NCBI GenBank assembly: GCA_024681475.1
Contig: JAILAT010000059.1
Span: forward strand, 1 to 46,487
Source: Bacteroidales bacterium
GTDB taxonomy: Bacteria > Bacteroidota > Bacteroidia > Bacteroidales > P3
Reading direction: 5' to 3'
DNA: 46,487 bases
The notes under the pieces are model-generated. The model had not been told where the DNA came from. It worked only from the letters and a program-made list of their open reading frames with translations, and made no database searches. Shown piece after piece: positions 1 through 46,487 of this stretch. Made by a program: the position numbers and the translations under genes. Every line of letters starts with the position of its first letter. Within the stretch, counting starts at the first letter, position 1.

Positions 1-3000
1 CGTCCCCTCGTGCCGCTGGATGGTGGCCGCTTCGCCACCTCCGACATCAACGAGCTCTATCGTCGCGTCATTATCCGCAACAACCGTCTTAAACGCCTCT
101 TCGAAATCAAGGCTCCCGAAGTCATCATGCGCAACGAGAAGCGTATGCTCCAGGAGTCTGTCGACTCGCTGTTCGACAACAGCCGCAAAGTCTCCAGCGT
201 CAAATCCGACAGCAACCGCTCCCTCAAGTCGCTCTCCGACTCCCTCAAGGGTAAGCAAGGCCGTTTCCGTCAGAACTTGCTGGGTAAACGTGTCGACTAC
301 TCTGGCCGTTCGGTTATTGTCGTCGGACCCGAACTGAAGATGCATGAGTGCGGTCTCCCCAAAGACATGGCTTCCGAGCTGTTCAAACCCTTTATCATCC
401 GCAAACTCCTTGAGCGTGGCTTGGTCAAAACCGTTAAGTCCGCCAAGCGTGTTGTCGACCGTAAAGACCCCGTTGTGTGGGAGATTCTCGAGAACATACT
501 GAAGGGCCATCCTATCATGCTCAACCGAGCACCAACCCTGCACCGTCTGGGTATTCAGGCTTTCCAGCCCAAACTGGTCGAAGGCAAGGCCATCCGTCTG
601 CACCCGCTGGTGTGTACCGGTTTCAACGCCGACTTGGACGGTGACCAGATGGCTGTGCACGTGCCCCTGGGCAATGCCGCCATCCTGGAGGCTCAGCTGC
701 TGATGCTGTCGAGCCACAACATCCTGAACCCTGCCAACGGTGCGCCTATCACAGTGCCGTCGCAGGATATGGTGCTGGGTCTGTACTACATGACCAAACC
801 GCGCCACACCACCGACACTGAGACCGTGGCCGGCGAGGGCAGCTGTTTCTACTCGCCCGAAGAGGTCATCATCGCCCACAACGAGAAACGCGTGGCACTG
901 AATGCATGCATCTCGGTGCGTATGCCCAAGAGCCTGCTCTACGAGGAGGTTCCTGGCGAAGAGGAAGGCACCACCGTGCTGCGTCGCCGCGACGAATATA
1001 GCATGATCCATACCGACCGTTCGTTCATGGAGGTCATCAAGGACAAGAACGGCAACGTGCTGACCGACCGTGACTGCACCTCGCAGGCCGAAATCGACCA
1101 GTGCTGCCGCACCGAGTTCGTGGTGGCCCGCGACAACGAGGGCTGGCCTGTGGTCGACGCCAATGGCCACTACATCAAGACCGACCGTCTGCGCACGACC
1201 GTTGGCCGCGTCATCTTCAACCAGGTGGTGCCCGCCGAATACGGCTACATCAACCAGGTGATGGGCAAGAAGTCGCTGCGCGACATCATCGGCGACCTCT
1301 TCACGCTGTGCGGCAACGCCGTGACGGCCAACTTCCTCGACGACATCAAGAACATGGGTTACCGCATGGCCTTCAAGGGCGGCTTGTCGTTCAACCTGGG
1401 CGACGTGATTATCCCCCAGGAGAAGGAGCAGATGATTGCCCACGCCAACGAGGAGGTCGAGGAGGTGATGTCCCAGTATGCCATGGGTCTTATTACCAAC
1501 AACGAACGTTACAACCACGTTATCGATATTTGGACCAATACCAACAACCAGCTGACCGAGACGCTGATGAAGCGTCTGAAGGTCGACAACCAGGGCTTCA
1601 ACCCCATCTACATGATGTATGACTCGGGTGCCCGTGGTAGTAAGGAGCAGATCCGTCAGCTCAGCGGCATGCGCGGACTGATGGCCAAGCCTCAGAAGGC
1701 TGGTGCCTCCGGCAACGAGATTATCGAGAACCCCATTATCTCGAACTTCAAAGAGGGTCTGTCGGTGTTGGAGTACTTCATCTCTACGCACGGTGCCCGT
1801 AAGGGTCTGGCCGATACCGCTCTGAAGACGGCTGACGCCGGTTACCTGACGCGCCGTCTCGTCGATGTGGCCCACGACGTCATCATCAACGAGGACGACT
1901 GCGGCACGCTGCGCGGCCTGCCCACCACGGCGCTGAAGAAAGGCGAGGATGTGGTTGTCACGCTGACGGAGAAGATTCTGGGCCGTTGCTCGGTGCACGA
2001 CATCTATCATCCGGCTACTGGCGAGATGATCGCCGAGGCGGGTGCCGAGCTGACGGAAGATATCTGCAAGCAGATAGAGGATGCCGGCATCGAAGAGGTG
2101 GAAATCCGCTCGGTGCTGACGTGCGAAGCCAAGCACGGCGTCTGCGCCAAGTGCTACGGTCGCAACCTGGCGACGGGCCACATGGTGCAGAAAGGCGAGG
2201 CCGTCGGCGTTATCGCCGCACAGGCCATCGGCGAGCCTGGTACACAGCTGACGCTGCGTACATTCCACGTCGGTGGTGTGGCCGGTGGCAACATCGGTAC
2301 CACCTCGAGCATCGAGGCACGCCAGCCCGGCCGTCTGGAAATCGACGAGCTCCGCGCCATCCCCTACAAAGACTTTGAAGGCAATGAATACAATATTGTC
2401 ATCGGTCGTTCGGCCGAGATGCGTATCGTCGACCCGAGAACCGACGTCATCCTGTCGTCGGCACTGGTGCCCTACGGCTCCAAACTCTACAAGCTGAGCG
2501 GCTCCGACGTGCAGAAAGGCGACCTCATCGCCGAGTGGGATCCCTACAATGTGGTTATCATCTCCGAGGTTGCCGGTAAGGCCAGCTTCGAGAACGTCAT
2601 CGAGAACGTCACCTACCGTGTGGAGAGCGACTCGCAGACTGGCCTGCAGGACAAGGTCATCATCGAAAGTCGCCAGCGCACCAAGAACCCCACGCTGAAC
2701 GTGGTGGATTTCGAGGGCAACATATTGAAAGTATACGACTTGCCTGTGGGCGCCCACATCGGTGTCGAGCAGGGTCAGGACCTGAAGGCCGGCGACATCC
2801 TCGTGAAGATCCCGCGTAGCTTCGGCAAGGCTGGCGATATCACGGGCGGTCTGCCGCGCGTCACCGAGCTCTTTGAGGCCCGTAACCCGAGCGACCCCGC
2901 CATCGTGGCCGAAATCGACGGTATTGTCTCCGTGGCCAAGAAGCTGAAACGCAACAACCGCGAAATCACCATCACCTCGAAGACCGGCGAGCAGCGCAGC

Positions 3001-3765
3001 TACCTCATCAGCACCTCGAAACAAATCCTGGCGCAGGATCAGGACTACGTGAAGGCCGGCACGCCGCTGAGCGACGGCGCCATCACGCCTGCCGACATTC
3101 TGGCCATCAAGGGCCCGATGAAGGTGCAGGAATACATCGTCAACGAGGTCCAGGATGTGTATCGTCTGCAGGGTGTGAAAATCAACGACAAGCACTTCGA
3201 GGTCATCGTGCGCCAGATGATGCGCAAGGTGGAGATCGAGGATCCGGGCGACACCCGTTACCTGGAGGGCGAGCTGGTCAACAAGCTCGACTTCCACGAG
3301 ACCAACGACGAACTCTTCGGCATGAAGGTGGTGGACGACAAGGGCGACAGCGAGACGCTGGAGAACGGCCAGATGATCACGGCGCGCATGCTGCGCGACG
3401 AGAACTCATCACTGCGCCGCCAGGACAAGCGCCTGGTGACGGCCCGCGACGCCAAGCCGGCTACTGCCAAGCAGATACTGCAAGGTATCACACGTGCTTC
3501 GTTGCAGACCAAGAGCTTCATCAGCGCCGCCTCGTTCCAGGAGACCACCAAGGTGCTCACCGAGGCCGCCATCAACGCCAAACGCGACTACCTGGAGGGC
3601 ATGAAGGAGAACGTCATCGTCGGTCACCTGATCCCTGCCGGTACAGGTCTGCGCGAATATCAGGACCTCGTGGTGGGCAACCTCCACGAGCCTGTGCAGT
3701 CGGAGACTCCCGAGGCTAAGCCCGAGAAGAAAAAGAAGAAAAAAGTAGCTCAGCCGCAGCAGTAG
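1..3765 (+). CDS. rpoC: DNA-directed RNA polymerase subunit beta' (5' end outside window)
   Basis: Catalytic largest subunit of RNA polymerase. The reading frame is open to base 1, so the GTG at 10 is an internal valine and not a start; by comparison with E. coli RpoC about 250 N-terminal residues (zinc ribbon, clamp) are missing. The visible part begins in the conserved [15 protein letters not shown] segment. It contains the active-site NADLDGDQM motif, whose three Mg-binding aspartates are visible codons 211, 213 and 215. The second zinc site is seen as an upstream DDCGT and a downstream [14 protein letters not shown]. The trigger-loop/bridge region is seen as [13 protein letters not shown]. 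The protein ends in a Lys-rich tail ([13 protein letters not shown]). A strong terminator starts 16 bases after the stop codon. Identity is certain. Confidence 0.98.
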
Positions 3766-3780
3766 TTGAGCGACCCGATG

Positions 3781-3822
3781 TGTATGGTGGGCAGCGTACG
3801 CCGCCCACCATACATTTTTTTT
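3781..3822 (+). terminator. rho-independent terminator after rpoC
   Basis: Perfect 12-bp inverted repeat (3781-3792 with 3803-3814), 10-base loop, followed directly by eight T residues. It closes the rpoC transcription unit. The DUF3467 gene starts only 26 bases beyond it, so that gene needs read-through or a promoter within the short gap. Confidence 0.9.
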
Positions 3823-3847
3823 GTAAAAATCATAGAAACAATACATT

Positions 3848-4159
3848 ATGGTACAAGAGAACAAGAACCAGATGAACCTCACTATCAGCGAGGAGGTGTC
3901 GAAAGGAACCTATAGCAACTTGGTGGTGCTGACGCATTCGCCCGCCGAATTCATCCTCGATTTTGCCCAGGCACTGCCGGGCACCAACAGCCCTGTGGTG
4001 CGCCAGCGCATCGTGATGGCCCCCGTTCATGCCAAACGACTGTTTATGGCTCTGAGCGAAAACATCAACAAGTACGAGAAACAATTCGGCACCATCACGG
4101 AGCCCGGCATGTCGCAGGATGCCGTGATGTTCGACGCGCTGCCTCAAGGCAAGGCATAA
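3848..4159 (+). CDS. DUF3467 family protein
   Basis: Small cytoplasmic protein of 103 residues without signal peptide or membrane segment. The body, from NLTISEEVSKGTYSNLVVLTHS through DFAQALPG to a helical PVHAKRLFMALSENI stretch, matches the DUF3467 family, which commonly sits directly after rpoC in Bacteroidota. That conserved position suggests a link to transcription, but no function is established. Start: ATG at 3848, in a short AT-rich leader. It is bracketed by two terminators (3781-3822 and 4191-4217). The family call is from sequence pattern and context. Confidence 0.88.
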   Translation: MVQENKNQMNLTISEEVSKGTYSNLVVLTHSPAEFILDFAQALPGTNSPVVRQRIVMAPVHAKRLFMALSENINKYEKQFGTITEPGMSQDAVMFDALPQGKA

Positions 4160-4190
4160 AGTGCATGGAACATGATAGTTATGAGTTATG

Positions 4191-4217
4191 AGCACCGCCA
4201 ATGGCGGTGCTTTTTTT
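4191..4217 (+). terminator. rho-independent terminator after the DUF3467 gene
   Basis: Perfect 9-bp stem (4191-4199 with 4203-4211), AAT loop, and a T-run at 4211-4217. It separates the rpoC neighbourhood from the giant surface-protein locus. Confidence 0.88.
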
Positions 4218-4281
4218 GTTCTCAGGAGTGCGTGAAAGTGGGCGGAAATTATAAAAAAAACTTAAAAATGGTAAGATTTTG

Positions 4282-4312
4282 TTTGGTGTTTTCTGTATTT
4301 TGTGTATCTTTG
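4282..4312 (+). promoter_or_regulatory. Bacteroidota-type promoter of the giant surface-protein locus
   Basis: A TTTG at 4282-4285 and a TATCTTTG at 4305-4312 are 19 bases apart, matching the -33/-7 consensus (TTTG, 19-21 bases, TAnnTTTG) known from Bacteroides. The expected transcription start near 4318 gives a 5' leader of about 225 bases before the ATG at 4545. Confidence 0.75.
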
Positions 4313-4317
4313 TATAT

Positions 4318-4544
4318 TTGTTAAAAGACTCATTGTAGGGCGAAGTCTTCTCTAAGGCACTGATTCCATGTGTTGTAAGGAGAAAATATAGGCTATTTGC
4401 GAGGTAGAAAAATGCCCAAAAATATGATGAAAGTGCGAAGGAAGCCATATTGGCGTTGAGAAATTGGGCAGCGAGGTCGGGAGAAGAAAGAAACCCCAGG
4501 TGAATTGAAACATAAAGCGTTGAAATAAAAATAGTTAAAATACA
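4318..4544 (+). other. long 5' leader of the giant gene, with a 15-codon basic mini-ORF
   Basis: This stretch has no long ORF. It contains a possible mini-ORF at 4412-4459 (MPKNMMKVRRKPYWR, stop TGA), preceded by a purine-rich GAGG six bases before its ATG. No strong terminator-like hairpin was seen between the mini-ORF and the ATG at 4545. The leader is unusually long for the neighbourhood, and could act in translational control or contain a leader peptide. It could equally be plain untranslated sequence with a chance ORF. Confidence 0.3.
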
Positions 4545-7500
4545 ATGGAAAACCACAAAAGAGCGAAGATAGGACTACGGGCGGCGCTGATGTTGCTGTC
4601 GGCAGTCCTTGTGTGTACGGCTGGCCATGCTCAGTCGCGCCCGACAGTGAAGGGCAGCGTGTATGGCGGAGGCCGTATGGCCGACGTTGACGGCTCGACG
4701 CTGGTAACCGTGGTGAACTGTAAGCCTGCTGACGACGGTGCAAACTGTGGTCAATACGGTGTACAACAGGTGTTTGGCGGTAACGACATAGCCGGTCAGG
4801 TGAAGTCGGAGACCCCCAACGCCAATAGCCATTCGGGCACGGAGGTTGTTGTCGGTACTGACGCGACAACCAACGAGATACGCATTGGCTCGGTGTACGG
4901 CGGCGGCAACGGTTACTACACTTACGGCACGTCGAACGACGTATCGGCCTCGAATGCAGCCATCAGCGTGGTGGGCGGCGTCAACACTGTTGCCAATGCC
5001 ACGTCGGTGAAGAACTACAACGGAGAAGGCAGTGCGGTGGCCACCCTGTCGGCAGCTGCAGCGGTGCCTGCTTCGGTTCGTACCTTTGTGACCATTGGTA
5101 GGAACAATGCAACTAACACTTCTCCCAGTGCCTACGAGTACATTGACTCCGTGTTTGGCGGAGCCAAGAATGCCTACCTGACGGGTGCCACCGTCGACGG
5201 CGACGGCACGAGCGTCATCATCAACGGCGGTACGTTGTATGCTGTCTTTGGTGGCAACAATGTGGGTGGTGGACAGCCTGCCAACACGCGGCAGCTCATC
5301 ACCGTGAATGGCACCAAGAGCAACACCAATTCGGTGAACATGGGTACTTTCAACTATGCCTACGACGACGGTCTTTCGAGATGTGTCGGCACGGGCACCC
5401 ATGGCATCCGCTATCTCTTTGGCGGCGGCAATGCTGTGGCGGCGCAGAAAGTGACAATGAATATCTATGGCGGCCAGATAGATACCTGCTTTGCCGGCGG
5501 CAACTCGGGTACCGTGGCTGCAACCACTGTTAATGTGAACATTGGAAGCGTGGCGGGCATGACCAACACGCCGAAATATGATTTTGAGCACTCTCCCTAC
5601 TACACTACGCCGGTGGCTTACAGCCCCAGTACGAGCGTCTATGATATCCGCTGCCTCTTCGGCGGCAACAATGTGACACCCATGGCGGTGCTACCTACCC
5701 TGAATCTTGTCAAGGGTGGCATCCATAACGTGTACGGTGGCGGCAACAAGGGCGCCATGACGGGTTCGGAGGCCTACGCTGACAACGTGAACAAAGAGGC
5801 TGGTTCGGCGGCGACAAACAGCAACCGAAGCACCTATGTCTATGTCAATAGTTCCAACATTCTTATCGATACCCTCTACGGTGGCGGCCAGAGTGCCGGC
5901 ACCAGCTACGACACCTATGTGGAAATTGCTGAAGGCAAGGTCGGTACCGTGTTTGGCGGTACCAACATCCAAGGCACCATTCCGAATACTGCCAAGAGTA
6001 ACGTGTATGTGCAAGGCGGCACGGTCTATGAGGCCGTGTTTGGAGGCTCCAACGGTTTCTACCGCTGCCTGAACGACGCCGAGACACACTATCAGGGCGG
6101 TACGCGCAACTACCTGTACGACAAAACCGGCGATGCCGGAGACGACAACCTCTACAATGAATTGGGTGGTTTGACCATCCCCTATATCTGGAACACCGAT
6201 GTGCTGGTTGTTACCGGTGCCACGGTGAAAGGCAAAGTGTATGCCGGTGGCAACAATGCCCCTGTGGGTAGCAAGAGCACCGGCGGCGGTGTGGCCAAGG
6301 TCCATGTGACCGGTGGTACCATCGGCACCGGCACGGGCACCGGCTCGACGGCCTCGATCAGCGACGGCCTGGAAGGCTCGGTGTTCGGCGGCGGCAACAT
6401 GACCAGTGTCTACGGTTACAACGACGTACTCATCACGGGTACCAGTACCAATACGAAAATTTACGGTGACGTGTATGGTGGCAACGACAAGAACGGTCAG
6501 GTGACCGGTCAGGGTCGTACGGGTACCTCTTCGGTGGCTGCCGCCGACGGCAGCTCGCTGAACAACCCGACCATCACCGTGGGCAACACCATCGCGCTGA
6601 GTGCCTCCAACGCCGCCAGCTATGTGAAGCTGACGGGCACGCCGACCATTGCCGGCTCGGTGTACGGCGGCGGCAACGGTAACTATAACTATTATACCCA
6701 CTATGCCGACATCTTGGTTGCCAACGATGGTGGCCGCGAAGATGTGGTGTCGTGCAGCACCAGTCTGCCCGACCAGACCTCTTCGTTTGTCGACGTGATG
6801 CTTGACGAAGGTGCCTATGCGCACCGCGTGTATGCCGGCGGCAACTATGCCACGGTGAGCTCGAGTGCCATGGTGTGGCTGAACAACACCACCAAGACCG
6901 GCACCGCCGAGGTGGGTGCCATTTTCGGCGGCAACAACATGGTGGCCATGAATGCCGTTCCCGAGGTGGTGCTGCTGAAAGGCCAGGTGGGTCGTGTGTA
7001 TGGCGGCGGCAACCAGGGTGACATGACCGGTTCGCACTCCTTCGGCCTGCTGCCGTTGAGCACCTACATAGCCATGACCTCCAGCGAGGTGGAAGTGACT
7101 GGTAACATTTACGGCGGCTGCAACTCGGCCGACGTGACCAACCATACATATGTATATATTACTAAAGGCACCGTCAATGGCAAAATCTTCGGTGGCAACG
7201 ATGCCGCCGGCGAGGTTGAGGAGAGCCACGTGGTGGTGGAAGGTGAGCCTGGCTTGGTGTTGGGCGACATCTACGGTGGTGGCAACGGCGACTATGCTGT
7301 GACCGTTCATCCCACTATTGCCAATGCCTACTCGGTGTCCACCAGTGAGGATTATCTGGGCCTTGGTGGTATGGAGCCTGTATCGATGACCACATTGAAA
7401 GGTCGTCCTTACGTCGGTACCACGCATGTCACGCTGACCGGTACGGCTACCATTAATGGCAACGTCTATGGTGGCGGCGTCAGCGGCGACTGCGAAGACA

Positions 7501-10500
7501 CCTATGTGACCATCGGTGAAAGCGGCGCTGGTGCCACTGCCAACCTCACTTTCGGCGGCATGATCTTCGGCGGTGGCCAGGGCTATTTGGCCAACATGGG
7601 TATCCAGACTTGTACTGACTGTAAGAAATACTACGGTGTGGCGCAGCTCGACGGTTCCGGCAACGTGACCTACGGCAACTCCACCGACCCGGGCAGCACC
7701 ATCACCGCTATGGGTAACATCTTGGGTACCGTCCACCTGGACATCTATCGCATCAAGGAGATGACGGGACGCTCCACCATCTTTGGCGGCGGCCATGCCG
7801 GCAATGTGAAGGATGTCGAGCTGACGCTACATCCCACGATGACCACTCCGCTGGGATCCATCTACCTGGGCTGCCTGGCTAGCGATGTGCAAGGCACCAC
7901 CCATGGTGTGTTTAACGGATATACGCCTCCCAGCGGTTCCTTGATTGACACCATTTATGGCGGCAACGACTTCACGGGTCTGTGCAACCACACCGACCTG
8001 CAGGTGAACAGTGGCGCCTACACGTTACTCTTCGGCGCCGGCAACGGCGACTACCAGTACTACGAGTGGTTACAGGATCGCCTGGATCCCGAAGATGCCA
8101 CTGTCAGCCCCTATAAGGATGCCAAAGACTGGGCCCGCGTGCAGGGAACTACAATCAACAATGCCTCTGACTGGAGCACCATCTTCTCCGACGCTGTCGC
8201 CAATCCTTATCCTGACGGCTTCGTCACCGCCGGCCAGTGCGCCGACACGGTGCCCTACAGCATGCGTGTGGATATAGAGATTAATGATGGTACCTTCTTT
8301 GACAATGTGTATGGTGGCGGAAATATGGGTCTGGTCGGCAACCGCGACTTGGATCCTGCCAATGTGGCCGACGCTGACAAGGGTGTCGTCATCATGAATG
8401 TTCATGGTGGCCACTTCTCGCGCCACATCTTCACAGGCGCTTGCGGTCGTCCCGACATGCGCGGCTGGTATTTCCTGGGCGAAGACGCCTCGAACAAGAA
8501 ACGCAGCAACAACGACGGTTCGCAGGCTAGCCAGCGAACCGTGGACTATGATGCTCTTGCCGGCACGGGCAAACTGCTGGGCAAGCAGCTGATATACGGC
8601 TTCAAAGAGTTTAACATGGATGGTGGCACGGTGGACTTCAGCGTGTACGGCGGCAGTGAGGCTGTCGACGACGGCTATCCCTTCGAGTGCCGCGACTATC
8701 AGGAAGTGGCTGGCGTGCTGCAGACAACCTTGCGTCCCTCCACAGTGCTGAACATCACCGGCGGTATCATCGACAAGAGTGTCTACGGCGGCGGCTACCA
8801 AGGTAATATCTACGGTTCGGTGTTTGTCAACATCGGCCTCGACGCTGTGAACGACAGTCCTGTGTGGACCAATAAATATCCGCTGAGCATAGGTTCTGAC
8901 GATTCAAACACCATGGCCAGCTTCAAGCCCACCATGTCCATCGGCTCGGTGCTGACGCTGGGTGCTTCGGTGTTCAACGCCAGTGACTGGGGCGACGCCG
9001 GTGCCACTGCCTACTTCTACATGCGCGGTGTGTATGGCGGAGAGACCAACATGCTCGTCGACGGCGAGGGCTACAACACCTCGTCGGCCGTGTCGTCGAA
9101 ACCCAGCATGGATATCCACTACAGCCTCTATGGTGCCGGCACTTCGACCGAGGGTGGCGACTTCAACCGTCTCATCACCGTGCGCCACTATGGCGACTAT
9201 GTGTGCCCCGAGCCTTCGAAATCGCTCTTCTCCATCCAACGTGCTGACAAGGTGATACTTGACCATGTGTACTTGACGCTGCGCGGCGAGCAGGATGCCT
9301 ACACCAGCTATGCCACGCCGAGCTACGGCCTGTGCCGTATCGACACGCTGATTTTCCGCATCGACAATATCATCCTCCTGCAGGCTCCGGCTGTATACAT
9401 TGGCAACCTGGTGAGCATGAAGGACGATGAGGTGTATGAGATTTCCAACACGTCGCATCTATATACTAATGAACCAATTATTAGTAATGCAGATCCGGAG
9501 ATTTATGTCACCGCTGCCAACAGCGAATATTTGGCTAACGACTTCTACGATAACTTGATGCCTCTCGATCCCAGCACCGCCTGCCAGACAGAGGACTACT
9601 GCACCAACAATGTGAACATCTGCGACAAGGTGCCCACCTCGCGCGGCAGCGTCGGCGAGCCTGGCGCCTTCAACGTGCTGATGATGATGAACGGCTCCTA
9701 TGTCAAGGTGTCACCCTTCCAGGACATCGCACCCGTGGACCACGTGGATGATCCCGGTGAGCACTGGGGCCATGTCTATGGCTATATGTACCTGCAAGAC
9801 CAGGATAACACGCAGAACTATGTCTACTCGCACGACAACCTTACGTCGGGCTTCACCGCAGATGGCGGTTTCATCAGCCCCTGCTCGTGCGACAACGTGG
9901 AAGATGCCACCTATGACAAAGAGCGCGTCTATACCAACGTGGGTGGCCACACCTACCGTACTTGGCGTGTGGGCAAGAACCAGGGTTCTCGCCGCCGCGC
10001 CATCACCTTGGTTGCCAATGTGATTCCCGACGGTGTGCTGAACGACAGTATCGCTTGGTACAACCTGGTGGACGACGATAGCAACCCCGCAACGCCGATG
10101 GTGCAACAGTCCAAGACTTTCACTCTGACGCACTATTCGGGCTCCACGGAGACTGCTACCCTGGGAACTCACGGCAACGAGTTGGCCTACGCCACCGCCA
10201 CGCTGGAGCTTCCGCCGTCGAACACGGGTAACTTCTACGTTATCAACTCGGTGGCAATCGATGCCGACAACGGCGGCCAGCTGTCGCTGGTTGATCAGGC
10301 CTATATGGGCGGCACCGACTTCTTCGGCATGGTATCGGGTGTGAACGCGTTGACCAACGAGCCCAAGGACATTACCCAGATTGTAAACAACCCCAACTAT
10401 ACCTTCGGCCTATCATTCAACAATGGCAATTACTTCAGCACCGGATGCTGGAACGATACCATGGGTAGCCGTTTGCCCCAACAGGTGACCGGTGGCGGCG

Positions 10501-13500
10501 AGGAGCGTAGCCTTGTCGACGGAAATGGTGACCGCTACTCATGCTGGCCGCAGACACTGATTTCGGGTTCCACCTACCTGACGCGTAACGGCGGTTACAT
10601 CTCGAATGCTGTTGACGGCGTGGGCGTTATCCCCACCATGAATTTCACCCTGCTGTACAGCACTAATCTGAGTACCAGCATCAGTCGCGACGTGAAGTTT
10701 ACCTTCCATGAGTTTAAACCAGATGGTACCTATGTGGGACCTGTGGAGGTGACGGTGAACATCAATACGGTGCTGTCCGACTTCGAACAGTTGGAGTGCC
10801 CCGTGCTGGCCATGTACAACGAGGGAGTCTCCAACAAGTATGTGCGTAGTGTGACCATTCCTGCCTCGTTCCAGCAGCGAGACATCTATCTGGCCAACGT
10901 GGAGTGGTACATGAATCCCACCGTGGTGGCTTATGGCGAGGGTGTGCATGCCAACGATTTCCACATCCAGTCGCGCGAGACTGCGGTGTCCGACAACAAC
11001 CATTTCGGCTTCTATGTAAAACCATCAGAGCATTCGTCGGAGAATGTGAGTAACATTCTGGGTTGGTATGCCGTCAAGGATTCCTTCGATGTGTATAGTT
11101 TAGCCACGGCAGCTTACCAGCGCTACACCGGCACGTCGAACGTTCCCGACCAGGTGACCTATAACAGTGGCACTGTGGTGAGAGGCGACGGTGTGACCTA
11201 CGACAATATGACCGCAGCCTTTGGCGCCGGCGGTGAGCATAACCCCGAGAACGGCCTCTGGATAGGCACATTGGACGGTCGTGCCGCTGCGACATTGGAG
11301 GTGTCGATGAACTTCGACGGCTTGCAAATCTACCACACGCACTTCTCGGCAGGTGATCCGGGTCCCTTGGCCTATGTGAACCTGACATTCAAGTATGTGA
11401 ACACCAAAGCCACGTTGTCGGCAGGCAACTATGTGGCCAAGACAGGATACTTCAACGTGCTGGTGGCATTGCGCACCCGCGAATCGGGCGACACCATCTA
11501 TCTGGCCGAAGACTACCTTCTGTCGCGCACTCCCACTGGAGGCAGCAGCCCCTTGACGATGCATTCCTATGAGTATCATAGGGCTCCTGTAAAAATGGCG
11601 GCCACCTATGGTAGCTACTATGCCGACTCTGCCGCGGCATTGGCTGTCTTACTGAATCCTACTACCGACGCAGATCGCCGTCGTATTGAAACTGTTCTGG
11701 AAGAGCTGTATGCCAGCGAGTTGTCGCAAGAGAGCCTCCAGGCCGACTACATCCGTAACAATCCTGACTACTACCTGACCAGCATTGTGCCGGCCATGAA
11801 AATATACCGTGAGGGCGACGTCATCGATATCATGCAGACGCTGAACTATTCCAGCGTGGGTGCCACGACAATCAACTTCGGCGGCGACGAGTCGTACCCG
11901 TTGCAGATTATCCGCTACTCGGGCAGCCACTACAAATTCCCCACGGCGGCCTGTGCGCTCTACGACCCGATGTTCAATGTCAACGGAGGCCAGTTGGCCA
12001 TGCACGACGTGCTGCTGAACGGCAGCGGCTGCACCCGCCAGAAGAGCCAACTGGTTGGAGAGTATAATGCCCCTGTACACGGTGATAGAACCCAAGTGAA
12101 TGGTGTCTCCTATTGTGACCACTATCCGCGTACGCGCACATTCCTCTTTGCCAATGCGCCGATGGTGAACTGCACCAACGGCGGCACGGTGAACCTCAGC
12201 CGCAATGTGCGAATGACCAATAACTTCAACAAGAGCAAGAACACCGGTACGGCAGGCGACGGCTACAGCGAGCTTGATGAATCGTCTGACAGACTGTTCA
12301 TGGGCGGTGGCGCTGTGGCGGTGACCGACAATGGCAAGGTGCTGCTGGGCAATGGCGCCCATATCTACGACAACGCAGTGGTTGACTGGGGTGAGGATGG
12401 CTATTTGCCGCTGAACTATGGCGGTGCCATCTATGTCGACGGCGGCCAGCTGACGCTGGGTACCAGCGACAAGGAGTCGACCTTCGACGTGAGCCGCAAC
12501 TTCTATATGCGCAATGTCAGCCCGTTGGCCACGACGACCACCAACCTGGTGAGCGGTACGCCGATGAGCGACACCGCTACGCTGCGCAACGCGCTGTTCA
12601 GAGGGGTGATTAGAGCTGCTGGTACCGTCCACCAGTTCAGTGCCTTCGAGATAGACACCGCATCGCATATCAACAACTACTCGCTGAGCAATGTGTACCT
12701 GACCCGCAAGCCCTGGACGGTTCCCGCCCCGGCAGTGTGTGTGACCCAAGACGACGGCACCATCAGTGCCAGCGACATTGAGGACCATGCCAAGGTGCAG
12801 GGCGATGCGCAGAGCGACGTGATACTCTTTGTCTGCGAGATGACCGACGATTCGCGCGTGGGTATCAGCAAATGGTTCCCGGGCTACGAATACACGCACA
12901 CCTCGTCGGCCAGTGAGCATCTCGACTGCGACGTGCCGCGCGACACCATCGTTGTGGCACGCCCGACGACGACCAACGAGACCCTTACGGACCGTGTCTT
13001 CAAGGCCAACGTGTTCTTCAACGACTCGTCGTTCTACTCGGCCAACTCGATGTTCACGAAGATATACCCCGAGGTGAACTACAACAGGGCATCGCTATCG
13101 CCGACCTATGATGACAATGTGTGGGTCTTCTTCCATGGCTCGCTGAATGCCTACAGCATCTACTTCCAGCGTTGTGCCACCTTCGGCAAGGGCGCGCTGC
13201 CCAAGCTTAGCGAGACGTGCGACGACCAGCGTGTGGTGCTGAAGAACTATGGCGACACCATCTACTTCTGCCAGAACCCTGTGGCTACCTGTATGGCCAG
13301 TACGGACACCGTCTTCTTCCGCGTGGGTGGCGGTTTCTTCCCCTACACTTACAAGTGGGTGGACAGCACGGCGAAGTTCAATACGCCCTCCGAGCCCGTT
13401 GTGGATATGCGTGAGCGTATGACCTTCGGCAGCAACTCCACGGTGATGTCTGACCCCAACCTGGTCAGCCTGGCCCAGCGTGACACCTTCATGCTGCGCA

Positions 13501-15878
13501 ACCTGGAGATTCCGCTGAGCAACATGTATAAGGACTTTGTGTACATGGTTACGGCCACCGACATGACGGGCCACTGCAGCGTGCAGCAGCCTGTTATGAT
13601 TCGTTCGGTGAAGTCGAAGCATACGACCTATACAGATATTGACAGAAATCCGTCGGCATCCTACGACAACAACGGTTTCCTGAACAAGACGGTATCGTAC
13701 GAAGTGGAAGCCCCCGGCGTGGACAGCACGGGCATGAACCACGAGGCACCGCGCTATCTGCGTGTATTCCGTTCGTATGAGATCGATCCTGAGATTTATC
13801 CTGCCGCGGCTCAAGGCGTGGTGAAATACTACGACCCCCTTGATGACGAGGAGAAAGAGTTCACTGCCGAGTCGGAGTTCTGTCCTGGCGACGTGGTGCA
13901 GCTGCGTCCGCATCCAGCATCGTCGGATTGGGAGTTTGTTGGCTGGGATTTCGACCCCTCGGGCAACGAGAACCCCAACTATGTGACAATCGAGGGCATC
14001 GGTAACAACACGCCTAAGGTGTACTACTCGCCGAGAGACTACTGGTGGCAGGTGGTCACCACCCAACCGGCAGGCTATCAGGTGGACTACTACGGCAACG
14101 TGACCATCAGCAGCAAGGAGGGTCTGGCATGGCTGATCAGTGTGGTGAATGGCTACAACGGCCAGAGCGCCCGCACCTTCCGCTTCAACTCGATTACGTT
14201 GAACTCGGGCGACTACGATATGGCGGCTCACAAGTGGACGCCCGTGGGTACCTTGGTACATCCTTTCGAGGGCGATTTCGACGGCGGCAGCAACGACATC
14301 TACAATATCATTGTCAATGAGGAGGATGTGCAGCGCGTAGGTATGTTCGGCTACGTGAAGAGCGACCATGCCGACATCCGCGACTTCAAGCTGCACGAGT
14401 CCCTGCTGAAGGGTAACACCTACGTCGGCGGCGTGGTGGCCGAAATGGACAGCAACGCTACGCTGCAGCACGTGAAGATTGGCGACAATACCACCCTCTT
14501 CGGCGAATACTGCATGAGCGGTCTGGTGGCCAAGATGAAGAACGAATCCCTGGTGGACGGCAACATCGTCAGCGGTGTGAAGCTGATAGGCAATGCCATC
14601 TACGCCAGCCACGGTGTCGGCTATGCCGACGCTCCTACCGAGTTGCGCAACAACTCGATAGGCACCGATAGCGTTGATATTAATGATGTCAACAACTTGG
14701 ACAACCTGAACTACCTCTACTATGGCGACCAGAACGTGGGTTCGTACATCTATTACGGCGGTCTGCTGGGCTACAGCAACAACAATAACAACACCGGCGG
14801 TGGCAAGACGGCCGAACGAGTGACGGTCAACAACAACTACGTGATGGTCAACGTTTCGGGTGGCCAGAACGTGGGTGGTCTGATTGGCCGCGCCAAGAAT
14901 GCGGACCTCAACAACAACTACGCCTATGGTCTTGCCAAGGCCACGTCGAACCTCGGCGGCTTGGTGGGCTTCTGGGATGAGAACGTGACGGTCAGCAACT
15001 GCTACTACGAAGACGGCATGGCCAACGAGTCGGTGGGTCTGAACGCCTACGGCGACCTGCCGGAGAACTCTACCACCTTCCGCGGCCACGGCCAGCAGGT
15101 GACGCTGACCCAGCATGTGGGCGGCTACAGCAACCTGACGCGTGCCCTGAACAAGTGGGTCGACGCACAGGGCGACACGGCCTACTACCACTGGCGCTCA
15201 GCCGAGGGCACCGAGAACTTCGGATATCCTGTGTTTGGCGATCCCGACATTATCATCGTTCGCGACACCGTTGCCGAGACGGCTTGCGGCGGCTATGAGT
15301 TCAACGGCCAGTGGCTCGACCAGAGCGGCGAATACAGCGTCCACGTGGTGGATAGCACCGACTATCTGGACAGCACCTTCACGCTGATGCTGACGGTGAA
15401 CTATGGCGACTCGACGCAGGTGGTCGACACCGTGGTGCTGGGCAACGCCTACGAAGGCTACGGCTTCAACTTCACGGCCGACGAGCTGACGGAGATATTC
15501 CAGAGCTTGGGTCGCGGTCCTGTGGAGACCTACCATGCTGTAGACTTCCAGGTGAACGAATATGGCTGCGACTCGGTGGTGCTGCTGACACTGTTCATCA
15601 TCAAGAATGGTGTCGAAGTGCCCGAGGCGGTGGCCAACCTGAGCGAGGTGAAACTCTATCCTAACCCGACACGCAGCCTGGTGCATGTGGAAGGCACGGC
15701 GATGCAGCGCATCGAGGTGTACGACCAGATGAGCCGCAGGTTGATGGTGCTGGAGCCCGACGACAAGGAGGGTACCACTACCGTCACCTTCGACCTGACG
15801 GACCATGCTACGGGCTCGTACTTCGTGCGTGTGGAGACAGCCTATGGCGCAGTAGTAAAGAAAGTCATTAAGAAATAA
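4545..15878 (+). CDS. giant T9SS-secreted repeat protein (3777 aa)
   Basis: Predicted surface or secreted protein. Residues 1-29 form a signal peptide ending in AGHA-QS. Residues 39-1530 carry about 34 copies of a glycine-rich strand-turn motif, [VIL][YF]GG[GN][ND] (VYGGGN, VFGGNN, IYGGGN and similar), roughly one per 45 residues, most likely a beta-solenoid. Residues about 2420-2680 look like a Pmp/right-handed beta-helix region (NGGQLAMHDVLL, GGAIYVDGGQLTLG). A PKD/SprB-like piece (GGGFFPYTYKW) lies near 2930, and an InlB-B-like segment (VQLRPHP...WEFVGW) near 3116-3140. GLUG-like repeats (YVGGVV, VGGLIG, GGLVGFW) cover about 3293-3480. The C-terminus (3690-3777) is a type A T9SS sorting domain with VKLYPNPT at 3702 and a final GSYFVRVET...KKVIKK. 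The function is probably adhesion or surface structure; the ligand is unknown. The frame is unbroken over 11.3 kb. The family is inferred from motifs only. Confidence 0.9.
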   Translation: MENHKRAKIGLRAALMLLSAVLVCTAGHAQSRPTVKGSVYGGGRMADVDGSTLVTVVNCKPADDGANCGQYGVQQVFGGNDIAGQVKSETPNANSHSGTEVVVGTDATTNEIRIGSVYGGGNGYYTYGTSNDVSASNAAISVVGGVNTVANATSVKNYNGEGSAVATLSAAAAVPASVRTFVTIGRNNATNTSPSAYEYIDSVFGGAKNAYLTGATVDGDGTSVIINGGTLYAVFGGNNVGGGQPANTRQLITVNGTKSNTNSVNMGTFNYAYDDGLSRCVGTGTHGIRYLFGGGNAVAAQKVTMNIYGGQIDTCFAGGNSGTVAATTVNVNIGSVAGMTNTPKYDFEHSPYYTTPVAYSPSTSVYDIRCLFGGNNVTPMAVLPTLNLVKGGIHNVYGGGNKGAMTGSEAYADNVNKEAGSAATNSNRSTYVYVNSSNILIDTLYGGGQSAGTSYDTYVEIAEGKVGTVFGGTNIQGTIPNTAKSNVYVQGGTVYEAVFGGSNGFYRCLNDAETHYQGGTRNYLYDKTGDAGDDNLYNELGGLTIPYIWNTDVLVVTGATVKGKVYAGGNNAPVGSKSTGGGVAKVHVTGGTIGTGTGTGSTASISDGLEGSVFGGGNMTSVYGYNDVLITGTSTNTKIYGDVYGGNDKNGQVTGQGRTGTSSVAAADGSSLNNPTITVGNTIALSASNAASYVKLTGTPTIAGSVYGGGNGNYNYYTHYADILVANDGGREDVVSCSTSLPDQTSSFVDVMLDEGAYAHRVYAGGNYATVSSSAMVWLNNTTKTGTAEVGAIFGGNNMVAMNAVPEVVLLKGQVGRVYGGGNQGDMTGSHSFGLLPLSTYIAMTSSEVEVTGNIYGGCNSADVTNHTYVYITKGTVNGKIFGGNDAAGEVEESHVVVEGEPGLVLGDIYGGGNGDYAVTVHPTIANAYSVSTSEDYLGLGGMEPVSMTTLKGRPYVGTTHVTLTGTATINGNVYGGGVSGDCEDTYVTIGESGAGATANLTFGGMIFGGGQGYLANMGIQTCTDCKKYYGVAQLDGSGNVTYGNSTDPGSTITAMGNILGTVHLDIYRIKEMTGRSTIFGGGHAGNVKDVELTLHPTMTTPLGSIYLGCLASDVQGTTHGVFNGYTPPSGSLIDTIYGGNDFTGLCNHTDLQVNSGAYTLLFGAGNGDYQYYEWLQDRLDPEDATVSPYKDAKDWARVQGTTINNASDWSTIFSDAVANPYPDGFVTAGQCADTVPYSMRVDIEINDGTFFDNVYGGGNMGLVGNRDLDPANVADADKGVVIMNVHGGHFSRHIFTGACGRPDMRGWYFLGEDASNKKRSNNDGSQASQRTVDYDALAGTGKLLGKQLIYGFKEFNMDGGTVDFSVYGGSEAVDDGYPFECRDYQEVAGVLQTTLRPSTVLNITGGIIDKSVYGGGYQGNIYGSVFVNIGLDAVNDSPVWTNKYPLSIGSDDSNTMASFKPTMSIGSVLTLGASVFNASDWGDAGATAYFYMRGVYGGETNMLVDGEGYNTSSAVSSKPSMDIHYSLYGAGTSTEGGDFNRLITVRHYGDYVCPEPSKSLFSIQRADKVILDHVYLTLRGEQDAYTSYATPSYGLCRIDTLIFRIDNIILLQAPAVYIGNLVSMKDDEVYEISNTSHLYTNEPIISNADPEIYVTAANSEYLANDFYDNLMPLDPSTACQTEDYCTNNVNICDKVPTSRGSVGEPGAFNVLMMMNGSYVKVSPFQDIAPVDHVDDPGEHWGHVYGYMYLQDQDNTQNYVYSHDNLTSGFTADGGFISPCSCDNVEDATYDKERVYTNVGGHTYRTWRVGKNQGSRRRAITLVANVIPDGVLNDSIAWYNLVDDDSNPATPMVQQSKTFTLTHYSGSTETATLGTHGNELAYATATLELPPSNTGNFYVINSVAIDADNGGQLSLVDQAYMGGTDFFGMVSGVNALTNEPKDITQIVNNPNYTFGLSFNNGNYFSTGCWNDTMGSRLPQQVTGGGEERSLVDGNGDRYSCWPQTLISGSTYLTRNGGYISNAVDGVGVIPTMNFTLLYSTNLSTSISRDVKFTFHEFKPDGTYVGPVEVTVNINTVLSDFEQLECPVLAMYNEGVSNKYVRSVTIPASFQQRDIYLANVEWYMNPTVVAYGEGVHANDFHIQSRETAVSDNNHFGFYVKPSEHSSENVSNILGWYAVKDSFDVYSLATAAYQRYTGTSNVPDQVTYNSGTVVRGDGVTYDNMTAAFGAGGEHNPENGLWIGTLDGRAAATLEVSMNFDGLQIYHTHFSAGDPGPLAYVNLTFKYVNTKATLSAGNYVAKTGYFNVLVALRTRESGDTIYLAEDYLLSRTPTGGSSPLTMHSYEYHRAPVKMAATYGSYYADSAAALAVLLNPTTDADRRRIETVLEELYASELSQESLQADYIRNNPDYYLTSIVPAMKIYREGDVIDIMQTLNYSSVGATTINFGGDESYPLQIIRYSGSHYKFPTAACALYDPMFNVNGGQLAMHDVLLNGSGCTRQKSQLVGEYNAPVHGDRTQVNGVSYCDHYPRTRTFLFANAPMVNCTNGGTVNLSRNVRMTNNFNKSKNTGTAGDGYSELDESSDRLFMGGGAVAVTDNGKVLLGNGAHIYDNAVVDWGEDGYLPLNYGGAIYVDGGQLTLGTSDKESTFDVSRNFYMRNVSPLATTTTNLVSGTPMSDTATLRNALFRGVIRAAGTVHQFSAFEIDTASHINNYSLSNVYLTRKPWTVPAPAVCVTQDDGTISASDIEDHAKVQGDAQSDVILFVCEMTDDSRVGISKWFPGYEYTHTSSASEHLDCDVPRDTIVVARPTTTNETLTDRVFKANVFFNDSSFYSANSMFTKIYPEVNYNRASLSPTYDDNVWVFFHGSLNAYSIYFQRCATFGKGALPKLSETCDDQRVVLKNYGDTIYFCQNPVATCMASTDTVFFRVGGGFFPYTYKWVDSTAKFNTPSEPVVDMRERMTFGSNSTVMSDPNLVSLAQRDTFMLRNLEIPLSNMYKDFVYMVTATDMTGHCSVQQPVMIRSVKSKHTTYTDIDRNPSASYDNNGFLNKTVSYEVEAPGVDSTGMNHEAPRYLRVFRSYEIDPEIYPAAAQGVVKYYDPLDDEEKEFTAESEFCPGDVVQLRPHPASSDWEFVGWDFDPSGNENPNYVTIEGIGNNTPKVYYSPRDYWWQVVTTQPAGYQVDYYGNVTISSKEGLAWLISVVNGYNGQSARTFRFNSITLNSGDYDMAAHKWTPVGTLVHPFEGDFDGGSNDIYNIIVNEEDVQRVGMFGYVKSDHADIRDFKLHESLLKGNTYVGGVVAEMDSNATLQHVKIGDNTTLFGEYCMSGLVAKMKNESLVDGNIVSGVKLIGNAIYASHGVGYADAPTELRNNSIGTDSVDINDVNNLDNLNYLYYGDQNVGSYIYYGGLLGYSNNNNNTGGGKTAERVTVNNNYVMVNVSGGQNVGGLIGRAKNADLNNNYAYGLAKATSNLGGLVGFWDENVTVSNCYYEDGMANESVGLNAYGDLPENSTTFRGHGQQVTLTQHVGGYSNLTRALNKWVDAQGDTAYYHWRSAEGTENFGYPVFGDPDIIIVRDTVAETACGGYEFNGQWLDQSGEYSVHVVDSTDYLDSTFTLMLTVNYGDSTQVVDTVVLGNAYEGYGFNFTADELTEIFQSLGRGPVETYHAVDFQVNEYGCDSVVLLTLFIIKNGVEVPEAVANLSEVKLYPNPTRSLVHVEGTAMQRIEVYDQMSRRLMVLEPDDKEGTTTVTFDLTDHATGSYFVRVETAYGAVVKKVIKK
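4659..9143 (+). repeat. coding repeat region, about 34 YGGGN-type modules
   Basis: Within the giant gene, codons 39-1533 repeat a [VIL][YF]GG[GN] core flanked by short beta-strand-like stretches with many Thr, Val and Asn. Spacing varies from about 25 to 90 codons and nucleotide copies are diverged, so this is an old protein repeat and not a recent tandem DNA repeat. Some copies are degenerate (YAGGN, FGAGN, LGCLA, FTGAC). Confidence 0.8.
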
Positions 15879-15890
15879 AACAATAATACC

Positions 15891-16088
15891 ATGACGGAGA
15901 AACAGAATAACCCTGGTGAGCGGCTCCCCTACGAGGCGCCGCGGATAGAGGTCTTCGAGTATGCCGTGGAACGCGGTTTCGCCGACACCTATCGTCGCGC
16001 TGAAGGACACAATATCGAAACCGTCAGTGAGATTACCGACAACTCGGGTCTCGACGGTGGCGAGAACTTCCACGGCGAATGGTATTAG
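15891..16088 (+). CDS. 65-aa acidic protein of unknown function
   Basis: Small protein without signal peptide or membrane segment, starting 12 bases after the giant gene, so almost certainly co-transcribed with it. It starts MTEKQNNPGERLPYEAPRIE, has a central AVERGFAD, and ends in an acidic, Gly/Asn-rich tail closing in HGEWY. Short Bacteroidales proteins with a YxAPxIEV...VExGFA pattern and a loose Gly/Asp/Asn-rich tail recur beside surface-protein genes, to my recollection, but I know of no assigned function. It could be a peptide precursor, an assembly factor for the neighbouring surface proteins, or a regulator. The coding call rests on spacing, a clean ATG and composition. Confidence 0.75.
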   Translation: MTEKQNNPGERLPYEAPRIEVFEYAVERGFADTYRRAEGHNIETVSEITDNSGLDGGENFHGEWY

Positions 16089-16096
16089 AAAGGATT

Positions 16097-16134
16097 GGAA
16101 TAGTCGGACCGGCTGCGGCTGGCCCGACTATTCC
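16097..16134 (+). promoter_or_regulatory. intercistronic hairpin without U-tract
   Basis: Perfect 11-bp inverted repeat (16097-16107 with 16124-16134) with two or three more pairs possible inside the loop. It is followed by ACAATAAAACAG and not by a T-run, so it is not a standard terminator. It sits between the 65-aa gene and the fimbrillin-like lipoprotein gene and could stabilise or partly attenuate the transcript. Confidence 0.6.
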
Positions 16135-16172
16135 GACAATAAAACAGTAACAAAGAAAAGAGAAAATAGACA

Positions 16173-18512
16173 ATGAGAAGAACAGTTATACTGTTGGCTG
16201 CAACACTGATGGCAGTGGCGTTTGTTGGCTGCGAAAAAGAGCGTGTTTCGTCGCTCGGTGCCCGGATGGAGAATCTGAGCTACACCAACGAGGAGGGGCA
16301 GAAGGTATATCTGACTCACAACGAAGAGTGGCTCTACTGGGAAGATGGCGATGCCATCAAAGTGTTTGTCGGCGATGTCACCGACCGTTTCCACTATATG
16401 GAAGGCGCAGGAACACAGCACGCCCAGTTCCATTCCGATGAATATGGTGTGGAGAGGGGTGCGGAGGCCTATGCCATCTATCCTTACCATGCCAACGCTG
16501 GCAGAGAGCGGGTGGTTATCCCCAACGAGCAGCCCTATCGTGAACACTTGGACCCCTATGCAGACCTCTCCTTCGGCAAAGGCGTCATCCCCATGGTGGC
16601 ATACCAGAAGAAAGGCGTGGACTTCGACAGTAGCCTGTATTTCCACGTGGTCTGCGGCATCCTGCGTCTGCAGCTCTATTCGACTAGCAACGAAGAGTAT
16701 ACCATCCAAGAGGTGACTATTAAGGAGATTTCCGACACGCCGAAACAGATTTCCGGCCCCTTCAATGTGAACAACATTAAGCAGAATGCTCCCTATGTGA
16801 CGGCCACCGACGCTTCGGGCGACAATCTCGAGATGACCATCACCGGCATCAACCAGCCTGTGGGTGGCGGCTATGCCAAAGCCAGCGACAATATGTGGTT
16901 TTTCTACCTGCCGCTGCCGGCTATCACCTCGGCGTCGACGACCACCAACTACAAGCTGCGCCTGACGGTGAAAACCACCGACGCCAAGAAGGCGGTGCAC
17001 TATTTCTCGAAGACCTTCTCGACACCTATCCGCCGCGCCAACATCTCGAAGATGCAGGCTCTGGACATCAGAGACTGGAGCACCTCGGCGGGTGACGGCA
17101 ACACGGACCAGGGCGTCGCCAGACTCTCCATCGTAGGCGAGGGTACCCAGTCGCGCCCCTTCCAAATCTATTACCTTCAGGAACTTGTCGCCATCCGTGA
17201 CAGTATCAACAACGGCAAACGCATCAACGGCAAGGTCATTAACTCGGAGACCTACTTCAAACTGATGCGTTCCGACATCACGCTGACCACGTCCAACTGG
17301 ACCCACGGCATAGAGAACTTCACGGGCAAATTGATCTCCACCAGCGCTAGCGCCAACACCGCCGGCATCATCAACAACAGCCATTCGCCAGTGTTCGAAT
17401 CCATAGGCTCTGGCGGCTGGGTGGAAGGCCTTGTCGTGTCGGGAACCGAGACCTTGGCATTGCCTAGCGGCACCAAGAGCTATTCACCCTTCTGTACCGA
17501 CAACTACGGCTACATGGTGGACTGCCACAACAAGACCAATGTCACCATTACCTCTTCGAACAAGAACTTGGCAGGCCTCTGTGTGAGGAATATGTCTGGC
17601 GGTGTCATCGTGGGCGGCGCCAACCGCGGCACGCTCGTTTCCACCGCCAATGTGGCCGGTATCTGCGTGGAGAACTACGGCATTGTGCAGGGCAACTTCA
17701 CCCTCTCCAATGCTGCTCCCTCGGCCACCAACATTGCAGGCATCTGCACCACTAACGAGGGCAGCGGTGTCATACAGGATTGTATGGTGTCGGTGAACAA
17801 CAATGTCAACTCCTCGGGCAACTGGGGCCTTGTGGCCTTTGAAAACTTTGGTAAGATGAAGAACTGCAAGTCGGTGGGTGAATTGACCATCACCACCACG
17901 GGTAGCATCGGTGGTATCGTCAATACCATGAACTCCGCCTCGGCCACCATCCATGACTGCTCCAACCTCATCAACCTCTATGGCGGCTCGGGCAGCATTG
18001 GTGGCATCGTCGCTTTCCTGCAGAATGGCGAAGTGTCTGACTGCTACTCCTCGGTAGGCCGCAACCTGTATGTTGCGGGCGGCGGTTCTGTGGACTATGC
18101 CGGTGGTATTGTGGGATACATGACCGGCGGCAATGTGCGCAACTGCTACAGCCGCACCGACGTCCAGATGGCTACCAACTGCGGTGGCATCGTGGGACGT
18201 CTGGAAACGGAGACAGTCTCGCCATCGACGCCAGACATTGAGAACTGCTGGAACGACTACACCAACTTGGACTTCTACGGCAACATAGAGTCGGGTGTCA
18301 TCGATGCGGCCACCTGCTACAACAAGGCCCATCAGACGGGCGTCACGCAGTTCTCGACTACCACTAATTATAATGTAGGTGGGACGCCGCTCTATACACT
18401 ACTGAACACGTGGCAAGCGTCGCATACAACCTACAATGAGTGGTCCTCACAAGGTGCACTGCAGATTCCGGTCTTCATCTCCAGTAAAAAGGGAGGCAAG
18501 CCGAGAAGATAA
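16173..18512 (+). CDS. fimbrillin-like lipoprotein with GLUG-like repeats
   Basis: A 779-residue lipoprotein. The signal peptide ends in a lipobox AFVGC with the lipid-anchored Cys at 20, followed by EKE. Residues about 25-310 resemble the fimbrillin/Mfa-like domain of Bacteroidales: an AYAIYPYHAN segment, a later LYFHVVCGILRLQLYS strand and an ITGINQPV stretch. Residues about 515-680 hold repeated GLUG-like motifs (NIAGIC, GSIGGIVNTM, GSIGGIVAFL, YAGGIVGYM, NCGGIVGRL), each followed by an xxDCYS/xxNCYS-type strand. It lies 84 bases downstream of the 65-aa gene across a hairpin, and is followed by a terminator. The same kind of GLUG repeat occurs near the C-terminus of the giant protein, which suggests a shared surface role. 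It is probably exposed on the outer membrane; whether it polymerises as a pilin cannot be seen. Confidence 0.85.
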   Translation: MRRTVILLAATLMAVAFVGCEKERVSSLGARMENLSYTNEEGQKVYLTHNEEWLYWEDGDAIKVFVGDVTDRFHYMEGAGTQHAQFHSDEYGVERGAEAYAIYPYHANAGRERVVIPNEQPYREHLDPYADLSFGKGVIPMVAYQKKGVDFDSSLYFHVVCGILRLQLYSTSNEEYTIQEVTIKEISDTPKQISGPFNVNNIKQNAPYVTATDASGDNLEMTITGINQPVGGGYAKASDNMWFFYLPLPAITSASTTTNYKLRLTVKTTDAKKAVHYFSKTFSTPIRRANISKMQALDIRDWSTSAGDGNTDQGVARLSIVGEGTQSRPFQIYYLQELVAIRDSINNGKRINGKVINSETYFKLMRSDITLTTSNWTHGIENFTGKLISTSASANTAGIINNSHSPVFESIGSGGWVEGLVVSGTETLALPSGTKSYSPFCTDNYGYMVDCHNKTNVTITSSNKNLAGLCVRNMSGGVIVGGANRGTLVSTANVAGICVENYGIVQGNFTLSNAAPSATNIAGICTTNEGSGVIQDCMVSVNNNVNSSGNWGLVAFENFGKMKNCKSVGELTITTTGSIGGIVNTMNSASATIHDCSNLINLYGGSGSIGGIVAFLQNGEVSDCYSSVGRNLYVAGGGSVDYAGGIVGYMTGGNVRNCYSRTDVQMATNCGGIVGRLETETVSPSTPDIENCWNDYTNLDFYGNIESGVIDAATCYNKAHQTGVTQFSTTTNYNVGGTPLYTLLNTWQASHTTYNEWSSQGALQIPVFISSKKGGKPRR

Positions 18513-18519
18513 CACCATA

Positions 18520-18547
18520 CGCCGTAGTCATCGCTCTACGGCGTTTT
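18520..18547 (+). terminator. terminator closing the giant-protein locus
   Basis: Perfect 8-bp stem CGCCGTAG/CTACGGCG (18520-18527 with 18536-18543), 8-base loop, followed by TTTTCTGTTT. It begins seven bases after the lipoprotein stop codon. Confidence 0.8.
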
Positions 18548-18610
18548 CTGTTTAGGGAGTTGAACAAACATGATAACATCAAAACTATAACATAGACTAC
18601 TTCGATCACT

Positions 18611-20323
18611 ATGACTTTTGGTACAATTCTTTCCATTATAATAAATATGGCTGGTGCTCTGGCCGTGTTCCTTTTCGCAATGAAACTCATGAGCGAAGGT
18701 CTGCAGAAATTCGCCGGCTCCAAATTACGTCATATACTCACCAAGATGACTGGCAAGCCGTTGAGCGGCATTCTTTCGGGTACGGCCATCACAGCAGCTA
18801 TCCAGAGTTCGTCGGCCACGACGGTAATGGTTGTGGGATTCACGGAGGCAGGGCTTCTGTCGTTGGCTGGTGCCATTGCCGTGGTGATGGGCGCCAATAT
18901 CGGCACCACCGTGACAGCATGGATCATCTCCATCTTTGGCCTTGGCAATGGCGACGGCCAGTTCTCGCTGCCACTGCTGTTGGCTGCCGTTTCGTTGTTT
19001 TTCATCTTCTCCAAAAAGAGCAATCTCCAGTCGCTGGGCCAGTCAATAATAGGCCTCGCCTTGTTGCTTATCGGCATGGGGTTCCTTCAGCAATCATTCC
19101 CTAATTTGACAGACTATCCTGATTTTCTCCATGCTCTTTCACGCTGGAGCAAGTGGGGCTATTTGTCGATACTGATATTTATTGTTATCGGCGCTGTGAT
19201 AACGGGTGTTATCCAAGCTTCCGCCGCCATGACGGCCATCATTCTGCTGATGGGCTACAATGGTTGGATTGGCTTTGACATGGCCATGGCGCTCATCATG
19301 GGCCAGAATATCGGTACCACCATGACGGCACAGCTTGCTGCCATGACCACCGGAAAAACCGGCAAGCGCGCAGCCCGTGCCCACCTGATGTTCAATGTGA
19401 TGGGTGTTTTGCTGTGCCTCATAGTCTTTTATCCGATGCAGCATCTCATTGAGAATATTGTGGCATCTGTGCCGCTATTTTCCAGCCTTATGGGTGGAGA
19501 TATGCCTGCACAGATAACCATCTTTCATACACTTTTCAATGTCGGCACTACTCTGATTCTTGCCTTTTTCATTCCGCAATTGGTAAAACTTGTGGAGTGG
19601 ATGGTTCCCGACAAGAAGGATGGTGAAGAGGAATTCCGCCTTACCTATCTTGAACCCACGTTGCTCAGCACCGCCGAGCTCAATCTGCAAAGCGCCAAGA
19701 GCGAGATTGAGGATTTCTCGAAACGTGTGCTGCGTATGTACACTTTCCTGCCGGGCTTGCGCACGGCCAAAAACGACGAGGAGTTTGACACCATCATGCG
19801 GCGTGTCACCAAATATGAAGAGATTACAGACCGCATGGATCTGGAACTCACTAAATTCCTTACCCGTGTGGGGAGCGGTGACGTGAGCCAGCATGCCTCG
19901 GAGCGTATCAGTACCATGCTGCGCATCATTGATAACCTGGAGAGCATCGGCGACACTATCTACCAGATAGCCATGACACGCAAGAATAAACGTGAGGATG
20001 CAGTCCACTTTGACGACGGGCTCAACGAACGTTTGGAGCACATGAGAGAATTGGTGCAGAATGCGCTGGATGTGATGGACAGCAACCTGAAAGACTACGA
20101 CCACATAGACCTGGATGCCGCCTACGCCGCCGAGCATGCCATCAATGAATACCGCGACCTGCTGCGTACGCAGCACCTCGATGCGCTGAAGAACGGCACC
20201 TACGACTACGCCATCGGCAACGCCTATAGCAGCCTGTATGCACTCTACGAGAAGCTGGGCGACTATGTCATCAACGTGTCGGAAGCCATCGACAACAGCC
20301 GCAAGATCGTGGACTCCAACTAG
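18611..20323 (+). CDS. Na+/phosphate cotransporter family protein with PhoU-like tail
   Basis: A 570-residue inner-membrane protein of the Na/Pi cotransporter II-related family. The N-terminal half (about 1-330) is hydrophobic, with two inverted-repeat halves. The first carries the substrate-site motif QSSSATT at residue 65, followed by MGANIGTT. The second carries QASAAMT at residue 202, followed by MGQNIGTT. The second motif therefore departs from the usual QSSS. Residues about 345-560 are hydrophilic and helical, like PhoU. The likely role is sodium-coupled phosphate uptake or a related anion flux; the PhoU-like part suggests phosphate-linked control. It has no obvious operon partner, with a terminator upstream and another gene 81 bases downstream. 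Confidence 0.92.
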   Translation: MTFGTILSIIINMAGALAVFLFAMKLMSEGLQKFAGSKLRHILTKMTGKPLSGILSGTAITAAIQSSSATTVMVVGFTEAGLLSLAGAIAVVMGANIGTTVTAWIISIFGLGNGDGQFSLPLLLAAVSLFFIFSKKSNLQSLGQSIIGLALLLIGMGFLQQSFPNLTDYPDFLHALSRWSKWGYLSILIFIVIGAVITGVIQASAAMTAIILLMGYNGWIGFDMAMALIMGQNIGTTMTAQLAAMTTGKTGKRAARAHLMFNVMGVLLCLIVFYPMQHLIENIVASVPLFSSLMGGDMPAQITIFHTLFNVGTTLILAFFIPQLVKLVEWMVPDKKDGEEEFRLTYLEPTLLSTAELNLQSAKSEIEDFSKRVLRMYTFLPGLRTAKNDEEFDTIMRRVTKYEEITDRMDLELTKFLTRVGSGDVSQHASERISTMLRIIDNLESIGDTIYQIAMTRKNKREDAVHFDDGLNERLEHMRELVQNALDVMDSNLKDYDHIDLDAAYAAEHAINEYRDLLRTQHLDALKNGTYDYAIGNAYSSLYALYEKLGDYVINVSEAIDNSRKIVDSN

Positions 20324-20404
20324 GCCAAGGTGCCTCCTTTTTTCATGAATTATTCATTAATTTTATGGTTAAATTAATGGTAATTGGATGTTAAACATGA
20401 TTCT

Positions 20405-21286
20405 ATGGCGTTAACAGTCACCTATATTGCCCACAGTTGCTATGCCGTGCAGACCTCCACGGCATTGCTGGTGTTCGACTATTGGAAAGAGCGTGGCGAA
20501 GACTGCTCGATGGCTGCTGTGGAGCGTGGTGAGACGACACCGCCGGAGCCTGAGAAACTGGCGCAGATGCCCCTGCATCGTATCATTGCCGGGCGTGGCG
20601 ACAGACAGCTCTATTTCATCGGCTCCCATTTCCATCAGGACCACTACAACGCCGAAATCCTCACCTTCCCCACAGCGCGTTGCCTGCTGTCCTACGACAC
20701 CGTCAAGCGGCACCGTGTGCCCAAGACATTTCCCGCTGTGGTGCTGCATCCCGGCGATGTGTATGAGGACGAAAATCTGAAACTCCACGCCATCCATTCT
20801 ACCGATGTGGGCATCTCATCGCTGGTCACCTTGCCCGACGGCACCACCCTCTACCACGCCGGCGACAACAACAACTGGTATTTCCCCGAAGAGGAGGACC
20901 AGGACAACATCCACTGCTCGCTGATGGAGATGGAGGGCATCTATCTGGCCACCCTGCGCGAGGTGCGCAAGGTGACACAACACGTCGACCACCTCTTTTT
21001 CCCTATCGACCCACGTCTAGGCAAGGAGATGCTGCGCGGTGTCTTTCAGTGGCTTTGGCACATCGATACCACATGGCTCTATCCCATGCACTGCTGGGAG
21101 CAATGGGACGAGGTCCGCACGTCGCTGGACGAACTCAAGATGCAGTTCCCCGAGTTGGGAGTGGTGCTGCTGCCCGACACAGGGGAGAAGATACAGTATC
21201 AGCCTGCTGATGACGAGGAAGTACCGCTGTGGTACGAGGGCCCTTCAGATGAGATAAAAGACGGCGATATTATCAGAATTGACTGA
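20405..21286 (+). CDS. MBL-fold metallo-hydrolase
   Basis: Predicted cytoplasmic metal-dependent hydrolase of 293 residues. The metal-binding HxHxDH motif is HFHQDH at residues 75-80, and a YHAGDNNNW segment places a further metal ligand at Asp154. A histidine-containing LYPMHCWEQW follows near residue 225. Taken from the ATG at 20405; the frame could be extended seven codons to a TTG at 20384, but the protein from the ATG starts directly with the MALTVTYIAHSCYAV strand expected of this fold. The substrate cannot be predicted. It resembles the UlaG-like/uncharacterised MBL branch. Confidence 0.88.
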   Translation: MALTVTYIAHSCYAVQTSTALLVFDYWKERGEDCSMAAVERGETTPPEPEKLAQMPLHRIIAGRGDRQLYFIGSHFHQDHYNAEILTFPTARCLLSYDTVKRHRVPKTFPAVVLHPGDVYEDENLKLHAIHSTDVGISSLVTLPDGTTLYHAGDNNNWYFPEEEDQDNIHCSLMEMEGIYLATLREVRKVTQHVDHLFFPIDPRLGKEMLRGVFQWLWHIDTTWLYPMHCWEQWDEVRTSLDELKMQFPELGVVLLPDTGEKIQYQPADDEEVPLWYEGPSDEIKDGDIIRID

Positions 21287-21422
21287 ACTTTAGTATAATA
21301 TACAACGATAGTAACTGTTCCGCTTTATCAATACGCTCCTTGTATTAGGTATCGTGGCGATTGTTCTCTTTGTTGTCGTGCTGCCCGATCGGGAGCGCCT
21401 CTTTACGGGCCTTTTTATGTCA

Positions 21423-22817
21423 TCATTTGTCGTTGGCCAAGGCTTGGCCAATCTCTTTTTGCAACAGGCCCAGCCGTTGGATGCTGCTGTGCTTGAAAAG
21501 CCATAATGTCCAGTAGCAGAGGTTTCTGCGCGTCTTGCGCAGCATTGCGACGGTAGGGCCACTGAGGCGTGCGCCGAGGTGTGCCCATGCTACAGCCACC
21601 AGCCCCCACCAGGGTCCGATGTCCCATAGCTGGCTCATCCACAAGCCGTTGGCAAAGCACATGACCAGGCCGATGGCGATGGTGTAGAGTATGGTGGAAA
21701 AGAAGCGGATGCCGTAGTTGACGGAGCTGCGGAACTGGGGGTCTTTGATCATGCGGCGTACCACCAGGCTGGTGGGCACAAAAGTGGTGGGATAGCATAG
21801 CAGCATGAACAGCAGCACCCACCGCACGGGGGCGAAGAGTACTGCCGCCGTCACCAGTCCGGCCAGTGCCAGCAGGGGGAGCAGCGTGACGAGGATTGAA
21901 TTGTGGAAGCAGGCTGTCTTCACATTGATTCTCATCTTTTTGCAGATGTTGCGGTAGGATTTGGCCTTGTCGAGCAGCGGCAGGGTCGTGTCGGGGGCCT
22001 CGTTGAGCCGTCTGTCCATCGTTGTAGCGACCAGCTGGCGCATCTTGAAGCGGTTCCAGGCGTTGTTTTTCAGCTTCTTGCTTTTCAGCAGCGGCCGTGT
22101 GGCAATGTTGCCGAGGTCGTAGATGGCGTCGTAGTGCTCTTCGCTACGGATATCGTGCATCTGGGCGCGCAGTGCTGGGGCCAGCGCGTCGCGCATCTGG
22201 TTGAGCGCCACGGGCTCGTTGCTTTCGAAGGTCTCCATGAAAGGCTGCACGGGGATGGGGTCGCCGATGTTGACCACCAGGTTGCTGTAGGGCTCCTCAT
22301 ATTCGTCGAAGTCGATTCCCGTGGGGACGATGTAGAGTGGATGGTCGCCCAGCTTCTTCTGGGTCTCGCCGGCGATGCGGAACATTCCCTTCACCAGCGG
22401 CAGCAGGCGGTGCTTGTTGTTGTGGCGTCCTTCGGCCATGAGGCAGAGTGGATAGCCGTCGAGCAGCACATCACGCGATTTGGCGAAGATGTCGTCGTTT
22501 TTCGACAGGTTTTCCTTGCCGTCGCGGATGCGATAGACGGGCAGGATTTTCAGGAAGGTGAGGATGGCTCGCACCGTAGGTCTGGCGAAGATGTCGCTAC
22601 GCGCCAGAAACACTGGCGGTTTGGGCGAAAAATTGAGCACCGCCAGAGGCTCCATGAGGGCCTGCTGATGGCAGGGAGCGATGATGTAGGCTCCCTGTGT
22701 GGGCAGTTTGTCGAGGCCACGCACCACGAAGTGGTTGTAGTGGCAGCGTGCCCCGAATTGCACCAGGGGGCTGAGAATGAGATAGAGTCGGTTTTTGTCC
22801 TGTATAGCTTTGCTCAT
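21423..22817 (-). CDS. PlsC-like acyltransferase with C-terminal membrane domain
   Basis: A 464-residue protein, probably a 1-acyl-glycerol-3-phosphate or related acyltransferase. Residues about 25-250 match the PlsC-like domain: an AYIIAPCHQQALME segment in place of the usual NHxxxxD (here His50 and Glu56), a PVFLARSD segment, and CLMAEGRHNNKHRLLPL in place of FPEGTRS. Residues about 320-430 contain about four membrane helices, which suggests action at the inner membrane in phospholipid or lipid A-type metabolism. The start is placed at the ATG at 22817 (MSKAIQDKNRLYL); an upstream extension to 22991 overlaps a promoter and looks non-coding. The altered catalytic acid and PEG motif make the exact substrate uncertain. 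Confidence 0.85.
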   Translation of the reverse strand: MSKAIQDKNRLYLILSPLVQFGARCHYNHFVVRGLDKLPTQGAYIIAPCHQQALMEPLAVLNFSPKPPVFLARSDIFARPTVRAILTFLKILPVYRIRDGKENLSKNDDIFAKSRDVLLDGYPLCLMAEGRHNNKHRLLPLVKGMFRIAGETQKKLGDHPLYIVPTGIDFDEYEEPYSNLVVNIGDPIPVQPFMETFESNEPVALNQMRDALAPALRAQMHDIRSEEHYDAIYDLGNIATRPLLKSKKLKNNAWNRFKMRQLVATTMDRRLNEAPDTTLPLLDKAKSYRNICKKMRINVKTACFHNSILVTLLPLLALAGLVTAAVLFAPVRWVLLFMLLCYPTTFVPTSLVVRRMIKDPQFRSSVNYGIRFFSTILYTIAIGLVMCFANGLWMSQLWDIGPWWGLVAVAWAHLGARLSGPTVAMLRKTRRNLCYWTLWLFKHSSIQRLGLLQKEIGQALANDK

Positions 22818-22923
22818 GGCGTTGCCTTTTCTGTTCTTTGTTCCGTTTCTAAGGATGCCAAAATATGCAGATAATACTGTTTCATAGCTATTTATCTGCG
22901 TTTGGGCTTTCCTTAGCAATCCA

Positions 22924-22931
22924 CAAAGATA
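22924..22931 (-). promoter_or_regulatory. -7 box of the acyltransferase promoter
   Basis: TATCTTTG on the minus strand, matching the Bacteroidota -7 consensus TAnnTTTG. No clear TTTG lies at the right distance upstream, so only the -7 element is claimed. It predicts a leader of about 100 bases before the ATG at 22817 and supports that start over the longer ORF. Confidence 0.6.
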
Positions 22932-23000
22932 CATAAAAAAATTGCTTTCACATACGAAAAAAGTATTTTTTGAGTTATCCACGAAAAGCAAAAAGCGCCC

Positions 23001-23708
23001 ATGAAAGTGAAGACCCCTATACTGATCGTGATATTCCTGCTTTTGGCAGCAGTAGGCCCTGTGTGGGCACAGGAACCTACGGGCACTGACAATTCACGTC
23101 GTGTCAATGTTGCCGAAGCACCTGATCTTCAGCCCATACAGGAGACTTCTGCCCGCCGCAATGCCTCGCCGGTGGCGCGTTCTTATATGGATCGCCTGCT
23201 GGTGCGCGCCACCATTGTCGACGGTGACACGATACCCTATTTCATCCTCCAGCCCGTGAAGATTGTGCAGACATGGTCCCTGCTTTCCAAAGAGGAAATA
23301 CGTAAGAACCAGAAACTTATACGCAATGTCAAGAAGACGTTGCCCTATGCCAAGGAAGCCAAGCTGCGACTGCAGCAGTTGGACCAAGAGCTGGCTGCCA
23401 TGCCCCCCAAGAAGCGCAGCAGCTATGTGAAACAGGTGGAGAAGGAGTTGCTTGACGATTTCGAAGATGAGCTGATGGACCTCACCGTCAGCCAAGGCAA
23501 GATTCTGATGAAGCTGGTGGACCGCGAGACGGGCAGTTCCTCCTATGCGCTTATCAACGAATTCCGAGGCTCGGTCAGGGCCTCGTTCTACCAGTCCTTT
23601 GCACGTATGTTCGGCATCAATATGAAGCAACGTTTCGATCCGGCGCACAACAAGGATGACGAACTCCTTGAGCGCGTGGCGCGCTCGGTGGAGCAGGGGA
23701 GAATATAA
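23001..23708 (+). CDS. DUF4294 domain-containing protein
   Basis: A 235-residue exported protein. The signal peptide MKVKTPILIVIFLLLAAVG ends in VWA-QE near residue 24. The mature part has the DUF4294 layout: VDGDTIPYFILQPV near residue 75, a charged helical section (KLIRNVKKTLPYAKEAKL) and a conserved ILMKLVDRETG...YALINEFRG near residues 170-195. Function is unknown; probably periplasmic. It is divergent from the acyltransferase gene, and the NlpC/P60 gene follows after 12 bases, so these two are likely an operon. Confidence 0.85.
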   Translation: MKVKTPILIVIFLLLAAVGPVWAQEPTGTDNSRRVNVAEAPDLQPIQETSARRNASPVARSYMDRLLVRATIVDGDTIPYFILQPVKIVQTWSLLSKEEIRKNQKLIRNVKKTLPYAKEAKLRLQQLDQELAAMPPKKRSSYVKQVEKELLDDFEDELMDLTVSQGKILMKLVDRETGSSSYALINEFRGSVRASFYQSFARMFGINMKQRFDPAHNKDDELLERVARSVEQGRI

Positions 23709-23720
23709 TTACTGAATACC

Positions 23721-24464
23721 ATGACTTTGCATACCCATCTTCTGTGCTGTCAGCCTGCCGTTCCTGTGCGGGCCGAAGCCTCGCACCGTGCCGAGATGGT
23801 CAACCAGCTGCTTTTTGGCGACCGGGTGGAAGTGCTTGAGCAACAGGATGATTGGTTGCGGTGCCGAGGCTGCTACGACGGATATGAGGGCTGGGTCCTC
23901 CGACGTCAGCTCGTTGACGATGTGGCGGCGGATGCCGCCGACCCCGAGGTTGTCGTGGGCCTTTCGTCGCAAGCCTTGCCTATGGTGCCCCTTCGTCAAG
24001 AGGGAAAAGAAAATCCGCTGCTGGTGCCGTCGGGCAGCGTGTGTCGAGCCAGTATGCTACAAGATATTAATTGCCAGAAATATACCCCTGCCGATGCCGT
24101 GGAGCTGGCGCGACATTATCTGGGCGCTCCCTATCTCTGGGGAGGTCGCACGGCGATGGGCATCGACTGCTCGGGTCTGGTACAGGTGGTCTACAAGATT
24201 TGCGGCATCGCACTGCCGCGCGATGCCTCGCAGCAGGTGGAGGTGGGCGAAGCTGTTGATTTCCAAGAAGCTTGTGCCGGTGACCTGGCCTTTTTCGACA
24301 ACGAGGCCGGCCGCATCGTCCATGTGGGCATCGTGGCTGGAGAAGATCATATCGTCCACGCGTCGGGCCGTGTGCGCCAAGACAGCCTCACCGAGCAGGG
24401 CATCTTCAACGCCGAGGAGCAGCGTTACACACACCATCTGCGCTGTCTGCGCCGCATCAGTTAG
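23721..24464 (+). CDS. NlpC/P60 family peptidase with N-terminal SH3 domain
   Basis: A 247-residue C40-family cysteine peptidase, probably cleaving gamma-D-Glu to diamino-acid bonds in murein peptides. Residues about 12-75 form a bacterial SH3-like domain (PVRAEASHRAEMVNQLLFG, DDWLRCRG, YEGWVLR). The catalytic domain has Cys150 in GIDCSGLVQ, His201 in VHVGIV and His213 in IVHASGRV. A stop codon lies just upstream of the ATG in the same frame (23706-23708), so no longer N-terminus is possible. The N-terminus (MTLHTHLLCCQPAVPV) is not a signal peptide, which suggests a cytoplasmic role in recycling imported wall peptides, like YkfC-type dipeptidyl-peptidase VI. Confidence 0.9.
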   Translation: MTLHTHLLCCQPAVPVRAEASHRAEMVNQLLFGDRVEVLEQQDDWLRCRGCYDGYEGWVLRRQLVDDVAADAADPEVVVGLSSQALPMVPLRQEGKENPLLVPSGSVCRASMLQDINCQKYTPADAVELARHYLGAPYLWGGRTAMGIDCSGLVQVVYKICGIALPRDASQQVEVGEAVDFQEACAGDLAFFDNEAGRIVHVGIVAGEDHIVHASGRVRQDSLTEQGIFNAEEQRYTHHLRCLRRIS

Positions 24465-24516
24465 CAGGCCTTGTATTTTTTTGTTGTTACAGGAACTTTA
24501 TTCCGGATTTTATTCG

Positions 24517-24524
24517 TATCTTTG
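24517..24524 (+). promoter_or_regulatory. -7 box upstream of holA
   Basis: TATCTTTG matching TAnnTTTG, 39 bases before the holA ATG. A clear -33 TTTG at 19-21 bases is not present, so this is a partial match. Confidence 0.5.
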
Positions 24525-24563
24525 CACCCACAATGTTGTAAGCTTATTAGAGGGTGTTAACGT

Positions 24564-25577
24564 ATGCCAGTAACTGAGAAACAGCTGATTGACGATATCA
24601 ATGCGCAGAAATTCGCTCCTGTTTATCTCTTGACGGGAGAGGAAAACTACTATATCGACGAGATATCGAACTACTTCGAGACACACGTGGTGGCGGAGGA
24701 ACTGCGCGATTTCGACCAGACAGTCATCTACGGCCGCGATGTGGCCGAAGACATGGCACGCGTGATCGACACAGCGCTGCGCTTTCCCATGATGTCTCCC
24801 TATCAGCTTGTGCTCGTCAAGGAGGCCCAAGACATCAGAACGGAACAGTGGGAGACGCTGGTCAACTATCTGAACGCCCCTTCGCCCTCGACGGTGCTGG
24901 TGTTCTGCTATCGCCACAAGAAGATGGACAAACGCTCGAAAGTCTACAAGGCTATCAACAGCAAAGGCGTCGTCTATGAGAAGAATAAGCTCTACGACAG
25001 CCAGATACCCGACTGGATTGCCCACACTGTGGCGAAGAACAAATACCAGATCACCGAGAAGGGTGCCATCCTTATCGCTGAGTCGTTGGGCAACGATTTG
25101 GGCAAGATAGTCAACGAGTTGCAGAAAGTCTTCGTGACGTTGCCCGAGGGCAGCGTCATCACCGAGGAGGTCATCGAGGAGAATATCGGCATCAGCAAGG
25201 ACTACAACGTCTTCGAGCTGCAGAATGCGCTGGGCCGCAGGAATGTGGCCCGTTGCAACCGCATCGTCAATTACTTCGCCAGCAACCCCAAGAGCAACCC
25301 CATCCAGATGATTCTGCCCAACCTATACTCCTACTTTATCAAGGTGATGCTCTATCATCAGGTGACCGACAAGAGTCAGGCACCTTCGGTGCTGAAAGTC
25401 AGTCCCTTCTTTGTGCGCGAATACGAGGTGGCATCACGCAATTACACGTTAGGCAAACTGGCCAGCTGCATAGGCTACCTCTACGATGCCGACCTGCGCA
25501 GCAAGGGCGTGCGCAATACGGGTACGGTGACCGACGGTGAACTGCTCAAAGAGCTGGTGTTCAAAATACTGCATTAA
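24564..25577 (+). CDS. holA: DNA polymerase III subunit delta
   Basis: Subunit of the replicative clamp loader, which opens the sliding clamp. At 337 residues it has the usual HolA length. The N-terminal part (FAPVYLLTGEENYYIDEI) is the family's signature opening, followed by the LVLVKEAQDIRTEQWE segment. The central part has ESLGNDLGKIVNELQKV, and the C-terminal collar domain shows the FELQNALGRRNVARCNRIV region. Preceded by a -7 promoter box; the TonB-dependent receptor gene follows after 18 bases and may be co-transcribed. Confidence 0.95.
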   Translation: MPVTEKQLIDDINAQKFAPVYLLTGEENYYIDEISNYFETHVVAEELRDFDQTVIYGRDVAEDMARVIDTALRFPMMSPYQLVLVKEAQDIRTEQWETLVNYLNAPSPSTVLVFCYRHKKMDKRSKVYKAINSKGVVYEKNKLYDSQIPDWIAHTVAKNKYQITEKGAILIAESLGNDLGKIVNELQKVFVTLPEGSVITEEVIEENIGISKDYNVFELQNALGRRNVARCNRIVNYFASNPKSNPIQMILPNLYSYFIKVMLYHQVTDKSQAPSVLKVSPFFVREYEVASRNYTLGKLASCIGYLYDADLRSKGVRNTGTVTDGELLKELVFKILH

Positions 25578-25595
25578 TAATAATTACCAATCCGA

Positions 25596-27953
25596 ATGAA
25601 TCCCAAGATACTACACATCATCTCCTCATCGCAGTGGCGCAAAGTGCTGTCGTTGAGCCTTCTGTTGGTTTTCGTTGCCGGCAGCGCCTGGGCACAGAAT
25701 GTGGTGAAAGGTGTGCTCACCGATGTCGACAAGGGTGAGGCCATCCCTTTTGCGCAGGTCTATCTCGAGGGCACCAACCATTGGGCCAAGACAGACCTCA
25801 ACGGCTTCTACCTCATCAACAAAATACCCGACGGCGACTACAATATCAAGGTGCGTGTCCTGGGTTACGAGGATTACAACTATGCAGTGTCGCTGAAACA
25901 CCAGACTGTCACTCATAACATTAAGCTCAAATCGGTGCGCAAGGCGCTGGATGTGGTGAAGGTGACCACCTCCAAGGTGGAGGAACGCAAAATGGAGACG
26001 CAGGTATCGGTGGAAAAAATCACCGCCGCGCAGATACAGCAGATGCCCTCCATCGGAGGCCAGGCCGACCTGGCGCAGTATCTGCAGGTGCTGCCTGGCG
26101 TGAACTCCACGGGCGACCAGGGCGGACAGCTATACATCCGTGGCGGCTCTATGATCCAGAACCTTACGCTGCTCGACGGTATGGTGGTCTACAACCCCTT
26201 CCACTCCATAGGACTCTATTCCATCTTCGAGACCGACATCATTCTCAATGCCGACGTCTACACTGGCGGCTTCGGTGCCGAGTATGGCGGCCGCATCTCT
26301 TCGGTGATGGACATCACCACCCGCGACGGCAACAAGCGCCATCACACGGGTTCATTAGGTTTCAGCACCTTTGGCGCCAATTTGATTCTGGAAGGCCCGC
26401 TGCATCGCGAGACCGCCGACAATCCCATGACCATCTCCTATCTGATCAGCGCCAAAAACTCGTATCTCTCCAAGACTTCCAAGGTGGTTTATCCTTATGT
26501 CGATGGCGGCCTGCCTTTCGATTACCTCGACCTCTATGGCAAGCTCTCCATCAATTCGGGCTCGGGCAGCAAGGTGAACTTCTTCGGCTTCCGCTTCGAT
26601 GACAAGGTGGATGGATATCAGGCTATTTCCGATTTTCATTGGCGCAACTTCGGTGTGGGTACCGACTTTGCGCTGGTGACGGGCAGCTCGGCACTTATCG
26701 ACGGTAGCATCGCCTATTCCGACTACAACATCAACTTGGACGACGTCAGCGCCGACCCCAAGTACAGTAGCATCAACGGCTTCAACATGTCGCTGAATAT
26801 CACCAACTTCTATGGCAAGAACAAACTGAAGGCAGGTATCAGCATGGAGGGCTACAGCACCGACTACCGCTTCACCAACTCGTATGCTGTGATGCGCAAG
26901 CAGGAGGAGCACACCACCTCGCTGTCGGCCTACGCCAACTATCACTACTACAGCGAGCGCTGGCTCATCGACCCAGGCATCCGTTTCGTCTACTACGCCT
27001 CGCTCAACGAACCCCGCCTGGAACCACGCATCTCAGCCAAGTATAAGGTCAACGACAAGGTGCGCTTCAAGATGGCTGGCGGTCTCTACAGCCAGATCTT
27101 GCTCGACGCCCGCTCCGACCGCGACATCGTCAACCTCTTCTCGGGTTTCCTCACAGGCTCCGGCCGTCTCAACATGCCCAGCACTTTCCAAGGCGAACCC
27201 GTGGAGTCCTGTGTGCAGAAGGCGCAACACCTTGTGCTGGGCGTGGAATACGACGCCATTGAGCATCTGACACTCAACGCTGAAGTGTATGTGAAGAATT
27301 TTGGCCGTCTTGTCAGCATCAACCACAATCAGATATTCGATCCCAACGATCCTGCCTATCAGGAGGACGGCGCCTTCCAGAAGCCGCAGTATTACCTCAC
27401 CGATTTCATCATCGAGAAGGGTATTTCGACAGGATTTGACCTCAGTGTCTGCTACGATCTGGAGCGTCTCTATCTGTGGGCCACCTACTCCCTGGGCTAT
27501 GTGCAGCGCAGCGACGAGGTGCAGACCTACACGCCTCATTACGACCGTCGCCATACGGTCAACGTGTTGGCTACCTATGCTTTAGGTGAAGATCGGGAAT
27601 GGGAGCTCAGCGCTCGTTGGAGCTTCGGTAGCGGGTTTCCCTACACCCAGACGCTGGGTGTCTATGAGAACCTGCTTTTCGGCGACGGTATCGCCACCCA
27701 TTACTGGCAGGACAACGGCGAGCTGGGCATCTACTACGGCGAAATCTATGCCGGCCGTTTGCCGACATACCACCGCCTTGACCTCGGTGTGAAGCGCAAA
27801 ATATCTTTCGGTACGAAAAACCTGCTGGAACTCTCGCTGAGTGTCACCAATGCGTACAACCGCAACAATCTGTTCTATTTCAACCGCATAACATTCGACT
27901 GGGTGAGCCAGCTGCCCATTCTTGTCTGCTTCGGCGCCAAGCTTAGCTTCTAG
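25596..27953 (+). CDS. TonB-dependent receptor with carboxypeptidase-regulatory-like domain
   Basis: A 785-residue outer-membrane transporter. The signal peptide spans residues 1-33 (GSAWA-QN). Residues about 36-115 form the CarboxypepD-reg-like Ig-fold domain (VVKGVLTDVDKGEAIPFAQV, then KTDLNGFYLINKIPDGDY). Residues about 135-245 are the plug (LAQYLQVLPGVNSTG, GGQLYIRGGSMIQNLTLLDG, GGFGAEYGGRISSVMDI). The remainder is a beta-barrel ending in an aromatic strand (VCFGAKLSF). No SusD partner lies next to it, so it is not a classical SusC of a polysaccharide locus. The substrate is unknown. Convergent with ung, 30 bases apart. Confidence 0.93.
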   Translation: MNPKILHIISSSQWRKVLSLSLLLVFVAGSAWAQNVVKGVLTDVDKGEAIPFAQVYLEGTNHWAKTDLNGFYLINKIPDGDYNIKVRVLGYEDYNYAVSLKHQTVTHNIKLKSVRKALDVVKVTTSKVEERKMETQVSVEKITAAQIQQMPSIGGQADLAQYLQVLPGVNSTGDQGGQLYIRGGSMIQNLTLLDGMVVYNPFHSIGLYSIFETDIILNADVYTGGFGAEYGGRISSVMDITTRDGNKRHHTGSLGFSTFGANLILEGPLHRETADNPMTISYLISAKNSYLSKTSKVVYPYVDGGLPFDYLDLYGKLSINSGSGSKVNFFGFRFDDKVDGYQAISDFHWRNFGVGTDFALVTGSSALIDGSIAYSDYNINLDDVSADPKYSSINGFNMSLNITNFYGKNKLKAGISMEGYSTDYRFTNSYAVMRKQEEHTTSLSAYANYHYYSERWLIDPGIRFVYYASLNEPRLEPRISAKYKVNDKVRFKMAGGLYSQILLDARSDRDIVNLFSGFLTGSGRLNMPSTFQGEPVESCVQKAQHLVLGVEYDAIEHLTLNAEVYVKNFGRLVSINHNQIFDPNDPAYQEDGAFQKPQYYLTDFIIEKGISTGFDLSVCYDLERLYLWATYSLGYVQRSDEVQTYTPHYDRRHTVNVLATYALGEDREWELSARWSFGSGFPYTQTLGVYENLLFGDGIATHYWQDNGELGIYYGEIYAGRLPTYHRLDLGVKRKISFGTKNLLELSLSVTNAYNRNNLFYFNRITFDWVSQLPILVCFGAKLSF

Positions 27954-27983
27954 GCTGCCGGCATGTGCAAAGACGAATGCCAC

Positions 27984-28661
27984 CTAGCGTATCTGCGTCC
28001 AGTCGATGGGCGTGACGCCGTGGGCGGCGAGATATTCGTTGGCTTTTGAGAAATGGCGGCACCCGAAGAATCCCCGGTATGCCGATAGGGGAGAGGGGTG
28101 GGGCGCTGTGAGCACCAGATGCTTGCCGCGGTCTATGAGTTGTGCTTTGGCGATGGCATAGCTGCCCCACAGCAGGAAGACGAGCCCTTGGCGACGGCTG
28201 GAAAGCTCGCGGATGGCGGCATCGGTGAAGACCTCCCAGCCGTGGCGCTGGTGCGACCCTGCCTGATGGGCGCGTACCGTCAGCGTAGCGTTGAGCAGCA
28301 GCACACCTTGCGAGGCCCAGCCGCTGAGGTCGCCGCCGGTCAGCGCGATGTTGCTGCCTATGTCGCTATTTATCTCCTTGATAATGTTTACCAAAGAGGG
28401 TGGCACTGCCACGCCGCTGGGCACCGAGAAACAGAGCCCCATGGCCTGCCCGGGTTCGTGGTAAGGATCCTGTCCCAGGATGACCACCTTCACCTTGTCG
28501 AAAGGGGTGTTGTCGAAAGCAGCGAAAATCTTGCTACCCGGAGGGTAACAGGTATATTGTTGCCGCTCGGACACAAGAAACGCCTTCAAGTCAGCAAAGT
28601 AGGGCGCCTCGAACTGTGGCCGAAGCACCTCGTACCAGCTGGGGTCTATGCGTACGGCCAT
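27984..28661 (-). CDS. ung: uracil-DNA glycosylase
   Basis: Base-excision repair enzyme that removes uracil from DNA. At 225 residues it is of usual family-1 length. Family motifs are complete: VVILGQDPYH with the catalytic Asp near residue 64, LLLNATLTVRA, and HPSPLSAYRGFFGCRHF from His188. It is the last gene of a minus-strand run (lysS, MBL hydrolase, TonB-like, ung), four bases from the preceding gene. Confidence 0.97.
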   Translation of the reverse strand: MAVRIDPSWYEVLRPQFEAPYFADLKAFLVSERQQYTCYPPGSKIFAAFDNTPFDKVKVVILGQDPYHEPGQAMGLCFSVPSGVAVPPSLVNIIKEINSDIGSNIALTGGDLSGWASQGVLLLNATLTVRAHQAGSHQRHGWEVFTDAAIRELSSRRQGLVFLLWGSYAIAKAQLIDRGKHLVLTAPHPSPLSAYRGFFGCRHFSKANEYLAAHGVTPIDWTQIR

Positions 28662-28665
28662 GAGG

Positions 28666-29196
28666 TTATTTCAGCGTGAAAGAAACGGGGAGTATAAACT
28701 GGGTGCGCACGGGTCTGCCGCCTTGCCTACCGGGTTTCCATTTAGGCATACCCTTGACAACGCGTAAAGCCTCGGCACCACAGCCTCCATCGACGTTACG
28801 CATGATGGTGGGGAGTGTGATACTGCCGTCTTTCTCCACCACAAAGCTGATTAAGACCGTTCCTGTTATGCCGTTCTCGCGGGCTTTTTGAGGGTATACG
28901 ATGTTATTGGCTAAATACTTGTATAGCGCTTCTTCGCCCCCAGGGAATTCGGGATTCTGTTCAACGGTGGTGTAGACTTGCTCTTGTAATACCTCTTCCT
29001 CTTCCACTCTTTCTTCTCCAACTATTACCACCTCCTTGTTCTGATTGGTTGTCGTGGCATTGTGCTTACCGCAGCTGTGCTGGCAGTTGGCGTGGTTGCC
29101 GCCGCACTGGTGCTGGTTCTGTTTGGGTTGCTGTGCCATGGCACTGAGGCTGAAGGTCATCAATGCAGCCAGAATGATAAGGGTCTTTTTTTTCAT
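28666..29196 (-). CDS. secreted TonB C-terminal-domain protein with Cys/His cluster
   Basis: A 176-residue protein with a signal peptide (residues 1-21, SAMA-QQ) in place of the usual TonB transmembrane anchor and Pro-rich spacer. Right after cleavage comes a potential metal-binding cluster, HQCGGNHANCQHSCGKH (residues 29-45: four His and three Cys), then an acidic linker. Residues about 85-176 form a TonB C-terminal domain (NPEFPGGEEALYKYLANN, VYPQKARENGITGTVLISF, MPKWKPGRQGG, VRTQFILPVSF). The TonB domain is complete, but without an anchor the protein cannot transduce energy by the known route, so a periplasmic or surface binding role is more likely. Four bases separate it from ung and 34 from the MBL hydrolase. 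Confidence 0.85.
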   Translation of the reverse strand: MKKKTLIILAALMTFSLSAMAQQPKQNQHQCGGNHANCQHSCGKHNATTTNQNKEVVIVGEERVEEEEVLQEQVYTTVEQNPEFPGGEEALYKYLANNIVYPQKARENGITGTVLISFVVEKDGSITLPTIMRNVDGGCGAEALRVVKGMPKWKPGRQGGRPVRTQFILPVSFTLK

Positions 29197-29230
29197 GGTA
29201 TGGTATTTAAAATGTTAATATTCTGTTGTT

Positions 29231-29875
29231 TTATATAAGGAAAGTGTTCCATTTTCGTTCGTCGCCCACCGTGCTGGTTTCGCCATGGCCCGGCAACACC
29301 ATGCAGCGGTCGTCGAGGGTCATGATGCGTTCTTTCAGCTTGCTAATCAGCTGCTGATAGTCGCCGCCCGGCAGGTCGGTTCGGCCTATGCTTTGGCAGA
29401 ACAGCGCGTCGCCGGTCATCACCATGTCTTCGCCGGGTAGATAGAAGCAGAGGCTGCCGGGGCAATGGCCTGGCACATAGCGGCATTCGATGATGTCGTC
29501 GCCCAATGGCAGTTGGGTGTCGTCCTCCAGTGGCGCCGTCTCCAGGTCGTCCAGTGGCTCGGTGTCGAATCCCATGATGCTGCCGTAGGCGGCTGCTTGA
29601 CGCAGCAGTCTCATGCCGTCGCGGTGCATCGACACGGGCAGGTCGAAACGCTTGCAGGCTTGCCGCAGACCGCAGACGTGGTCCACATGGGCATGGGTCA
29701 GCAGGATGTAGCGTGGTGTAAGTTTGTGCTCGTCAATATATTGGAACAGTTTGGCATCCTCGCTGCCCGTCTCCATGGCGGGGTCCACGATGGCGCACTG
29801 CCGCGACACCTCGTCGAAGACGAGATAGCAGTTGACACCGAAGTGGTTGAACTCGAACTGTTTGACGCTCAGCAT
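29231..29875 (-). CDS. MBL-fold hydrolase (glyoxalase II-like)
   Basis: A 214-residue predicted cytoplasmic hydrolase. Metal ligands are in LTHAHVDHVCG (His61, His63, Asp65, His66), followed by VPGHCPGSL, VMTGDALF and LPGHGETSTV. The layout matches the short YcbL/glyoxalase II-like group of hydroxyacylglutathione hydrolase relatives, which lack the long C-terminal glutathione-binding domain. It lies 17 bases downstream of lysS on the same strand. The true substrate is unknown. Confidence 0.9.
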   Translation of the reverse strand: MLSVKQFEFNHFGVNCYLVFDEVSRQCAIVDPAMETGSEDAKLFQYIDEHKLTPRYILLTHAHVDHVCGLRQACKRFDLPVSMHRDGMRLLRQAAAYGSIMGFDTEPLDDLETAPLEDDTQLPLGDDIIECRYVPGHCPGSLCFYLPGEDMVMTGDALFCQSIGRTDLPGGDYQQLISKLKERIMTLDDRCMVLPGHGETSTVGDERKWNTFLI

Positions 29876-29892
29876 AGGGTGCTACTAGGTTG

Positions 29893-31611
29893 TTATCCAT
29901 TAATCCAGGCCTCTACGGCTTCCTTCTGCACAGGCGGAATGTCCAGCTTGTTCTTCTTGCGCAGGCCGTTTAGGTCGTTGTACAGCTTGTTGGCGTTGGC
30001 CTCTTTGAGCTGGCCCAGCGTGTTGATGCCGGCCTTGCGGAGCATAGCCACCCATTCCTCGGCCACGCCGGCGGCCACAAACTCCTCGTCGCTGGTGACC
30101 ACGGCTTTCTTCTCGGGTTTCATCTGCGGGAAGAGCAGCACATCTTGAATGCTCTCTTCGCCCGTCATCATCATCACCAGTCGGTCGATGCCGATGCCCA
30201 TACCCGAGGTGGGCGGCATACCGAATTCCAGGGCGTGCACAAAGTCCATGTCGATGAACATAGCCTCGTCGTCGCCTTTTTCGCTCAGTTTCAGCTGCTC
30301 CTGGAAACGGCCCAGCTGGTCGATGGGGTCGTTGAGCTCGCTGTAGGCGTTGGCCAGCTCCTTGCCGTTGACGAAGAGCTCGAAGCGTTCGGTGAGTTCG
30401 GGGTTGTTGCGGTGGCGTTTGCAGAGCGGCGACATCTCGATGGGGTAGTCCGTCACGAAGGTGGGCTGGATGAGGGTGTGCTCGCATTTCTCGCCGAAGA
30501 TGGCGTCAATCAGCTTGCCCTTGCCCATGGTGGCATCGGTCTCCACGCCGAGCTCCTTGCAGGCGGCGCGCAGCTGCTCCTCGTCCATAGGCAGCACGTC
30601 GATGCCTGTCATCTCTTTGATGAGCTCGCACATCGGCGCGCGGCGGAACGGCGGCTTGAAGTCGATCTCGTTGCCCCACACGTTCACCTTTGTTGTGCCG
30701 TGCAGCGTCATGGCGATGCGCTCCAGCATGCTCTCCACGAAATTCATCATCCAGTTGTAGTCCTTGTAGGCCACGTATATCTCCATGCAGGTGAATTCAG
30801 GGTTGTGGGTGCGGTCCATGCCCTCGTTGCGGAAGTTGCGGCTGAACTCGTACACGCCAGCATATCCGCCGACTATCAAGCGCTTCAGATACAGCTCGTT
30901 GGCGATGCGCAGATAGAGGTCGATGTCCAATGCGTTGTGATGCGTGATGAAGGGGCGTGCCGCGGCGCCGCCAGGGATGCTTTGCAGCACCGGCGTGTCG
31001 ACTTCAAGATAGCCCTGCTCGTTGAAGAAATTGCGCATCGTGTTGATTATCAGCGAACGTTTTATGAAGGTGTCGCGCACATGGGGGTTCACGATGAGGT
31101 CCACGTAACGCATGCGATAGCGTTGTTCGGCGTCGCTGAAGGCGTCGTACACCACGCCGTCCTTCTCCTTCACGATGGGCAATGGGCGCAGCGATTTGCT
31201 CAGCACCTTCAGGCTCTTCACGTGGATGGAGGTCTCGCCCATTTGGGTGACGAACACGAAGCCCGTCACGCCGATGATGTCGCCAATGTCGAGCAGACGT
31301 TTGAACACCGTGTTATACAGCGTCTTGTCCTCGTCGGGGCATATCTCGTCGCGCTTGATGTACAGCTGGATGCGGCCCCACGAGTCCTGCAGCTCCACGA
31401 AGGAGGCGGCACCCATGATGCGGCGGCTCATGATGCGGCCGGCGATGCTAACCTCTTGAAACAGTGTGTTGTCTTTGGGAAACTGTTCCAATATCTCCGT
31501 CGTCTTGGCGTTCACCTCGTAAAGTTCGGCAGGGTAGGGGTTGATACCCAGTTTCTTCAACTCGTTCAGTGAGTTTCTGCGTATTTGCTCTTGTTCGCTC
31601 AGTATAGCCAT
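29893..31611 (-). CDS. lysS: lysyl-tRNA synthetase, class II
   Basis: Charges tRNA-Lys in the cytoplasm. At 572 residues it has the class II LysRS domains: an N-terminal OB-fold anticodon domain ([23 protein letters not shown]), motif 2 ([20 protein letters not shown]) and motif 3 ([12 protein letters not shown]). A C-terminal extension of about 70 residues after the catalytic core (from [12 protein letters not shown] to AVEAWING) is not in E. coli LysRS; its [16 protein letters not shown] stretch looks like a helix-hairpin-helix-type module. First gene of the lysS-MBL-TonB-ung run and preceded by a recognisable promoter. Confidence 0.96.
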
Positions 31612-31681
31612 TATTGTATATTATTATTAGTCAATCGGTTATTTTGCGTATGGGGCACCTTTGGCGCACCACATACCGTTG

Positions 31682-31713
31682 CAAATGTACGCATTTTTTC
31701 TCTTTCGGGCAAG
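31682..31713 (-). promoter_or_regulatory. lysS promoter
   Basis: On the minus strand, CTTG (31710-31713) and TACATTTG (31682-31689) are 20 bases apart, close to the Bacteroidota -33/-7 consensus. Predicted start near 31675, giving a leader of about 65 bases. Confidence 0.55.
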
Positions 31714-31733
31714 AAAAAATGTGCGCTGCTTTT

Positions 31734-32159
31734 TTATTCTGCCCTCTTGTAGAAGGTATAGCTTTTCGTATGGCCGAGCCAGGGGTCGTAGACCAGCGTG
31801 AGGTAATGGTAATGGTCGCTGAAACTCAGGTCTAGCTCGTACGACGAGGTGCTCTTGTCATAGTAGTCGTAGTCGTCATAGCTGATTACCAGTACCGAAT
31901 CCTTGGTCATATACCATGTCCACTCGGTGCTACTGTTGAAGGGCGCGTGTTCGTGTGTGGCGTCGGTCACGAATAGCTCGTCGTCTACGAAGTCCAGTGC
32001 CAGCACGCCGTCCTTGGTGTTGGTGAGCACCCAATGGCCTTGCAGCACATCGGGGTGCTGATAGTTGTCGGGGTCGCAGGCGGTGAACGCCAGCGAGCAT
32101 AGCATCAGTGTACTAATCAAGCAAGTGATTTTTAGTGTTTTTATTGTCTTCTGTGTCAT
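31734..32159 (-). CDS. small lipocalin-like lipoprotein
   Basis: A 141-residue lipoprotein. The signal peptide ends in AFTAC with the lipidated Cys at residue 28, followed by DPDN. The mature part opens with VLQGHWVLTN and alternates short aromatic beta-strands (STEWTWYMTKDSVLVIS, SSYELDLSF, HYLTLVY), like the small lipocalin-like/DUF lipoproteins of Bacteroidales that start with GxW. Function unknown. It has its own divergent promoter (32320-32352). Two other lipoproteins in the window share the layout (38114-38656 and 39661-40161). Confidence 0.8.
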   Translation of the reverse strand: MTQKTIKTLKITCLISTLMLCSLAFTACDPDNYQHPDVLQGHWVLTNTKDGVLALDFVDDELFVTDATHEHAPFNSSTEWTWYMTKDSVLVISYDDYDYYDKSTSSYELDLSFSDHYHYLTLVYDPWLGHTKSYTFYKRAE

Positions 32160-32319
32160 TGTTGATGTTGTTTTACATTGGTTGTAATCCTCGTGTCGAC
32201 GAGGTGGGTAATCCTTTTGTGGAGTGCGATGCCAATGGTAAGTAATTATTGCGTAAAGTGTTTGTTGTTATGCACTTTTGTGCTGTCGCGCTGCACGGTT
32301 CTGTCCTCCAAAACCGTTG

Positions 32320-32352
32320 CAAAGGTACGACATTTTTTTGTCATTCTGCAAC
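32320..32352 (-). promoter_or_regulatory. promoter of the minus-strand lipoprotein gene
   Basis: On the minus strand, GTTG (32349-32352) and TACCTTTG (32320-32327) are 21 bases apart, matching the Bacteroidota -33/-7 pattern with one mismatch in the -33 box. It predicts a leader of about 150 bases. It lies back-to-back with the plus-strand promoter at 32358-32388. Confidence 0.65.
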
Positions 32353-32357
32353 TTTTT

Positions 32358-32388
32358 TTTGTCAGTTTTAATAATCTTTGTATTTTTG
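32358..32388 (+). promoter_or_regulatory. promoter of the WG-repeat envelope operon
   Basis: TTTG (32358-32361) and TATTTTTG (32381-32388) are 19 bases apart, an exact match to the Bacteroidota -33/-7 consensus. Predicted start near 32395, about 20 bases before the ATG at 32415. It can drive the whole run up to 38656. Confidence 0.8.
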
Positions 32389-32414
32389 CACTTTAATTAA
32401 AAACATAAAACACA

Positions 32415-33101
32415 ATGAAAAAAGTAGTTACTTTTGCAGTTCTGCTGCTCTGCGGCGCGATGCTTGCCGGCACCGCCTGCGCCCAAAACAAGGATGATAT
32501 CAAGAAAATCCGCAAGGAACGCGAAGAAATATCCAAAATGACTCGCGAAGAGCTTAATACCAAGGCTTCCAAGTCTGCCATCGAAGAGGCTCAGAATCTT
32601 AAGAAGGAAGGCTGGAAGGCTCCCGCCGGTGCCCTGCCCATCGATAAGCAGCTCGACCGCTCCTACAATATGCAATACGAGCTCGACGAGAGCCTGATGC
32701 CCAAATACTTGATGGGTTCGGCCATGAGTACCGGCACCGCCTACGATGCCGCCCGCATGCAGGCCGTCACCCTGGCCAAACAGGAGCTCGCCGGCCAGGT
32801 GGCTACCGAGGTCTCCGCCCTTGTGGAGTCCAAAATGGAGAACAGCCAGCTCTCTGAAGACGAGGCCCAGAGCATCGTCCAGGCTGCCGAGAAAAGCCAG
32901 GAGCTGATAGCCCAGAGCCTCGGCCGCATCACGACCGTCATGGAGCTGTATCGCGAAAAGGACAAGAAAACCGAGGTGCTTGTCCGCGTGGCTTATCGCA
33001 CCGACCAGATTTTGAAGACCGCCAAGGAGGTCATCCGCAAGGAGTTGGAAAGTAGAGGTGACGGCGCCCAGGAGAGAATCGACGAGGTTTTCGAAAAATA
33101 G
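32415..33101 (+). CDS. exported LPP20-like protein
   Basis: A 228-residue exported protein. The signal peptide ends in GTACA-QN; the Cys does not sit in a good lipobox, so soluble periplasmic export is more likely than lipidation. A charged coiled-coil-prone stretch follows (DDIKKIRKEREEISKMTREEL). The rest (from about residue 95) has the alternating pattern AYDAARMQAVTLAKQELAGQ...VATEVSALVES and later KTEVLVRVAYRTDQI, resembling the LPP20/FlgT-N type fold. First gene of the operon, six bases before the DUF4384 gene, which has a similar N-terminal pattern. Function unknown. Confidence 0.75.
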   Translation: MKKVVTFAVLLLCGAMLAGTACAQNKDDIKKIRKEREEISKMTREELNTKASKSAIEEAQNLKKEGWKAPAGALPIDKQLDRSYNMQYELDESLMPKYLMGSAMSTGTAYDAARMQAVTLAKQELAGQVATEVSALVESKMENSQLSEDEAQSIVQAAEKSQELIAQSLGRITTVMELYREKDKKTEVLVRVAYRTDQILKTAKEVIRKELESRGDGAQERIDEVFEK

Positions 33102-33107
33102 TATCCC

Positions 33108-33980
33108 ATGAAGCGGATAGCCATATCGCTGTTTCTGTTTGGCCTGCTCGGCACGACTGTGGCTCAGCAGGTTGTCGACGTGTGCGGCGAGTACACCTAT
33201 TACCCCTCCGCCGACATCTCGTTGGCGCAGGCCAAGCAGACTGCCCTCCAGCGCGCCCGCACCGCCGCTCTCGTCGAGAAGTTCGACGAGACGGTGTTCC
33301 AGAGCAATACGACCTTTGTCAGCAACCGCGACGGCGAGTCGAACATCGACTTCTACTCGCTCGGCGGCACCGAGGCTCGTGGCGTGTGGATAGAGGACAA
33401 CGGCCAGCCGCAATACCAGATTATGTACGAGCAGGATCAGCTCGTCGTGAAGGTCTCGGTGTGCGGCAAAGCCAGGGCTACGGCCTCCGCCGCTGTGGCT
33501 GTCGACGCCCGTGTGCTGCGCAATGGCACCACGGTGCGGCACCAGAGCAGCGACTTTGTCTCGGGCGACGATATGTTTCTCTATTTCCGCTCACCTGTGG
33601 CCGGCCATCTTGCTGTCTATCTCCTTGATCGCGCCAGCCAGCAGGTCTTCTGCCTGCTGCCCTACAGGTCTTCCGAGTCCGGCGCGGTCCAAGTGGCTGG
33701 CGACAAGGAGTATGTCTTCTTCCAGCGCGACCGCCAGCTGCCCGACTGGCAAAACATTGACGAGTACACGCTGACGGCCGAGAGCCCAGTGGAGTGGAAC
33801 GACATCTACATTGTCTTCTCGCCCAACGCCTTCTACAAGGCGGCGGCTGCAGTCTCGGACAACGAGCTGATACCCCGCGAACTCTCTTTCGCGAAATTCA
33901 ACGAATGGCTTGTGCGCTGCATGACCAAAGACCCCGACATGGTGGTCGAAAAACGACAGGTGAAAATAACAAAACAATAG
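33108..33980 (+). CDS. DUF4384 domain-containing exported protein
   Basis: A 290-residue exported protein (signal peptide MKRIAISLFLFGLLGTTVA-QQ). Residues about 20-125 show the FlgT-N/LPP20-like pattern (CGEYTYYPSADISLAQAKQTALQRA, then VVKVSVCGKARA). Residues about 145-250 match DUF4384: FVSGDDMFLYFRSPVAGHLAVYL followed by VFCLLPYRSSESGAVQV and YVFFQRD. The domain is common in envelope proteins and carries no assigned catalytic role. It sits between the LPP20-like gene (6 bases) and the WG-repeat gene (4 bases). Confidence 0.82.
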   Translation: MKRIAISLFLFGLLGTTVAQQVVDVCGEYTYYPSADISLAQAKQTALQRARTAALVEKFDETVFQSNTTFVSNRDGESNIDFYSLGGTEARGVWIEDNGQPQYQIMYEQDQLVVKVSVCGKARATASAAVAVDARVLRNGTTVRHQSSDFVSGDDMFLYFRSPVAGHLAVYLLDRASQQVFCLLPYRSSESGAVQVAGDKEYVFFQRDRQLPDWQNIDEYTLTAESPVEWNDIYIVFSPNAFYKAAAAVSDNELIPRELSFAKFNEWLVRCMTKDPDMVVEKRQVKITKQ

Positions 33981-33984
33981 CATT

Positions 33985-35139
33985 ATGAAGACAAAAAACG
34001 TTGTACGACTGATGCCACTCTTGCTGGCTGCCTTAGTGAGTGTTTCCGCCATGAGCGGCGGCAAAGCCCCTGCCAAGCAGGATCCGATACGACTCTATCG
34101 CTTCACCGAGAACGGCCTGCAAGGCTTCATGGACTGCACGGGCAAGACGGTGATTCCCGCTCGATGGGTGGCAGTTGACAACTTCTGCGACGGATTGGCG
34201 GCGGTGAAGGAAGATGGCCTCTGGGGGTTCATCGACACGAAGGGCAACTATGTCATCGAGCCGCAATATGAATTGACATACGGTTTCCTCGACGGACTGG
34301 CCGCTGTGCAGGATACGGGCACTTTCCAATGGGGCTTCATCGACAAGCAGGGCCGCTGGGTCATCGACCCCATCTGGTATGAGGCTTTCTCCTTCGAGGA
34401 CGGCTTGGCGCCGGTGGCTGTGAAGATGAAGGCGGATGTCCCCGAAGATTACTATGAATATTATGGACTATATGGCTTCATCGACAAGACGGGTAAGCTC
34501 GTCGTAGAGCCGCAATTTGAATATGCTACAAGCTTCTACGAAGGGATGGCCATGGTGAAAAAGGACGGCAAATGGGGCTACATCGACCCGAAGGGGAATA
34601 TGGTCATCGAGCCGCAGTTTGGCTATGGCAGCGATTTCTCGGAGGGGATCGCGAGTGTGACGCGTGGGGAATATATCACCGATCCGTGGATATACATCAA
34701 CAAGAAAGGCGAACAGATTATCCCCCGTGAGTTCCACATGACGGGCTACTTTTCCGAAGGACTCGCCCCGGTTCACGCTGCCGACCTGGGCGACCGTGAA
34801 GTCTACATCGACACCAAAGGCAATGTCGTTCTCAGGGGCGATTTCACCCAGGCGCTATCCTTCAGCGAAGGGCTGGCACCCGTGCGTGTGGGCGACAAGT
34901 GGGGCTATATCAATAAGAAAGGTAAACTGGTCATCGAGGCCAAGTTTGACGATATCAACCCCTTTGTCGGTGGCATTGCCCGCGTGTATATGTACACCGA
35001 TGACGAGAATGCCATTCGCGGCTACATCGACAAGAAAGGTCGCTGGGTGCGCAGCTGGCCCAGCGATGAGTGGGAGGATGCCTATGGCGAAGACCCGGTG
35101 GACATGGAGTTTTACGAGGAAGAACCCGCCCAGGAATGA
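33985..35139 (+). CDS. WG-repeat protein (nine repeats)
   Basis: A 384-residue exported protein (signal peptide, residues about 1-25). It is built of nine WG/KWG-type repeats with the core [WY]G[FY]ID..G: LQGFMDCTGK, LWGFIDTKGN, QWGFIDKQGR, LYGFIDKTGK, KWGYIDPKGN, WIYINKKGE, EVYIDTKGN, KWGYINKKGK and IRGYIDKKGR. Each is followed by a V[IV][EDR]P-type strand and an FxEGLAxV strand. It ends in an acidic tail (PVDMEFYEEEPAQE). WG repeats are thought to fold as beta-structures in envelope proteins; the ligand is unknown. Its second half is closely similar to the truncated WG gene at 38758-39606. Part of the operon from 32415. Confidence 0.88.
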   Translation: MKTKNVVRLMPLLLAALVSVSAMSGGKAPAKQDPIRLYRFTENGLQGFMDCTGKTVIPARWVAVDNFCDGLAAVKEDGLWGFIDTKGNYVIEPQYELTYGFLDGLAAVQDTGTFQWGFIDKQGRWVIDPIWYEAFSFEDGLAPVAVKMKADVPEDYYEYYGLYGFIDKTGKLVVEPQFEYATSFYEGMAMVKKDGKWGYIDPKGNMVIEPQFGYGSDFSEGIASVTRGEYITDPWIYINKKGEQIIPREFHMTGYFSEGLAPVHAADLGDREVYIDTKGNVVLRGDFTQALSFSEGLAPVRVGDKWGYINKKGKLVIEAKFDDINPFVGGIARVYMYTDDENAIRGYIDKKGRWVRSWPSDEWEDAYGEDPVDMEFYEEEPAQE

Positions 35140-35180
35140 GCCAGCCCCGTCATTGATAATCAACAAACCCTAAATAGATT

Positions 35181-36611
35181 ATGAAACGATTAGCGATACT
35201 ATTGCTGGCGCTCGTGCTGGGAGGCACAGCGATGGCGCAGATGTTGAACCCTGCAATCTGGAAATTTAAGGTCGTAGAGGTCTCCGATAAGGTGGTTGAG
35301 CTGCAATTCCGCCTGTCGCTGAATAAGGGATGGGTCATCTATTCGCAGCAATCCGACCCCAACGGACCTATTCCCATTGAGTTCACTTTCAACGACTCCA
35401 AAGACTATTTGCGGCTGGGCAAGGTGGATGAGCCCAAGCCCATCAAGGAGTTCGACGATGAGTTCGGCGTTGCGGTGGCCTATTTCAAGGACGAGGTAAT
35501 TTTCAGCCAGACGATTGTGAGGGCTACCGACAAGGCTTTCACGGTGCAGGGCAAGATTTCCTATCAGCTTTGCAAGGATGGTTCGACCATTGCGCCTAAT
35601 GAACAGCCTTTCACCTTCATGGTGCCTGCGAACGGTGACAACGATGTGCTGTTCGATTTCTCAGAGAATGGCAAAGAGGGCTATATGGACCGCACAGGCA
35701 AGACGGTCATCCGTCCCCAATGGGACGGCGTGCGACCTTTCCAGGAGGGCGTTGCTTGGGTGCGTCAAGGCGATAAATGGGGTCTTATCGACACGACGGG
35801 AAAATATATTGTGAAACCTACTTACGGTGGCACCAATGATTTCACCGAGGGGTTGGCCATGGTGGTCATCGGTCCCGAGTTTGGAGGCAAGTGTGGCTAT
35901 ATCGACAAGACAGGCAAGATGGTTATCAGCGCCCGCTTCGGTTATGCTGGTGAGTTTCACGAGGGATTGGCGTTTGTGCAACTGGACTATGAGAATGGCA
36001 AGTATGGCTATATTGACAAGACGGGCAAGATGGTGATTCCGCCGCAGTTCGATTACGCTATGAATTTCTCCGAGGGACGCGCCGTGGTGCGCATGAATGG
36101 CAAATATGGCTACATCGACAAGAGCGGAACGATTGTGATTGACTGTAATTATTCCAATGCCAGGGAGTTTTGCGATGGCTTGGCCGATGTCAGCTTCAAC
36201 AACAAGTATGGTTTTATCGATTTGCAGGGCAGAGAGGTGATAGCGTTGAAATATCAGAACGTCATTCATTTTTCGGAGGGCGTGGCTTTGGTAAATGCCG
36301 GAACCAACTGGGCTGATGACAAATACGGTTTCATCAATAAGCGCGGCGAGACGGTGATACCCTGCCAATACAAGGATGCCAATATTTTCAGCGAAGGGCT
36401 GGCCGCTGTGCGTGTAGGCAACCTGTGGGGTTTCATCGACCATAACGGCAAGATGGTTATCCAGCCTCAATTTGCAAGTGGTGGCGTGTTTATGGATGGA
36501 TTGGCACTGGTCGGCATCACCCGCAACGGCGAGAGCTGGCTGGCCTATATTGACAAGCAGGGCCGCGTGCTGAAAGAGTGGCCTGATACGGAAGTCTGGG
36601 ATTTTGAATGA
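35181..36611 (+). CDS. DsbD N-terminal-like domain fused to nine WG repeats
   Basis: A 476-residue exported protein (signal peptide ending AMA-QM). Residues about 20-155 look like the N-terminal immunoglobulin-like domain of DsbD (FRLSLNKGWVIYSQQSDPNGP, FSQTIVRATDKAFTVQGKIS). The usual redox pair CxxxxxC is incomplete: Cys131 is present in QLCKDGSTIAPNE, but the second Cys is replaced, so disulfide exchange is unlikely. Residues about 160-470 carry nine WG repeats (GYMDRTGK, WGLIDTTGK, CGYIDKTGK, YGYIDKTGK, YGYIDKSGT, YGFIDLQGR, YGFINKRGE, WGFIDHNGK, LAYIDKQGR). The combination suggests a scaffold in which the DsbD-like part serves as a binding module. It lies 41 bases after the WG gene and 12 before the transglutaminase-like gene. 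Confidence 0.85.
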   Translation: MKRLAILLLALVLGGTAMAQMLNPAIWKFKVVEVSDKVVELQFRLSLNKGWVIYSQQSDPNGPIPIEFTFNDSKDYLRLGKVDEPKPIKEFDDEFGVAVAYFKDEVIFSQTIVRATDKAFTVQGKISYQLCKDGSTIAPNEQPFTFMVPANGDNDVLFDFSENGKEGYMDRTGKTVIRPQWDGVRPFQEGVAWVRQGDKWGLIDTTGKYIVKPTYGGTNDFTEGLAMVVIGPEFGGKCGYIDKTGKMVISARFGYAGEFHEGLAFVQLDYENGKYGYIDKTGKMVIPPQFDYAMNFSEGRAVVRMNGKYGYIDKSGTIVIDCNYSNAREFCDGLADVSFNNKYGFIDLQGREVIALKYQNVIHFSEGVALVNAGTNWADDKYGFINKRGETVIPCQYKDANIFSEGLAAVRVGNLWGFIDHNGKMVIQPQFASGGVFMDGLALVGITRNGESWLAYIDKQGRVLKEWPDTEVWDFE

Positions 36612-36623
36612 AAATAATCGGTT

Positions 36624-38117
36624 ATGAGAAAAATAACGTTACTGATAATAGCGTTGCTGCTGGCTGGCGTGGCCAGCGCGCAGGTGGACCGCGACGAGTT
36701 CAACAAGCGTCAGCAGCAGATGCGCGAGCAGTTTGAGAAAAACAAGAACGCCTCGCAGCGGCGCTACGACGAGTCGCGTCGCAAGGCCGAGGAAGAATTC
36801 GCGGCCTTCCGCAAACGTGCCAACGAGGAGTATGCCGCCGCCATGCAGCGCGCCTGGACACGCATGGAAGTGCAGCCCGCGGAGGTGAAGAAGGAGGAGC
36901 CCGCTCCCCCCATGCCGCCGGCACCGGCACCCGATAAGATTCCGACAACCATGCAGTTGCCTGCTGCCGAAGTGGTGCCACCTCTCGCCAAGCCGAAACC
37001 GCTGCCGGCACCGCCGATTCCCGAGCCCGACGAGGGCACCCCGACGTTGCAGTTCGCTGTCTACGGTGCTCCCTGCAGCGTGCACACCTCCAACGAGGAG
37101 CTGCGTTTCACGCTCTCCTCTGTCGACGAGAAGGGGGTCGCCGAGGCATGGCGCAAACTGTCGCAGGAGAAATACGACGGCTTGCTGCACGACTGCCTGG
37201 CGCGTCGCGACGAATACCATCTGGACGACTGGGGCTATATGCGTCTGCTCCAGAATGCCTCGGAAAAGCTGCTCGGCAAAGGCACCAACGAGGCGGTGTT
37301 GTTGCAGATGTATCTGCTGACACAGTCGGGCTATCGTGTGCGCCTGGCGTATGCCGACGGCCATCTCATGCTGCTCATGCCCTTCAACCGCACCGTTTTC
37401 GGATACAAATCGCTCTATGTCGACGGCATCAAGCATTATCTGCTGACGCGCACCAATGTGAAGAGTGTCTATGTCAGCGAGGTGGGCTTCCCCCACGAGC
37501 AGGTGGCCAGCGTGCAGCTCTCCACGCTGCCCCTATTGGAATCCAATCCGCAGCCCAAACGCACCTTCGCTGCCGAGCACTTCGGCACCCTGTCGGCTTC
37601 TATCGGCGTGAACAAGAGTCTGATAGACTATATGAGCGACTATCCCCCCAACGACGCTTGGGACGGTTATGTCCATGTGGGCCTCAGCAACCAGGTGAAG
37701 GATGCGCTCTATCCCGTACTCAGCAGTCAGCTTGAGGGCAAAAGCAACAAGAAGGCTGTCACCATGCTGCTCGACTTCATGCACACAGCTTTCGAATACG
37801 CCACCGATGGCGAGCAGTTCGGCTACGAGCGTCCCTTCTTTGGCGACGAGAGCTTCTACTATCCCCAGAACGACTGCGAGGACCGTGCCATCCTTTTCAG
37901 CATTCTCGTGCGCGACCTGCTGCATCTCGATGTCGTGCTGGTCCACTGGACGGGTCATCTTGCCACCGCCGTAGCCTTCCCCGAAGAGGTCGAGGGCGAC
38001 TATTTTGTCCTCGACGGCCGCCGCTACACGGTGTGCGACCCCACCTACGAGGGCGCCGGCGTGGGCATGACGATGCCCGATTTCCAGAACAAGAACGCCA
38101 AACTGATTAAGCTATGA
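36624..38117 (+). CDS. exported coiled-coil, Pro-rich, transglutaminase-like protein
   Basis: A 497-residue exported protein (signal peptide ending VASA-QV). Residues about 22-75 form a charged coiled coil (RDEFNKRQQQMREQFEKN, ESRRKAEEEFAAFRKRA). Residues about 88-135 are a Pro-rich linker. The C-terminal part holds a transglutaminase-like fold with a plausible catalytic triad: Cys418 in NDCEDRAILFS, His445 in HWTGHLATAVAF, and Asp472 in VCDPTYEGAGVG. This is the papain-like Cys-His-Asp order of bacterial transglutaminase-like proteins, which may be peptidases, amidases or cross-linking enzymes. Its place beside WG-repeat proteins suggests work on envelope proteins or peptidoglycan peptides. 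Overlaps the next gene by four bases (ATGA), so the two are translationally coupled. Confidence 0.82.
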   Translation: MRKITLLIIALLLAGVASAQVDRDEFNKRQQQMREQFEKNKNASQRRYDESRRKAEEEFAAFRKRANEEYAAAMQRAWTRMEVQPAEVKKEEPAPPMPPAPAPDKIPTTMQLPAAEVVPPLAKPKPLPAPPIPEPDEGTPTLQFAVYGAPCSVHTSNEELRFTLSSVDEKGVAEAWRKLSQEKYDGLLHDCLARRDEYHLDDWGYMRLLQNASEKLLGKGTNEAVLLQMYLLTQSGYRVRLAYADGHLMLLMPFNRTVFGYKSLYVDGIKHYLLTRTNVKSVYVSEVGFPHEQVASVQLSTLPLLESNPQPKRTFAAEHFGTLSASIGVNKSLIDYMSDYPPNDAWDGYVHVGLSNQVKDALYPVLSSQLEGKSNKKAVTMLLDFMHTAFEYATDGEQFGYERPFFGDESFYYPQNDCEDRAILFSILVRDLLHLDVVLVHWTGHLATAVAFPEEVEGDYFVLDGRRYTVCDPTYEGAGVGMTMPDFQNKNAKLIKL

Positions 38118-38656
38118 GGAAAACACTGCTGATAGCTTCGGCATGCCTGTTGCTGCTGGCTGCGTGTCATCGCGGTGAGAAACAGGCGGTTCCCGAGGAG
38201 ACAATCCCCGAGGTGCCGGTGCCTGTCGTCGTGGGCGACTCGCTGCCGCTGTCGGATGGCGACGACAACGTCGGGAATCGTCCCCGGCAGTATACCCTCG
38301 AGGAGGACAGCGCCGAAATCACACAGCTGAGGATTTTTGCCCGCAAGCAGCGCACCATCTACAGCCCTGCGTTGCTGCTGGGCGAATGGAAGCGCGGCAC
38401 CGAGCACGAGGTCTATCTTGCCGACGGCACGGGTATGATGTGGGACACCTCCGACGACGTGATGCGCGAAGAGGCGCAACATTTCGAATGGACCCTTGAC
38501 AGCAATCTGCTGACCATCATGTGCCGCCTCGAGCTAGGCGGCGTGCTCCCCAAACGCTATGTGGTGACATTCGTCGACGACGAAAACCTGGCCTACAGCA
38601 GCCACCTCGGCGAGGCCTATCTGCTGGACAAGGTGGCCGACGCGCCTAACATCTAG
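38114..38656 (+). CDS. small lipocalin-like lipoprotein
   Basis: A 180-residue lipoprotein; the signal peptide ends in LAAC with Cys18, followed by HRGEK. After an acidic spacer the C-terminal part has a LLGEWKRGTEHEVYL start, an FEWTLDSNLLTIMCRL strand and a YVVTFVDDENLAYSS strand, the GxW-type lipocalin-like layout seen in two other lipoproteins of this window. The start codon overlaps the stop codon of the transglutaminase-like gene (ATGA), which argues for coupled expression. Function unknown. A weak 5-bp hairpin (38668-38672 with 38678-38682) follows. Confidence 0.8.
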   Translation: MRKTLLIASACLLLLAACHRGEKQAVPEETIPEVPVPVVVGDSLPLSDGDDNVGNRPRQYTLEEDSAEITQLRIFARKQRTIYSPALLLGEWKRGTEHEVYLADGTGMMWDTSDDVMREEAQHFEWTLDSNLLTIMCRLELGGVLPKRYVVTFVDDENLAYSSHLGEAYLLDKVADAPNI

Positions 38657-38688
38657 CTACAGCCTTACGGGGTGATGCCCCGACGTGC

Positions 38689-38901
38689 TTATTTCCCTTT
38701 GCCTCTGTGCGATGCTCCCCGTTTGGGGCGATGTGACTTGTTGCTTTTCGCGCCGCGTTGTTTCTCTTGCGATTTGTTGCGGTTGCCCTCTTGGTGATTG
38801 CCGCCTTTCGTGTGGCTGCGGTCGCCGCGGCCCCCACGCGGTGCGACGGGCTCGCTGTCGTCGACGAGGTCGAAGTCTATCAGTTTCTTCATCATGTCGA
38901 C
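38689..38901 (-). pseudogene. remnant of the 3' end of an RNase R gene
   Basis: On the minus strand these 71 codons read VDMMKKLIDFDLVDDSEP followed by a basic low-complexity tail ending in KGK and a TAA stop. The intact rnr at 40547-42886 ends in the same VDMMKKLIDFDLVDDS core with a different K/R-rich tail. At DNA level 38852-38901 is identical to 40683-40732. Similarity stops abruptly at about 38901, where WG-repeat coding sequence in the opposite direction begins. The upstream part of this rnr copy is absent. It is a leftover from recombination, or from acquisition of a related strain's segment, since the tail differs. Confidence 0.85.
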
Positions 38902-39606
38902 ACCGCCACACGCCGCTGGGGCTTTGTCGACAAGAGTGGACGATGGGTCATACAGCCGCGTTATCTGGATGCCTACTTTTTCACTGATGGCCTTGCGCCG
39001 GTTGAGGTGGAGGGTTCTGGTGGCGAGGACGGAACGGGCCTGTGGGGCTACGTCGACAACAAAGGCAAGGTGGTCATCGAGCCCCAGTTTGGCTACGCCA
39101 GCGACTTCTCTGAGGGGCTGGCGAGTGTGACACGTGGCAAGTACATCACCGACCCGTGGATATACATCAACAAGCAAGGCGAGCAGGCCGTCCCACGCGA
39201 GTTCCGCATGGCGGGTTATTATTCGGAAGGGCTAGCTGCAGTCTCCGCACCGAACCTGGGCGACCGTGAAGTTTACATTGACACCAAAGGCAATGTCGTC
39301 ATTCGGGGTGATTACTCCCAAGCGATCGGCTTCAGCGAAGGGTTGGCACCCGTGCATGTGGGCTACAAGTGGGGCTTCATCGACAAGAAAGGCAAACTCG
39401 TCATCGAGGCCAAGTTCGACGATGTCAATGGTTTTCACGAAGGCCTAGCACGCGTGTATATGTACACCGATGAGGACAATGCCATCCGTGGCTACATCGA
39501 CAAGAATGGCCGCTGGGTGCGGAGCTGGCCCAGCGACGAGTGGGAAGACATCTATGGCGATGACGAAGAATACGACTACGAAGAGGAGCCTGTGAACCAA
39601 GATTGA
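38758..39606 (+). CDS. 5'-truncated WG-repeat gene fused to antisense rnr sequence
   Basis: Open frame of 282 codons from a TTG at 38758. From about 38907 it encodes WG repeats closely similar to the second half of the WG gene at 33985 (RWGFVDKSGRWVI, LWGYVDNKGKVVIEPQF, EVYIDTKGN, KWGFIDKKGKLVIEAKFDD, and a final DNAIRGYIDKNGRWVR). It has lost the first two repeats and the native signal peptide. The codons from 38758 to 38901 are the antisense of the rnr remnant, yet read as a signal-peptide-like stretch (FLLRFVAVALLVIAAFRVA, then AAP). No in-frame ATG occurs before the WG part, and TTG starts are rare in this group. It may be a pseudogene or a gene with a newly acquired N-terminus. I favour decay, at about two to one. 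Confidence 0.6.
   Translation: MFLLRFVAVALLVIAAFRVAAVAAAPTRCDGLAVVDEVEVYQFLHHVDTATRRWGFVDKSGRWVIQPRYLDAYFFTDGLAPVEVEGSGGEDGTGLWGYVDNKGKVVIEPQFGYASDFSEGLASVTRGKYITDPWIYINKQGEQAVPREFRMAGYYSEGLAAVSAPNLGDREVYIDTKGNVVIRGDYSQAIGFSEGLAPVHVGYKWGFIDKKGKLVIEAKFDDVNGFHEGLARVYMYTDEDNAIRGYIDKNGRWVRSWPSDEWEDIYGDDEEYDYEEEPVNQD
38852..38901 (+). repeat. 50-bp exact direct repeat, copy 1 (rnr-derived)
   Basis: Identical to 40683-40732 in the same orientation. Both copies encode, on the minus strand, the VDMMKKLIDFDLVDDS core of RNase R. Flanking sequence diverges on both sides. Confidence 0.9.
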
Positions 39607-39660
39607 GCCTGTCCCAATCGATGGCGTGCGCCATCGCGCTGAGCAAAAACACGCTCTTTA

Positions 39661-40161
39661 TTATTGCCTACGATTGAGCGAATAGCGCTTTATCTGTTCT
39701 AGATGGTGGTGGCTATATTCGGCATGCCCATTGTTGTAATAGCTTTCGATGACCATTTTGGAGCCGTCGAGTGTCTGTATGGCAAAGCACTCCCATGGGT
39801 TGTAGGCTATGGTTTCGCCAGCATAGACAAAAAGGGAATCGCCCTTGATTTGCCAGTTGAAGGTCTTGTAGGGATTGTCAAATCCGCCATTATGAACCAT
39901 ACGATCGCTCATGTACCAACGTGAGGTACCGTCCCGGTTGAACTCAACAGCGTCGTAGCCGGAATAACTGCTGTCGTCCACGTAATTGGTTTCCTCAGCG
40001 TAGGTCTCATCTGTGATGTCGTGCATCCACCAATATAGACTTTGCACATCCCAGATGCCGACAATCAATTCCTCATTTTCCGATTGGGTGTTGTCGTCTT
40101 CGCAGGCGATCATCATTCCGAGGGCGCACACCATCGCGCCGAGCCAAAAAATTTTCTTCAT
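39661..40161 (-). CDS. lipocalin-like lipoprotein
   Basis: A 166-residue lipoprotein when started at the ATG at 40161 (MKKIFWLGAMVCALGMMIAC, Cys20, followed by EDDN). A longer in-frame start at 40257 would bury the signal peptide and is rejected. The mature protein opens with IVGIWDVQSLYWW, has a VEFNRDGTSRWYMSD strand and a TFNWQIKGDSLFVYAG strand, typical of lipocalin-like lipoproteins with a GxW start. The acidic residues after Cys resemble a surface-export signal of Bacteroidota lipoproteins. Convergent with the WG gene, 54 bases apart. Function unknown. Confidence 0.8.
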   Translation of the reverse strand: MKKIFWLGAMVCALGMMIACEDDNTQSENEELIVGIWDVQSLYWWMHDITDETYAEETNYVDDSSYSGYDAVEFNRDGTSRWYMSDRMVHNGGFDNPYKTFNWQIKGDSLFVYAGETIAYNPWECFAIQTLDGSKMVIESYYNNGHAEYSHHHLEQIKRYSLNRRQ

Positions 40162-40546
40162 ATTGTTATTGTTGATTTGGTTGATTATTCCGTTCTCTGA
40201 TTCCGTTTCCAACAAACTGCGCGCACTTGCCCATAGTGTCATAGGTTTCCACGTCAAGATAACGCAGTGTTGGTGTTTTTATTGTTGAATATTTGATATT
40301 TATATTGTAGAGTTAGCCATTGTATATTGTTTACTGACAAGTTTGTCAAGTTGCTGCCGCCGTTGTCCAGTCCTCCTTGTCATGTGGCGCCTTGATTGTT
40401 GTCCGTTCTGTAATAAAGACACATGAGATGCACTTTTTGTGCATCTCATGTGTGATTTTTTTTTGTAGAAAGCTGAAAAACAAACGACTCGATGCGCTTG
40501 TTTCTTTTACCGAAATCTGACAAGCAGGTGTCTTTGTCAGGTCTGG
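40162..40546. other. 385-bp intergenic region between lipoprotein and rnr genes
   Basis: No ORF I can support. It holds the leader of the minus-strand lipoprotein (no clear -33/-7 pair seen), a strong 15-bp hairpin with a plus-strand T-run at 40419-40464, and a 7-bp hairpin at 40517-40540 just beyond the rnr stop codon that could serve as a weak rnr terminator. Confidence 0.6.
40419..40464 (+). terminator. strong hairpin with plus-strand U-tract
   Basis: Perfect 15-bp inverted repeat (40419-40433 with 40439-40453), TTTTT loop, then GA and nine T residues (40456-40464). The T-run is on the plus strand, although both flanking genes are on the minus strand. It may end plus-strand read-through from the WG operon or an unrecognised plus-strand RNA. 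On the minus strand it is followed only by CTTTATT and would be weak. Confidence 0.75.
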
Positions 40547-42886
40547 CTACCTCTTTTTCCGGCCGCCCTCTTTCTTTCCGCGTGTCTTTGGCGTTTTTGT
40601 CTTCTGTTCGTTTCGCTTGCGGGATTTTGTTGCTCTATTGTTATTCTTGCTTCGGGCGCCTCTGGCGGGTTGGGGAGCGGGATCGCTGTCGTCGACGAGG
40701 TCGAAGTCTATCAGTTTCTTCATCATGTCGACGGCGCGCACACGGATGCGCACGGGGTCGCCCAGCTTGTAGCATTTGCCGTGGCGGCGGCCGATGACCT
40801 GATAGTTGTCTTCGTCGAGCATATAGTAGTCGTCTTTCAGGCTGCCGATGGGTATCATGCCTTCGCACTTGTTGCCTTCAATCTCGGCATAGATGCCCCA
40901 TTTGCTGACACCCGAGATGAGTGCATCGAACTCCACGCCCAGCTTGTCGCTGAGGAATTCGGCCTGTTTGTACTTGATGCTGGCGCGCTCCGCGTCGGCG
41001 GCTTTCTTCTCCATCAGCGAGCAGTGCTTGCAGTATTCCTCGTACTCCTCGGCATCGACGCTGCTGCCGCCTTGCAGATAGCGGTCCAGCAGACGGTGCA
41101 CCATCAAGTCGGGATAGCGTCGTATCGGCGAGGTGAAATGGGTGTAGAAGGGGAATGCCAGGCCGTAGTGGCCAATGTTCTCGGTGGAGTAGTAGGCCTT
41201 CGACATGGTGCGGATGGCGATGGTGTCAATCATATACTCTTCGCCGCGGCCTGCAATGTCTTGAAACAGATGGTTGTAGGAGTCGGCCAGCGCCTTGCGG
41301 CTGCCCACGCGCATCTTGAAGCCCAGCTTGGCCACAAACTCCACGAAGGTGTTCAGCTTCTCGGGGTTGGGTTCGTCGTGCACACGGTATACGAAGGTCT
41401 TGGTTGGCTGGGTCTTCGGGGTGTTTGAAGCCTTGCGGCTGCTGTTTTTCCCACCATTCTTTCCGATGTGCTCGGCCACATTTTTGTTGGCCAGCAGCAT
41501 GAACTCCTCTATCAGCCAGTTGGCCTCTTTCTGCTCTTTGATGTATACGCCGATGGGTTTTGCGTTGTCGTCGAGCTGGAATTTCACCTCCTGGGTCTCG
41601 AAGTTGATGGCGCCCTCTTTGTAGCGCTCTTCGCGCAGCACCGTGGCCAGCTTGTGCAGCAGCAGGATGGCCTCGTCGGCTTCGCGGCACACCTCGCCGT
41701 CGGGTGACGCCACGCCGGTCTCGCCGGTGTCTATCACCTGTTGGGCCTCTTCGTAGGCGTAGCGGCGGTCGGAGTTGATGACCGTCTTGCCCATCCAGAG
41801 GTCTTTCACCTCGGCACGGTCGTTCATCTGGAGCACCACGCTGAAGCACAGTTTGTCCTCGTGGGGCCGCAGCGAGCAGACCTCGTTGCAGAGTTTCTCG
41901 GGCAGCATGGGGATGGTGCGGTCCACCAGGTATACGCTGGTGCCGCGAGTGTAGGCTTCGCGGTCGATGGCGCTGCCGGGTTTCACGTAGTACGACACGT
42001 CGGCGATGTGTACGCCCACTTCGTAGCGTCCTTTGCCCAACACCTTGAACGACAGGGCGTCGTCAAAGTCTTTGGCGTCGGCGGGGTCGATGGTGAAGGT
42101 TGTAGTGGAGCGGAAATCGCGTCGCGAGGCTATCTCTTTCTTGGTGGGATTTTTGATTTTGGAAGCCTCCTTTTCGGCTTCTGCCGGGAAGTCGAGGGGG
42201 AAGTCGTATTCGGTGAGGATGGACTGCATCTCGACGTTGTTGTCGCCCGGGCGGCCCAGGCGTTTCACCACGCGTCCCACGGGGTTGTGCATGCGCTCGG
42301 GCCAGTCGGTCATCTCCACCACGGCTTTCTCGCCGTCTTCGGCGCCGCCCAACTCGCTGAGGGGTATGAAGATGTCCACCACCATGGCGCGGCTGTCGCA
42401 CACCAGGAAAGCGAAGTCGGTGTTCTTCTGTATGCGTCCCACGAAGCGTGTCTTGGCGCGGTGCAGTATCTCTTTCACTTCGCCTTCGGGCTTGTGCATC
42501 TTGCGACGGGGGAACATGAGCACCTTCACCGTGTCGCCGTGCAGTGCATGGTGCGTGTAGTTAGGGGCTATCATGATGTCTTCGCCGTCGCCCTCCTGGG
42601 GTATCACGTAGGCCTTGCCGGTCTGCTTCATGTCGATGGTGCCCACCACATAGTTCTGCGGCAGCAGGTCGTCGTCGATGTGTCTGGGGTTCAGTTTGTA
42701 CTTGCCGCGGCCTTCTTCGATGAGGATGCGGTTTTCGGCCATCTCAAGCATAGTGCTTTGCACCAGTTGGCGCGAGGCCTTGTCGTAGGCTCCCACCTTG
42801 GCGGCCACCTGTTTGTGGTTGTAGGCCGTGAAGGGAGTGTTGGCGAATATTTTAAGTATCTGTAAGTTAATGTTTTCTTTGTCCAT
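40547..42886 (-). CDS. rnr: ribonuclease R
   Basis: Processive 3'-5' exoribonuclease that degrades structured RNA. At 779 residues it has the expected order: N-terminal helical and cold-shock domains (residues about 1-230), the RNB catalytic domain with DPADAKDFDDALSF from residue about 266 (metal-binding aspartates) and HFTSPIRRYPDLMVHRLLDRY, a C-terminal S1 domain (EFDALISGVSKWGIYAE), and a K/R-rich tail ending GGRKKR. The M3 peptidase gene lies 40 bases upstream on the same strand, so the two may be co-transcribed. A remnant of a second rnr 3' end lies at 38689-38901. Confidence 0.96.
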   Translation of the reverse strand: MDKENINLQILKIFANTPFTAYNHKQVAAKVGAYDKASRQLVQSTMLEMAENRILIEEGRGKYKLNPRHIDDDLLPQNYVVGTIDMKQTGKAYVIPQEGDGEDIMIAPNYTHHALHGDTVKVLMFPRRKMHKPEGEVKEILHRAKTRFVGRIQKNTDFAFLVCDSRAMVVDIFIPLSELGGAEDGEKAVVEMTDWPERMHNPVGRVVKRLGRPGDNNVEMQSILTEYDFPLDFPAEAEKEASKIKNPTKKEIASRRDFRSTTTFTIDPADAKDFDDALSFKVLGKGRYEVGVHIADVSYYVKPGSAIDREAYTRGTSVYLVDRTIPMLPEKLCNEVCSLRPHEDKLCFSVVLQMNDRAEVKDLWMGKTVINSDRRYAYEEAQQVIDTGETGVASPDGEVCREADEAILLLHKLATVLREERYKEGAINFETQEVKFQLDDNAKPIGVYIKEQKEANWLIEEFMLLANKNVAEHIGKNGGKNSSRKASNTPKTQPTKTFVYRVHDEPNPEKLNTFVEFVAKLGFKMRVGSRKALADSYNHLFQDIAGRGEEYMIDTIAIRTMSKAYYSTENIGHYGLAFPFYTHFTSPIRRYPDLMVHRLLDRYLQGGSSVDAEEYEEYCKHCSLMEKKAADAERASIKYKQAEFLSDKLGVEFDALISGVSKWGIYAEIEGNKCEGMIPIGSLKDDYYMLDEDNYQVIGRRHGKCYKLGDPVRIRVRAVDMMKKLIDFDLVDDSDPAPQPARGARSKNNNRATKSRKRNEQKTKTPKTRGKKEGGRKKR
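40683..40732 (+). repeat. 50-bp exact direct repeat, copy 2 (inside rnr)
   Basis: Identical to 38852-38901. This copy is in its native context, the end of the S1 domain of the intact rnr on the minus strand. Confidence 0.9.
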
Positions 42887-42926
42887 GTTTTTTTAATTTG
42901 ATGATTAATGGTATGTAGGATATTTG

Positions 42927-45047
42927 TCATGCTTCGACCTTCAGTCCGCAGCGTCGCAGCAGCGCCTCGGGGTCGGGCTCGCGGCCCATGAAGCGGCGGA
43001 ACAGTATGGTGGGGTGCTCAGAGCCGCCACGGCTCAGCACCTCGTGACGGAACAGGGCGGCGGTGGCTTTGTTGAAGATGCCTTCGCTGTGGAACTTCGA
43101 GAAGATGTCGGCGTCGAGCACTTCGGCCCATTTGTAGCCGTAGTAGCCTGCGGCATAGCCTCCTGCGAAGATGTGGGTGAACGCTGTGCTGGTGTTGCCG
43201 CCCTCCACGGCGGGCAGCAGCTCGGTCATCTGGCTCCTTTCGAAGTCTTCGGCGCGGAAGCCCTCGGCCAGTGGCGCCTGCAGGGTGTGGTAGGCCATGT
43301 CTGTGCGTCCCAGATTCACCTGCCGTAGGCACAGGTAGCCAGCCAGATAGTTCTTCGCTGCGCGGATGCGGTCGATGTATTCCATCGGTATCGCTTCGCC
43401 GGTGGCATAGTGGCGGGCAAAACGATGCAGGAAAGTCTCTTCGTAGCACCAGTTCTCCATCACCTGCGAGGGCATCTCCACAAAGTCGCGGCACACATGT
43501 GTGCAGCTCACCAGGGGATAGTGCACCTCGCTCAGCAGCCCGTGGATGGCGTGGCCCATCTCATGCATGAAGGTCTCCACCTCCGAGAAGGCCAGCAGCG
43601 AGGGCAGCTCACGCGTGGGCTTGGTGAAGTTGCACACCACCTGCACCAGAGGACGTATCCCCCTGCCATTCAGGTTGCTCTGCGTACGGAAAGTGGTCAT
43701 CCATGCACCGCTGCGCTTGCTGGCGCGGGGGAACATGTCGAGGTACAGCACCCCCATCAGGCGCTCGCCGTCGCGCACCTCATAGGCTCGCACGTCGCGG
43801 TGGTACACCGATATCTTCTTGTTCTCTACAAAGGTAAGGCCGTACAGTGTGTTGTAGAGCCCGAAGATGCCCTGGCGCACCTGCTCCAGCGGGAAATAGG
43901 GGCGCAGCAACTCGTCGTCGAGGGCATAGGTCTCCTGTTTCAGTTTCTCGCTGTAGTAGGCAAAGTCCCAGCGTTGCAGTGTTTCGTTGAGTCCGCAATG
44001 TTCTGTGGCATAGCGTTGCACGGCTTCCAGGTCGCGCTTGGCGGCGGGCAGCGCGGCGCGTGTCAGACGTTCCAGCAGATCGTACACGTGGTGCTTGTCC
44101 TGCGCCATGGTGACGACCAGTTTCAGGTGCGCATAGTCGTCATAGCCAAGCAACTGGGCCTGTTGCAGGCGCAACGTTGTCATCTGTTGGATGATGGCGT
44201 TGTTGTCGTTGGCGTTGCCGCGGTTGCCACGGCTGTTGTAGGCACGCCACATTTTTTCGCGCAGCTCGCGACTGTCGGCGTAAGTCATGAAGGGCCCATA
44301 GGAAGGGTAGGCCAGCGTGAACACCCATCCCTCCAGGCCGCGTTCGTGGGCTTCCTCCTCGGCGGCGGCCACCACCATGCGGGGCAGTCCCGACAGCTGC
44401 TCCTCGTCGGTCAGATGCAGCACCCATTCGTTGTTGTCGGCCAGCACGTTGCGGTTGAACTCTTCTCCCAGCCGCGCCAGCTGCTCGGCGGCCTGGCAGT
44501 AGCGCCGCTTGGCTTGGGCGTCGAGTGCTACACCGCCGCGCTCAAAGAGATGGTAGTATTTCTCCACCACCGTCAGCTCCTCGGGGCTGTAGTCTTGCTC
44601 CTCGCGACTGTCGTACAGCGCTTTGACACGGGCAAAGAGTGCTTCGTTCATGGTCAGCTCGTTGCTGAAGCGCGTCAGCTGCGGGGCCATCTCCATGGCG
44701 AGGTTCTGCAACTCGTCGTTGGAGTGGCATTCCACCAGGTTGAACAGCAGGTCGCTGACGTTGTCCAGCGCCATGGTGGCTTCCTCCAGCGCCACGATGG
44801 TATTGGCCAGCGTCGGCGCAGCGGTCTGCCGGTCGATGGCCTCAATGGCTTCTCGTGCCTCGGCCATCAGCTGATCCAAAGCGGGACGAAAATGTTGGTG
44901 CTCTATTGTTTCAAAGGGGGGTGTGCCAAAAGGGGTGTTCCACTGTTCCAGCAGTGGATTGCTCTTCTCGGTGTAGTGGGTAGGGGTCTCGGTAGCTCTA
45001 TCGGTGTTCTTCATCATTCCAAAGTTCAAAATATTTTTTGGCGCCAT
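42927..45047 (-). CDS. M3 family metallopeptidase (oligopeptidase A / Dcp-like)
   Basis: A 706-residue zinc oligopeptidase, probably cytoplasmic since no signal peptide is present. The catalytic motif is FMHEMGHAIHG near residue 492 (HExxH), with the third ligand in MPSQVMENWCYEE about 30 residues later. The N-terminal part (NPLLEQWNTPFGTPPFETI) is the family's usual opening. The ATG at 45047 gives a tail of about 30 residues before that opening, and an ATG at 45017 (MMKNTDRATETP) is a possible alternative. It degrades short peptides, in signal-peptide or dietary-peptide turnover. It is 40 bases upstream of rnr on the same strand. Confidence 0.93.
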   Translation of the reverse strand: MAPKNILNFGMMKNTDRATETPTHYTEKSNPLLEQWNTPFGTPPFETIEHQHFRPALDQLMAEAREAIEAIDRQTAAPTLANTIVALEEATMALDNVSDLLFNLVECHSNDELQNLAMEMAPQLTRFSNELTMNEALFARVKALYDSREEQDYSPEELTVVEKYYHLFERGGVALDAQAKRRYCQAAEQLARLGEEFNRNVLADNNEWVLHLTDEEQLSGLPRMVVAAAEEEAHERGLEGWVFTLAYPSYGPFMTYADSRELREKMWRAYNSRGNRGNANDNNAIIQQMTTLRLQQAQLLGYDDYAHLKLVVTMAQDKHHVYDLLERLTRAALPAAKRDLEAVQRYATEHCGLNETLQRWDFAYYSEKLKQETYALDDELLRPYFPLEQVRQGIFGLYNTLYGLTFVENKKISVYHRDVRAYEVRDGERLMGVLYLDMFPRASKRSGAWMTTFRTQSNLNGRGIRPLVQVVCNFTKPTRELPSLLAFSEVETFMHEMGHAIHGLLSEVHYPLVSCTHVCRDFVEMPSQVMENWCYEETFLHRFARHYATGEAIPMEYIDRIRAAKNYLAGYLCLRQVNLGRTDMAYHTLQAPLAEGFRAEDFERSQMTELLPAVEGGNTSTAFTHIFAGGYAAGYYGYKWAEVLDADIFSKFHSEGIFNKATAALFRHEVLSRGGSEHPTILFRRFMGREPDPEALLRRCGLKVEA

Positions 45048-45159
45048 GGCAATAATATTTGCCGTCTTGCGTTACACCTTTCGATAACGTATTTCGCCGC
45101 ACTTTATTGTTGGCATGATGATGAAATATTAATTGAGTAACCCAATAATACAATAAACC

Positions 45160-46032
45160 ATGAAAAAAACAATCCTTATCGTGTTGGCATGCCTTCCCTT
45201 GCTTTTCACCTCCTGCAAGGAAGATGCCGAAAAGGTGGCCGCCATCCAGAGGGCCGATTCCCTCCAGGCCATCGTCGAGAACAAAGATGCCGAAATAGAT
45301 GCCCTCTTTGAGGTGCTCAACGACATCGAGACCAACCTCTCCGAGATTGCCGCCAAATACACCCAGGTGCGCACCTTGCAGCAGTCAAGCCCCGAGGGCA
45401 ACACCCGTGTAAAAGGTCAGATCAACGACCAAATCAGCATTATTGAGTCCATGATGGCCGACAACAAACAGAAGATTGCCTCCCTCAACGCCAAAATCGC
45501 TGAACTCGGCAAGGAGAACACCAAACTTCAGGAGTTCATCGAGTCGCTCAACGTCCGCATGGAAGAGCAGGAAACCCAGATCAATGATCTCATGAAGGAG
45601 CTCTCCATCAGCAAGACCACCATCAAGCAGCTTTCCGACAATGTCTCGGACCTCACCCAGAGCAACAAAGAGAAAGACGACTACATCGCCTACCAGACTG
45701 CTGAGGCCAACAAGGCTTACTACATCATCGGCAGCTACAACGAACTCAAGGACCTCGGTATTGTCGACAAGAACGGCGGCTTCATAGGTATAGGCAAAAA
45801 ACAGAGCACTACTACCAATATGGATGTCACCAAGTTCCAGATGATTGACCGTACCACAGTCAAGACCATCGCCATCAATCAGCGCAAGGCCAAAGTCGTC
45901 TCCAAACATCCTACTGGTTCATACGAACTGGTGTACGATGAGAATGACTCCAAACTGGTAGTAAATCTCAACATTCTCGATGTCAACGCTTTCTGGCGCT
46001 ATACTGACTATCTCGTCGTCTCGACGAAGTAA
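45160..46032 (+). CDS. coiled-coil lipoprotein (possibly Cbp1-like adhesin)
   Basis: A 290-residue lipoprotein. The signal peptide ends in FTSC with Cys19, followed by KEDAEK, which resembles the surface-export signal of Bacteroidota lipoproteins. Residues about 25-185 are a long coiled coil (heptad-like IEIDAL, IASLNAKIAELGKENTKLQEF, TIKQLSDNVSDLTQSNKEKD). A globular C-terminus follows (AYYIIGSYNELKDLGIVDKNGG, SYELVYDENDSKLVVNL, FWRYTDYLVVSTK). The layout resembles lipoproteins annotated as Cbp1-family collagen-binding adhesins in Bacteroidales; that name is from memory of the family and not proven here. A bidirectional terminator follows. Confidence 0.82.
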   Translation: MKKTILIVLACLPLLFTSCKEDAEKVAAIQRADSLQAIVENKDAEIDALFEVLNDIETNLSEIAAKYTQVRTLQQSSPEGNTRVKGQINDQISIIESMMADNKQKIASLNAKIAELGKENTKLQEFIESLNVRMEEQETQINDLMKELSISKTTIKQLSDNVSDLTQSNKEKDDYIAYQTAEANKAYYIIGSYNELKDLGIVDKNGGFIGIGKKQSTTTNMDVTKFQMIDRTTVKTIAINQRKAKVVSKHPTGSYELVYDENDSKLVVNLNILDVNAFWRYTDYLVVSTK

Positions 46033-46062
46033 GCCTCAGGTTTCGACATCAAGACCAATACA

Positions 46063-46098
46063 GCAGAGGGGTGGACAACTGTCCACCCCTCTGCATTT
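46063..46098. terminator. bidirectional hairpin between convergent genes
   Basis: Perfect 14-bp stem (46063-46076 with 46081-46094), AACT loop, followed by ATTTG on the plus strand and no U-run on the minus strand. It lies between the coiled-coil lipoprotein gene and the convergent T9SS cargo gene. Confidence 0.7.
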
Positions 46099-46114
46099 GT
46101 AGCCGTTGTGGCTG

Positions 46115-46487
46115 TCAGGGTCTCTCTGACACCACCAGCTTCTTTGTCGCTATGCCGGCGGGCGTCCGGACTATCACGATATAGACTCCCGAGGCCCATT
46201 GTTTCACGTCGATGACGGTGCTCTCGCTGTGGGTCTCTCTGCGCAGTAGGCTCTGGCCTTTCATGTCCAGCACTTCGACAGACTGCAGCCCCACGCTCGA
46301 CACCACGCGCACCTCCTCGTTGGCGGGGTTGGGGATAAGTTGAGTGAGACGGTCGAGGTCGCCGGGCGATGCCACCGCCAGCGTGTCGTCGCCGGGGCCT
46401 GTGGAGGTGGTGTCGTCACCGGGGCCTGCCGAGGTGGTGTCGCACAGATAGATGCGCACGGGTCCCGTCCAGTTGCTGTAGTAGGTG
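46115..46487 (-). CDS. T9SS-secreted protein, C-terminal part (5' end outside window)
   Basis: The frame is open to the window edge, so the GTG at 46459 is internal. The visible 124 residues begin TYYSNWTGPVRIYLCD, then a low-complexity acidic linker with a tandem GPGDDT unit, then a type A T9SS sorting domain: LTQLIPNPANEEVRVVS, VEVLDMKGQSLLRRE and a final ASGVYIVIVRT...ATKKLVV. This shows a second T9SS cargo in the window. The function of the missing part is unknown. Confidence 0.88.
   Translation of the reverse strand, partial: TYYSNWTGPVRIYLCDTTSAGPGDDTTSTGPGDDTLAVASPGDLDRLTQLIPNPANEEVRVVSSVGLQSVEVLDMKGQSLLRRETHSESTVIDVKQWASGVYIVIVRTPAGIATKKLVVSERP

What the first reader, a model, noticed from the sequence alone, without database searches (positions are those of the whole stretch)
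38689..39606. A WG-repeat gene joined to antisense RNase R sequence, which reads as a signal peptide
The last WG gene lacks its own N-terminus. At about 38901 it switches, within about five bases, into the antisense of an rnr 3' end. Antisense reading of the Lys/Arg/Gly-rich RNase R tail gives a basic-then-hydrophobic stretch (FLLRFVAVALLVIAAFRVA, then AAP) in frame with the WG repeats. The rearrangement may have created a new signal peptide by overprinting. Seen: the fusion, the open frame and the rnr match. Inferred: that it is expressed and exported. A plain pseudogene with a TTG start, or a chimeric assembly, are the alternatives.
Basis: partly seen in the sequence, partly recalled or inferred. 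Interest (0 to 1): 0.75.

Follow-up and report, generated by a model that had tools for sequence, protein, structure and literature searches.

The report
Truncated WG gene fused to RNase-R antisense
In a genome related to gut Bacteroidales the front of a WG-repeat gene is missing and the rest is joined in frame to the reverse side of a leftover RNase R gene end; this is most likely an ordinary rearrangement scar, and the signal-peptide look of the joint is likely a by-product of the lysine/arginine-rich RNase R tail rather than a working new export signal.

Summary
A rnr 3' end (38689-38901, minus strand, with its own stop) meets a 5'-truncated WG gene (38899-39606, plus strand) within 3-6 bases. 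An intact rnr (40547-42886) shares 50 identical bases with the fragment; the WG part matches WG1 of the same window from residue 110 on. Order and orientations are those of an unequal-recombination or duplication join. The joined frame is open from 38737 and signal-peptide-like from TTG 38758/38767.

The overprinted signal peptide is weakly supported. No in-frame ATG precedes 39208; 0-1 of the 20 bases before each candidate start are A, against 5-14 for 23 window genes. The database copy starts at GTG 38812, behind the hydrophobic stretch. Antisense rnr tails are hydrophobic as a class: 25 of 40 reach mean hydropathy 2.0, and 7 of 40 (the fragment included) pass a crude rule against 3 of 174 other stretches. 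None of 58 matching congeners (of 98 searched) has a free-standing rnr tail. No strain comparison exists. WG1/WG3 dN/dS of 0.2 may date from before truncation. Likely a recent pseudogene.

The parts
38689..38901 (-). 3' end of an rnr copy: core VDMMKKLIDFDLVDDS, basic tail, stop TAA at 38689-38691
   Evidence: 50/50 identical bases to 40683-40732; among 117 RNase R tails's listing the best match is the window's own rnr (125 against at most 113), and DFDLVDDS is found only there; in the genus search too the own rnr is the best match after itself (39.1 bits against 36.2)
38896..38901 (.). junction, GTCGAC (3-6 bases of possible microhomology)
   Evidence: rnr identity ends at 38901, WG1 homology starts at 38899; GTCGAC occurs 33 times in the window, about 14 expected from base composition
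38899..39606 (+). 5'-truncated WG-repeat gene (WG3), homologous to WG1 from residue 110 on
   Evidence: 82% nucleotide identity over 39043-39564; dN 0.20, dS 0.96 over 234 codons; PF14903
38758..38835 (+). antisense-of-rnr-tail stretch that reads as a signal-peptide-like N-terminus (TTG 38758 or 38767)
   Evidence: passes a crude signal-peptide rule; hydropathy 2.84, rank 6 of 40 antisense rnr tails
38812..38814 (+). GTG start used by the database version of the protein (264 aa, without the hydrophobic stretch)
   Evidence: P0001
33985..35139 (+). WG1, the closest relative of WG3 in the window, with its own signal-peptide-like N-terminus
36624..38656 (+). gene pair C (transglutaminase-like, below the Pfam cut-off) and D (lipoprotein-like), upstream of the junction
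   Evidence: D follows C in 16 of 79 C loci
39661..40257 (-). X, lipoprotein-like gene between WG3 and rnr
   Evidence: homologue next to rnr in G119 and G018
40547..42886 (-). intact rnr (RNase R)
   Evidence: PF00773 E 1.3e-110; best other relatives listed are at most 81% identical

Best explanation
The leftover 3' end of one RNase R gene copy and roughly the last 70% of a WG-repeat gene are joined in frame at position 38901, most likely by a single unequal (non-allelic) recombination or duplication event, which would have left a 5'-truncated WG pseudogene whose signal-peptide look is likely an accident. Shown: both partners are broken at the same point, each keeps the orientation of its intact counterpart in the window (rnr minus, WG1 plus), and they stand in the order right-end then left-end (rnr, then WG), which is the geometry of a duplication or unequal-crossover join. 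Shown: 3-6 shared bases at the join. Inferred: the two partners came from diverged versions of the locus, because the WG parts and the rnr tails differ strongly while the rnr core does not. Inferred: the front of the WG gene, with its start and signal peptide, was lost, and transcripts running on from the C-D genes would cross the fusion without an efficient start codon. The hydrophobic reading follows from the code: Lys, Asn, Gln, Glu and GGC-Gly codons read backwards in register give Phe/Leu, Val/Ile, Leu, Phe/Leu and Ala.
For: Junction and geometry. No in-frame ATG before 39208; candidate starts 38758-38812 have 0-1 A in the 20 bases upstream against 5-14 (mean 8.9) for 23 window genes. Predicted local folding at those starts is -9.4 to -21.2 against a mean of -4.6 kcal/mol. 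Database protein starts at GTG 38812, without the stretch. 25 of 40 rnr tails read antisense in register reach mean hydropathy of at least 2.0 over 15 residues; 7 of 40, the fragment included, pass the SP rule against 3 of 174 other stretches of unmatched length. No TANNTTTG element near 38600-38760 (the Bacteroidetes motif is recalled, and it is not enriched in the window, 16 found against 12 expected, so its absence weighs little). WG1/WG3 dN/dS about 0.2 means that WG3's body was under constraint for most of its history, so truncation is probably recent. In 58 of 98 congeners with a match, all matches but one chance-level one (G089:C41, E 0.009) lie in long open frames of 754 aa or more, the size of whole rnr genes, so no free-standing rnr tail was seen.
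Against: The frame is open and WG3's body carries no stops. The fragment passes the SP rule and ranks 6 of 40 for hydropathy. 4 of 23 window genes fold at least as strongly at the start as the weakest candidate (-9.4), D among them at -9.9. That 22 of the 23 comparison genes start with ATG is partly by construction: my ORF caller preferred ATG. A sigma-70-type promoter-like match (9 of 12) lies at 38625-38652 on the + strand, and the region has more such matches than shuffles (8 against 2.1). A simple one-step duplication predicts equal ages, but 14 informative codons of the rnr core show no third-position change while WG1/WG3 differ at 97 of 234; about 6e-4 under equal rates, too small a figure because the stretch was picked for its identity. 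No locus with D facing rnr was found (0 of 16 C-D loci, several with under 1 kb beyond D), so the supposed partner haplotype is unseen. 40 of 98 congeners gave no match at all even to their own rnr tail, so diverged fragments could be missed. The crude rule is not a validated predictor.
Confidence: 0.72

Rival explanations
1. Overprinting made a new Sec signal peptide: translation from TTG 38758 or 38767 reads the antisense of the rnr tail as an export signal and rescues export of the truncated WG protein.
For: Open in-frame fusion; passes the crude rule from both TTG codons; WG1, WG2, C and D just upstream all pass it, so an exported WG protein would be in keeping; no terminator-like site on the + strand between D and WG3, and a promoter-like match at 38625-38652.
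Confidence: 0.08
2. The WG body is still made as a shorter cytosolic protein from GTG 38812 or from ATG 39208, without the signal.
For: Database gene call at GTG 38812; intact WG repeats; low dN/dS of the WG1/WG3 pair.
Against: Both starts have 1-2 A in 20 upstream bases and strong predicted local folding (-21.2 and -13.1 kcal/mol); the dN/dS signal can predate truncation.
Confidence: 0.12
3. The join is an assembly or binning artefact between two strains.
For: The genome is a draft of 63 contigs, 87% complete; the junction has no exact copy in genome contigs, from which the window's own genome may be left out, and the protein is listed only on its own contig; the two rnr tails look like two alleles.
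Against: Assemblers join at shared k-mers (21 bases or more; recalled), while rnr and WG share only 3-6 bases at the join. A 50-base shared core could swap the tails but cannot create the rnr-WG join.
Confidence: 0.08

Closest known systems
5'-truncated pseudogene at an unequal-recombination or duplication join (known kind, recalled)
   Same: Two intact counterparts nearby, both partners truncated at one short-homology join, right-end|left-end order
   Different: The tails and the WG parts are more diverged than the rnr core, so a simple recent within-genome duplication alone does not fit
Overprinted antisense overlapping genes of E. coli (PMC4683798, PMC9927249: search listing and start of abstract seen only)
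   Same: A frame antisense to a coding sequence is read as protein (proposed here)
   Different: Those abstracts name RNA sequencing (and for the second ribosome profiling); here no expression data exist, the template is a gene fragment and only an N-terminus is in question
WG-repeat proteins (Pfam PF14903)
   Same: WG3 body: five repeat stretches, E 1.3e-52
   Different: The N-terminal 109 residues of its relative WG1, including the signal-peptide-like part, are missing

Membership tests
WG-repeat family (PF14903) | repeats above the family's curated cut-off | tested here: met
   175.9 bits against a cut-off of 25.6
RNase R 3' end | core in frame with a basic tail and a stop, nearest to the window's own rnr | tested here: met
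   50 identical bases; best of 117 tails; best genus match after itself
Duplication or unequal-crossover join | right-end|left-end order, both partners in native orientation, truncated at the join | tested here: met
   coordinates and strands
Duplication or unequal-crossover join | both duplicated pairs equally diverged (simple within-genome duplication) | tested here: not met
   rnr core identical at 14 informative codons, WG1/WG3 97 of 234 third positions differ; needs diverged partners or later homogenisation
Sec signal peptide | n-region with positive charge, hydrophobic core, small-X-small cleavage site | tested here: inconclusive
   passes a crude rule that flags 9 of 23 window genes and 7 of 40 antisense tails; no validated predictor on hand
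Overprinted gene | transcription and translation of the frame | not testable with these tools
   no expression data
Overprinted gene | conservation of the frame in relatives | tested here: inconclusive
   no exact copy of the junction in genome contigs; no free-standing rnr tail in 58 matching of 98 congeners; next protein relative 41% identical over 71% of the query; no strain of the same species was found, so absence decides little

The most novel reading that the evidence does not exclude
A rearrangement in one step replaced the lost signal peptide of a secreted WG-repeat protein with a new one read from the antisense strand of an RNase R tail; since basic tails read backwards in register are hydrophobic, ends of genes for basic proteins would be a ready-made source of new export signals.
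Probability: 0.07. Interest if true: 0.75.

Novelty: new member of a known kind. Interest (0 to 1): 0.22.

Why it matters
As a pseudogene it is ordinary. What carries over is the control: antisense, codon-aligned readings of Lys/Arg-rich protein tails are hydrophobic and often open, so such fusions can look like signal peptides without selection. If this or a similar fusion were shown to be exported, it would be a clean one-step route to a new signal peptide by overprinting.

Tried and rejected
Looked for the ancestral layout. In none of the 16 C-D loci does rnr face D (several contigs end within 1 kb of D). X lies next to rnr in 1 of the 20 rnr loci (G119) and in G018 (that locus was fetched because X matched there). 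A WG gene follows D in 2 of 16 C-D loci (L171 = G085, L173 = G078), so WG3 could also have been the native neighbour of D; at 38-41% best identity to WG3 these are not clear orthologues, and I could not decide which side of the junction is the newcomer.

Tested whether the fragment's tail is a diverged copy of the intact tail: DNA alignment score 26, reached by 42 of 500 codon-shuffled pairs, so no evidence beyond composition. Considered an integrase-type attachment duplication in the 3' end of rnr: the ORFs listed between the repeats are WG3 and X plus overlapping frames; I saw no integrase but ran no family search on the overlapping frames. Considered a single recent within-genome tandem duplication: the unequal divergence speaks against it. 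Searched for close strains by protein (each listed the best 120 of capped candidates): best RNase R relatives at most 81%, none of the same species. P0001 is listed with 3 member sequences but one contig; I could not see the other members. WG1 itself did not appear in its own search, unexplained. Paper searches (RNase R, lysine-rich, C-terminal; tandem duplication, microhomology, join point) gave listings that I did not use. An earlier control for a second rnr core was weak: only 19 of 36 same-genus genomes matched the core at all and few candidates per genome were scored, so I repeated it.

Full report
What is there. The window is one contig of a draft genome (G000, 63 contigs, 87% complete). 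Its genus includes genomes whose contig lengths equal those of uncultured Bacteroidales or Bacteroidetes assemblies, several from ruminants (for example 112027, 103987 and 58366 bases). On the plus strand run WG1 (33985-35139), WG2 (35181-36611), C (36624-38117) and D (38114-38656), with gaps of 41 and 12 bases and a 4-base overlap; then comes the frame in question. On the minus strand are X (39661-40257) and the intact rnr (40547-42886). Pfam finds WG repeats in WG1, WG2 and the fused frame, and RNB, cold-shock and S1 domains in rnr.

The junction. Bases 38852-38901 are identical to 40683-40732 in the intact rnr; outside this stretch ungapped identity drops at once. Read on the minus strand, the fragment is VDMMKKLIDFDLVDDSEP followed by a basic tail and a stop at 38689, with 32 bases between it and the end of D. 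WG homology starts at 38899 and corresponds to WG1 residue 110 onward. The join has 3-6 shared bases (GAC or GTCGAC).

What kind of event. Both counterparts lie in the window, and both broken pieces keep their counterparts' orientation. The order at the join is the right-hand partner (rnr) followed by the left-hand partner (WG), which is the geometry of a duplication or unequal-crossover join. Ages do not agree with one simple duplication. WG1 and WG3 differ at 97 of 234 third positions (dN 0.20, dS 0.96), while 14 informative codons of the rnr core show none (about 6e-4 under equal rates and independence; the stretch was chosen because it is identical, so the figure overstates the case). The rnr tails are as different as those of unrelated congeners (0.45 against 0.42 +/- 0.09 at core identity under 0.85, n = 740 pairs), although the other five pairs with core identity of 0.97 or more, three of them among three nearly identical sequences, have tails at least 0.80 alike. 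The fragment still belongs with this species' rnr: among 117 RNase R tails taken's listing its best match is the window's own (125 against at most 113), and DFDLVDDS occurs only there. In the genus search the own rnr again comes first, narrowly (39.1 against 36.2 and 35.7 bits). I therefore favour unequal recombination between diverged versions of the locus, with an identical core kept or homogenised; this part is inferred.

Relatives. The downstream side of rnr varies in the genus. In the 20 rnr loci, a WG gene follows rnr on the same strand in four (G092, G071, G089, G080) and X follows it in one (G119); X also follows it in G018. Searching 98 congeners with the fragment's 70 residues, 58 matched at E 0.01 or better. 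All matches but one lie in open frames of 754 to 1065 aa, the size of whole rnr genes; the exception (G089:C41, E 0.009, 108 aa, residues 8-66) is at chance level. So no free-standing rnr tail was seen, with the reservation that 40 of 98 gave no match even to their own rnr. D follows C in 16 of 79 C loci; rnr faces D in none of the 16 and a WG gene follows D in two.

Is the antisense stretch a signal peptide? The frame has an in-frame stop at 38734-38736 and then TTG 38758, TTG 38767, TTG 38791, GTG 38794 and GTG 38812, with no ATG until 39208. By a crude rule the first two starts give signal-peptide-like N-termini and the last three do not. The same rule flags 9 of 23 window genes. Antisense rnr tails in the codon-aligned register behave this way as a class. 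Of 40 distinct tails (both window copies and some near-identical ones included), 25 reach mean hydropathy of 2.0 over 15 residues and the fragment ranks sixth; 26 have no antisense stop in the tail, though the fragment, open for 55 of 70 codons, is not one of these. 7 of 40, the fragment included, pass the signal-peptide rule in the aligned frame and 2 of 40 in each other frame, against 3 of 174 stretches of other genes, whose lengths were not matched. The minus strand over the same join is also open (162 aa). A join in the right one of three frames therefore goes a long way to this look.

Would it be translated? Upstream of the 23 window genes, 5-14 of 20 bases are A; upstream of the five candidate starts, 0-1. 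Predicted local folding is -9.4 to -21.2 kcal/mol against a mean of -4.6, but 4 of the 23 genes fold at -9.8 or stronger. The comparison genes' starts were chosen with a preference for ATG, so only the A-content and folding are informative. No TANNTTTG element lies in the region, but the motif is not enriched in the window either. D and WG3 have no terminator-like site between them on the + strand, and a promoter-like match lies at 38625-38652, so transcription is possible. The protein database's copy of this gene starts at GTG 38812 and so excludes the hydrophobic stretch.

Verdict. The most likely reading is a recombination scar that left a 5'-truncated WG pseudogene. A chimeric assembly is less likely, because rnr and WG share too few bases at the join for a k-mer assembler to merge them (assembler behaviour recalled). 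In the literature, overprinted or antisense overlapping genes are reported in E. coli (PMC4683798, PMC9927249; listings and start of abstracts only). The search 'signal peptide, overprinting, antisense, bacteria' listed 8 papers, none of whose titles names a signal peptide made this way. 'WG repeat' with 'Bacteroid' gave one paper.

Noticed in passing
L086, L087, L088, L089 (G092, G071, G089, G080): A WG-repeat gene sits directly downstream of rnr on the same strand in four relatives, whereas the window's WG3 faces rnr.
   Followed up: partly
G005:C18:5680-7983 and 21137-23440: Two full rnr genes, facing each other, on one contig; the first has the same score and query range as the rnr of G063, so contamination, transfer or a chimeric contig is possible.
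   Followed up: no
window 40419-40453: A 15-pair hairpin with a T run, a terminator-like site, between X and rnr.
   Followed up: no
window 4545-15878: A 3777-aa protein whose only Pfam match at E 0.001 is a C-terminal secretion sorting domain (PF18962).
   Followed up: partly
window 35181-36611; L136 944-3001: WG2 joins a DsbD N-terminal domain (PF11412) to WG repeats; in G104 a 685-aa gene with 50% identity over 151 residues to WG2 faces rnr directly.
   Followed up: no
window 38689-39177 (-): The opposite strand of the fusion is also open for 162 aa, with the rnr tail as its C-terminus.
   Followed up: no
P0001: The database cluster of the fused protein lists 3 member sequences on one contig; the window's rnr cluster lists 1. 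The other members were not visible.
   Followed up: no
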